From Pomacea canaliculata (Eukaryota > Mollusca > Gastropoda > Architaenioglossa > Ampullariidae): 64,000 nucleotides of DNA. The position numbers and the translations under genes were made by a program. The stretch is taken from the NCBI RefSeq assembly GCF_003073045.1, contig NC_037591.1, forward strand, positions 29,658,074 through 29,722,073, in the 5' to 3' direction. Shown piece after piece: positions 1 to 64,000 of the stretch; within the stretch, counting starts at the first letter, position 1, and each line of letters begins with the position of its first letter. Under the pieces are notes generated by a model. It searched no databases. It was not told the origin of the DNA and was given only the letters and a program-made list of their open reading frames with translations.

Positions 1-1902
1 ACTGTACGATATTCTCTCGTCTCCGTGATGATAATCTGATTGTTCGGAATCTGTGTTTAGTCTTTGTTTAAGACTTAGTTTTTGAATTAGTGAATGTAAA
101 TGAAATCCTCAACAGCTTCTCCACCTCAAAATTTAGCCACTAAAGAATATCACTTCCAGTCCCAATTGTATGGTACCTCGATACCAGAAGCTAGGAGAGG
201 GGAGGAGGGAGAATTAAGCAGGGTAGGAGAGTACCACGAAAGTTGTTCTCATAGCAGAACTGTGTTTTCAGGTCTTACCAAACTGGACTGAAAATCTTGA
301 GGTAATCTTTGACAGGTGGTGATCAGTGGTTCATGTCTACCTTTTCCTAATTTTTTTTTTTTATTATTTTCGTTTCTTAGAATATCTGTTTAATTTGCAT
401 TCTTGGTTCCCGCGTGCTGGGCATCATAGGTCACTTCCTTTGTAGCCTTTCGTAACCTTTTGGTTGTATGTGTCGTGCATATGGCTTTAGTGTTCAGTTG
501 GTCTTATGACTGCTGGGAAGCTTTTCATTCGGCAAACGCATCAGTTTTCAATTTTCTGGCAGCAGAAGAGAATCTACTGCGACATATTTCGCTGTTTGAT
601 TTTTTTTTTAAGTTTGTCTAGTTTTTATTTCAGCTCGTTCACGCAACTTGAACATAAAGCACCTTTTATTTCACCCTTTATTTTATTTATAATTTTGGTT
701 TTGAAACATGTTGGGACTCCTCAGTATAATTTCGTATTTTATTTATTTTTTTTTTTAAGTACTCTTTCTCTCCGTGTGTGTGTGTCTCTCTCTCCCTGTT
801 CTGTCTCTCTGAAACATGACGTTACAGTCGATTGTTGGTTATGGTAAGTCAAAGGTCACTGACTCGCTCACACATACCTTGTGGTGTTTTGCAAGATGTG
901 TAGATGAATGTTTTGCAATAAGAGAACCTGCTAGCTGGCCACTGGCTATTTGAGTCAGGGTCAAGTATATTGTTCCTCAGCCAGTCTCCTGACTGGGTCA
1001 AGGATGTGTGAATTCTCCATGGGAGCGCGTGCTCGTTTGTGTGCTGCTTGTGTGTGTTTGTAAAGGTAAAAATTACAATGAAGAATAAAGGCGGTTCAGG
1101 ACTTAACTGCAGTTTGTACACATCTTTGGTAAAATCCATGTAAAATTATCAGACCTGAGTGATTCCATTCGCTGTGAATGCCTGCGTGCGTGCTTGAATG
1201 CGTGCGTGCGTGCGTGCTCGTTCCTACATGTTGGCTCCACTCACTCTGACAGCCTTTCATGTGTTGGCACTGAAACTATTGTAGACGACCCTTATCTTTC
1301 TGTGTACGTGTAGACATACCCCTTCTTTTGTAATCGTATGCGAAGTCACTTTTGTAATTGCATGCGCTGTTACCCTGTCGTGTAGCCTGGCTGTAGAAGT
1401 CTCTCGTGGTGTTGTAGTTGCTTGTAAATCGCCCAGTGCTATACCAGTCTGTGCCATAGCTTTGTAACCAAGAGTCTAGCCATGTAACCCATGTATAGAA
1501 TCATCCAAGTCGTAAGCCATGCGCATATCTTCCACCACCACTCCCCCTCCCTCCGTCACGTGATCACGCGTGAAAATATCTCTGTCTTGTAAACATGTAT
1601 TAACGTCAACCCAGTCTTCCTATGCGTCCATGGCAACTACCCCTCTCCCCCAAGCCTGTACTTGAATGCATAATGCTTCTCTTTGTTAGTGGCTCCATAA
1701 TCATGTGATTACTTCTCTCTCATGTGGATGCAGAGTGGCTCTAGTGTTTAAGTGACCGTTTGATTTCTGTGGGTTCACACTGCATTGATTAATCCAGATC
1801 TTGGGGACTGGTGGGACTAACCCTTTCCCGCTACGGCACAGCGACTGCCCACAGCCCATGTCCCTTTTGATTAATCAGGCACTACTTACTGTCTTGTTAC
1901 AG

Positions 1903-2477
1903 AGCGGCGCTGGACACCCCCAACAACAACAGCAAACACCTGGAGCCAAGTGCCAAATCGCACACTTTTACTCGGTCGTACCGGGGGCAGACAGCAGACG
2001 AGGGTACTAAAGGACGAATAAGCTTTCGAGTGAGAGGCATTTTCATCTTTTCTTCCTTCGGGTTTTTGCTATGTGATCATTCTGCTTGCATATTTTATCA
2101 TTTCTCTTCCTTCCTTTCTTTCCTTCCTTCCTTTCCGTCTTTGGGGGTTCGGTAGCGCCACATCTGTCACTAATATAGTAAGATCTGACTGGCCTGGGTT
2201 CAGATCTTGTCTCGGGCATGCTGTTCTTTCTTTGCAAACTGAAACTGAAACCAAACATTTGTTATACTGCACTGATCTGCAGCAATCTGTAACATTTGTC
2301 TGCTCTCCTCTCTGTTCAGGGATCTCTGGGAGGGCTTTCGGAAAGAAAATTCGGGACGACCTGAAGCTGGCCTTCGACAGCGATTCCCCGAAAAGAAAGA
2401 TCTCTGCGCCGATTCCAATCCAGCATACCTCTTTGGACAATGTGGTGGAAATACCCGGCGACTCCACTGCCGTATGA
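1903..2477 (+). CDS. 3' end of an unrecognised protein-coding gene (last two exons)
   Basis: Two exons join in phase: 1903-2003 (acceptor ttgttacag, donor G|GTACTA, rather weak) and 2320-2477 (acceptor ctctgttcag preceded by a pyrimidine-rich tract, TGA stop at 2475-2477). The joined C-terminus is about 85 residues, polar and rich in Ser, Lys and Asp. It runs from ALDTPNNNSKHLEP through FTRSYRGQTADEG across the junction to SGRAFGKKIRDDLKLAFDSD and ends near VEIPGDSTAV. The phase-1 junction completes a glycine codon and the frame is open on both sides, which supports a real gene. No domain is recognised; the basic SPKRK stretch could be a phosphorylation or nuclear-localisation segment, which is inference. 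Upstream exons lie before the window or were not found in bases 1-1900. The frame of the first exon was chosen because only that frame joins the second exon cleanly. Confidence 0.55.
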
Positions 2478-4130
2478 CATCTAGAGAAAAACCACTAGAT
2501 GACATTGCTCTGGCAATCAGGCTGACAGCCACGTGGTCACCAGCACGTGACCCCCGTGTGCTTGACATGACATTTGACAGTCCGCAGCATAAACAGACAA
2601 GGATGCCCATAATGATGGCATCCAGAAACTTGCCGCTTACACCAACAGTATTAGCTGCGGTGTTTTATCATGTTTTAACTGCCAGTTATTTTTTGTAAGA
2701 AATGTTTACGCAGCAGTTTCCAGTGATTGTTGTTAGGCAGACGATCGCTTGGCTGCAAGACAGGACCAATGAGCAAGCAAGGGACTATTTCTCTCTCGCA
2801 GTTGACTTATTATAGTAGCAATCTAGTCAGGTCTGTTTCTAGAAATTAGGCCCAGCTGAAGAAGACTCGATAACTTCTATACAATTATTTACAGTCGGTG
2901 CCATGAAGAAATATACTAAGGATGTACCGTACATTTCCAGAGGATACTTAGTCAAATCGCTTTTCTGTTTTCTGATATTAGACAAGAACATGCTGGAAAA
3001 TGTGTTTCCTTGTGTCGATCCCCGGTATTGTCCATTAAAGACAAAATCAGTACAAGTGATGTGGTTAGGACAGTTCGCGTTAATATGTTAGCCAGGAGGA
3101 TTAATGTCAAACAATCAAAACATAAACCTCTATCAGCGAGTAAAAATTAAGTATTGAACAAAAGATGCATCATGCTTCTTAATTGAGCAGAACTGCCGTT
3201 GGCTCAGTAGGAGTTCTTTCCCTTAAATTACACTGGATTATTTTCTGTGGGTTCAGACTTGCTGGTGCTAATTTATTGAACCGTTCCTGTGTATTTGTGC
3301 TACCATGATTGTTGATTATGTTTTAAATTCTAATTCTTATTTTAATTGAAAGTCGGTTTAGATTTTTTAGCGATGTCCTTTTAATGGATGAACATGTTTA
3401 AATGATACTTGCAATAAGCAGCGATGAATGTGGAGAAATTTTCTTTTTTGTTGAGGGTAAAAAAAAAACAGAAATTTTACAATACTGCACTTAATAGGAA
3501 AACGACTGGAAGCCGATTTTAACATTTATCCTCGACCTGCGGCAAACTGAACATGTCAGGGTTGTGTGAAAAGGTGGAGGTGTTTTAACAAACTTAGGCC
3601 AGAAAGAGAGGGACAGAATGCGTGAGTGCGCAAGTTAAAGGATGTGTGAAGAAACAGTCCAGGGCAGAGTGCATATTGATTGCAGCCCGTTGTAGATGTT
3701 ACTCGAGGATAGTTATTCATCATTTCATGTTACTGTTCCATATTGTAGGAGAGTTGTGGATCTCGGCAAGTGACAGTCTATACCGGCCCCGTGATGTTTA
3801 CTGGGGACATAAATCTTTTCACTGAAATCGGTTTTTAAGTATTAATATTCTTTTTCACCCGTTCTCTCTCGGTCTCTTTTCTTCTCGTTTTTCTTCATGT
3901 TTTTCGATTTCTTGTCCTAAACGTACATACACACGCGCGCACACACACAATTTCTTTCCAAACCGAAGAGGTTACACTGGAGAGAATGTAACCAAAGAGA
4001 TGTGTTACTTAGTCAGCTACTGGTTAACTGCTGATAAATCTAGACACTAAGCATTTATGTATATTGTATAGTCTGTTTTTATCCATTGACTTGTAATGAA
4101 CTGTTTTAAATAAATGATTCAAATTTATCA
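2478..4130 (+). other. Probable 3'UTR of the gene ending at 2477
   Basis: No coding signal is seen after the stop codon. An AATAAA at 4109-4114 followed by a T-rich stretch is the first convincing polyadenylation signal, giving a 3'UTR of about 1.6 kb. The 3' boundary is inferred. Confidence 0.4.
4109..4114 (+). terminator. Polyadenylation signal AATAAA
   Basis: Canonical hexamer inside TTTTAAATAAATGATT, followed within about 20 bases by a run of eight T. It is assigned to the gene whose stop codon is at 2477 because no other plus-strand gene lies between. Confidence 0.45.
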
Positions 4131-4868
4131 TGTTTTTTTTATGTATGGGTATTCGACTGTGATGCGTTCGTCTTACCTAATGGTCACAAACTCAAATATA
4201 TACCTTTTATGTGAGCAGAAATAACTGCTGGATGTTGGTAGCTGTTAACATCAATACTGTCCAAATACTTTATAATACAGCTTGGGAAAGTATGATGTTG
4301 GGTCCCTTTGCCAATGATGTGGTCTGCACTGACTGTCACAAACTATGAGAGTATAGATGATGTGTTCAAGATAACATGAGGGCAACCGATCTCCTGCCTG
4401 CCTTGTCTGCCAACCAGCCTTCGTTTTTATCTTTCTCCTTTACCTCAAAAAAGATAATGGAAGCCTATCTGTCCGACTGTGTGTGTTATCGAGTTTTGTG
4501 ACTCCATAGATTTTTAATTTTGTTCGTTGGGTAACTCGACAATTTATCATTTCGACCGCGCATAAAACCTATTCCAATCAATGCTGCTAATCGACTGGTC
4601 CACCAGTGCTATTGTATACCAAAAAGCCATGCTTTGTTCACAAACAGCATGTAAAGTTCATCTTCAGGTCAGCCTGATCAGGTGCCATTTATCAAATGAA
4701 AATTTACTCTGGTGTAAGCTATATGTGCAGAGGGAATTTAATCATTGATTTTGCTTCTTATTGCTTTTTCGTCCCCCAGCCTTTTAGAACCAGGCGTGCA
4801 TGTTTTTATTTTTAAAACTCGCCTTTCACGTGAAATCTTGTGATTTGCGATCGAGTAGTTAGGAACAG

Positions 4869-4956
4869 TGGCCGAGTTGGCAAACGGTCGAGTCGCCTGT
4901 TGACCCATGAAGCCTTGCGGTCAGCGGCCATGACGGGACGCTGGGTTGCGTGCACC
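4869..4956 (+). repeat. Possible tRNA-derived SINE head (box A-like)
   Basis: TGGCCGAGTTGG at 4869-4880 fits the Pol III box A consensus TRGCNNAGYNGG exactly. About 63 bases later, GGGTTGCGTGCACC at 4943-4956 is only a weak box B. The flanking 4.85-5.1 kb is noticeably more GC-rich than its surroundings. This could be a degraded tRNA-derived SINE or chance; no cloverleaf can be drawn. Confidence 0.25.
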
Positions 4957-5114
4957 GAATCAGCAAAACTTAGCACGTGCAGACGACTCACTTAGTCCAG
5001 CCGTTACAGTTTCCCGTGCTGGGGTCACGCCATTCGTTTGAAAGAGCGAAGTGCATCGTGTCGGAAATGAGGACAGCTACGACTGCTGGAAATTCCCACT
5101 TCCGGCGATTATCG

Positions 5115-5122
5115 TGACGTCA
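5115..5122. promoter_or_regulatory. Full palindromic CRE (TGACGTCA)
   Basis: A perfect 8-bp cAMP-response element lies in a GC-richer stretch (about 4.85-5.15 kb) that looks like a promoter island. No gene start is identifiable nearby, so the role is unknown. Confidence 0.3.
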
Positions 5123-5149
5123 TCAGCCGAACGCCTTCCTATATTTTTT

Positions 5150-8100
5150 GTTTTTTAGACTGTTCGGTCTGGACAGCTGAATTAGGTGAGATAAGTGCTT
5201 ATCTGAGTTAGCAGTTTTTTTCATTCCGACAGGACAAGTTAGCTTTATCTTAGTAAAGAGATTTCAAAGTCGTATGATGGTTCAAAAACTAGAGTAGATG
5301 AATACAACTGTGACGTGCAGGCAGTTGGCCCAGGAATGGAGAGAAGGGCTATATAACAGGGTAGTCAGGTGTAGTGGCGGCAGAAAATAATGCAACGAGG
5401 AAAACACTGGTCGTGAATATTTTTGTTTTGTTTTTAAAAGCGGCAATCCTACATTTTAAATTTGTTTCTTATATTTGTGATAATTCAAAAGTCTCGACCT
5501 GCCCTCCACTCCCTTTCAACACCCTCTTACATTGACTTCCACTGATGGAGGCCTGCAAGCCCGAGTCGATGGCATGTGTGCTAAACAAGCCGACCCGAAC
5601 GACATCTTCCTAGTACCACAGCTCGTTCTTCAGCTACATCATTCTTTTTCTTCCTCACATCTTTTTCTGTAGGAAGATAATGACATTTTAATTGTACATA
5701 TAAAGGCCTGAGCCAATAGGAGAGCTGGAACAATGTTCTAATTAGGCATATTCGCGTATGAAGGCGACCACTCAATTTTGACCTCTTTCTGTACATGTGT
5801 GTCGGACTGCATACCAAGAATGGAAGGGGTGTATTTACACTGATTTGAGGAAATAATGTCTTTATGGAGCTTAACTCAATCATAATTGAACAATTTGCAC
5901 CCTACTATAGGCCTTTAGATGTCTCCACCTCTCCTAACATCTGTAAAGGGGTACATCGTATGCATGCTCGCTCTCACTGAACAACCAAATGAATCTGTTA
6001 GTTATTAGAAATAAAACCACTTTTAATAGACTTGTAGGCTGATGGCATTTGTACCTATAGCCTTGTGTGGCCTATACTTGAATATATCCTAGCACTGCAA
6101 CGACAACCCTACCCCAAGCCTCCATCGGTAACTTTTACTAGGCCACGGAGTGTCTAACACATGGAACAGTTCAATGCCCACACCTTGAAATGATGACACT
6201 GACTGATACAAAGCAGTTTCCATAAACAGTATGTTTATTTTCAACAGTGATTTCAGGTGTTCTCCTATTAGGCTATTATGTTCACTTTTTGTTCTTGTCT
6301 AAGAATGCCAACAAGATCATGAAACACTTTCCTATACAGCAAATTGGGAAAAAGTAACTCCAGTAAATTCTGACATATTCATGAGCCATTACAATGTACA
6401 GATTGTTTGAGTAGCCAGACATTAAATGGCTGACATATTTGCTAATTTGTTATGTTATACTCATATCTTCAACAGTGGAATCACTATAAACACAGCTGTA
6501 ACACTGCAAAGAATGGCACTGGAAACAAAAAGAGTGACACCAAGTTAGATCAACAAGCATCTGAAAGAAGAATATTAATAAACATTGGTGACACCAAATC
6601 AAAGCTCTACCCGCATGAAGAGCACCCACATATTGGAAAATCTGTGGCATGCTGAGTATGGTGCCAATAGGCGATGACATTTTTATTGTGGAGGGCATAT
6701 AAAGATGACAAAGCACTTACTATTGATAAAATAATTTACAATGCACAGTGTTTGGACGGCGATTAACACAATGCTGCCACAGTAAAGAGCATATTGTGAT
6801 TTTGTTTTACGGCAAGCATTATTCACTAGCACTTTTTCTGTAAGTTATATTTATGACTGAAATATATATACTCTTAAAAAAAAGAGAGAGGCACCAAAAT
6901 TACTTATGAATCAACATCTCTTAATACAAAAATATTACACTAGATTTGAGAAATTTAAGTTCTTTTAAAATGACAGGGTGAAGAGATTACTTCAAGACAT
7001 CGATGTGATGCTGTCTAAAAGCTGGCTCAGGATTTCTGTTTAAGAGTTGATGGGTTGCCCTATGGTGAATCATATTGTCTCCAAATCTATCAGGCACAGT
7101 GTGTGAATAGAAGTTTGACATCCTTTGACCTTTGCTGCCTGCAGGACAATCTAGCAAAAACAGTGGATTAAAAAGTCAGAGTCAGGAAGTGCAATCTCTT
7201 CTCATTCCCTCACTACCTCCACCCCTCAATTTCCAGAAGCTGCTGCAGCGAGCACTTATTTCAGGTTTTACCAGCTTCAGCCAAAAATGCTGGATGAAGG
7301 GTGGTGAGGCAAAGAGTTGAGACTGTCCTGACTAGACTAGTCCTGTGCTGGCAGTATTTGTATCATGACAACAGTGATCAGCACATATGTGGCATGCTAC
7401 ACAAGTATTTGCACTGCCCACAATCAAAAGTTTTGCAGAGAGGGTATACTTATATGGACAAACTATTGATTCCCCCACCACCACCACCGAAATGGCCTCT
7501 GATTCATTTCTGCGTTGAAGATAATTACGAACCTGCTACACTGACCCACAGCAGTTGTTGTTCTTGTATGCCTTATTAGCTCACCTTTATACACAACCTT
7601 CCATAACAACCACAAAAATTTGCACGAAATGAAATATTTGCAATTAAACAACAACTTCCTTTTAAATCAAGCATGGCAAGTTCTTCATACTGTTAACAGA
7701 TAAACTTGAAGTTTCATATCATTTCACTGTCCTGTCAAACACTGGGTGTTGTTTCTTTGGCTTATACCCATGCATTAACTATGGCAAAGTCATAAGGTGG
7801 CCAAAAAGAAAAAGGAATCAGACTTATGTTTCCCGATGGCCTAATCTTCATTTAACAGGAAGAAAAGACCTGAGGGAAGGTCAGTGTAGCAGTATCATCA
7901 ACACTAAATACCAGTGCTCAAGCATGCGTAAGACTTGATGTAAATTCTTTAATTAGGTTAGGTCGAGGTTTATATAACTCACAATTGATTTTCTGAAGCC
8001 TATGTATTATATACAGCAGTGATCAATAATTTGTTAAAGGTTTAAATCTAAAGACCTCAGATATGTTATAGACCCTTTATGCATGACAAAGGAAAGTCAA

Positions 8101-8280
8101 GATAAAGTGTGTGTGTGTGGCGGGGCCTGCATGCATGGTCAATGAGATTGCATTTGTCATTACTGTATTAGGTAAATGTATGATGGAGAGCAGTGCTGAC
8201 ATCAGCTAATAGTGATGCTGTGCTAATATAGCTGGAAATATCCAGCAAGTAAGGTATGTGGGTCCTATTCCCACCACTAC
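5150..8280. other. No gene seen
   Basis: AT-rich sequence with only short open frames lacking splice context or recognisable protein sequence. A GT run at 8107-8120 is the only simple repeat of note. Confidence 0.5.
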
Positions 8281-8282
8281 TT

Positions 8283-8327
8283 GCAATACAATACAACTTT
8301 ATTGACCCCCAGGGAAATTCAAGATGT
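8283..8327 (-). repeat. 3' tail of a truncated non-LTR retrotransposon
   Basis: On the minus strand the segment reads as a stem with CCCTGGGGGTCAATAAAGTT followed by repeated GTATT units. This layout (a short conserved 3' end, an AATAAA-like motif, then a pentanucleotide tail) is common for CR1/L2-like LINE 3' ends in marine animals. Only the tail is present; no reverse transcriptase is seen next to it. Assignment is from remembered family form, not alignment. Confidence 0.4.
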
Positions 8328-8329
8328 AA

Positions 8330-11300
8330 TGTCTAGCACTACAATAGCTGGCTAACACCATAGATAACATAACTTTCAAACCTGAGCCAGGCTGGTATCT
8401 AAATAAATCTGTTTGTAAGATTTCAATTTTTTTTTTTTACAAGGTAAATGCTGCCACACAAGCTGCAGTGTACAACAGCTCCAAACCCAACCTAATGTTA
8501 ATTTGACTGCCATATGGCGGTAAGTGAAGTCATCAAAGATATCTTTTGTAACACAAAATCCTTTTGATATTTTAAATATATAAACAGGACTGCAAAAAAT
8601 GAATGATCTAAATTATCGTCATCAATGTGATTAGAACCAAAAAAAAAGAGTATAGCAGGAAGGAAAAAGTTTCAAAGGCTATATGTAAAATACACACATA
8701 TTTCTCAAATTATCACAGCTGAATTTGTTTTTATATTTTACACTTAATAATATGCAGAGCTTATATCAAATCAAAACAACACACATTTTCATGAGATACA
8801 GAAATAAAATCTGCTAAAAGCAGCAATCAATAGAAAAATATAAAAGAAATGGACGGCATTTATGTGAACAAAAAATGACTGGTCAAAGTGTTCACACTAA
8901 TATGTTTCTGTAAAATCATCTGGGTGATTAAAAATGACCACCTGTTTTTTAAAAAAAAGTACTCAAAATAGACAAAGTAAGATAGATGTCGGAAATAGAT
9001 CTTAATGGCTGCATGGTTACACCTGAATAATAAAGTGCCTTAATCATAACTAAATATGTTAACAAATACATTTACATATTTTCCTGAACTTCTGGAATGT
9101 GTTTACTAGTCATTTCAACTTGAAAAAAAAGATAATTAGTATATCATGTGATCGAAGAATCAATAAGACAACCATTAGGAAAGAAAAGTAAAAGCAATAT
9201 ATTTCCCCTCATTCAACAGCAATCAAGAAAATAGGTATTTGCCTAATAGTTTTTTAAGAATATGAAAAGATGGGGAAACCATAAATATTGTACAGGATAC
9301 ATTACTAGTGAAGAGAGTGGCAAGAAAAGGGACTGACACACAAGCTTCAAAATTTATATACTGACCAGTTTAGACAACAGCTGAAAGCTGTAGCTCAAAC
9401 TGCAATAATGTTGCATAAATAAGTGGATGTTAATCAAAGGTCTAGCTAACAACACCAGCATGAGCGCTTTAAGCATGATCAACATTTTAAAACTTAATTT
9501 TATTAGTAAATAAGGCAGTCATACTCCTACAACTCTTAAGATGTATCTGCCATGGAAGATTCACTTCAAGGTGACACACAAGGGTGGGGGCATCAACATG
9601 TCTTTAACAAGGGATACAATACTGTAATGATAATGATGACTAACATGACATTTTCTGTAATCACAGATACTTCAACAGTAATGCCACAGTTTGGTTTACA
9701 CTTAACTGATGGTTTAAAACACATTAAATTATTTTTAAACAATATTTAATATTTATGTAGATAGTAACATTATCTGGTGAGCAAGGAAGAAACATGGAAT
9801 CCACATTCAATCCTAAAAACGTTAAGAACAGTTGAGAAAATTAAGTCATTATAAAACAACAAATGGCAAAACATTTCTTTCAGTTAAAAACAACAGCAAC
9901 AGTTAAGTATAAATATGATACTCTCAGACTAGACCAGTGGCTAAGGCTAAGGTTCTCTGATTTAACTACAGATTTTTACAAATCAACCTGATGACCTATC
10001 TTTTAGTACTTTAAAAGGACAACAGATTCTTCTTAACCCTCTTAGCACGGCATAAAAGTATAAGTATTATAAAAACTGTTTAATAACTAAAGACTGTGAA
10101 GACAACAGTAGGTGATGTTTGTTTTTTATTATTGCTGTTCAGGTAAACATATTAGACCAAGAAACCTATACATTTTTGGAAAGGAGAAAGCTTAAAATTT
10201 GCAATAAATGTAACAAAAATTGCCTTCCCCAGGCTTCCCCGGCAAAGCCATGATTTTGGCTTGTCGTGCTATAAGTATAAGAGTTAAAAGTGTCAACATG
10301 TAGAAACCCTGAAATCCAATGACCACCTCCCAAAAGAAAAAAAAAATAACTTCAATTAATCAAAAGAAAAATACATTTGTTTATTGCTGAACAGCAAACA
10401 TCAGGAATCTCTGAAGCACAGTCACACAGACACGTGTTGTAAATACCATGAAGTTTAACTTTTAAGACAAAATTGTATAATCTCAGTCAATATCCATATT
10501 AAATATATAACATAAATATACTTAATGCATCACAGATTAACATATATATGTGATGTTTTCATCAGTACCTCTCTATTCTGCAATAACCAGCTCCAGACAT
10601 TTCCTTGGCTACAAAACTGCAGTCTAGAAATTCACCTTACCTGTTCATCCTGAGGTATCCAGTTTTTGTATTCTATAATAGTCTCAAAAACATGCTGTAG
10701 TCTTCATCTCTGTGTTAAATTTTAATTTAATGTACACATGTCTTAAATCATTTTGTCCCTGTCCCTGAAAACCATAAATTCTTTTTTCCTTGTAACTGAC
10801 ACCTACTCTGAAATAGGTCTCACATTCCAGAAAGCCTGTGATAAATTAACAAGCACTGACATATCTCACTCCTTTTGCAACATAAGGAAATAATATCAAA
10901 AAGCTTCATAAAAAACAAACACATTTTTAAATGATACCAGTCCTGTGATTTTACACATTATGAGGTTTACTTTATAAATCTAATGGTAAATTCATGGCCA
11001 TGGTTCAAAAGAGGAAAATGTTTTTGCCCATACAACTGTGTTTGGTAAATTAATTCTTTACTGTTGTATGATACAGACTGAAAGAATGTTATTTAAGACA
11101 TTATTCACTTTTGTTATTATGGTAAGAAGCTGCTGACTGTTCAAAAGTAAGCATAACTGAAGACTAAGTCGGAGGATGTGACCATGTCATGAGGATTTAC
11201 AATGCTAGCCAAACAAAAATAATACTTCAGGTTAAGGTGCTACGAGAATTTACACTGGCTGTATCAGTTTTCCTCCTCCTTTGAGGATGCAGAAACATCT

Positions 11301-11400
11301 TTCTGGTAACAAGAGAGCCATTCTGTCAATTCAGAATATACCAGGATGAATCTATGGATTAAAGGTGGACACTGGTACTTGACGTCTTTCAATTCACTGT
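8330..11400. other. AT-rich stretch without exons; may include a 3'UTR
   Basis: No exon-like open frame is seen. Part of this may be the 3'UTR of the minus-strand gene whose stop codon is at 11406; antisense AATAAA occurs at 10380-10385, but the true end cannot be decided. Confidence 0.35.
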
Positions 11401-11405
11401 AGACA

Positions 11406-13132
11406 CTATATGTGTGTAACAAGCTCAGACAACATCTGTGGATAGTTTTGCTCCAAAGTCAGTGATGGAAGCGTGACAGTTTTGTCGCCAGTGCCTAACG
11501 TGACCAGTTGTAGAGATGTGTTACCACCAAACCTCGAGCTCTCGATTGACAACTGTGGAAACAAGGTGTCTGCTATAGCATCCACAAGATAGGGATCATT
11601 TCCAAAGAGAAGACCTTTTGTGCAGCTCTTGATCGGCATCCTCCTAGGCCTGAAAAGTAAAAGTTTAAATAGTGGGATTTTATAGACAATACGATTCATA
11701 AACTGAATGTTTAAGTTAGTCGCACTTCCCATTCTACTGTTTAAATTTCTAAATTAAGCAGTAAATTTTTTCAAATCTCAAGTTATACGTCACTCTAGCT
11801 TCATAATATTTACAGAATTGCAAAGATTTTTTTCTATTAGGGTATCTAAATTTACCTTCCCCTCTTGAGATGCACAGTGGCAGTCTTCTTTTCATCACTG
11901 ATATTTTCGAAAAGCTTAAAGAGTAGGTCTGTGTTGGCCACACTAATCTTTCGTTCAGGTGCCAACCTCTTTGTTTCAGCACCACTCTCATTTGGGGGTG
12001 TTACTGGCCGCACTTCTGCAAGTATATAACACTCCATGATAGTTGCCTTATTTTAGCTCTGTGTGTGTGTGCATGTGTTGTGTGTGCTGCTCTCTAACTA
12101 AAGAGCTTTAGTGTATTATCACTTTTACTAATTTGCCATGGGAATATTTTATCATATTCATAATAGTCTCAGTTGGAACGAAAAAAAAATGAACATTGGA
12201 TTTGGAGATGGGGATATATATATAGAAAATGCATCCGAGTGTCTCAGTGCTTATTAGAAACAATGCCCATTTAAAACCTTGTTCTAGAGCAGTGAATGCT
12301 GACAAGCTCAAGAGCACTAATGTGGTGGAATTATGTGGTGGCTATTGATTAGTTGGTCTCAATCAGCCACCCTTTGCTGGCACAGGACTTTTAAGAAATA
12401 CATTATAGGAAAGTATGTGTATGGGAAGGGAGTTTCCATGGCTATATCTTTGTGCATGCAATGTACACACCCAAGCATGCATGTATTGTCCATATGCATG
12501 TGTGTGCATTCCTAAATCTGCTTGTATGCACATGAACACATGCATGTACAGATGTGTGTGTGTTTTTTTAAAGGACTAGCAGTATGTGAACATTTTTTTT
12601 TAATTCTGTTCCCAAGATACACACCTAAATACATCACCATTCACTTAAAGAGCTGCAGAACACATATGGTAGGGAAGAACATGGATACACTTAAATGGTG
12701 AAAAACTCAGCCAGTGACATAGCTGGGAATATATTGGGCATATCAGGCATTATTAGGCGTGATAATGGCAAAGGTCATGTTTCACAGTAATATTTTGATG
12801 ATTTAAAGAATGCAAAAATTTACTTCAAAGAGTTGTTCAAAATAACTTCACACTACAAAATTTCCTTTATACTTTCCTCATGGCTGGTATTTGTTGATAC
12901 TTATTAAATGCATAAACTCCAAATCTGATGTGATAAAAAAAAGCGCCAAACACTTTTAACAGCATTTTCTTATTTGTTCATTAGCTTGCATTTACCTGCA
13001 ATATCTTCTTCTGTGTCTTTGTTACACAGAGGTGGGAGAAGTGGGTACATGGTTGCTGGGGAAACCTGCTGTGCCAGGTTTGGCTGCTGCCAAAAGGACT
13101 GAGGCAAAGCTCTCAGTTTCATTGGAGTGGAT
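11406..13132 (-). CDS. C-terminal exons of an unrecognised conserved-looking protein
   Basis: Three minus-strand exons join in phase: 13132-12996 (acceptor ttatttgcag, donor GCAG|GTAAAT), 12015-11856 (acceptor cttgcag, donor GAAG|GTAAAT) and 11649-11406 (acceptor cttttcag, TAG stop). Together they encode about 180 residues. The order of recognisable pieces is STPMKLRALPQSFWQQPN, then PATMYPLLPPL, an acidic DTEEDI, the segment RLAPERKISVANTDLLFKLF, a basic KRGRPRRMPIK, and a C-terminal DPYLVDAIADTLFPQLSIES region. Mixed hydrophobic and basic patches, no membrane segment and no signal peptide suggest a soluble, perhaps nuclear, protein; that is inference. The first exon needs an upstream exon ending in phase 2, so the protein continues upstream. 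I do not recognise the family and give no function. Confidence 0.7.
12060..12090. repeat. GT-rich microsatellite
   Basis: Interrupted TG repeats at about 12061-12090, in the intron between the 13.1 kb and 12.0 kb exons. Confidence 0.6.
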
Positions 13133-13139
13133 CTGCAAA

Positions 13140-15540
13140 TAAATGATGCACTGCACAATTAAATAACTAAATCTTGTAGAACAAATATTCTTTTCAACTT
13201 TCTACACCAATAATATTGAAGATAACAAAGATGTCTCCTAACTAATAACCTAATGAGCCAGTCAAATGAAAGCCTGTTTTTTAACCTAATGGTTTTAACC
13301 CTTAGGACTTTAGCTGAAAGTTAATAGTCATGTATGTTTGTTATACTGGTGATTTTGCTTTGTTATATATCAATGTGTATGACAGTGACTACAGCCCCTG
13401 ATTTTGTTTGCTTACCTGTACTTCACCTGCCAATAACAAACGTTGAACTCCTTGTAATGTTACGTAAATCATAAGATGAAGGGGGAAGGTGTTTGAAACT
13501 GTGCAAATAAATTAAATTGAATTTTGATCAGTTGCAAACTATATTTTATTGTTATTATTGTTGTTCTTTTCCTTCTCTTTCTCGTTTTCGTTGGGTTGTC
13601 AATAATAAAACAAACCAGACCACAGCCAAACTAACAGCGATATATATACAAGCTCAGCCCTTTTGCTTCCAGTTTCGGATTTTATTGCACATTTACAGAC
13701 GACTTCCAAGAAGTGTATGAGTAGCTGTCACGGAAGTGCAGAGTGTGGTAAGAAAATGGTGTAGTAGAAAGGACATAGAATTCATGAGATGGACACGACT
13801 GTCATTTTCCAGATTCAGAGTTTAAGAAACAATTAGTATACATAACAACTGAAAAATACTACGGTGTGAACATGCACGTCGCACTCAAAACTTGGGTGGA
13901 CTGCACACATAGACCGTACATGTAAGGCAGTAAGCATGGACTACATGCCGAATATTGATATCCCCGCTTATGAGGAAAGAAAGATAAAAGATATAGAGAA
14001 AGTCACAAAAGCAATAAAAAAGAAAGTTCGAAAATTAAGTTGTTTTTGTGTTTGTGTCATTAGCGCTGTTCATCTTTCTCTCCTATATTCTAGTTTTGTT
14101 AGTTTGTGGAGAATACATTCATACTCTATATACCTTCCCCCGCACGGGCGATACCATTCGATTATGTCCAGACAGTAGACATCGGCCTTTAAGTTCATGT
14201 ATGTCAAGTGATTTCTACACATTGCTGAGAACGGCATTCACATATCCTCGCCCCACCCCATTGCTTGTCATGCAATCTTTAAAGAAGGTGCTCTTATCTA
14301 GCCTCAGGGGACACTGCTAACCACCATTTGACATTTGACAGTTACAAACAGCATATGCCCAGGTCTCTGTGACATGCATGTATACATGTCGGCGTGTGAC
14401 GACTGTCAAGTAGGCTAACTTCTCACCTGTGTAGCTAGTTCAGGTAAGTCTTACCGTTCTCATCTCGTTTCAGTTAAAACCGACTTGAAAAGGGGTATCC
14501 ATTTATAGCTAATTATAAGCGAACGAGGAATGAATATAACTATTCATGACTTTTTGGATTTATTTTTGATTGATGAGAAAGTACTATGAGGTGAGTTCCG
14601 GAGATTGTCGACAATAGTTTGTACGAAGCGATTACCGGATGACACCACAGGTGTGACATTAAATTGATTTTTCATAACCTGTTCGAGTAATCGTGTGACC
14701 GCATATTGCAATAGTCGACATACACAGGGTAGGCAGAATCAAAGAATCCCACATTAAAATTGATAATAGTTTTATTAACTATATTGACAGATTGTCGTGG
14801 AACATATATTTAATGTGGATGAACTTTTCTGCGGTGTTTAAACATTTCCACATAGCACGTACGGCACGAGAATAACTCGATCAGGGGTGTGAATAGGGTA
14901 GGAAGGGTACCGAGGATAAGGCATGGCGGCGAGGTTTCCGTTATCTACAATTTCCAACAGGCACCCCTTGACGTGCAAGGTGGATGTGAAAACGAGCATT
15001 TTTTATGGGGGATCTAGCTCGATCCTGCGGCAGCAGCTCAAGCGCCGCGAAATGTGTACCACTGTTACAGTTTTCACGACTTGAAAAGGAGGTCGACGCT
15101 GCGAGTGCGCAGTGCGTTAGGACTACATAGCTACGCCTTATATAAACGTCACCTGTGCACCCCGATCACAGCGCTCGGGGATTCCTCTGATATACTGTCA
15201 TCTATAGTATTCACACGGTTCCTCATCGCTGGAGGAAGGGTACGTTGTGTCATATGTGTGTGTGCGCGCGAGCGCGTGTGTGATGTACGGTGCGTGCGTG
15301 CGTAGGCATGCACGTACGATCACGTAAACGTCGTCAGTCCCCACCCTCACTCCGACTTTATACTTCTCACCGATCTTTCAGAATTTATTGCCGTCTCTCA
15401 CAGGACAACACTATTCAGCAACAAGGCTGCCTCAGACCATGCCACGAACCTCTATTGTACATCTATACACATCCATGCTCAGACGCTAAAGCAGTTTCCA
15501 CGTCTGTCTTTTTCTATTTTGGTTGGCCATAATAAGACAG
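13140..15540. other. No convincing gene; simple GT/CG repeats at 15.25-15.30 kb
   Basis: A lysine-rich open frame begins at 13936 but has no good donor or partner exon. Alternating purine-pyrimidine repeats (GTGTGTGCGCGCGAGCGCGT and GTGC repeats) lie at about 15251-15305. The stretch probably belongs to introns or to sequence 5' of the sulfotransferase. Confidence 0.4.
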
Positions 15541-16157
15541 TTTTGTTGTGTGGTGGACTTAAATACGTCTGCAAGGAATAAAGTTCTTGTGTTAACCCAG
15601 CAAACACGCAAGCTTCATGCCAAGCTTGGTCCAAGTAGAACACCTTTCATAACATCTATTAAGATAATGCAGAATGAAAATGTTGAAAATGTATTATAGT
15701 AACCATGGAAAATATTTAAAACTTACATCAAGATACAATAAATTATGATCTTCGCTTGCTACATGGTTCCCCTACACTAAATTTAAGAAGATCTCTAGCA
15801 TTGTGAAAACAGAGATGTGCAGTTTACTTCTGTTGTAGCTATTTATTTAATGAGTATCTCAATATGGCTATGTTTTTCTCATTAAGGAGTTTTTCTACTT
15901 TGTTATGTAAGCCTTTAGTGACCCATTCTGCTGTCTTGGATTCACTCTTTGGCAAGAGCTACAACATACATGTCTGGTTCTATTCTCTTCTTTCAATTGT
16001 CTTTTTAGATTTATAAACTCAATGCCCTGCTGAGGTTAATTCTAATTTAAAGAAGTTTAAGAATGCACAAGATTGACACCCTCTTTGAACAGGGTAACTG
16101 ATAAGTAGGCGACAACAAATAAGCACTTTGATCAAATTCATTACACTTTGTTTTCAG

Positions 16158-16192
16158 ATAAACAAGGCTTTGATACATTTAAGTTTTTGAAC
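16158..16192 (+). other. 5'UTR part of the sulfotransferase exon
   Basis: A strong acceptor (actttgttttcag, ending at 16157) precedes the coding exon. The frame stays open back to the acceptor, so an upstream exon could add N-terminal residues. An in-exon ATG at 16193 already gives a full-length family member, so this segment is taken as 5'UTR. Confidence 0.45.
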
Positions 16193-17062
16193 ATGCCACT
16201 TGTACGACTACCTGATGCTGGAGGCAATACAATTCTTTTAATGAAGTACGGTCCGCATGGATACCTTGGAATACCTGATGCCACAGAGGAGCATCAGTCC
16301 ATGGTGCACACAACACCACTACGTCCTGATGATGTTTTGCTGTGTTCATACCCGAAAACTGGTTGCCACTGGTTGTGGGAAATTGCCCGTATGCTACTTG
16401 CAGGGACCACCCAAATAGAATGTACAGAAAAAGAAAAATGTATGCTTGAATTTGCATCAAGGGAGGCTGTAGAGTCAGTGCCATCACCCCGTGTTCTCAA
16501 CACTCATTTCCTGTTTAACCAGCTACCCCAGGAAGTTCACAAAGGTCAGAACAAGATTCTCTTCATCTATCGTAATCCCAAAGATGTGGCAGTTTCCTTC
16601 TATAATCACCATGTCAAGTTTCCTGAGTATGAGTATTCTGGGAAGTTCTCAGACTACCTGACACTCTTTCTCAATGGCCATCTTGATTCTGGATCAATGT
16701 TCACCTACATGCGGGATTGGGAAGCAGTGATAAATTCAAATCCAGACCTACCCATCTTTGTTGTAAGCTATGAGGATCTTCAGGAAGACACCTTAGAGAA
16801 AACCAAGGAGCTAGCAAGGTTTCTTGAAAGTACAGCAAGTGAGGAAGTTGTGAAAGAAATTGTTGCTAAGTGCAGCTTTAATTCTATGAAAGAACGCAAA
16901 GGTCAACAGTGGACTGAGACCTTTGGAGAGGCCGTTATGTATCGAAAAGGAAAAGTTGGAGACTGGAAAACATGGTTCACAGTTGCTGAAAGTCAGATGT
17001 TTGATGCTGTTTGTGAGAAAGAAATGCCAGGAACAAAGTTCAATTTTCGCTACACATTTTAA
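16193..17062 (+). CDS. Cytosolic sulfotransferase (SULT family), single coding exon
   Basis: This 289-residue protein has the usual cytosolic SULT length. The family transfers sulfate from PAPS to hydroxyls or amines of small molecules such as steroids, phenols and catecholamines, in the cytosol. Visible motifs are: the 5'-phosphosulfate loop YPKTGCHW (about residues 53-60), the 3'-phosphate segment IYRNPKDVAVSFYNH, the GDWK-containing RKGKVGDWK near the C-terminus, and the dimerisation-type KTWFTVAESQ just after it. The catalytic histidine is probably in VLNTHFLFNQLP. Two departures from the common SULT pattern are Asn where Lys often precedes the Thr-His or Val-His pair, and Gln at the end of the KxxxTVxxxE dimer motif. 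No signal peptide or membrane segment fits a soluble enzyme. The reading frame is intact with a TAA stop. The substrate cannot be inferred, so no symbol is given. Confidence 0.9.
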   Translation: MPLVRLPDAGGNTILLMKYGPHGYLGIPDATEEHQSMVHTTPLRPDDVLLCSYPKTGCHWLWEIARMLLAGTTQIECTEKEKCMLEFASREAVESVPSPRVLNTHFLFNQLPQEVHKGQNKILFIYRNPKDVAVSFYNHHVKFPEYEYSGKFSDYLTLFLNGHLDSGSMFTYMRDWEAVINSNPDLPIFVVSYEDLQEDTLEKTKELARFLESTASEEVVKEIVAKCSFNSMKERKGQQWTETFGEAVMYRKGKVGDWKTWFTVAESQMFDAVCEKEMPGTKFNFRYTF

Positions 17063-19480
17063 TGAGCGACCTTCAACCTGCCAGTAACACACCAGAAAAG
17101 GAAAAGAATTAGTCTTTTCTGAACCACACAAATGTTTTACTTGCATAGCAGTTTACAATCTTAATGTCTGTATCTGATATAAGGGTCATCCACATTACTA
17201 GCGATATGGCTGAATGGGTCATAATCACTAACATTATCACTCAAGTATGCTGTACAGGCAACCATAGGAAATTGCAAAATGAAGCTAAATGGCTTCATCA
17301 TCATCATCTGTCTCAAGTGAATAAGTACCTAAAGGATTTTTGTGTGAAACTCTCTGCTATAATGCTGCTTTTACAGAGTATGCTGTCTTGCGGATAGTAC
17401 ATATACAACGTTGATCTTAATATATAGTATATACTATTCAACAGGTCTTTCCAGACTTTATTATGTTAACTCTCTACTCACTGGCTGTCCATGAAACATA
17501 ATTGACAAATTAAAGAGAATTTAGCTTTGCTGCATGCCTAGTTGTCAATTCAAGAAAGCCTAATTATGTCACACCTTTTTTCTTCTCTAGCTGTCTCCAA
17601 GTCCAAGTTGATTACAGTCTGACTGTGATATGTCATACCTTTATCTGTGGCTCCTTCCCTGCCTCCATATCTAATATACTTGCTGTCTAGTCTCCACCAA
17701 GACACTTTGTTCTTGGCAGACCAATCTATCCTGCGAAAAGTTTTCACCTTAAGGTTTGATGAACAATCTTTCTGCTGTGCTGGACCCAAACTATGGTACT
17801 GATAATGTACTCAGGTTGTCATCAACCAGACCCTTCCTCTCCTCAAAAAATGTAGTAATGATACTTTTAATAATGATCATGAATTAAATTAGTTTTTTTG
17901 ATACATTTTTTCAAGGTTTTGCTTGCAGATTAAAGAATACACAGATCACCTGACTGCTTGTTTTTTACATTTTAGTACATTCTATTTAAGCAATGTATCT
18001 TTAATATATATGGTTCATTTTTATTTCTTCTGTATTAAACTCTGAACTTTCTGGAATGTTCTTGGTTTACGCTGCTGCAGAGAAAGATATAATCTATGAC
18101 TACTTGGTGATTTATTTCTCTAATAAGTAATGCATAATTATGTTGTTGACGTTTGTTAGGTTAAAAATGATGTTTTTTGCAAATACCTTTTTGTAGGCAC
18201 TCTTCTAACCTTTGTTTGTCCCTCTAGATATTTTCCTCCTGGCTTTATATTTCATGTGCTTTTTGAGAATTTCATATGTCTAGCTGACTTGCTGATTTTG
18301 TTACTAATTTGAGCTAGGAGCTCTAACAGGAAGCTAATAAAGATTTCTCTAAATAAATCTCTTATAAAGATTTTTTTCAAATTAGGAATAGTAAATTTAG
18401 TAGCAGAAGTATTAAAAGTAGAACAAAAGAGACATTTGGAATCCTGTCTATATTTGTACATCTACCCAACAGATTAAGAAATTTCTATATTTTCAAATTT
18501 ATTTGTGCATCTATGATGTATGCATTTTTTTAAAAAGTGGAAAAAAGGAAAAAAAATCACTTTCTGCCTTCAAGAAATAATTTTGAACTTATCAATTTTT
18601 TTTTATCGTATGGACTGATCATTCATTTCTAAGAAAAATGAGCAGTAAAAATAATGGGTGGCAGTGCATGATCTAAAGTGTTATTAACTATTAAGTGTAG
18701 TGAACTTTGTGCCTTTTAACTATTCATTGTAATCTGTTAAATTTCATTGAAATGTTTCCTGGAATTCAATTGGACTCATTCCTATGAAAAATAAATCAGT
18801 GCTAAATGTTTACTTCTTTCAATTTTCTGATAAACATTTTTATGATACTATCAGGTGAAGAGGATATCATTTAATTTATGTGTACAATAGGGTAAAATAA
18901 GTTATTTAAGTTTGTCCTGTTTTCCTAATTTGTAAGATACACCAGTCCACCAATAAAAATCACCAATTAATATTCTTCTTCATATGCCTACCACCTCTGC
19001 CAATAAACTCGAACACCATCAGCAAGCTTGAGTGGCACAAGAGAATCCAGCAAAGCACCACTAATTCAAGTAGATCCCAGAATTGAAGGGAACAATAACA
19101 ATAAAAGCAATGCTTATCATCATCAAACACACAAGACCTGCTTGCAAGAAAAAATCACATCTATGTATATACTCACGAGGAAAGCTTAATTGATTAATTA
19201 ATTGATATGTACAATTTATAGTAGTTTTCACCACATTAAGCATTGAACTAAATGGTACACATTTAAAAGACACATCCATAGTCATACAGTTAATTTTAAA
19301 ATGGTGTAATGTTGCCTTTAGTAGATTTTTGATACATTGTATTTCTTAATTTCCACCCTATATGTGCATGCACGACTGTATTTGTGAACATACATACACG
19401 CATTATATTTAAACAGCCACATAATTAGTGTGTACAAAATCCCATGCATGCCCATTTAAAAAAAACCCATAAGAATCTAA
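17063..19480. other. 3' flank of the sulfotransferase; no other gene seen
   Basis: AT-rich. An AATAAA on the plus strand near 18.79 kb is too distant to assign with confidence. A minus-strand open frame at 17550-17789 has no splice context. Confidence 0.4.
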
Positions 19481-19539
19481 ATGCAATATACCATGCAATG
19501 CAACATTTTAGCACAGTTGATGTGATCTTGAAAACCTAC

Positions 19540-20120
19540 CTCTTCGTGTTTTCGCCTTAGGGGTGTTTCTTCTCGATGTTTCAGTTCATCTTTTACAGTT
19601 ATCACAGCAGGAGGCCGACTTTTTTTTCGTGCAAGTTTACTTCGTATGCACTCAACCTGCTGCGCATGAGTCTTAAAGCCTGGAGGCCGTACATAGATCG
19701 GTCCACTAGAAGTACTGCTGCTTGGAGAAGTCACATTGTCATAGTCATGATCATGCTCATGAGCAAAGTTCAAAGAGGGAGTGTGTGCCTCTGCCGTGGG
19801 ATTAGATGACAAAACTGTTTCCACTTCTGTCTCTGAAGTTGAGATTTCAGTTCCACATGCTGTGTTTGAGTCTTTTCGTGGACTGGGAAGCTGGGAAGTA
19901 AGCCTGTCTATTCCAACTGTGCTTCGCAGGCATGCAGGTGGTAAAATGTGACCATTCCGAGGAAGCAGATCTGTTCTGACGTTACTTTGCTGCTGTAAGG
20001 CAGGATGCAAACACTCATTTGTGTCACTTTCTTCATCCTCGCTAGAAGAAGACACTATCAGTGGCCCTGACGGTCCTCGCTTACCCCCTGTTGTTCTGGG
20101 AGTGGAGGAGGCTGTGGCTG
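19540..20120 (-). CDS. Ser/Pro-rich exon of an unrecognised (possibly nuclear) protein
   Basis: An open frame of about 580 bases ends at a good donor (CGAAGAG|GTAGGT, exon end 19540). It probably starts at an acceptor near 20120 (tttcag) or 20123 (ttaccag). The product is low-complexity: a basic GGKRGPSGP stretch followed by a Ser/acidic patch SSSSEDEESD (a typical casein-kinase-2 pattern), a Ser/Thr-rich middle with HEHDHDYDN, then PIYVRPPGFKTHAQQ and a basic LARKKSRPP segment. The donor is phase 0, while the 13132 exon needs phase 2, so at least one further exon is required if both belong to one gene. On the same strand an ATG at about 20138 opens a different frame (MASTYPYQFQPQPPPLPEQQ) that ends at a GTAAGC donor; alternative splicing or a separate start is possible. 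Function unknown. Confidence 0.5.
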
Positions 20121-20865
20121 AAACTGGTAAGGATATGTAGATGCCATTGTCTAATATTTGCAAGTCTTATCACCTCTTTTCACCGTGTGGAATTATGTGA
20201 ATACGTTTTAAAACGACACAGCATTGTCGTTAATTAAGTACACCAGCCATGCAGTGTCATAAAGAAATCATTTTATTTATCCATAAAATCTGCGAGTTCG
20301 ACAAATTGCCAAACTACCTAATCAACGATTTCACATTTTCGATTTCTAATTAAGGTTCAAATGGTTGAAGGTTGAAATATTCTTTCAGCGAACGATTTGA
20401 GTCTTTTATCGGTGTTTCGTACTCCGTTTAACACCGTACAGTCCCCTTGAAACTCCTAAGGTCCGGGCATTGTCTCTTGTTCCATCATATGACAAGAGGA
20501 ACAACACATAAACACCAGCTGCGTATCGCTTCCTACTTGCCTGCTGGTCTGCAGAAATCGCCAGTCCCAGCCTGCTCCTCCGTCTCAGCGAAAGCGTGAC
20601 GAAACGTGTGTTGACATGCCTACCTATCACAGGTGCTTCGAAGCAGACGACATTGGACACAAGCACCATACATTCTATAAGTTAGTTCTCTTTTCAATAT
20701 GCAATTACACGGTGCTATCCTGGCACTAATCCAGACACATGTATACTCGGATATCATGAATAATCACGGGAATGTGGCATACTGTTTGATCAACTGTTTG
20801 CGCGGTATGTTATTGTCACCAACAGCGGTCGTCATGCAGCTGACCAAGCCTTGATAATACGTGAT

Positions 20866-20897
20866 TTCTCATTGGCTTATACTATGAAATGACGTCA
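20866..20897 (-). promoter_or_regulatory. Candidate promoter: inverted CCAAT box and full CRE
   Basis: ATTGG (CCAAT on the minus strand) at about 20871-20875 and TGACGTCA at 20890-20897 lie roughly 750 bases upstream of the minus-strand exon ending near 20120. This fits a CREB-type promoter for that gene; no transcript evidence is available. Confidence 0.3.
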
Positions 20898-20899
20898 GG

Positions 20900-23380
20900 T
20901 TTCTCCAACTGGCTCTGCCTTTAGATTGATGCACTTGCTTTTGTATCCATAATATTTGAGTAAACAGCACCCTGCGGTATATACTACAGAACGTTTTAAT
21001 TAGTAATAATAATCCAGCGACACAAAGCACAAAGAATATTTTTACTTACAACACAGCTAGTGTCAGTGAAGCCAGCACTAGGTTTTTGACTCAAAAGTAA
21101 AAGATTTAAAGTACGGCCCTCAAGCTGAGAATTGAAATATTAAAAATTTCAATGAATGCTTATCTTAAAAGATGTAAATTTCCTCGGAAGAACACAGTAA
21201 CCTTTCTTAATATTTAAAAATTTACTTGTTATCATTTACTTTTTCTGATCCCTCCTGCGACCATGTACATGCGTTATTTTTAGGTCCTATAAATTTTAGC
21301 TGTTGGGAAATTATGAAATGCTTGTTAACACTTTTTCAAAAAGTCATTTGTATGCTAGACGGACGGATAAGTAATTTTCTTCTAGTCTTGAAAATCTGCA
21401 GATTTAAGTATCCTGCTCTCTTTCTTACATATGAACGATCTAACTATGTAAGGTCGGTTGAAAGATTTTTGTGACATATCAAAAGAGAAAACCATGCGCT
21501 TATATATCACCCTGAATGATTCTCAAAGTAAGTAATATTACCTACTTTGCATGGTGTATCAGAAGTTCTTCGTAGAACAGTAGAAACTTAAATTAACGCA
21601 AGTGGTACGTACCGACAGGTACAGTTATAGCCTCATCCAGAAAAAAAGCACAAATTCGCAAAAAGACCCACCCACATCTACCTTCCCGATCACTATCACT
21701 TTTCGATTTTTGCATTCTTGTTTTATGTAGCTGGTATATAATCTTTTATATATTATCCTGATTTTATCTGAAGCCACGATCGATCGACAGGCTGCACGTG
21801 CTTTCAAACCCACTATACAGTCTACTTCAACTGACAATATCTGCATGGGTTGAGCCAGCAAAACTTTAAATAGCAGTTTCAAATCTGGAAGAATGTCTCC
21901 AGACTCATAAGCAGGTGGAAGTTTCTCCTTTTCTGGCCTCAGTGTTTGTAATGCGACGGACGTTCGAGGTAATACCTTCTGTCTCTGTTCATTAGGGATG
22001 CTAAAGGCATAAACTGTTTAAGACTTAACTCTTTTAGATACCTACTGTAATTCAGAGGATCATATTTGACTATCACTTTTTCCTTCACTGATCTCCACAT
22101 TCCTTAATACCCTTAGCATTGCAAGCTGGGTATAAATGCATGTCTGTCTGCTTATATTGTAATGTTATGTTTATATTTCGTCTTTATTATGTCACTTGTA
22201 AATTTATCAAGCTCACTTACGTTAAAGAAAAGTACAATATGACATTATTAGTTTTATAATTTAAGTCTAACAAATAAATAAAAAAAATACCCATTTATGA
22301 GTTTCATTATTGTATTTCTCACTTGACAACAATACTGAATCATCAAGTTTCTGTATCCATGAAAATATTCCCTATGGGCCTGATACTCTATTAAAAGGTA
22401 CATCAATAGTTCCTGCAGTTTCTTCTGTAATTACAAATATGAAGCAATTTTTCTTTTTCTCCACTCAAGCTGAAGGACATGATCTACAGTCTACACTGTC
22501 CATATCTTTCAATCACCTACAGTTAAATGAATTATTAGAAGAATATTTTATTTTCAGTTTTGGACATTTGCTACAATTTACATGCACACATCTGTGATTG
22601 CCATTTAAGGTTTCTCAAGGCATTTCAATCAAAATACCCGAAGCTTAATAAAACGTCAAAAATAAAAACATGTTCCACCTAATTGGCAGATACAAAAATA
22701 ACTGAAAGTTCTAAACCATTTTAGTGCTTGGTAAGAATCTCTCCAGTCCCCAGACAACCAGTTTAAGTCAAGGGACAGGTTATTTGTGTCTTTTAGAAGA
22801 CGCAACTTTATACAATCTAGCTGATGGTTTTCATAAAAATAGTGAGACTGTGATAGATGCTGAAAGAGAGGGACTACATGTTACGTTAACTGTTTTGTAG
22901 AAATACAAACCAAAGCAAGAAGAATGTAATAAGGAACGTCAAAGAACTACATTGGGATGTGCCTTGTTAACCAGATAAATACCTCAAACTGCAAAAATCA
23001 GCATAATGCCAGTGCTTGTCCTACAAGTCACACATCATACAAAAGGAAAGAAAAAGCTAAATTCAATCCTTAATATTTGTTTTATTTCAGATATATTTAA
23101 TTGGTTTATTATTGACTTATTGATTATTGACTTATGCATAAGAAGGGTGAATATTGTTGCTTCAAAATATAAATTTTGAAACTCACTCAGCTAAGAAAGT
23201 TTCAGAAGATGATGTTTGAAGGAAAAAGATGCGAGTGAAGGGGTAGTAATGCTTCAACTTTAATGAGGTTCTAAATTCTTAAGATCAAAAGGTGAACACT
23301 TGAAGATATTGCAGGTGTAAACAAGAAATAAATACACAGCCTCACAAAAGAATGAATATTCCCTAAAGTAATTAAGCGAC
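20900..23380. other. No gene seen
   Basis: AT-rich with short random open frames only. The right-hand end meets the expected 3'UTR of TMEM222. Confidence 0.4.
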
Positions 23381-23401
23381 AACATTCTAGGAAATTTTCA
23401 C

Positions 23402-23407
23402 TTTATT
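23402..23407 (-). terminator. Probable TMEM222 polyadenylation signal
   Basis: TTTATT on the plus strand is AATAAA on the minus strand, about 430 bases past the TMEM222 stop codon. It is the most plausible signal, but further copies exist downstream (for example near 23.08 kb). Confidence 0.35.
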
Positions 23408-23838
23408 TACAGCACTACAAATATATACAGATTGTTAAGATATACATCTAATTTTAATATCAGGACAGAATTGACAGCAATTGCAACCCACTGATTACAA
23501 TGCAAAACCTACCTAAAGGGAGTTAATACATGTCGGGACAGAAATATTCCATGATACTAGGAAAAAATTCATACCCCCATGAAATGCATAATCCACATAT
23601 GTAGGCACACAAGCACACACCCTCATGTCACTCACCAAAAGAATGCTATGTCTAACAACAGACGGAAATAAGAAATTATGATGAATAATAACACATCACA
23701 AATAACACTTGTGCTAATTAAAAATTCCCAGTCCACCCAAGCACTTTGCATTTTGCTATATTGAAACATGTCAGACTTTTTGTCCTATATACTATGATGG
23801 TATCTCACTGGGTAAATTTGGGATTTGGGACACGTGGT

Positions 23839-26097
23839 TCAGTGAAGCTGTGTAACAAGCACCACTGTCAGAATGACACTGCTAAGGATAAGGAATGGCA
23901 GCCATGTCTTTACAAAACCCCAGAAACTGAAGAGAAAAGGTAAAGATCTTTTAATGATCAGATGACAACATAGGCTAGCGATTATTCAGTTGCTTTTGTT
24001 ACTGACAAACATATTACATTACACAGCTCAATGTCATAGTTGTCAAAACTTTCTCCTTTACTATAAACACATAAATCTTATAGGAATGGTACAGGATTTA
24101 ACAAATATTAATGGTAGTCACATCTTAAAATAATGTGTACACAATAAATATGCAGACATCACTGTTGTCACTCACCTGACATATTTGCCATAGATCAACA
24201 TAAGGAAGGCAAGTTTGAACATGTTCCAATTGCTGCTGCCATTATAATGCATAAGGTTAAGGGCCAAAGCCACATGAGAATGGCAATTGTCACAAAAGAG
24301 GTTGTGCTGAAAACAATAAAAATAAATATGGTCTGAAAAGAAAACAATATACTTCAGCCATCAGCATTCTATATCCCTGATCTAGCAATAAATGTGCAAA
24401 GCATACCTAAGCCAGAAATGAGTCTTGGTCAGAAATGAGTCTTGATAGTAGAACATGCCCATGCCAAATTAGGCATAGTTCTGGAATCTAGAAATTTCTT
24501 TAGTTTCAATATCAGATTCAGTAAACTGGTTGTATTCTGAACATGTTGCTCTTATGCACACAGTGATATACAGAGAATGATACCAATGCACAAAAACTTT
24601 ACTTGAAAAATAAACTATTACTTAAGACCTCACAACACACATACCATGTGTTCCTTGTATTCTTCAGAAGCATCAAAAACAGCTTTGTCCCAGGTGTCTT
24701 TGCCCCCTTTCAACTGACTTATATCCAACTGCCAATATCTGAAAAAGAAATTCAAAATCATTCATATTTCTTTCTCTTAAACCAATATTAGGTATAGCTT
24801 TTGGAAGAACATCTTTGCAAAACTTCTTTAGTATGTATATGTGCATCATTACATTTATATGGTGAAAAGCATGGCTATGAACTAGCGATTTAGTAACAGT
24901 TTTCTAGAAAAAGAGAAGCAAAGTGTCAGATGAGAAACTAACTTGTTATTGAAAAACCTGTCATTAAAAATAATCTCTTGTAATGCCTTATTAACTTATT
25001 GAAACATTCATACAATATAGCAAAACTTCAAACATTATGTCACCAGGATAGCACTTGACTCTGATTCACAATCTCATTTATTCCATGTACATTTTGAATT
25101 AAACATCTGAATAGTGTGTCTTAACTGTGTTAGAAATATGGTTACAAATCTTTTAATCAAATCTGTCTCCCCATTAACATTTATATTCATCCTCTGCATT
25201 CTTTTGCATTCATATCACCAAAATTTAAACAATAATCAACTTACTTGGTTGGTTGTCCAAATGCCATGTCATCTTCCTAAAATAATCACCAAAACATTAT
25301 TACTGGCAAACGAATGTAATGATAATGACTTTTATATATAAAAAGTCAATTGGAATGTTTATCTTACAGTTTCTAGTCATTAAGAAATAATTCTTCATAA
25401 AACGACTGTATTAAGATTCAAATAAATGGATGTTTCATAGAGTTCTATAGCCATAGCAGCAAGCTCTGTTGCCTTTGCTACATGACCCATACTTTTAAAA
25501 AAAAATTTCAGTATTTCATATTCTTCGGGGGAAAAAAATGACACATACCGAAACAAAATATGGACCAGCAAAATCACGAATCACACCTGAAGTCATGGCA
25601 ATCCCCATGTGACCAATGATGGGGAAAAGCCATCTGCTCGACATAGTAAGAATTAAACGAAGAAACAAATGAAACGTCAAATTATTATTTATACATTATA
25701 AAACGGAAAGGAGAGCGTGGTATTTAGTAATACTATTAGTAATAATACGGAGACGTACTGAAGGAGTAAAAATTATTTTAAAACTTGTTCATCATTTTCA
25801 GATCGTAAAATCTTATCCAGTCTAACGTTTAATGGCTGATATAAATTATCTGAATCATTTGTACTATCTGACAAACAACATTCTCCTGGTCTAGCCCAAC
25901 AACAAGGTATTTACTTACGTAAGGCAAGGTATTGGTGTCCAGACTATACAGTGAGGAAACCGACTCTTGCTTGGGTCAATGCGCCCACCATCAAATAGTG
26001 GAAGTGGACTACCCATTGCAACTGAAGCAAGGTGTGGCTCGTCTACTGCAGATCCATTCACATCCATCAGTTTTGTCCACCGATTACATTCGACCAT
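23839..26097 (-). CDS. TMEM222: TMEM222 homologue (small multi-pass membrane protein), six exons
   Basis: Exons on the minus strand are 26097-25919, 25633-25549, 25276-25245, 24738-24645, 24306-24176 and 23926-23839. All have GT..AG borders and matching phases, and the frame is unbroken. The product is about 200 residues and matches TMEM222 along its length: RFPHCIVWTPIPCLTW, LFPIIGHMGIAMTSGVIRDF, the short acidic EDDMAFGQPTKYW, DASEEYKEHMHNLFCDN, SHVALALNLMHYN, and the C-terminal WLPFLILSSVILTVVL membrane segment before LVTQLH and TGA. Two or three hydrophobic segments fit a membrane protein; the molecular function of the family is not established. The start is uncertain: in-frame ATGs are at 26190, 26097 and 26067. 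The middle one is used because a YY1-like motif near 26165 suggests the transcription start lies close to 26.2 kb. Confidence 0.92.
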
Positions 26098-26162
26098 TAA
26101 CTTCCCGGAAGTTGGCAATAAACGGTTAGTAACCGAGATGAATTTGCTTCCCTTGAATCCAA

Positions 26163-26173
26163 GATGGCGGCGT
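26163..26173 (+). promoter_or_regulatory. YY1-type motif AAGATGGCGGC at the TMEM222 5' end
   Basis: The sequence CAAGATGGCGGCG matches the YY1 consensus found just downstream of many animal transcription starts. It lies about 70 bases upstream of the preferred TMEM222 ATG, antisense to that gene. Confidence 0.5.
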
Positions 26174-26261
26174 TGTGATAGCCTCAACATCAGATGAGAT
26201 TTCTATGATGATGATGTCAATTTGTAATGCGCAGGTATCCATTCAGAAGAATGCTCATTGC

Positions 26262-26277
26262 GCAAAAAAAAAAAAAA
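26262..26277. repeat. Poly(A) run
   Basis: A run of about 15 A upstream of TMEM222; an ordinary homopolymer. Confidence 0.6.
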
Positions 26278-26683
26278 ATCTCTGTTAACTATGTTCTCAA
26301 CATCGTCAATTCCTTTCAGTTTGAGATTCAATCTGATTTTTTAGTGGTTTTATTTCGAAAGTCAGAGTGTTATGGGAATTAAGATTGCTTAACAATTGAG
26401 CAGTCAAGTATATATATATTAAAATAGGTTTTGTGTGGACAGACATACGTGATCGATCTTAAAGCTGTTTCATTTGACGACATCAGAATATATGTGTGGA
26501 GGACAGCTAGCCGCCGAATACCCAGTCGCCAACACGAAAAGGGCACTTTGATGCTACAATAATAATGATTGCTTTCGCAGTGGCATAGGAAGGCAAAAAA
26601 TGGAGGGGGCAAGATACTTTTTGCCCCATACTGCCTCAATTTTTGAGATGTAGTTCTTCAAGTGCAAAAAGAGTAGAAAAGCC

Positions 26684-26704
26684 GAGAGAGAGAGAGAGAG
26701 AGAG
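26684..26704. repeat. GA microsatellite
   Basis: About ten GA units at 26684-26704. Confidence 0.7.
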
Positions 26705-27932
26705 CAATGACAAATCTTTTTTACGAGGGTAGCAGATTTAGTAAAAAGTTACTTTTTAAACTTTCTTCCTGGTGACATTTAGCCTTCAATCTAAAGAAAG
26801 AAAACTGAAACACTCCTGTACTACAAAACAAAGGCTTTAGAAAGAGGAAAATTAAAGAGGGAAAACAAGGATTCCCAAAGATGTGGATTGCTGTTTATTT
26901 TGACAGGGACATTTGACCAATGAGTAATATTTGGTGCATGATAATTTTTTAGTAGTTTGTTAGTAATAGGTGTTTACGTTGGGTGGGAGGCCTCTGCTTC
27001 ATCTGTATGTGCAAGTGTGAAAGTTATTCACTGTCAGCATAGAGTTTTGTCCCCAATCCCTAAGCTGAACATCTTCCCAACTCCACTTTTTTGTTCTATT
27101 TTTATGTTTGGACACAGAAGTGACAAGAAGTGTAGAATTACCCTACGTCCACTGCCATTAATTTACTAAATAAACTTTAAATTATATGTCAAGTGTCATT
27201 TTAGCAGTGAGCATAAAACCAAGATTTCTAGCAGGCAGAGTAAAGGTTATAACAGCATCAAAATTATTGTATATTGTATATCAAGTTGAGGTTGATCAGC
27301 TGTAACCTTAACTCAAAGTTACTGTCAGTTAACAGAAAATAGCACTGTCATTAGTTTGTTACAAAAATACATTGCGATTTTTTTTTTATTTGGAAAGAGC
27401 ACAGGTGGACTTGCCAGCTTTTGATGCAATTGAAGGCTAAAGCAAAATACAAGAGTGTTAAGTAGCTATTGTTGTAACAGCAAACATACTTCAGAAAGAT
27501 CAAGAGGATGAGGTCTTGACCTTTTTCTCAAATGCAAGTGAGAACTACAAGTACCAAGGATTGTATTCTTTGTATTTTGAATATCTTAAAATAAAGTAAA
27601 CATATATTTGAAAATAATTTTGCAGTCAGGGTAGCCATTAAGGAGATATGCTTCAATAATGTAATCCAACTGAGAATGGGATCACAAATGCAATTAAGAA
27701 GAAAGCTGTTTTAGAACTACTTTTTGCAATATTTTTGAGAGAAACAAGAACCTGGAGACAAGATAATATTTGTTATAATATTTATGTCACATGCATTTTA
27801 AGAAAAGCCTTGAAGGGTAGGAAATTGCCAGAAAATAGTTCGAAATTGTGTGTGCATGCCATATAAGGCAGAAAGTAAAATATGAAGGCTTTAAAACGAT
27901 TTTTTCAAGGAACAATCAGGAGTAATACTATA

Positions 27933-28252
27933 CAGTGTAGGACCATTAAACCGTGGTCCTGTAATACATGAATTTGGTTGGATCCCAATTTTCTGACAAT
28001 GTAGATCGTATGGACCTGGACATGGCCTCTCAAACACTCGAGACAGGTGTTGACAGCGGTCATTTTGAATGTCCGTGATTGACATGCTAGGCACTATTGT
28101 GGATTAAATATTTAAATGCTGGCTTATAACATTTATTTTTTCATTATTTATTGTAATTTATGTATTATCAAAAAATATTTAACTTATGGACCACCAAAGC
28201 TGAGGTTAAGCAGTTTGAACCCTAATCACCGCAGCTTAATGGCCCTACACTG
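27933..28252. mobile_element. Tc1/mariner-like MITE, about 320 bp
   Basis: The left end CAGTGTAGGACCATTAA and the reverse complement of the right end CAGTGTAGGGCCATTAAG form an imperfect terminal inverted repeat of roughly 26 bases, flanked on both sides by TA. CAGT termini with a TA target duplication are typical of Tc1/mariner-derived elements. A 67-codon minus-strand open frame inside (28094-27891) has no transposase similarity that I can recognise, so the element is probably non-autonomous. Confidence 0.6.
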
Positions 28253-31080
28253 TATTTAACTTTCTGGACCTAGGATATTTACTATAAAGATCTGATTACT
28301 GATTGTTTGCATTAATGACCAACTGTCACATGTCTGTAGTTGTGATCTAGGCTCACTCCATGAAGCTCAGATCAGATTTGGCAATCTTGCACCTAAAACA
28401 ATTTTTAAAATTGTAATCATCTGAATAGAAAAGTGTGAAGTTGTGAAGTAAGTAGTGAAGTTCATTATGGTACTGAATCCAACTGATGTCAAACAATAAT
28501 GTGTCTTGGAAGATGTAGAGATTGTTAACTAAGTAAACATAGCTGGCCACTTGATAGATTTTATTTCTCATCTGATAATATTCACAAATTTCACATTTGA
28601 TCCAATTTTTTTTCTTAGAATATATATATAATCATATGTAATCAATAAAGGCACCATGTGTATTTACTCCTTATAAAACTGAATATCTGTAATCCTTAGA
28701 TTGTGCATAAGGATGTATGTTTTCTCTAGATCTAATAGTAAAAGAAAGCCTGAACTGAGAGATGTGTACATCACTTATTCAATATAATTCTAAACATCCC
28801 CTACTCTGAACTCTAATAATTTAGCTGAGCTAATATTACTTCTGTTTTATCTACTTCAGATTTTGTCTACATTTCGACTCTTAGCTGACATCCAGTAAAG
28901 AGACTTCATCTCAACTTACCAATGGCAATAATATCACAAATCAACAAAAGGTCTTTTTAGCCATTAAAGCAAAATATCTACAAAAGAGATAATGATTTCT
29001 TGCCACACATAAAACACATTACATTAACATAGATGGATCAGTAGTGTAAATGAAAAAAGGCCAGAGTGGATGTGCATGTTTGTGTGTGTGAAAGAGAGCA
29101 AGAGGAAAAAAGGAAAAAACAGATTAACAACATTAATAATCTGGAATGGCAATTACAGGATAGATTAACAAATGGACAAACTGCCCAACAAAGACAAAAT
29201 TTTATGTTGTCTTGCAAATACAAATTTGGCTACTAGAAATTCCAGTCAGCATCAAAATACAAAGCTAGCAAAAACGAAATTATGAGAACTAAAAATTTGA
29301 AATAATAATACCATTTTAGGGCAGTGACTAGAATTTTTGGTATTCTTTGATGGTAATGGAAGAAAAATTCATGTGATTAAATTACAAATCAATCTTTGAA
29401 AGCTTGCCTTTTGCTAATTGTTTTACGTAAATTCCATGTTTATTCTTCCTATACAGTTTGCACCCTCGAATGTGAACATCATCATAGCTGCATTGAAAGA
29501 GTTAAAATGTGCATACAGTGCTATGAACATCTACAGTACATCGAACACAAAAATATACCCACAAATTAAGAAATATAATTTGAGCATAGAAACTTTCTTA
29601 CAAGATGCATATCGGTTTCTCTACATATTTGTAAATGAGATTACAATAACTAGGGGAAAATTGTGGATGCACGCGTCAATTTAAAGCCAGGAAAAAAGGA
29701 TGTTTGAAATACTAAATCCAAATCCCTTTTACTCATAATGCAATGAAAATGAGCCATCAAATCAAGATACCCACCTCTAAATCATATCAATATCCATAAA
29801 AATTATAATTATACAATTCACACCATTTCTAATGGGAAGGTCTAATAAAACTTGTATTTAAAGTCACCTTCATTGAAAATAGATGGAAACCAGCAATTTT
29901 AATCAAAATCAAATTCGTAAATGTTAGATTCTAAGAAAGCATATATATATTCTCCAAACATCTGTATTCTGTAAGCCAACGTAACCATTGACTACTGGAC
30001 ATATACATGCACAGAAGTTGAAAGATTCAAGGAGAATGTCCATTATTTTAAAAGCAGATAACAAAGACAGGACACATTTTGAACACATCACCCTAAAAGC
30101 TTGAGAGAAGAGGGAACAATTGTAGACTTCTCCATCTCAAAATGCTCAACTTTTTTGGGTCATACCATCTATGTTCTTCGTCTCATTATCACATTGGCCT
30201 AAGAGATAAAAAAGATACTTATATCTGTCTATGCTGAAGCTGTATGGTTAAAGCAATTCTTTTACTACTACTGTAAGTAATGTTAACAGTGTTATTTTTT
30301 GCTAACACACTGGTTAATACAAGTTGTAATATCCCAATGTGTTTATGGTATCAATTACTGAAGCAGCACAGCAGTTGTATGCCTAAATATCACACCTTCA
30401 AACAAAGAAAAATGATATAAGAACATAAAAGCTATGTACATAAGCTACTGCAATTGAAATCATACATAAGCTTTCCATGATAATCCTTTTAATCTGCACA
30501 TAACAAAACATGTCAACAAGAACATTTGTTGTTCTTAAATGCAGCCGGCATGTTCGAAGCAAAAGGAATGTTTGAAACCAACTTCATCACAGTCGAGTGT
30601 ATTTGATTTTGTGTGATGCTGATCATGGAGACGAATGTTCACAAAAAGGTCAGTTATCAGTCATCAACTTGTTCAGCATGATTGCCTTGTCCTGAAACAT
30701 ACCACAAACCAATTTCATAAAATGATATTCATAATGACATATTTAAGTTAGAAATAAAAGGAAGAGATTATTCTAGGGATTAAACAAACAAATCTGGTGG
30801 CTGGGGTCTCCCTCGAGAACTGAAAAAAGGGTCCCTTATACATACAGATGTGAAGTGAAAACATTTTCACTATTTTGTCTTTACATGTTTGATGTAACAA
30901 CAGAGAACAGCACAAAACATTTCAATATCTCAAACTGAAAATGTGAGATAAGATTAATCAGGCACATGGATCTCTTTCTTATTATTTACTGACATCATAT
31001 TCCTTCAACAGCAGTCTCCATCAAACTGAAATGGTGAATTACTGAGCATGTTAGTTTATTTAATACTTTTCAATTATGTC
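28253..31080. other. No gene seen
   Basis: AT-rich intergenic sequence with short open frames only; no splice-supported coding stretch or RNA gene was found. Confidence 0.45.
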
Positions 31081-31093
31081 ATATTTGTCTATT

Positions 31094-31241
31094 TATTTTC
31101 CTATTTTGAGTGGTAATATGAATTCAGACTTTTTTTTTTACAACCAGTGTTGATGTTTTAGAGTTGAAGTGATGTTCTAATGTTGTCAGCAGGCATAAAA
31201 ATTTCCTGAAAAGGATTTATAAAGATATTTTGTATTTGTAT
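31094..31241 (+). mobile_element. 3' end of a LINE, internally deleted copy
   Basis: TTCCTATTTTGAGTGGTAAT at the left and AAAGATATTTTGTATTTGTA at the right match, in the same order, the 3' part of the degraded LINE at 53.97-54.96 kb. The copy lacks the roughly 70 bases that separate these parts there. It is an old truncated insertion. Confidence 0.55.
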
Positions 31242-31735
31242 CATATTGCGCTTGTGCATTTTCTACTTCATGACAAATGGTACTGATCCTATGAAGTTCA
31301 AGGTAAGCAATTCTGCAGACATGAAGAAATATGCTGATGAAAAGTCAAACTCTGATCAAGAATGACACCCAAGATGCAAAATGAGGTAGAGAAAGGAACA
31401 GTTGAGTTGTTTATAGACAGAGACTGAGGGGGAGAAGGATGACTCGGAAATTTCTTTGCAGTTTCATTCTTGTCTTCATTCAGTATAGGACATATGTTTG
31501 TTTACTCGCATCTTCAGGAGAATCAAGAAAATTTTATTGTATTATAATAACATGGAGGATATTTTACTCATTACAGCTGATGTTCCTCATCCTGCATTTC
31601 TTCAGCTTGTATTTTATTTAGAAGGATTTGTACAAGATTAGGTGGTGACAGTGTTCATACTGCTTACATCATAAGACAGTGAGTGGAATTACACTTTCAC
31701 TTTTTTTTAATCATTCTGGAACCTTTTAAATACAT

Positions 31736-31910
31736 CAGGGCTTCTGCTTACGCAAAAAATTGCGTATAGTACGCATTAAAAACTCGGAGGACCCCTTCAA
31801 TTTTCGTCAATGGGGTCCCCTTCAAATTTGGGCGAAGAACAGGGACCCCTTAAAAATCTGAAGAAGGGGTCCCTGGGACCCCAAAGAATTTAGCCTTAGC
31901 AGAAGCCCTG
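31736..31910. mobile_element. 175-bp MITE with CAGGGCTTCTGC inverted termini
   Basis: The element starts CAGGGCTTCTGCTTACGC and ends GCAGAAGCCCTG, a perfect 12-base terminal inverted repeat. ATACAT flanks both ends as a 6-base target-site duplication. The interior has several GGGGTCCCC-like inverted runs and no coding capacity. A second, right-truncated copy lies at 40385-40540. The superfamily is not certain. Confidence 0.75.
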
Positions 31911-32325
31911 ATACATTATAGCAAATTTTCATTGTCACGAGTAATGATATCCATTTCTACTTGGTGTAAGTATAATGCATGAAGAACAAGATTGTCCAGA
32001 AATGACATAGTCTGTGTTCTCCATGTGAAAAAAACTTTGTAAGAATTCTGTTGGAGTTACCTCTTTCTATTTGGATTTACCAAAACATGTGCACTTTCAA
32101 TATGGTTTCGGAAAGGACCAGTTGTTTTCTGCTGATTTTATACTTTTCTTTCATGTCTATTTTGCCATATTCTATCTTGTTTAATTTTCTATTAAATATT
32201 TTTAAGTAGGCTATTTTAATACGTTCTAGAGTGAAATGCCCTATCTCACCTTTGTGTTGGAAAGGAGTTTCTGCCAAGCAAAATAAAGTTAAAATTAAAG
32301 CTAACTTCTAAGCCATGGCTTTTTC

Positions 32326-32331
32326 TTTATT
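32326..32331 (-). terminator. Probable SLC35F6 polyadenylation signal
   Basis: AATAAA on the minus strand only about 16 bases past the TAA at 32347. If this signal is used, the 3'UTR is very short; otherwise the last exon may splice onward at the GATG|GTAGGT donor near 32368. Confidence 0.4.
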
Positions 32332-32346
32332 GTCAAATGTTTAATA

Positions 32347-35300
32347 TTATGAAAACCATAGAAACCTACCATCAGCCACAGCATTGTGCTCAAGATTAAT
32401 TGCTTCAGCATTTGGCAGTGGTCCAGCTGGACGTGGGACTTCTGGAGGTCTGCAGACAGCGCACAGGGGCAAGACATCATTGTATATCATCATACCAATG
32501 GGCACTAAAATGAAGCCAATGATCTGAGGATAGAAGAACTTCTGCCATCCTAGGCGCAAGGATATGGCCCAGATGATTAGATCATGGTGGACGTCGATAG
32601 TGATGCGCGTGGCCGAATCATGGCGGTTGCGCACAAGTCTGGTGCCAGCATAGTAGTATATCACTTTGCTGACTACTGATCCTGTTATGCAAAAGATGCT
32701 AGTTTAACAAATTTCATACTAAAAAAAATTATTATTTTAGAACTGAATGATGATATATAGATAGGTGTTACTGTTGTCTAGTTTATTCAGAATGCTTCCT
32801 AAAAATAAATTAGAACACACAAACACATACAATTAAACTGTTATAATAATCAAGGACAAACAAGGAGTATCAGACTGAAAACCACATATTGCCTTTTTCC
32901 AACATTTTCCTTGATGCTGTACTAATTTATCAATGTAAATGGGTTATTTTCTTTTTCAGACCTATCTCACCCATGATATTATATGTTGTTTGTGCTTCTT
33001 GTAAAAAAATGGACAATTAAGAAATGAATAAAATTAAGCACATTCTGGGGACAGAGAAGCAACCAAAACACTGCTATGGAATTAAAGTTGTGGCATTTAC
33101 TGAAAAGACTGCAGATAAAAGGACATCCTTGTTTATCTGAACTTCATGCTTGTGAAATAGCATATATATTGCAGAACAAGTTCATGCATGCACATGTTTT
33201 ATACACACATAAATAAAGTGCACACAGGAATATCTTACCAACAACACAAAGGGCCAGAATCCAGCTGCTGCGCATCTGAAGGAAGGCATCCTTGATATCC
33301 TCAATTCGAGAGTTTGGAAGTTTGCTGAAAGGCCCAGAGCTCACGAATGAGAATGGAATCAGGAGAGTGATTGAAACAATGGCCCCAAACAACCCTGTGG
33401 AAAAATGGAAGCAAAATACTGCAGTAAGTATTTACAGTTTATTTTGTTTTTAAGAAAACTCCTCCAGTGATTAAGTTACTGCATTGTTCAAATCATATTT
33501 TTTTTCAAAGACAATGTACATTCATCCCTGTACTCAGATACAGTGCTTTCAGCTTCCTTCTGCCAATTTCCTTTTATTCTTGCATTGTTCTCTTTATAAA
33601 AAGTGAAACAATAGGAGATGCACATGCCCAAACATCAGTAATGGACACCTTCCAAACTGAAAACTGTCCTGACATTAATTTCAGAAGTGTCTGATACAAT
33701 CTGAATATCTTCAAGCAATGTAAATACAAATTGAAAAAGAAAAATGAAATGGAATATATTTAATTTACCTTCAAGACCTACTACTCTTAGGGGATCAATA
33801 GAGTGTTTATCCATGAATTTCTCTTCGTAAACAATCTGCATGGCAATCATGATCTGTGACATCACGATAAGCAAGTCACCTGAAAATAGTCAAGGGCAGG
33901 TAGATACTTGACGCAGTACCAACATGTATATGTGCAAAATATACCTTTCCTCCACCAACACACACACACGATCACACAAGCATTTTTACACACACATATG
34001 CCACTAACAGCATGCTTCAACATTACTATGCTCAAGTATTACCTACACAATCAGTCCAAAACTCCAAATGAAAATATTTTTACCTGCTGCAAGTCCATAA
34101 TGGTCATACCCCCTGGGAGTGTCATAGACATAATCTGTCATGCCAATAAGACCAAGTCCAACAATAACCATGAAGATGGATACCCACATGTATTTTGCCA
34201 TGTGTTTGGACAGGAAGGCAACTCTCAGTAGTACTGTGAACAGTACTGCTGCACCTGAAAAAACAAAAGGTTATAATGCAATTACACATAATTGTAGTTT
34301 GCAGTGCAACTATAAACCTACAAACAAATGATACGGAAAGAATCAACTATCAAATGTCATTTTTATGCTACAAAACAGTTAATTTCTAGCTTTTATTATG
34401 TAATGAAGTGCAACTAAGTATAGATATAGTGTGGCTAGCACTATCATTAAGTTAAGGTGACCAGACGTTTCGGGGGCGAAAGCGGGACACGTGCCGATGA
34501 TGGTGTCATCACCAAGGAATGCCGAAAAAAGTGATTTTTAAAGACAACCGGGACATTTGATGGACTTGACAGAAAGCCAGAAAGCGGGACATTGGGCGTC
34601 CTGCCTGATGAGCAGGCGGGACAAGAGGTCAAAAGCGGGACGTCTGGTCACCTTAATTAAGTGTAAAGTCATGTAGGCATAACAAGGGTTATTAAAGCAC
34701 ATAATGTTATTTTAGAATAGTAAATGAGCATATTCAAAAAGAGTACTGACTACTGCTACTTGCAGAGTATGAAAGCTCTGTGGCTCTGTGGCTAAAGAAA
34801 AGTTATAAACAATAACTATTGTAAATATCATTCAGGACTGACTCAATGTAACTGGTAAAGATTCCTCTGATAAACTGCAATAAATTATTACATTTTATTG
34901 TTTATATTTAGATACAAAGCAATAAAGTTTTTGTATGCATGAGTATATAGACATACACACATTTGCATGCACAAACAACATACTTCTTTTTCATGCTAAA
35001 AAATATAAGGAAACACAATGAATTTTTTTTTCTTATGCACAAGGAAATGAAACAGATATCTAACACAAATGAGGAAAAGTGCATGCAGCTTATTTTGGCT
35101 CACTGATGGGTCTCAATTACTTCAAATTTATTTCCTGGTTATATGTCTCATAGAGCAAGAAGACTTAATTGTATCTTTAATTTAAAAGAATCAAGAATGG
35201 TTATTAAATATAGATCAAATATGATAGCAATGGCATAAAATAAACTATGCATACACACATTTGTAACAGAGAAAACACAAAAACCCAAATCTACTTCTGA

Positions 35301-37452
35301 TGGGCTTTTTAATAAATCCATACACTGGCATTCGTATTGATTTTACACCAACTTACTTCTGATCATCATGTAGCTGGAATTGTATGACAGCCTAAGTGCC
35401 ACATACAGCAGTGCTGTCCTGGAGAGATCAAAAAATGCCGGCACAAGGAAAAGAAACTTGTTGAACTTCCTTTGATCAACTGGTCGGTTGTGCCAAGCTG
35501 GATTATTGGGCTGTACTTCTGCAATTACATAAAATGAAACTGAAAGCTACAATCACAATGAGATATTTTGCTTTGGATTTTACTTTAATTGGGAAAAAAT
35601 AATTAGCATTCTGTTATCTTGTGCACATCCAAAGCAAATATTGTCATGTCATTTCAAACTGTTTTAAGACTTGCTATCCACTTAAAATAAGAGCCGCTAT
35701 CAACTGGTAATAAGACCAGCTATCAACTTGGAAGAAGACCAGCTGTCAAGCAGGTACTTCACTCATCATTGTCATCAATAACAAACTGTCATAAACTCTT
35801 TCTACATCACTGATTGAAGTCTGTTTACCATTATTAAGCAATGGCACATCATCATCATCATCGGCATTATCATTTTCCTGAATGTTAGGCTCATCATTGT
35901 TGAGAATAGGAACATCATAAGCTTGCTGTCTCTCTGCAGCATTCTCTTGCGCCTGATTGTTTTCCCTCGCTATGGCAGGTGTGATGATAAGCCATATAGG
36001 AATGCACAGAGCTTGAGCTATGAACTGGAAAGCCATCTGTACAAATAATGACAGGAAAATATTTAAGTAAGAAAATGAGACTGGAATTACATTTGGCATC
36101 AAATGCTTACCTAAAACTAACCTGAACCAATTACTGTGAAGTTTCAAAATGCATTGTGAATTTTTAAATCACTTTTTTGTGGAAAAGCATTACTACCTGT
36201 CCTATTAAATTCTAACTTCTGGTGTCCCTAAAAGCCACAACATAATAATAATAAATGCATGATTTAAATGCTACATACTCTCATTCATAAAGAGTGTGCT
36301 TTAAGCACTTGAGACAAGAATGAGACATACATAGTCAGCAAAAGTGTATCTTCTTTGCAAATGGAATTGTTTCTCAGTAACTGCAATCTTGAGCGATTTT
36401 CATCAGACATCATTCATTGAAAATATTTTATCTTTTTCTTTTTTAATGTTGTTTCACTGTGTGTCCAATTTTTAGTTTCAATGGTATTGTTCACATCTAA
36501 GGTCATTGGTGCGAAACAGAGGGATTGTGCTTTTTTGTGATTAGCAAACTGTCAGAGAAAAATTCCAGCATTGTCTATGGCAGAACATGTCCTGGCAGGA
36601 GAATTTGTTTTATTGAATTCAGGCGAACATTTAGCATTCTATGTGTGAAAGCATATTAATTATAAGTAATAGACATTTGACATTAATTGTACCCTCAGCA
36701 GTCATGTACGTCTTGTCTTAAATTATTATTTTTGATTTATTAGCGTTATTACGTTTTACTTGAATTGAGCACTCTATATATATCAATAAACAAAATGTAA
36801 ATGCAAGTGCATGCATCTGTCCCTTTATTATTGTTATATATACTGTTCTTGCTACAGCAAGTGAATGAAGAACGGCAACAATTACTTCTGCTCGATTTCC
36901 CTGTGTTAAAGTGGGCCCATATACTTTCTGTTTTCACCACTCGATCTGTGCTGCTGGGGTTTTTATATAGGGACCATATACTCACCAGCATAAATGGATG
37001 CTCAAAGGTGTGCTCATGGAAACCTGGTGTTCCTGTTGCGTTTATCTGTTTGGCAATTCTATGAGACAAAGACATCTAGACTCGATCACTAGTCATTGTA
37101 TGAGCCATTCGAGAGGAATATTACAGAAGTGGGAAATCTATCCTTTCCACCTCGTTCATATACTATTAGCTATATTGTGGTAACTAACATAAATTTTTTT
37201 GCATTAAACGTAAACATCTGCAAAGTACATTTCCAAAAATGAAAGTTGTAAAACTGCTCTATATATAAAATCTTAATGAAAAACGGCACTTAATTATAGT
37301 TTACTTTCGCTTTTACTCTCAGCAGCGATCTACTAATATATAATACTATATAGTAATACTATACAATACTCTACTTACTGAGGGGTTATAGAGAAAATTG
37401 TTCCACTAGCCACAGTAATGATGCTCAAAATTACGTCTTCCAAGACACCCAT
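32347..37452 (-). CDS. SLC35F6: SLC35F6-like drug/metabolite transporter, eight exons
   Basis: Minus-strand exons are 37452-37379 (ATG), 37058-36986, 36036-35829, 35518-35357, 34254-34084, 33879-33769, 33394-33239 and 32681-32347 (TAA). All borders are GT..AG, all phases match and the frame is clean over about 425 codons. The product resembles SLC35F6 throughout: HTFEHPFML, FLVPAFFDLSRTALLYVALR, MMIRSAAVLFTVLLRVAFLS, GDLLIVMSQIMIAMQIVYEE (then KF), LRVVGLEGLFGAIVS, YYYAGTRLVRNRHDSATR and LGWQKFFYPQIIGFILVPIG. This is the EamA/DMT fold with about nine or ten membrane segments; the human protein is reported in lysosomal and mitochondrial membranes, substrate unsettled. Exon 3 encodes an unusually long acidic loop (DNADDDDDVPLLNNG). 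The last exon has a possible donor (GATG|GTAGGT), so the final seven residues are uncertain. Confidence 0.92.
34452..34656. mobile_element. 205-bp inverted-repeat element with TTAA ends, in an SLC35F6 intron
   Basis: The left end TTAAGGTGACCAGACGT and right end ACGTCTGGTCACCTTAA are perfect 17-base inverted repeats. The interior repeats GCGGGACA-type motifs and does not code. If TTAA is the target site, the ends would be GGTGACC/GGTCACC, as for a piggyBac-like non-autonomous element; a hAT-like origin with imperfect duplication is the alternative. It lies between SLC35F6 exons 4 and 5. Confidence 0.65.
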
Positions 37453-37641
37453 TTTGATGTCTTTGCTATCAGCGAAGTACTTCCAACTGTGAGTCACTAA
37501 ATTTCTTCCCGGTCACCTTTATTGTATGCAACCAAAATCCCCCAAAACATCAAATAAACTTCCCTGTGTACGACGAAGTGTGGGGGAAAAAAAATAAAAC
37601 ATTTAGGGATATATAGAAAACATAATAATTCTCGTTCAGCT

Positions 37642-37713
37642 GGCTCGTTGGTCTAGGGGTATGATTCTCGCTTAGGGTGCGAGAGGTCCCGGGTTCAAAT
37701 CCCGGACGAGCCC
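37642..37713 (+). tRNA. tRNA-Pro (anticodon AGG)
   Basis: A 72-base cloverleaf without an intron. The acceptor stem is GGCTCGT/ACGAGCC, followed by discriminator C. The anticodon loop is CTTAGGGT with anticodon AGG, and the T arm is GTCCCGGGTTCAAATCCCGG. Box B GGTTCAAATCC is canonical. The sequence appears the same as the vertebrate tRNA-Pro(AGG) that I remember. A run of ten T just downstream is a strong Pol III terminator. CCA is not encoded, as expected for a nuclear gene. Confidence 0.97.
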
Positions 37714-37718
37714 GATAA

Positions 37719-37730
37719 GTTTTTTTTTTT
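37719..37730 (+). terminator. Pol III terminator of tRNA-Pro
   Basis: Poly(T) tract six bases after the tRNA 3' end. Confidence 0.85.
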
Positions 37731-38692
37731 CGCCTATGAATTTATGTTAGTTCAACCATAATCAAGAAATTGTTACGTTTCTATAAATACTATTCCAAGT
37801 GTAAGAAATTAATGAATTGAAACGATATGTTTATCTTCTGTTTACCCATTTTTTATTTACCTTTTATTAGTGACTTAAAAATTTTTCTGTTACCAGATAT
37901 TTTTAAAAATACAGGCTCTAGTTGTTTCAACACAAAAAACAATATGCATAGATTAGTTCATGCTAGTGTACATGAGCATTTCTATAGTACAGTGAAAACA
38001 CGGTTTTCACTTTTTTTTTCACTCTTGAAAAATTTTTCTTGGATTTTGTTGGTTTTCTTTGTATTTCATCAGCATGCCCACATGATCTCACAGTTGTATG
38101 CCAATCTCTTGTAAATGTCATTTATTCTTTACACTAGTCTTTTATATTAATTTCTTATTGCTTTAAGTATTTAACACTATATATTCTCAATAACTGTGTT
38201 TTTGATATGTATTTTGGAGTGTCTAGAACGAATAAATTGGATTTACATTGATTGATGCAGAAATAATTTAATTTCATTAAGTCTAGGAACGGATTATCAA
38301 CGAAAACCTTGGTTTAACTGTATATGGAACTAAAGGACAGTCATTTAGCCTTTCTGTTTAGTACTTGAATTCTTGATCAACACCCCCCCCTTTTATTTTA
38401 ATTTCTACAAATGTATTTTTTCTGTTGGGAAGCTGTTTAGAAATCCTACAACAAAGGATTTGCAAATCTGCTCGGGCCTGTTTGCTTCCGTGTACACCAA
38501 TTTCATAAGATATTATTTTTTTTGTTTTATACATATGATAGTCTTGAGGCTTACATTATTGCAGTATCCATAAAAAACAAAAGTTTGATATCATGCATTT
38601 TTAATTATCTTTTCAGTCAGAAATTAAATTTCAAAACAGAATGGCAAAACTGCACAAATTCAGCAGTAGCAATGACTTAATTCAAAGACATT

Positions 38693-39410
38693 TTAACTGC
38701 TGAAAAATTCATGCTTTTCTTCTAACAGTGCTTTGTACTCCTTTTTTATACATGAAAGTTTATTTTTTAAGTTTGCAATTTCGACAGAGATTTCAGTTGC
38801 CTGCTCGAAGCAAGCTTGACTGTGCCGAAGATGAGGAGACACAAGATAGCCAAACAAATGAATAGGATCTTTCGGACCTTTCTTACATCCTTTTTCTTCA
38901 TTTGCATTATTTTTGTCTTTGTCTTTACTTATTGAACTCTCAACACTATCTGATGAACTCTTTATTCCCTTGGTTTGTTCTTGAGGTTCACTTCCACCAC
39001 AGTCTTGTTAATATTACGCCGTCTACTGTTTCACCTGAAGACTTGCTATCATCATTTTCTTCTGACTTGTCTTTTTGTACCCTTCTATTAATAAGAGTCA
39101 TTTCAATAGCTGTCAAATTCTTCTGTCCATGTTTAGTCTCCTCATCTGAGTCTTCATGGTCAAAATCCAAGATCTCTACTTCTTTCAGTGCTTGCATTTC
39201 GAGTCCATTCTCAGCAAACTGCAGCATTCCTACATTTCGAGTACCACCCATTGTGTAGCGAGCTCTGGAAAGACTAAGATAACCGTCTCGCATGTGTTGC
39301 TCCATCTTTGCTTGTTTTGAACAATATGTCAAGAGCATCAAAAAAATCTATGACAAGCTTATCTAGATTTTGCACAGTAGTTCTTTGCCTTTGTCCATTG
39401 TGGAAAAGCT
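38693..39410 (-). CDS. CCDC115: CCDC115 homologue (V-ATPase assembly factor), with frame breaks
   Basis: Minus-strand coding from 39410 (acceptor tgttttcaag) to TAA at 38695-38693. Pieces matching CCDC115, in order, are: NLDKLVIDFFDALDILFK (N-terminal helix), MEQHMRDGYLSLSRARYTMG (the strongest match), VGMLQFAENG, a long Glu/Asp/Ser/Lys linker, then PKDPIHLFGYLVSPHLRHSQ and a C-terminal coiled coil ending EEKHEFFSS. CCDC115 is the animal relative of yeast Vma22 and acts with TMEM199 in V-ATPase assembly at the ER/Golgi. Two single-base breaks interrupt the frame: an extra A in the AAAA at 39315-39318, and an extra base between about 38996 and 39012. The 5' end is unclear: an ATG at 39398 would need one more A at CAAAATC, whereas an upstream exon at 39766-39673 joins in frame without correction. 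Confidence 0.8.
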
Positions 39411-39672
39411 CTTGAAAACAAACAGTAGGCTGTACTGATAAATATTTAATATTTAAGTTCTACGGTAAAATGTTTTTTTTAAATGCTGCAGTGCAAAAAA
39501 AAATATAAATAAAATAAAAACCAAAACAAACAACAAAAAATAAACAATCTAAATTCAAACTCATAATCTATATGCTAGTGCTAAAATATTCAAAAACAAA
39601 ATCCTGGTAATCAGTGAAGGTAACAGTTGAAGTATTTAATCACGGCAGGGGCACATTAAGTTATAAAAGTAC

Positions 39673-39766
39673 CTACATCAGCAAGTATATTTGACTTTAT
39701 CATGAATTCCCTTGCCTTCTGTTTGTTTTTAGTTCGGACGTCTCCTTGCGATTTGTCCTCTGTCGC
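39673..39766 (-). CDS. Possible upstream exon of the CCDC115 homologue
   Basis: An open frame encodes a lysine-rich KATEDKSQGDVRTKNKQK segment, then MIKSNILADV, ending at donor GTAG|GTACTT. Its phase-1 end joins the 39410 exon without any frame correction. No similarity to the short vertebrate N-terminus is seen, so this may be lineage-specific or spurious. An ATG within it (MIKSN) could be the start codon. Confidence 0.4.
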
Positions 39767-40384
39767 CTTCCCCACAGGTCAGGGGGGAGTAAGTCATAGA
39801 ATAAAAATAAGGAATACCACTTTATATGAAGTGAATTGTCTTGAAATCAGATAACTTGGCACAGTATTTAATTCAAAGAGAACTTTTATTTCTTTTTAGC
39901 TGTTATTAAATTTTAGTCTTTGATATGAGAGTGCAAGGACACCACTCGCAGGTTCACACGAAGCAAGAAATGGCGAAAAAATGCGACTACCACATATTCT
40001 TCACATGAGTAATGACGAAGTGTCATGCAGTTCACATTTATCGTTACCACAATCAGAACTATTATAGTGTAGAAGAAGAGTCCAGGAGACTGATTAAAAT
40101 AGTGCACTGAAAACTATATTTATACTGCTTTGCTATTGTAGTGTCAGAGAGGATGAACGAATTACAATAAAAAGAGATAACTGTGTTTCTTTACTCTGAA
40201 TGCACTAATAGTTTTCACCCTATTCGCAATAGACTGGACAAATTTTGCAGAAAACAGGACATTAAGTTGTTTGTATGTGATTAACAACTGTTGACCTTGC
40301 AGGCTATCCATAATCACAATTAGTAATGCTCAGTATTATTGAATTTCAGCACTTTTACACATTTGTTTTATATTCCACCTTTAG

Positions 40385-40540
40385 AAGGGCTTCTGCTTAC
40401 GCAAAAAGTCGCGACAGTACGCATAAAAGTTCGGAGACCCCTTCAATTTTCGTCAATTGGCCCCCTTCAAATTTGACGAAGAACAGGTCCCTTAAAAATC
40501 TAGAAGAAGGGCCCTGGACCCCAAAGAAATTTACCTTTCA
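40385..40540. mobile_element. Second copy of the CAGGGCTTCTGC MITE, right end lost
   Basis: It begins AGGGCTTCTGCTTACGCAAA and follows the 31736-31910 copy for about 150 bases, ending after ACCCCAAAGAAATTTA without the closing inverted repeat. Compared with the first copy, runs of G and C are repeatedly shorter, for example GGGGTCCC against GGGCCC and GGGACCCC against GGACCCC. Confidence 0.65.
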
Positions 40541-41417
40541 ACCTGTTTAGATAATATATTATGCTATGGATAGTTTCAAATTGACTAGCGCAGTATTTGG
40601 ACACATTAGCACTTGCAGCTTAACACCATCCTTAAGTTTTTATAACAAGGAGTCTCATAAAGCAGGGGTCTGTAAATAATCTGCAGATTGAGGAGCACCA
40701 AGCAATATTCCTCACCATTGTTCATCTTACATAAATAAAAGACTGCTGTCCCAGAAGATAACAGTGGAAGGGGTTTGGTCATGGTGTGTAGAAAATAACC
40801 TAAGAAAAAAGACAATCCTTTGAGCCAGCCACCCGATGTCTCAGGAACTCGACCAATACCAGTTAAAGAAATGATAAAAAACAGTTGAACCAAGAAAGCA
40901 ATTATAAAGACACAATGCAGAATATGTTAAATTTACATAGCTCAATAATGTTTGATGAGAGTAATCACTTTGATATGTTAAAAAAAACACCAATAGTGGA
41001 GGTCTCTAAAATACAACAGGCTGTTGAATGTAAAATAACAACAGAAAACAGCCATTAAGCCCCTTTTTAAAAAAAAAATCTTAGAGTGTGAATTGTTTAA
41101 AAACAAAACAATGGTAATAATCCAAAAATCCATTGCATTCAAATAGCCAGTTCCTTAGTTTGTTGACAAATGATTAAACATATCAGTCAAGGATTACAGG
41201 TTTTCTCTTGGGATGATGGGGTTTCCCAGAAGGATTACAGGGTGGTTATCTCAAGTAAACTGCTTTGAATTAGTGAAATATTGGATGTTATATCATGCTT
41301 CATATTACTTTAATGTATTAGAAATTTTAGAGTAACATGAGATCGACAAGGAACAAATTGATGATATCTGTGTATCTGGCATGCACAGAAACATTAATGC
41401 TTTCTGTTTTATGTTAG

Positions 41418-43059
41418 GAGCAAGTACGGTTTCAACAGAAGTTATTACTGTTTGGCCAGCGAAGAGCAAATTTCAAGACTGTAAACCCTGACAGCCGTAA
41501 AGGTTTTAAATTTATTCAATACAGCCAGTATATATAAATAACAACATTTATATGCTTATTTTTTTTTGTTATAAACAAAAACCCACCATACCTGTAGCCC
41601 CCTTCTAACTGATCTACCTATTACCCACATGTGTATACATATTTTTGGCATTGTTTCCTGCTTCTTTAATAAGATATGTGTGAGAGAGAGATAGAAGAGA
41701 AAGTATGAGTGACGAGAGAAACAAATACACAGCTTTGTTTCGTGTTGCTGGTGTCCAGTTTTAAACTTGAATAGTTATTTACTGTTAGTTCTATTTCTTT
41801 TTCTCATCAGCTGCAGAAAATGAAAAGGCATTGAGATTTTTAAGTACACCAAAGCTCCATTTATAAAAAAGCGCCCAGGTGATGCGCAACATGTTTGGAG
41901 ACTACCGTAGAGAAATGAAGGTGTTAGAGAAAGAAGAGTGCAGCAGGTAAAAAAACATTTGTGACTTTCTTAATGTGTTTTCTTTACATATGTAACTGTC
42001 AGGAGAAAAGTTAACAAACTGAAAATGACAGTGGGAATTGTTCAGAAAACAACATTGAATCTGTACTGTTTTTTACTGCCCATGACAAGAAAAAAGTACG
42101 ATTTTTTTCTTGCTGTTTTATTAAGTTGCAAGAGCCAAACTGTGTGCTGCCAAGAAAAAAGAACATCAAATAATTTTCCGGAAGTAGTCTGCATTATACT
42201 GTCGCTTCTTACTCTTTCTCCGGCTGCCATGGCAGGCAGCGAAAAAAAATCCAAATAGAACAGATAATTCAATCGTTTCGTTTGGTGAATAGTGACCATT
42301 TTCAACTGCAAAGTATATATTCTATCCTATATATAGTCGCATTTCACACACAACCCAAGAGTTCCATCTAGACATAATAACCACAGATAGGATCGGCTTG
42401 GGCCGTACAAAGTATTCTCCCATATGTGATTAATTTTTGCTGCCCTCAGTACACAACAAGGATAAAAGTTTCCGCCAGGGTCACCGAGTGTCCAGACCCC
42501 AGTCATCAAGTACAAAACTCACACACAAAACACAAGACGCTTCATATCTTTCTGTTAAGGACAGTAAGTCTTGTATTTTCCCAATAACTGACATGAAAAA
42601 GGTTTGTTGTCTTCTTTTGCCCCTGCGTTCTTCCAGTCCTCTTATCTCACGAACAACAAAAAATTTTTCTCAGGGTTTTGTTTTGCTGTGCTCTCCAGGA
42701 AATATTTTGCGTGCTCAGTACAGGGACAGAAGTTAGGAAGATGGGAGTTCCATCCCTCATCCTTTTCTAATATGGATGCTCTTTCTTTGATTGCCATTGA
42801 TTGCTGTAAAACAGCAGCTGCAAATGCAAGTGCAAATTGTGCTTTAAGTTTTGACCATCTCCCAGAGAGTTTAGATTAACTTTGATCCTTCTGGTATGCA
42901 GCACAAGATTGCAAAGATACAGAGAAAAAATGGAGGACCCCAGTCAAACAGACTGCAAGAATTCAAAGATTTTGTGATGAAGTCAATGGCAAAGAGTTTA
43001 GATTCAATTTTGCTCTTAGGAAGCTGATAACAGCACAGAGATGCCAAGCCAATTCTTAA
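41418..43059 (+). CDS. C8orf33 / UPF0488 family homologue, 5' incomplete and frame-broken
   Basis: Four plus-strand exons are visible: 41418-41502, 41811-41946, 42450-42563 and 42902-43059 (TAA). Similarity to human C8orf33 includes the conserved core KKRQVMRNMFGDYRREM (after two corrections), HRVSRPQSSS in the third exon, and the C-terminal GKEFRFNFALRK before the stop. The first exon encodes KLLLFGQRRANFKT and joins the second in phase (DSRKAAENEKALRFL). The family is small and of unknown function. Breaks: one A appears missing in CCAAAGCT (41851-41853) and one C extra in GCGCCCAGG (41874-41876). They restore each other but put TAA in the uncorrected frame. The third exon also needs a one-base shift relative to the second. 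The start codon and 5' exons were not found. Confidence 0.65.
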
Positions 43060-43770
43060 ATATTGGACCAACAAGATTCTTTGCATTTGTGTGAATACCT
43101 ATAGTGTAATCTTTTATCCAAAAAAAAGGAATTGACATAGAAAAGTGCTGCTGTGTGCATTGATCTTTTATGAAGCAAGGGAAACTTGCAATGCAATAGT
43201 TGGAGAAAGCAGTTTCTTGTGTGCCTGATCGTGTGTACAAGAATACTTTTTTCCTTTGTTCATGCATGACACAACACATACAACCATTAAAAAACCACTG
43301 TAACCAAGAATATTACTTGAAATTGTTTTTATTTAAATCATTTACATATCTGTAACATCCTACATTTGTAATATTTTCAGTGCCCTAGTTTATTCCTCTT
43401 TTAAAAACAAAATGTCGGATAAATGTGACAAAAATTTAACAGGACGTGCTAAGTATTCTCTGGAAAGTTTAAGACGATATAAAGCCATTATAAAAGTAAA
43501 AACACCGACAGACCACAGAGCATTACAGCAACCTAGTGACAAAGAGATAATTCTTTCATTCTCTGCTCACCAGTGAGCTGTACTTCTGTAAAGTCTAGAA
43601 AACATGCAGGATCGACAAAGGCATTCTCTCAGGTTATTTTGAAGCACTTCGTGGTATCAGCTTGTAGTTCCTCAAAGAACACACTGGAAGTCTACCTTCT
43701 GTTCATCTCTCTTTTCATTCCCTTCTCTCTCTCTTTCTCTCCGTTTTTACTAAATTCATTCATTGTATGA
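43060..43770. other. Convergent 3' interval between the C8orf33 homologue and LRRC34
   Basis: The two genes end toward each other 711 bases apart. TTTATT at 43328-43333 is a possible LRRC34 polyadenylation signal on the minus strand. No further exon is seen. Confidence 0.4.
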
Positions 43771-46700
43771 TTACCTAGTCAAACAAAGAGTCATGTCATC
43801 ATCCAACTTGACCACTGCGAGGATTGAGTCTCGCATCTTGCCAGTCTGGAACATCTTCACCATACTAGGACCATAATAGAAATTTCTTCTTATCCCATGC
43901 GCTAGCTCACATAAGTATGTGATCCCATCTACAATGTATGGCTTCACATCTTTTTTTGTTTCGCAATCCAAACGACCAGTTTATCAAGCTGTCAATGCCT
44001 GTGACACAAAAAATATGAATTATATGAGAACATCTGATAGCTGATGACTTAACAATACATAAAAATAAGAAGCAAAAGCAAAACAAAATGAAACATCTAG
44101 ATAGTAGCTGAGTATGGAAGTTTAATGCTGGCTTCAATGAGGTATTTATGTACCTAGTAGAAGAATATTATTTAGCTCAATGTAAGGGTAATAATAATAA
44201 TAAAGTTATTTGTATAGCACTTTCCCACCATTAAAGGAAGCTTAAAGCACTATTACCAAAAAGAAAACATAAGACAAATAATAACACAAACAAAAATAAT
44301 GGATGCTGGACTTAAAAACTATAAGTTTCAGTGTTCTTATCACTATTTACACCCATTCCCTTCTTTCCAGCACTGGACTTTGAAGTTGTTCTTCGTAAAG
44401 CAATGGTATAAGCAATGTCTTGAATTTCACATGTAGACCAGTTAAAAAGAAAGATTTGTTAGAAATATTGAATTTGAAGTTTCAGGCATCACAGTTGAAA
44501 GCAGAACACAGTGTTGGCATTGAATAAGCGAAGGTGACAGTAGTCAGATACACGCTTGAAGCAAGATGCAGAATGACACAAATGAATCTAATCACCAGAC
44601 CACAGTATGAAGTGCATAGATCTAGTATCTAATCTACACAGCATGCAGCAATTTATGTGGTTCGTAAATGGAAAACGGCATGGTCCACAATGCTAGAACA
44701 GCTAAAAGTGTCAGTAAATGAGGCGCAAAATCTGGTACAGTCAAAAGTCCAAAGCAACATGGAGAACAGGAGACAGAAGCCATCTGAGGCAGAAGATGTC
44801 TATTATAAGAAATGATGCAGCACAAGCACTGAAGAACAATCCATAACAGAGGCCAATGGTGCAAAAAACATCAGAGGAGTCGGAGAAACCAAAACTCGAC
44901 ATTAATCCACAGATGAGAAAAAACGACAGAGCTGGTCCCCTCCAGCCAGTTAAGGAAAGGGACATCACTCTCCAAAAGGGGTAGGAAATGCAAAATATCA
45001 GTTTTAGCATATATATATTATTATGAACAGCAAATACAAACAATACAAAGTGCATACTATGCACACTGGTTCCTCCAGTTTGTTGCCCATATAAAGACAT
45101 TTGTCAGATCGTGTTGTCTTCATTGCATCTGCTATGGCACACAGTCCATGCTGCCAATTGTTTGCTGACCACGGAAAGGCTAGAAAGGAAAGAAGTAGCA
45201 AGCTTCTTAAACATTTGCAGAATCTGCAAGTCTTTATTGTATAGCAGCAACAAGAATTTCTCTATTTGAGTGGGGATATAAGTACAATGTTGATGTGATT
45301 AGTTTTTTGTGAATGTACATTCTTCACTGATGTCAATAAGGATATTCAAGTGGCTTGCCTATTATTTCACTTAAGTGAGTCAGTAAAACTGAAAATACTC
45401 TGGTTTGGAAAATCCTTTTGTCAAGTTACAACTTAATTGTGGCTGCTTTACAGTTCAGTTAAAATTACTTGATTTCTCGAATGGCGAAGAACAATTCATG
45501 TGTGATTAACATGGTGTCTTTTGAAACAAACTCTGTAGGTCAAATCATAAATACACTCTAGAAAGGAATACTTTTGCATGCTGAGTGCAGTGTTAAAAGC
45601 AGTGTTGTTTTAGAGAGACAGTTGAAGCCCTTGACAAGGTAGCTGCTACTGCCAGTAACATCAGACAGTGTTAATGAGTTTGCCTGAGGGTTTTCAGAAT
45701 ACAGCCATATTTTGCAAAGTTATCACCTTTTTGAATCATATGTGATAATCAAAAGCTAGTACATGTAGTAAACAATGAGTACTATTCATGCCACTGTTTG
45801 CTCATTTTTCTTTATGACTGGGTTCTTCCACTTTCAGCAGTATCAACAAATACAAAGTATAGTTTTAAGAAATAAAAATATTGTGACATGAGACTAGATG
45901 ATAACTTGGAGATGAGAAAAGGAAGCATAGAAAATAATGATCAAATTATAACAGCAATAAAAACCCTCTATAAGATCAATAGTTGAAGTAAGAAAACTTG
46001 AAGCTGGGCAACACTACTAAATGAAGAGATACTGACCACCGCAGGTTGGTGTTAAGGCTGGCCAAGGCTTCAGCAATGTGCATGGCACCATCATCCTCAA
46101 GTCTGTTAAAACCAAGGTCCAGTATACACAGTGCTGTGTTCAGTTTCAGCACCTTTGCTAACTCCTTCACACCATCACGTGTGATGCGATTGCTAGATTA
46201 AGTCAAAACATGATTATGGTGTAGCATGGGTGATAATAACTTGGTGAGTACAGTACCATTTGCAAACATACAACTGAGTTAACCCGGTTAGCAGAGTTTG
46301 ATGTCGTTTATGCACTACCAGACCTTGAAGAGTTAACTGTAGAATGCAGATGATGCAAACATGATAAGCCTAGTAACATGCAACAGGAAATATACAAGTT
46401 AGCTAAGAAACAGATATTAAGGCAGACATACAGATTAACAGGCAATTAAACATACCAGCTGAGATCCAGGTAGGTCAAAGTGAAGTTCTCCATTAAATTT
46501 CCGCTAGTCGATGCCATTCCAAAGTCTCTCATGTCATACTTCTGAAGATGGAGTTCTTCTAATGTCTTATTCACCTGAAATTGAGAAGTAAAAGTGATGG
46601 TATACGTTGACATTATCATATATATTGACAGAATGCTGCACCAAGTATTGTAATATATCATAGTGTGTAAGACTGAGCACAAACAAGAATACAAGTGTGA

Positions 46701-49700
46701 GTGCATACATAGCTGTTTATGCATACACATTCGTGAGTTCACCTCATACAAAAATACTCTCTTTAAGTGTACTGTGTGCATTGAAATTCACAGGAAAAAA
46801 TTAAGTAATGAGACATTAAGGAATGGGATGTTAAGAGACAACACTTTTTGTGAGCATGGTGATCATCTCTCTCTCTCTGCCTTTCTTTCTCTAACTCTCT
46901 AAGAAGTCTGGTAAATCACACAGGTCAACCAGCAAGTGTTCACACCTCTGGCCATTCAGCAGTTCACTTCCCATCATTGCAGGCATAGTGGCAAAGATAA
47001 ATGTTCTGCTACTAACTAACCTTCAGCATGTTAGCAAAATGAACCACAGGCTCCTCCTGGACTGTCGTAAGAAGTGGGCGGCTGACATCGATGACTCTGA
47101 TAGAAGTATTGTTGCGGAGTACTGTGGCAAGAGCTACTGTGCTCTCCATCCTCTGCACTCAGATTAAGAAACAACTGGCTTATATATTTTTGAGTAAGAA
47201 TATGTAATCAATGTGTTTGCTGATGCTACATTCATAATAGTTACTAAGGTGGGGTTTTTAACAAAAACGTTATGATGAATGCACACTTTACAGACAAAGC
47301 TTCTAATTCATTCGTTAAAATGAGATTTAAAAACAGCTACTTTATGCACTTACTTTTATTTGGTATGGTGATTTTATGTCATTAAGTATAACTATTTGCC
47401 AATCTGATGCCAAAGCCATTTTGCACAAAGAAAGATGTGTATCTAAAGTTGCACAAGTTGTTCCTGCAATTCTTTTCTTCAGTTTCCAACAAAATAGTGG
47501 TGTCTACAGCACAGTATTCACCTTTTGTGTGATGGGAAAATGTGTTATCTCCCTCAGGTAATGCAAGCATCTTTCTTTGCTCATATATAACATTTTTATA
47601 GCTCCTGATGCAGTGAATCCTATCTCAACTTCAATCAAGCAAGACTATGGCAATTTTGCATTTTGGATTTCTTTGCTGTTTTAATAAGTGTAGGTTACAC
47701 AGGAAGCAAGAACAACCCTTGCTAAGCTGTCTTACTTCAAATGAGGTGGATGTATGTGGCATCAGAGTTTTCCTCTTTTTGTTACATATCTGTCAGTTGG
47801 TGTGAATAACAGTTGCTGGGTTGCATGTGAGGTCTTGAACATAAGTCAACAGTCTCAAGTGGAAGACAACTTCATTAAGTTTGAGCTGAACAGTCAACTT
47901 GCCACGAGATCAGCACATTAATATTCATAAGACCCTACATACACACCAGCCATACCATACAACCAGGCAATTTTTGGAAGCTGAGAAACTTAAAACAGTT
48001 CCACTTAAGACGTCATGCAAATCAGACCTGATATTGTATTCCATGTTTGGAATTTTATTATTATTTTAAAAAAAAAAAAAAATCAAGCGATACTATCTAG
48101 TCCTTCCTATGCCAATCATTGGTTTGGGCTTGGTCATTAAATGCTTATATGAAGAATGTACTGAATATGTCTGCACACTATAATGATAGGTTTTGAATGT
48201 TAAGCCAAAACAAACGTAACTACCTCGCAGGCCTGATGCTTGATGCTATACTTTGGCAAAATAGTTTATTATTCAAAAATAAAAAATGATGCCATATCAT
48301 GTCTCTCCCATGTTTAACATCGTTTTGTGCTTGACCCATTCAAAGCTCAAAAGATGCATTTACTGATATACATCATCTCTGTACACAAAAGACTTGCTGT
48401 GTTAAAAATCTAAATGCATTAAGATAAAATGCAGTAGATATTTTCGAAGCAAGAGAAAAATGGAATAAATAGCTATAAAGAATTAAGATGTAAAGAAAAA
48501 TGTTTTCAAATACCAGATCAGCTTCACCAACATCAAGATGCTCCAGGGTGGTATTGATCTGTAAGGCTTGGGCAAAACTCATTCCTCCTTTGTTGTCTAT
48601 TTTGTTTCCATTCAGTAATAGCACTTTCAGCATTTCATTTATCTGTCATTAAGAGATGACAATGAGCAGACCTTATTTGATTGTCAAGAGTTATTCATTG
48701 TTTCATGAGGAGGTGAAGTGCAAAATGTTTATGCTGTAAGGTGACTCGAAAAGCATAGGTTAATTAAAGATTCCCTTTGATCTATAGATGCATACAGATA
48801 AGTGTTAAAAAAAGTATAATAATAACTTCAAGTCCTGAATAACTTTTGAAATTACACAAGTTCATATTATGCTCACATGCAGAGATCGTGCTAGTGCTTC
48901 TGCCCCATCTGGTCCAATTTCATTGCACATTAAATTAAGCCTTTGCAATGTTGTATTGTTCTGTTGACAAAAATAAATTCATAAAGTAAAGATACACACA
49001 GGTTACATGTATGTTCTGTGTTTAAATATAAATACATCCATTTGTATTTTGTCTTTTAACTAAGATTCTTTTTCTACTGTATCTAGAATGGTTTATACTG
49101 GAGAATAAAAGTAGATAGATTGTCAGGAAAACTATCATAGCGGACTGTAATTGAATGCAGAAGATGATGTATCACTAAAAGATCTTCCACAATCAAAACT
49201 CTTTAAGCAAGAAATATAAACCATGGCAAATGCAAAGATCAGTCAAGAGTATACTTATTAATTTCCCAGTAGCATACTTTAGTCACTCAATAAAATCATT
49301 TTTCGTGAAGAAAATTCACTTTGGTCATTAAATATCTTTAGCAAATCAGGCAAAGGTGTAATTTCTATTTACTGTGTAGTAAATATATGATTTTTGCTCT
49401 TTTCAAGGATTGGTTAGCAGAATCCACAACAGGGGCCAAATATCCATGAACTCAGAAAATTGTTATGTTAAATAGAATTCTTTAAAAGGTGCACTAGAGT
49501 ATACTTATTATATAACAATAGTCTTTTGATATTTAATTGCTATCAAAAGTTAAAAACAGGTTAGTGGGTTCTTCCTTTCCCACACCTCAATACTTTCAAA
49601 GAGATGATTTGAAATATGAACATTTTTTTTATTCATTTCTTTATAATCTTCCACTAAATGCTTCAACTTACTTCTAACATTGCAGCAAGGATTTTAGCAC

Positions 49701-51206
49701 CCTTATCACAAATTAAATTGAAGCGGAGATCAAGAGATGTGATGAAAAGATTCTTTAGCAGAACCTTCTGTAGCAGAATGCAGTCATCATCATTGATGCG
49801 GACATCTTAGCAGGTGGTTGTTTCCAGCCAGGTAAAGGTGCATGCTGGTCTTAAACTCCCTACAAAACAAAGTCAGCTTAATATTCAGTATATATGGATT
49901 ATAGCTATTTGTAACTTTCTGAAGTAATTCTATCTAAATAACTAACTACCTTGGAGATACTTGTAGCTTGACTTAAGTAACATTTTATCTCTGTTTACAT
50001 TTTTTTATTCTACAGTTATTTACTTGTTTTACTAGTTAACTTAAACTTAAATAAAAGACTGATATGGGTTGCATTGAAAGGTCTTGAGATCAGGAATGGC
50101 TCTTACACATCTCAGCAGGTTTTACTCTATTAAAGACAATTTTCTTGAAGCAACAATTTTGAAAAGAAGCAAGAACAGCAACTACTAGAGGATGTTTACT
50201 TGCTGCTGGCACGTCTTCATTTTACAACTGTTAATTTTCCATTTTATTTCCATTGATTTTAATATATAACATTTAAAATTAAGCCCAACTCAGCAAGGAT
50301 TTCAGAACAAGCAAAATGGGATGTCACACAGCATCACACTTACATTGTCAGGAGCAATGACAGTTCATTTTTAAAAAAGAAACAAACAGAACTGAATCTT
50401 TGTATACTGACCATTACACTAACTTAAACAAAGCCATTAATACCAAACAAAGAAAAATGAAACATTGTTCATATATTGATCACACATTAAAAATAAGTTC
50501 AAAAGATATGAATTCAAATGTACAAGAGCTGTGTGGTAGAAAAAGCTAAAGATTTAGTAAAAAAAAAATGTAATAACTATATTACACGTATATGAAGGAC
50601 AGACCTATCTAGCTATCTATCCATATTTTAAAAAAATAAGAAAACTGAACACAATTAATAAGGTATGTTAGGTAACTATTGCACTGCTTTGTTCAAGATA
50701 AAATGGAAAAAACAAGAGGTTAGATATCCATGATCTAATAAGAAGCAGCTATAGTCACACAAACTTGTTGAAGATCAACTTCATGTACAATGTTTATAAG
50801 TTGCAACCATCTCAAACAGGAACACTCACTCTACTCACCCTTTTGCTTGTCGGCTATTTTCCAGATAAAAATCAGGACTGATTATATATCAGGGTTATAA
50901 AGGTTTATAAAGTCCTATATATATTTATTTATAAATAAAGAGAGAGAGAGATCTAGAGACTGGAGAGAATATAGACACATCTTACAAGTAACTTTTGAAG
51001 AATCTTATTTTTATAGTGCTTGTAATGTTTTCCTTGTTTACAATCCAAGAACAATTATATGATTTTCAAATTTTGTTTCATTTTGTTCTCCGATGTTTGA
51101 ATATTTGAAAAATAAAACTGCTTTTACTATCAAACTTAAATGTTTTGTAAAGTGCATTGAGTCTGGCAGATGCTGGAAAAACATGGTCTCAAATGTACTC
51201 ATTCTT

Positions 51207-51237
<31 letters not shown>

Positions 51238-51562
51238 TTATTATTATTGTTATTGAACTTAAATTAATTTATTGTAATGTAATTGGTAAAGATACAAAAA
51301 TCTGCAATGCCTACATGTAATATTGAAAACACTGTTATTATTGGCAATGTATGTGGTTACTTTATTTTAAAATCAGAAACCTAATTGATGCTTAATGAAG
51401 ATTTTGTGATTTATCATTTAAAACCATAAATAATGTAGCAACTTACATTAAACATTCCTTTTCTTCTCGCTTGAGCATTTTAAGAATGTAGGGATGTTGC
51501 TTAACACCCAGCTCCTGGCAGGCACTTTCAAAACTGAATAATGTTGAATGGATGTCAGACAT
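43771..51562 (-). CDS. LRRC34: LRRC34 homologue (ribonuclease-inhibitor-type leucine-rich repeats), nine coding exons, frame-broken
   Basis: Minus-strand coding exons are 51562-51447 (ATG), 49859-49672, 48960-48877, 48642-48514, 47152-47021, 46574-46456, 46192-46037, 45179-45058 and 43998-43771 (TAA). All borders are GT..AG. LRRC34-like pieces in order are: SFESACQELGVKQHPYIL, MHLYLAGNNHLL, ITSLDLRFNLICDKGAKILA, TTLQRLNLMCNEIGPDGAEA, NGNKIDNKGGMSFAQALQIN, IRVIDVSRPLL, VNKTLEELHLQKYDMRDFGM, CNRITRDGVKELAKVL, ILDLGFNRLEDDGAMHIAEA, and the C-terminal DVKPYIVDGITYLCELAHGI. Each LRR is about 28 residues. The vertebrate protein is reported in germ and stem cells and in the nucleolus. Frame breaks: a shift near 49804 after NNHLLR, an extra A at 45161-45163, and two opposite shifts early in the last exon (about 43992 and 43977) that expose TGA-TAA. 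Exons 1 and 3-7 are intact. A 5'UTR exon begins at 51634. Confidence 0.85.
44190..44262. repeat. AAT-rich repeat with a TATTTGTATAGCACTTTC motif
   Basis: A short AAT array followed by TATTTGTATAGCACTTTCCC and TTAAAGCACT. Similar modules recur in many marine invertebrate genomes. It lies in the last LRRC34 intron. Assignment is from memory of the motif. Confidence 0.4.
51203..51248. repeat. CTT/ATT compound microsatellite
   Basis: About eleven CTT units followed by four ATT units, in LRRC34 intron 1. Confidence 0.9.
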
Positions 51563-52126
51563 TGTGAGAGCTTTTTCTTGTCAAGTGGAAATCCAGAGGC
51601 GTTTATTTGACTGAACAACATATATATGATGCAGCTGCAAAAAAATGAAAGATCATAGTATTTAAAAAACCAGAGCACAAAACTAAAATTGAATGAATTC
51701 ATGACTTACTGAAAAACAGCAACTATTTGAGAAAAGGGTGAGGTTGAGGAAACGCGATGAGGTGAAAAGGAGGAATAGTGACATTAAATGGAGGGGAGGA
51801 TTGAAAGATTTGAAAGATGGACTGAGAAAGCAAACAGTATAAAGGTTTGAAACTCGGTTTCTTTGCAGTTATTTTACATAAAAAACACAAACCATAAATT
51901 GATCACGAGGCCTTTTGCTTTTCTTGTACTTTGCCAACAATTCTTAATTTATGAACTTTATAATATCGATTCAGCTAGTCAAGGGACATCTAAGTAATGT
52001 TTTACATGAATGATTTTGATTTTTTTAGTACCAAGCAAGAAGACGGTAGAGATAGTTACCTTTAATTTTTCTTTTAGGGGGATGTATTAAAAACTACTTG
52101 AACCTCAAAGACTATCCTTCCACACT

Positions 52127-52173
52127 TTGCTTACTTCTGTCTGCTATATACTTCCGGTCGTTGCTATAACAAC
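52127..52173 (-). promoter_or_regulatory. LRRC34 promoter with RFX X-box, ETS site and noncoding first-exon donor
   Basis: GTTGCTATAACAAC at 52160-52173 fits the RFX X-box consensus RYYNYY-N(1-3)-RRNRAC at every position. Two bases further along the gene, ACTTCCGG (52150-52157 on the plus strand) is a core ETS site. About 15-20 bases further, CAGAA|GTAAGC is a good donor that could pair with the acceptor at 51634, ahead of the ATG. The arrangement fits a short untranslated first exon. Confidence 0.5.
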
Positions 52174-52834
52174 GTGGAAAAGTGATCTCCCCTGATATCG
52201 AAGGAGTGGTACGTTTGTAGCCATTGAGAGTACGAATAAAAGACATGTCATATTGCAGGGTGTGTTTTTTTGTGTGGTATTATTATTGTTATTATAACTT
52301 CATATGGATGTAGACAATTTTTACTTATTTTATTTTTATCTTTTATCTTATTACTAAATGTACGACATTCGTCTAGAGATATATTTGTCTGTGATCCTTG
52401 TTTGGGAAAAGCATCGAGACTGATATGAAGGAAAATGAATTAAATCCCAGATGAGCATTGTGAGACTTAATTTAGAATTAAATGTACATTCGAAAATTAA
52501 ATCGCTGCATAAAACGAGTCCGTTGTGTGGCGGTGCCATATCCAGAATGCAAACATTCTCACTTGAGATAAGGATGAGAAGACTCAGCGGCTGCTAGTTC
52601 CTCAGCAACCACTAAGGGAGGCAATGCAGATAATGCTTTGTCAGTGATCTGCCCTTGAACTACAACAGTCTTACGAACGATGGTGGGTAGGGGAATCATC
52701 AAAAAGAAAAAAAGGATAAGGGTATACAATTTTAAATTTAATCTTAAAAGCGTTCACTGAGAGGCTCAGACATACTGGTGGATCACTCAGTAATAATAAT
52801 GATATAATCATAATCGTGCCAATTCACTCTAACG

Positions 52835-52900
52835 CAGGGCCGCCGAGAGCCAGCACGGGCCCCGGGGCAAATGATCGACCTATCCGGGCTCTTTGTAATT
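52835..52900. repeat. Fragment with a CAGGGCCGCCGAGAG terminus
   Basis: CAGGGCCGCCGAGAGCCAGC followed by GGGCCCCGGGGCAAATGA resembles the end of a hAT-like DNA transposon or MITE. No inverted partner is found, so only one end is present. Confidence 0.35.
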
Positions 52901-53964
52901 GTAATCGCATATTATATTTATAGTACATTATAATATGATTACAATTCGACTGTAACGTAATACAGACTGCAAACACGAAGACAAGTCCACAATTTAAGGA
53001 TCTATATCAGTTATTACTACTAAAACATAGAGTTGTTTATGCGTGAGTGGTTAGAAAATGAATAAAAATGACGTTAACGGATCAAACGTGTAATAATAAT
53101 AAATAATAAATGCAAAATTTGTAAAGCGTATACTCACACTACTAAGGATTATGCTCTTAGCCCTTAAAAACAAGAACGAAACATGGACAGCATACGAGGG
53201 ACAGGAAAACAACATATAAGCTAAAAAGGAATGAACGTACTAAACGAAGAAAAAGCAGAGTACTTTCTGGAGTTTGTGAAGAAGGTATTCAGGGCAGATA
53301 GCAACCAAGGAGTTACGATAATCAAGTCGAGACAGAACATACGCACAGACAAGATTGGCGGTAGCGTGTGCAGAGAAAATGTGGAGGATGGCGCTGATCT
53401 TACGGAACTGTTAACATGCAGACTGACAGACAGCTGTAACTTGTCTACTGAGGGTCATGTCTGCAGTAACGACAAATCCGGGATTTTGGACTGACGACGT
53501 GAAAGTGATGTTGGTGTCGCCCACCTTGCACTTGGGTTGATTGATGAGCGATGAACGATTTCTTCTAGAGCAGAAGAGGGGTCCGTTTTATCTTCATTAA
53601 GTTTAAGTTTGTTTCGTGCTATCCAGTCTTTGACAGATAGAACTTATGCACACCTGGAGCACCCGAACTCCTATACTGACAATTTTAAAAACAACTTTTT
53701 TTGTTTGTTTTGATTCTTCAAGGCTTTCAACAATGTACCGTGCCATTTGCTTGTTCAGAAATGAATTTGGATGAATGTTGATGCCAGAACTTCCTTGTGG
53801 ATTAGACATTATCTGATTAATTAACCTCAGTTTATTTGAAATGTCTAGTAATGTTATCTCTGATATTCTGTACACAAACATCGGCACTCCCTAGAACGGA
53901 AAGTACTCTCTCGTCTTTTTATTTTGTTTTTGTTTTCCTTGTACACGGCTGATTGTAGACACAG

Positions 53965-54965
53965 CTGATTGCAACAGTTAAATATGCAGATGACACCGGG
54001 CTTACGGGATTGATTATCAACAACGATGACTCCTACTACAGACAGGAGATTGATCACTTTGTAGCATGGTGTGCTGATAATTATTTAGAGTTGAATGTCA
54101 AGAAAACGATAGAAATGAGTGTTGATTTTAGGAAGGACGAGTTTGTTTTTCATGAAATACTTATTATGAAGAAGTAGAAAGACGAGCAGAGAGTTAAATA
54201 TATTCAGGAATAATTATCGATGATAAACAAACTTGGAAAGCTCGTGTAGATAAGGTTATTACGAAAGCGCATTTCCACATGTACTGTCTCAGAAAGTTAA
54301 AGTCTTTTAGAACTTGTGCAAATATTTTGCACCTCTATTATTTGCACCCTCATGACTTTTGGTCTAGCTTGCTACTGTGGGAACATTGCAAAGCGGGACA
54401 GGTACAAATTAAAACAAGAAAATTAAGAAGGCAGGGTTAGTTAGGAGGGAGACTGACCTAGGAACAATGTATGGCAAACTTTTCTGATCCTCAAACTCCA
54501 GATTTAGTCGACGACTCGCACTCACTGCGACAAATATCTGACATCCCACGCATACAGAGGAGTTCATAGCTCTGAAACTATTCGCTATATTCACTCATTT
54601 ATCCAATCCAGATAAACAATCCACAATAGGCAGGACATACGCATGAATTTAGATGGCCAGACTGAATGCTCCCTTTCCAGAGTGTCCGTTTATATTGATA
54701 GGTTGGAACTGATGTTACAGATGTATAACTCGTCTCTCTGTTTTCCTATTTTGAGTGGTAATATGGATATGTGCAGCTTTTTAATATCTGGGAGAGAGAC
54801 TGTAAGTGCTAGCGTAGATGAATTGGGTGTAGCTGGTTTATGCTCCGTTTTTATAGCCTGTGTTAATGATTTATGTAAAGTGATGTTCTCGTGTTACCGT
54901 TGGCAGCCAAAGCAATTTCCTTAAAAGGATTAATATAGATATTTTGTAATTTTGTATTTGTATTC
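53965..54965 (+). mobile_element. Degraded LINE: end of reverse transcriptase and 3'UTR
   Basis: From about 53977 the frame encodes VKYADDTGLTGLIINN, with the catalytic YADD at 53983-53994, then DHFVAWCADNYLELNVKKT and MSVDFRKDE. This is the palm and thumb region of non-LTR reverse transcriptases. Beyond that, stops and frameshifts break the frame, although FGLACYCGNIAKRDRYK is still readable. The 3' end (TTTTGAGTGGTAATATGG through AAAGGATTAATATAGATATT) is shared with the fragment at 31094-31241. The copy is inactive. It is CR1/Rex-like by general appearance only. Confidence 0.75.
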
Positions 54966-55023
54966 CAAGACATACAAGACACGAGTCCCAACGCTTTACA
55001 CTGAGGAACAAAAATTTACCCAA

Positions 55024-55141
55024 AATGGACAACTTAATCTACGATGGGGAACTTAGCATCCTGTCTGCAACACCTCAACTCTTCTCTGAGGATCTGCTGA
55101 CAGATAATAGTCATCGCACAGAGAGAAAGTTTGATGATACA
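55024..55141 (+). CDS. Possible first coding exon of an unknown gene
   Basis: The ATG in CCAAAATGGACAA opens 39 codons (MDNLIYDGELSILSATPQLF, then an acidic SEDLLTDN and basic HRTERKF) and ends at donor ATACAG|GTAAAA in phase 1. The composition is protein-like. Read through the donor, the frame ends after about 15 more codons. No partner exon was found downstream, and the segment begins only about 60 bases after the LINE. It could be a real first exon or chance. Confidence 0.25.
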
Positions 55142-55199
55142 GGTAAAAGCGATGAGTGCGATTTTGATGTGATTCTGGTGCTATAATAGTACTGATCGC

Positions 55200-58100
55200 A
55201 CTTCTAGGAGTAGTGTTATCCCAATATCAGCTAGGAACCACAAGAGTTGGATAGTGATGTACTTTGAAATACTCAGACCATAGGCATGAGCCTATAGAAG
55301 TCCCCGGTCTTGCTTGTTGTTCAGAGACCTTGCTATGGTTGCAGATATCTCAGTAAACAATGGATGGGGATGCACTGTAACCAAGGTGATGCATGGATGC
55401 TTGGATCGTAAATCCTTTACATTCAGCTACTTACTCAAACAACACTGCAACAACTAACCTCAATGAAGGAAGCTGATTGCTGTTTATATGCACGACTTGC
55501 TTCGTTCTAATTTCGTGTATTTAATTGATTGCATGGTTGACTTATCCCCCAAGTTTTCCCAGCACTGTGTGCCCTTAATTTGGTATGCTTCCGAAGTTTT
55601 GACAAGGCGCCATTCTAGTTCTGTTTTCTTGGCAAAGAGTTTGTGGAGAACTTTGTAACCAACTTTGAACCTTCCTACCTTTTCTTCCGACTATTGATTC
55701 TGCACGTGCAGCAGATAAAGTTGTGAATGTTATGGACTTAGTGATTACTGTTGTTATACGATGGTCACCACCACTACAACCCTTTCTGTAGCGACCGGAG
55801 ACGAAACATTACGAAACGAGAAGGGGAGGAATGTCAAAAACCAGTATTTAGTGATGCGATGTGATTCTGCTGACGCTTTGCATACAACGGACAAAGTTGC
55901 GAAAGAAACTCAACCAACATGTTGTAGCCGTTACCCGTTCATACTGTTAGAAAGGTCGTGTCAACATACAGAAGCACTCAGCCTCTCTTGTTACACAAAT
56001 TCGAAAACCATCTTTGGGGAAATGACGACTGCTGGGTAACGCAAGCGAGTAGTTTGCGGCAGTAATTACTTTTTTTTCAATTTTCACCAGTCTTTATGAC
56101 GAAAGCCCAGAAGCAATGAGACAAACGTCATGAAATCCTTCCATCCACCCGGCAAACCTCGTGGGAAATTTTGCTTGTACTCGTGAGGTGATGCGCTCCG
56201 CAAGTGATCGTCAAATACCCTCACAAGGTTAACACTCTTTATTCGCTCACTTCCATGTCCCCACCACCCCACCCCACCCAACTTCCTATCCTCTGACATC
56301 ACAGTATTGGTTCAACAGACTTATGTCCGAGTCACAACCACTAACGTTAGCTTCACTAGTTTCACTTGGCTTGATACACTGAGAACCTTCATTTCTTTTT
56401 ATGGGGCAACGGGGCTTATCACGTGGACAAAACTATCATGTGCTTGGCTTTGATAGCTGGGTAGCGAAACTTATAATTCCTTCCACTATCTGTCTATCGG
56501 TCTGTGTATGTCTGTCAATTTAAGCTGAAATATGGTTAGTATTCGACTGAGATGTGCAATTATATGTTTCTGGTTGAATCCTAGGCGTGTGTGCCCGCAA
56601 TAGTTGTTTTGTGTCTGGATGGGATTGGACCCCTGAGCTAACCTGTACCCGGCGACTGCAGCTCCACTTAGCCAGAATTGTGGCCAATGTGTGTGATGTT
56701 CCGAGGCATTACTCTCGAGATGTCTGCTTGATCTTTTCAGACCGTAAATGTAGTTTGCTTAACAATTTCTATGATGCTGAAGTAAATCCTGGCATGTCCT
56801 TCTGAACTTACAACAAACACAACGAAAAGGTCGAAAGTTAATAAGCAGTTGCTTTAAATGAAACCATGAGATCATTGGGGAAAATATTTTGAAATAAAAG
56901 AACAACAAAACTACTGTAATTAATAGATTGATGCACTACATGTGGTCCTTATTGTCTCTAATTCACTTGGCTACATATCACCACACGCGCTCTCTCTCTC
57001 TCACACACACACGAACACGCGCACACTCATATTCACATCACCACTCTAAAATATATGCATTTTCTTGATCTTTTTGTTATGTTTTGAAATGTTTGGGATA
57101 GTGATTTGCTAGATACCAGCTAAGATGCTAAGGGTTTCAAAGTTAAGAGTATACTTTGGATAAAAGAAAAGTTTCTTGGTGACTGTCGCTTGATGAAACG
57201 GCAGAGACCCTCATGAGGGGGCCGTATACATTATCACGAATGTCTCTTAGATCTTTCGGAAATCTTTATTTGACAGACATTAAATCACAGGATATAATTT
57301 GCACCATAATCGTCTACCAGCAAATCAGTTATTTCGTTAAGAGCTTAATCGCATGTTTAACTTCAGCAGAAAACACTTCTTTGTCCAGCATGCTAGAGGG
57401 AAAACTTTTCAAAACTCTTTCTATGTATCAGCACTCAATGATCCAGAACATTTTTTGTCTGTCATACTTTTTCCAAGAACTCTTTATGACCTTCCAATAA
57501 CTTTTTTATGACTTTCCAGTAATTCATTTCACCCTCCAAAACTCCTCCGTTAAATAATTATCCTCTACGATTCGAACCACAGTCTGTACTTCTTGTGGTT
57601 CTGAAAAATTGTTACTTTAGCAAGAGAAATGCAGACTTTCAACGTCCGAATTACCCGAACTGTTGCTCTGATTGATGTTGACTGCAGGCAATGTTGTGAA
57701 TGGTGCATCAATGTGACGTAGTACACTGTTAGCGTGACGTAGTATACCGTTAGCGAAGCTCGTTGATCGCATGTGCGAATCGTAGCGGATAGTTAATTAA
57801 ATGATGGGTTTTGGAAGCTGAAATTTATAGGTTTGGTTCATATCGCCTATATCTACCGATATCTGCAGAAAACACAAACCATTCAGGCTGGTCTTTAAGC
57901 AAAGCAGTTACTTAAAATCCGTGAACAAACATTTCGCTTAGCTAACTGCTTGGCATCAACATCCAGCTTAGAGACTGATCAGTTAGAGAAAGAGCAGGCC
58001 ATGAGTATGAAGGACGTTAATACAAGAGCATAATGGCTCCTGGGGAGAGTGTCTGGCGCCAGCTGTTGAGTGCGCAATAAATACAGCAAAATAAACGAGA

Positions 58101-60060
58101 TTACTTGAAAGACAGCCGGAACACTTGCACATATTAGTGTTTGGGCATATCCTGTGAATGTTTCATATTATACACTTGCAGATGTGTTTTATGTTTGTTT
58201 GCTTGCTTTTCTTTTTTGTATTTTGTTTTGTTCTCTCACATGCGCCAAGACACAAATGCATGCTCGCACACTTTGTCTCACATCTCTCTCACACATGTGT
58301 GCGCGTGGTGGGTGGTGCGGTGTAGTGTGCGCGTGCACGGGAGTGTATTTTCAGAGTGCATTAAACTGAGACTGTGTGGGCAGGCAGTGCAGTGTTGCTG
58401 GATGTGTCCGCTTGATTGACTGTTCAGCCTCAAACATTCATCTTCATTGATGCAAGCAGCGCTCAGCAGTGACCCATGGCGAGGCGTCGGCCGATGACCG
58501 CTTCGGTCATGCGTACAGTCAGTCTCGTCGAGGTCTTGTAAGATGTGGTATGCTTGCTGATGTGGTCGTTTATTTAATGCAAGAGTTTTATGTTTCTGTT
58601 GTATTAATAATCGAAGGTCTAACGGTTATGCTAACAGCTGCATTCTGGAAGTCTAATGGTTATTGTAATAGTCGTCAGGAGTGACGACGGAAGTTGGATG
58701 ACGGGTGAAGTGACAAATAAAACAAGAGGACAGAAAGCGATTAGATTTTGATTTTTAGAAAAAAACGTTGTGTAATTGCATATGAGTATTTTCTGCATGC
58801 ATCAATACACATGGAGCACACATTTAGGAATGCGTGAATATACCTCCACAAAGACAGAGACTGACAGACGGACAAACAGAAAGGGTTAAAGAAGATAGAA
58901 TGAAAAAGGAAAAAAATTTTATATTTTTTTAAAGCAGAAGAGACTTCGCTAGGGCAGGTCGTAATACTGTTTAGACAGTCTCTGACATGTTGCAGGTCTC
59001 CCATGTTTCCATATTGAAGTGCTGGTTTCCCATGTTATATATGAGGTGCTGGCTTCGCATGTGAATATGTGTGAGATGCTGATTGTTATTTTGTAGCTGG
59101 TAGAAACGAGTAGCAACAAATGAAAAAAAGATGAAACAACGATCGCTTTATGTTTAAAGATTTATTGCTCCTTTCATCACCTCGTCTTTTGATTTCACTA
59201 CCTAGTTCAAAATCCTTTATTTTGATATATAACACCTGAGCGATAAAAAGATTTTCCGATCATTTTGATCATTTGGGCTTTTTTTCAGTGATACTTAGAA
59301 AGCAACAATGTAATCCACGCTGTTTTCCTACAAATGCATCATTAATGACTATCGTCTGTTTCCTGCAAAACAACCTCAAGAGTCCTGTAAACAATGTCAA
59401 AGAAAGGAAAAATAAATAAAGCAGGTAGTGTGAGAATGATTTGACTGACGATTTTCTCTTTGTGATTAAACAGAATAAGTGTGTTAGCCATTGATGGACA
59501 AGAGGGATCAGTTCTTATTCGGAGAAGATTCAAATCAGCCCTGGCAATGAAATGTCATTCAAACGCAGTCCGCATTTAATTACAAGCCTTTACATCGTCT
59601 GCACAGGAGAGACAACTTGCTTCGGTTCTCTGCGCAGCGTAGTGGGCAACAGTACTCTACAGCATCCCCTTGAGCTTCCTCAGCACAGCGTCCACTCGCC
59701 TCGCTTAGCCTTGTGCTGAAAACGGAAAAAAGTAGTACAAGTGCTTGAATAAACCCAGCTAGTCCACGCTCACGCTCACCTGTATTCCCTCAGATTAAAA
59801 AGAAAATTGCGCCAGGCTTGAAGGACTGCTTTTTTTGACAAATTTTCCCACGAGACTAGTTAAAATGTCTCATGTACTATTAAGGAGGTTTAAGTCAGGT
59901 CTGTGACACAGTTTCTTACACAGTAGGGTAGGGTCATGAGTGCACATCAAGAACACCCGGATAAAAAGGTAAAAAAAGAGTTTCTCACACTATCGCTGTA
60001 AGCAGGAGGGTACACACATGGAGTAGAAAGGATCCGTCAGGCCGCTGGTCGAGGATCTCC
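55200..60060. other. Gene-poor interval
   Basis: No exon chain is visible. It contains a 21-base tandem duplication at 57713-57754, CT/CA simple repeats at 56988-57015, and GTGCGCG-type repeats near 58.3 kb. Confidence 0.45.
57713..57754. repeat. 21-bp tandem duplication (two units)
   Basis: GTGACGTAGTACACTGTTAGC is followed directly by GTGACGTAGTATACCGTTAGC, with two mismatches. Each unit contains TGACGTA, a half-CRE. Confidence 0.8.
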
Positions 60061-60077
60061 TGCAGCTCTCACAGCAT

Positions 60078-60159
60078 GGCGCCCTCAGCAGGACGATGTT
60101 GCGTGTCGGCCTTGCAGCTTCTGCTAGAACCACTCAGTCTTCAGACCCCAGGGGGCAGC
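60078..60159. promoter_or_regulatory. Two CTCF-like motifs in opposite orientation
   Basis: GGCGCCCTCAGCAGG (60078-60092, minus-strand motif) and ACCCCAGGGGGCAGC (60145-60159, plus-strand motif) each match the CTCF consensus CCASYAGRKGGCRSY at 13 of 15 positions by hand count. They lie about 50 bases apart in a locally GC-rich segment. Confidence 0.35.
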
Positions 60160-60827
60160 ACGAGGCGGAGGCCTCGTCGTTGGCGTCAATTTCGCTCTGA
60201 GATCTGCCCAATCGTGGTAAGGCTAGATACCTCTGCCGAGTCGTGGGAAAGCAATGTAGCCCTGTGAAATAAAAGATTTTCGGTTAACGTTTGTTGTTAA
60301 GCTATTTATTCCTCGAGAAGATTTGTTTGTTGTTTGTTGTAAAACATTCATGTTCAAACTCTACTCTCTTAGATTATATTGAATACAAGCCACAGTCAAT
60401 GAGATGTTTTTAAATGAAATATTTTTGTAAATAAGAGCGAGACATAAACAAGTGTCGACTGATTACCGTCCTCTTCATGCTGTCTGATTGTAAAGCTATC
60501 GTTCTTTTATCTATCATTGTGTGCATCGAACCCTGTTTCATGGGACGGCTGCTGACACTAGTCCGCCGCATCATAATGAATTATACCCAATCCATTATGC
60601 AGTGTCAGTTACTGTGACATAGGTCATGCGTAAAATATAATTACCCCTGCTGATTGCGGATGCTGCAAAGATGAAAGAGCAATTTCCACAAAAGCCTGCT
60701 GACATTTCACCTCTCACTGGAAAAGCCAGTGAATGCCCTTATTCTCTTTGTGTGGGTGCGTGAGAGAGACTGTGTTTGAGCGGCGAGACAAGGAAGGTAA
60801 TATATAAGGGAGACAAAGAAAGAGAGG

Positions 60828-60842
60828 AGCGCCATCTAGTTT
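60828..60842 (-). promoter_or_regulatory. CTCF-like motif
   Basis: AGCGCCATCTAGTTT is the reverse complement of a site containing CTAGATGGCGC, the core known from fly and vertebrate CTCF sites; 13 of 15 consensus positions by hand count. Confidence 0.4.
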
Positions 60843-60929
60843 ACAGTCTCTGTTACCGGTCTCAAGGAAGTGGCCAAGTACCCGTGGCGCAAATGAAAAT
60901 GTAGGGATACGCTTCTGAAGATCCGCCAT

Positions 60930-63900
60930 GAGTTGTTTTTATACGTTAATTCCGACCAAAATGATTAAGTGTTATTTAAAAACATTTTCTTGTACTCACA
61001 CGAACTTATGCAATTTTTTTTTTTTAGTTTGTTGATTAGGAAGAGAAGAAATTCATTATCGACTATTGTAACCAGACAGACATACTGAACACAATGTAGG
61101 ACTTATATATACTGAATAAGGTAAAGGATAGTTAAAAATGTCGTCCCCTAACCCATTTAGGTCTCGGAGGGTGAGATGTTAGGGACTACACTTTTCTCGG
61201 CTCCTTTTACTGAGTGCTGTGCCCATTCTCTACCGCCCAGCGTGTTCCTCTTCCCAGCCCTGGAGTCGGGTACCCACCCATTCCATAATGACAATACACT
61301 TTTGTAGGTAGCGTCTGCTGCCTGAGCCACGATGTAAAGTCAACTTTAATCAGTTTCTTCACTTAGCCGACAATACAAATCAACACTGAAAGTTTCAGCA
61401 CGTTAAACAGACAACATGAGAAAATATAAAAACAATGTGTTTTACTTAAAAGCTCATATTGACTCGTTGTTTCCATATACCACTTTACCATTTGTAAAAA
61501 CACGTGAATAGTTTCTTTCAAAAACGGTCGTGAATATTACGCAGCTGTAGCGTCACCAGACTTACTAATCAGAGCAATTCTCATGATATTGTCATTGCTT
61601 CCCAATTACTCTTCTCAGAAATCCTGTTCAGTTAACAAATAGCCTTTATCAAACCGGTCAGTGGGTAAATTAAATGTAGGGGACAAGAATAACAATAAAA
61701 CTTGATTTTTCATCGCAATATTCTCTCGCACACATTGAATATGGCGCCTAGTACAGCTATATTTCACCCAAACTGATTTGCAGTGTGTTAGAAAACTATA
61801 TATTACGTTACTCACCTAGTCTTGGTTATCATTCATCTCTCCACACGCTAAAAACTTGAAACGGTTTATCAGTTTTACTTGGTACTGAATTGTCATCATT
61901 TATCAAACAAAGCTTGCTCTCTGGGTTACACTCGAATAGACATGTTATCTTGAGGTTATCAAAAGTTCTAATGTCCTGCTCTATACAGAGTTTAACAATT
62001 TTTGTTAGTCTTCCAATAGAACAGCAGTTCTGTAAAGATTTCATTACAGGACACAACGTGCATTAAGGTTTAATTTTCAAGAGTACCTTAATTAAGAATG
62101 TTATTTCAAATCGCACTAACCAATCAAAAAATATATACATGATAAAACTCGCAGTTGAAGCTGTACTCACGAACGTAGTTATAGACACTACCAATTGCAC
62201 AGCACAGTTGAAAATGTTCTTTTAATCACTAGATCGAACTGTTGCTAAAGGGCAATCAAAAACACCAGTACGTTCTGGTAGTGTTTTACCTAACAAGAAT
62301 GCTTTGGGTCAACTCGCTAATATATATAACAAGAAATACATACATTTTCAAATTATTTTGTCGAGAACAAGAAATGTTCTGTAGGCGCCATCTCGAGGTA
62401 TGCATAGTTACACAGAACAGTTCATTGTGCTGGCTGAGATCGTCCCTATGATCGATGACTAAATTTTGCATCTCATCTGTACGATGTTACTTTGCAAAGT
62501 CACAGAGATAAACATTCAGCCATCGCGTATCTTCAGAGCACCCCCAGCTAGCTTTTCGTACCAATGACTTCAGAACTTACTTCTTAGTATTATTATTTTT
62601 TAAGTCGCCAGCACCGCTAATAAGACTACAATTAAATATTACCATCTTTCAATTGCGTTTAGCGCCAAAATAGGCGCCTGGGTGCTCTGTAATTTTCGTA
62701 AGATATCACACTTTATTTCAGACAGCGAGATGCAGGGCCGTGTAGCAGGTCTTCAGCTGCTCGATGTTTGTCATGTTACTATCGTTGGCAGCCATATTCG
62801 GTTGAGTCTGTGTTTCAGAGAACGCAGCAATCTACTGATCGGATATACCCTGTGGTCAGCTTCAATATTCGTTCTGGGAAAAATGCAAATTCGATATTTT
62901 ATACTACTATAGAATTCACATACAGTTCTGTATAGAGCTAAGGTGCTAATTGTCCAAATTAAAAGACAGTGAGAGATATTAGGATCATAAATAGAACAAA
63001 TAGACAGGACATCGACATCCGTCACTACCTATAGACACACTGGAGCCATGACAGAATCTTCACCTGCAACCATTTTATATCATGGCAGTGTCATTGCTTG
63101 GATACATGTAATCGTCTCTCCACACCTATGCTGCTCGGTTTTGAAATCAGCAGACCATGAGTGCATTTCAATATCCAACTTGTAAGCATGATCGTGTATA
63201 GCACACAACGAAACAGTTCATTATTTCTACATAGTAGATAAAATTTATTTTTTTCCCTTCTTGCAAAAATAAGCTTGCAGACAACATGCTGGCAAAGACT
63301 TCTCAAGGTGGTTCTTCCATCGGAGCTGTTTCTGGGCTGTCACCAAGGCTCCTTCAGTCACGCTGACCCATCAGTTATTCAACCAGCTCTGCACCCAGCA
63401 TCCCACTACGTACCCACAGTGGCCATCCATTTACATGTTAGAGCAGACAGTAACTAACCAAGCCCAAACAGTACAACGACTGTATTTACATCTGGCAAGA
63501 AACAAACAATTCCCGAAAAAAAAAAAAAAAAAACTGACCTCACATAGTAGTATTTTACAGCGTTTAATTACTCTATTCAGAAGACAGAGTTTATGCACCT
63601 GTAATCAAACGTATGCACCGATAGTCTTGCGCTCATGAGCGGAAGCGGTTGCGACTTATCGCGTAGTGCTCTTCTGCGCGGGCTTGTGCTGTTTGTTGCA
63701 AAGCGCCGCGATAAATTCATCTGACAATTTCCCCTTTCCGCTCCACTAAATAACTTAGTATATATTAGTTATATGTCTTAAGGTTATTTCTGAAACTTAT
63801 ATGAGAAAACCGAATATCGTAACTGAGCAGATACACCGCAAACTGACTCACAAGACTGACGAGTAAATTTCCCTTTAGTCAAGTACTCGTATCTGATTAT

Positions 63901-64000
63901 GAAAAATCTGTCATTAAAAGCATGTACTTTCCTTACGAGGTGAAACACATATCATTTGATTTTCTTTCAGTTGTATATTCGTGTAAAATTATCTAAATTA
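60930..64000. other. No gene seen at the right end
   Basis: Only short open frames without splice support. An A run of about 19 lies at 63518-63535. Confidence 0.45.
62384..62398 (-). promoter_or_regulatory. CTCF-like motif
   Basis: GGCGCCATCTCGAGG on the plus strand reads CGAGATGGCGCC on the minus strand; 13 of 15 consensus positions by hand count. Confidence 0.35.

Follow-up and report, generated by a model that had tools for sequence, protein, structure and literature searches.

Genes and features of the locus

The window analysed here, a stretch of 64,000 nucleotides from the reference genome of the snail Pomacea canaliculata (NC_037591.1), carries genes for a sulfotransferase, TMEM222, SLC35F6, CCDC115, a homologue of C8orf33 and LRRC34 (Table 1). 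The first three read cleanly: the sulfotransferase gives 317 amino acids in a single frame, and TMEM222 and SLC35F6 align over 164 and 303 codons, respectively, with no breaks. A preliminary description of the same sequence had put them forward as intact controls, and unbroken they are, over the 784 codons checked here rather than the 900 it claimed. The alignment failed to resolve the second exon of SLC35F6; at the most lenient penalty the window's SLC35F6 accepts three breaks in return for 4 more score units, which we read as noise. Pfam searches at E up to 0.5 returned no match for the SLC35F6 frames or for the frames searched at 19.4-22.1 kb and 53.0-55.5 kb. At 11.2-12.1 kb there is a single Pfam match, below its cut-off.

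In CCDC115, the C8orf33 homologue and LRRC34, the frame breaks that the preliminary description reported are present in the sequence, as seen from profile matches in split frames and from the LRRC34 alignment. For CCDC115, the Vma22/CCDC115 profile (PF21730) matches in two different minus-strand frames, with profile positions 11-108 in one and 52-142 in the other (11-108 and 87-142 when single open reading frames are searched), and the 3' piece has a weak PDB match to yeast-type VMA22 (E 0.54). The match of the C8orf33 family profile (PF15393, DUF4615) runs across a stop at about 41813-41953, with both flanks in the same frame. A further exon at 42905..43046 probably belongs to this gene, judging from its likeness to the human protein; in the window it drew no match to DUF4615, only a sub-threshold RGS match in Pfam. 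LRRC34 exons match PDB chains 9fqr_MA and 8j07_w. With introns and frameshifts permitted, this gene aligns in the window over 376 codons with three breaks, placed within exons near 49807, 45151 and 43981 (score 670).

Table 1. Features of the window and of the adjoining contig (positions in window numbering)
Feature	Position	Strand	Evidence or remark
Repeated part, first copy	31194..63990	+	blastn self-comparison
SLC35F6	32300..37500	-	Unbroken in window (303 codons); not alignable in second copy
CCDC115 (Vma22/CCDC115 family), read as one exon	38693..39398	-	PF21730 and copy comparison
Indel-rich patch	39000..47000	.	204 window-missing and 65 copy-missing indels, 66 substitutions
C8orf33 homologue, upstream exon (absent from the preliminary description)	41434..41503	+	Six indels against second copy
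C8orf33 homologue, DUF4615 exon	41811..41947	+	Two cancelling breaks, near 41847 and 41874
C8orf33 homologue, probable last exon	42905..43046	+	Resemblance to human protein
LRRC34 last exon	43779..43998	-	Many breaks; second copy in frame
LRRC34 exon 8	45058..45179	-	Several breaks; second copy in frame
LRRC34 exons 2-7	46037..49859	-	No substitutions against second copy; alignment and copy comparison
LRRC34 exon 1	51452..51570	-	Same sequence in both copies
Terminal bases of contig, outside overlap	63991..64000	.	100-N gap next
Next contig (start)	64101	.	Follows the 100-N gap
Repeated part, second copy	64129-101597	same orientation	blastn self-comparison

A second copy beyond the contig end

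Directly after the window's final base lies a gap of 100 N (64001-64100), the single gap between this contig and the next. When the window and 80 kb of flanks (20 kb upstream, 60 kb downstream) were compared with themselves by blastn, the last part of the window was found to recur collinearly at the next contig's start. The overlap stops 10 bases short of the first contig's end and begins 28 bases from the start of the next. A genome search with 601 bases of the CCDC115 region likewise returned a 98% match 32.8 kb downstream, just beyond the window, the remaining four matches being of 53-56 bases at 84-86% identity. In the surrounding 344 kb, megablast at E up to 1e-30 found no further match to the window, and 64001-64100 is the sole gap. 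The window itself is without N, and the contig join that the preliminary description suspected near 38 kb is located at 64001 instead.

Identity of the overlap blocks ranges from 70% to 99%, and between 36.5 and 50.3 kb only three of six blocks exceed 95% (97.7, 98.4 and 99.0%); much of the shortfall is owed to indels. The duplicated region is the unmerged overlap of two neighbouring contig ends; most likely it is a duplication in the assembly rather than a real biological feature, one locus being shown twice. We refer to its two versions as the window copy (first contig) and the second copy (next contig).

Reading frames in the two copies

Run on both copies, the frameshift-aware alignment that had been proposed as a check finds the window's three LRRC34 breaks to be absent from the second copy, where 380 codons align with a score of 805; across three penalties the second copy keeps that score with no break, and the window scores 652-686. 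In both copies the seven introns of LRRC34 between exons 2 and 9 begin with GT and end with AG, in agreement with the claim of intact splice sites, within the limits of an aligner that permits GT/GC-AG introns only. Each of the seven break sites in the preliminary description falls on an indel that separates the window from the second copy; its list is sound as far as it goes but incomplete, the exons of the three genes holding 42 indels between the copies (41 not a multiple of three) beside 12 substitutions over 2,234 aligned bases. Indel counts alone do not show which copy is at fault; in exons the reading frame tells.

In CCDC115 the window breaks near 39372, 39315-39321 and 39005-39025, and the second copy has one open frame from the ATG past these sites; at the 3' end it is the second copy that shows an apparent frame jump and the window that stays in frame. 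The second copy also takes two breaks at penalty 10. At lenient penalties, alignment of CCDC115 to the human protein invents up to 10 breaks, and for this reason the break count is taken from the comparison of the copies. Within the unconserved linker of CCDC115 the aligner also proposes short introns (49-114 bases), the one observation that would suit programmed frameshifting or tiny unrecognised introns as the source of the breaks. We rejected such introns, and consider either device barely conceivable, since the second copy stays open in a single frame with no need of them.

The two C8orf33 exons broken in the window, the upstream exon among them, read in frame in the second copy. Most of the probable last exon keeps to a single frame in the window but is split over three in the second copy, and SLC35F6 scores 488-492 across penalties in the window against 41-61 in the second copy. 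Damage is therefore found in both copies at different places, with SLC35F6, the last C8orf33 exon and the 3' end of CCDC115 broken in the second. The error-rich segment that had been proposed is real, but it is half of a duplicated contig overlap whose other half is also damaged.

Local loss of CCDC115, the C8orf33 homologue and LRRC34 in this lineage would account for the numerous frame breaks of the window copy. However, 30-40 kb further downstream this assembly has another copy of all three genes, for the most part in frame, and alignments at penalties 10 and 14 use no in-frame stop; at penalty 20, one stop is used for the window's C8orf33 in place of a break. The combination expected of locally lost genes, with no intact reading at the locus and substitutions at their expected frequency beside the indels, was not found, and we hold such loss to be extremely unlikely. 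The second copy favours uncorrected indels in an assembly segment over the loss of three genes, a preference that the preliminary description had already expressed. Judged by their reading frames, the three genes are most likely intact: almost their entire coding sequence is in frame in at least one of the copies.

Indels and substitutions between the copies

At 39-47 kb (42027-42694 left out of the counts) 269 indels and 66 substitutions separate the copies, as against 61 indels and 263 substitutions at 47-59 kb, a shift in ratio with a Fisher p of about 1e-59. In the former stretch the bases are missing from the window in 204 indels and from the second copy in 65. Single-base losses there fall within runs of two or more identical bases in 127 of 178 cases, as against 46.9% of bases, and within runs of three or more in 60 of 178, as against 22.0%, which bears out the earlier remark that most of the breaks sit in runs.

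MAFFT block alignments misaligned the noisy ends; the profile by kilobase is drawn from a separate comparison. At 31-36 kb substitutions reach 3-10% and indels at least 100 per kb, and this divergence is of raw-read quality, stemming from the second contig's start. From 39 to 46 kb substitutions amount to 0.5-2.5% and indels, mostly single bases missing from the window, are two- to seven-fold commoner; from 47 to 58 kb substitutions run at 0.9-5.9% and indels are few, a haplotype-like pattern; and at 59-63 kb indels climb again toward the end of the window's contig. Overall, the 47-59 kb stretch has 5.1 indels per kb and 2.21% substitutions, and this level of substitution, together with large differences in intron length between the copies, would fit two haplotypes. 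The sharp change announced for 37.5-38.7 kb did not materialise: window-missing bases number 2-8 per 500 bp from 37 to 40 kb, are densest between 40 and 45.5 kb, where most bins hold 14-26, and fall to 0 at 47.0 kb.

How the differences fall with respect to function is informative. Not one substitution separates the copies over 926 bases in LRRC34 exons 1-7, whereas the noncoding sequence of 46-52 kb holds 57 over 5,041 bases (p = 1.3e-4). At 39-46 kb, indels are about equally dense in coding and noncoding sequence (36.0 and 45.0 per kb), and substitutions are equally frequent (11 of 1,056 and 49 of 4,818), an equality that we put down to base errors and that alone would also fit decay. Substitution-free LRRC34 exons combined with indels blind to function argue for alleles of a working gene with errors added, rather than for old, decaying duplicates.

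The same observations bear on a true tandem duplication of 33-37 kb followed by reciprocal decay, of SLC35F6 in copy two and of CCDC115, C8orf33 and LRRC34 in copy one, with the contigs breaking at the junction. Two direct copies do adjoin, assemblies do also break into contigs at real tandem duplications, and one readable copy is kept for most of the genes. Against this, the differences in the patch are indels and not substitutions; divergence, which is of raw-read level towards either contig end, drops abruptly to about 1% in the part between; CCDC115 and C8orf33 are apparently broken in both copies, in different places; LRRC34 exons 1-7 are free of substitutions; and the gap falls exactly at the junction. 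We regard a tandem duplication as very unlikely.

Origin of the duplicated region

Very probably a single 33-37 kb region is present in two versions, one on each of two contigs, left unmerged and with indels uncorrected in parts of both, and the genes are most likely intact. The assembly is described as built from PacBio reads with smartdenovo and corrected with Pilon, in a species with a heterozygosity of 1-2% (Liu et al. 2018, PMC6129957). In a heterozygous snail, two neighbouring PacBio contigs would each hold one version of the region, which we infer to be the two haplotypes of one locus; the assembler would have left these unmerged, and scaffolding would have set the contigs side by side across the 100-N gap, so that the region appears twice. 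According to the account of the assembly (PMC6129957), which comprises 745 contigs and 440,071,717 bases in all, with a mitochondrial genome of 15,707, an alternative contig was removed only when it measured less than 200 kb and over half of it aligned to a larger one; overlapping ends of long contigs would pass this filter.

In the window version, small indels would have stayed uncorrected chiefly at 39-47 kb, with a further stretch from about 59 kb up to the contig end; in the next contig's version they would be dense over the initial 5 kb and sparser as far as about 77 kb. The error patch of the window covers CCDC115, the C8orf33 homologue and the final two exons of LRRC34, and would produce the frame jumps there. 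Correction presumably failed in the patch for lack of unambiguous reads or of depth: ambiguous mapping of short reads would have let Pilon leave indels in place. Ambiguous mapping alone does not account for where the errors lie. The patch is 17-25 kb from the contig end, and the window at 47-49 kb is clean although equally similar to its copy; low long-read depth in the patch therefore has to be assumed, either in addition or in its place.

Relation to known assembly artefacts

Adjacent contigs that align only at their facing ends, in an overlap layout, recall the mis-assembled duplicated overlaps of Kelley and Salzberg (2010, PMC2864568), whose filter demands more than 95% identity. The present alignment comes within 300 bp of both contig ends (10 and 28 bases), as a duplicated overlap should, but, unlike in those cases, only its inner parts exceed 95% identity, the whole falling below because both contig ends are ridden with errors. 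Heterotype and homotype false duplications have been defined by read depth and k-mers (Ko et al. 2022, PMC9516828). As in the heterotype class described there, two versions of a heterozygous region are separated by a gap, enriched in errors and accompanied by false extra genes, a likeness drawn here from the assembly sequence; unlike in that class, the false copy also yields false pseudogenes. Leftover indels in long-read assemblies are known to fragment genes with frameshifts resembling pseudogenes (PMC12007338); that work presents a tool for small genomes, whereas the errors described here lie within a duplicated overlap of an animal genome. A literature search on false duplication in P. canaliculata brought up work on other molluscs, one on LRRC34 in this species brought up none, and neither gave a report of this locus.

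At the 64001 gap, the P. canaliculata reference shows SLC35F6, CCDC115, the C8orf33 homologue and LRRC34 twice, and with these four genes doubled and false frame breaks in one or both copies, any gene count or pseudogene call made at this place would be mistaken. By the numbers in PMC6129957, and taking the assembly's 24 sequences as 23 nuclear ones plus the mitochondrion, there are 722 such joins. Overlaps of long contigs were left unfiltered, and the fault found at the one gap examined here may recur. Detection is simple, requiring an alignment of the facing ends at each gap.

The two-base difference in LRRC34 exon 2

One break stands apart. LRRC34 exons 2-7 differ between the copies only by a cancelling pair of indels near 46498-46514 and by two bases at 49807. 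The latter corresponds to the break reported at about 49.8 kb, which is indeed an indel between the copies but lies where errors are few and could represent a genuine allele. A genuine two-base LRRC34 frameshift allele on one haplotype would suit its position as the sole coding break in 47-59 kb, where the copies differ as haplotypes do, as well as its span of two bases in an exon otherwise identical between the copies. We nonetheless think such an allele possible but unlikely, as the 49.5-50.0 kb bin holds four window-missing and no copy-missing indels, which makes a leftover error at least as likely at this site.

Length differences between the two copies

In the second copy, the repeat of this region with which the next contig begins, the introns of LRRC34 are longer than in the window by ~4.3 kb at about 80957-85222 and by a further ~1.1 kb at about 85529-86601, both in window numbering continued beyond the window. 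Tandem repeats lie at about 83788-85080, inside the larger of these stretches, and the additional intron sequence fits either a haplotype difference or a collapsed repeat. Conversely, ~144 bases corresponding to window 40386-40529 are absent from the second copy; this segment shares 85.8% identity with window 31737-31897 and is possibly a short interspersed repeat carried on one haplotype only. Between alignment anchors, window 42027-42694 spans 668 bases vs 251 in the second copy.

Other features of the window

Two features and their positions
Feature	Window coordinates	Strand	Location
tRNA-Pro gene, anticodon AGG	37642-37713	+	between SLC35F6 and CCDC115
Open frame, 229 codons	19477-20166	-	

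The 229-codon frame has no Pfam match and probably belongs to an unnamed gene as a coding exon. Two open stretches also occur at 53959-54440 (+); judged by eye, they resemble the final part of a LINE reverse transcriptase. With matches accepted to E 0.5, Pfam returned none in the plus frames of window 53.0-55.5 kb.
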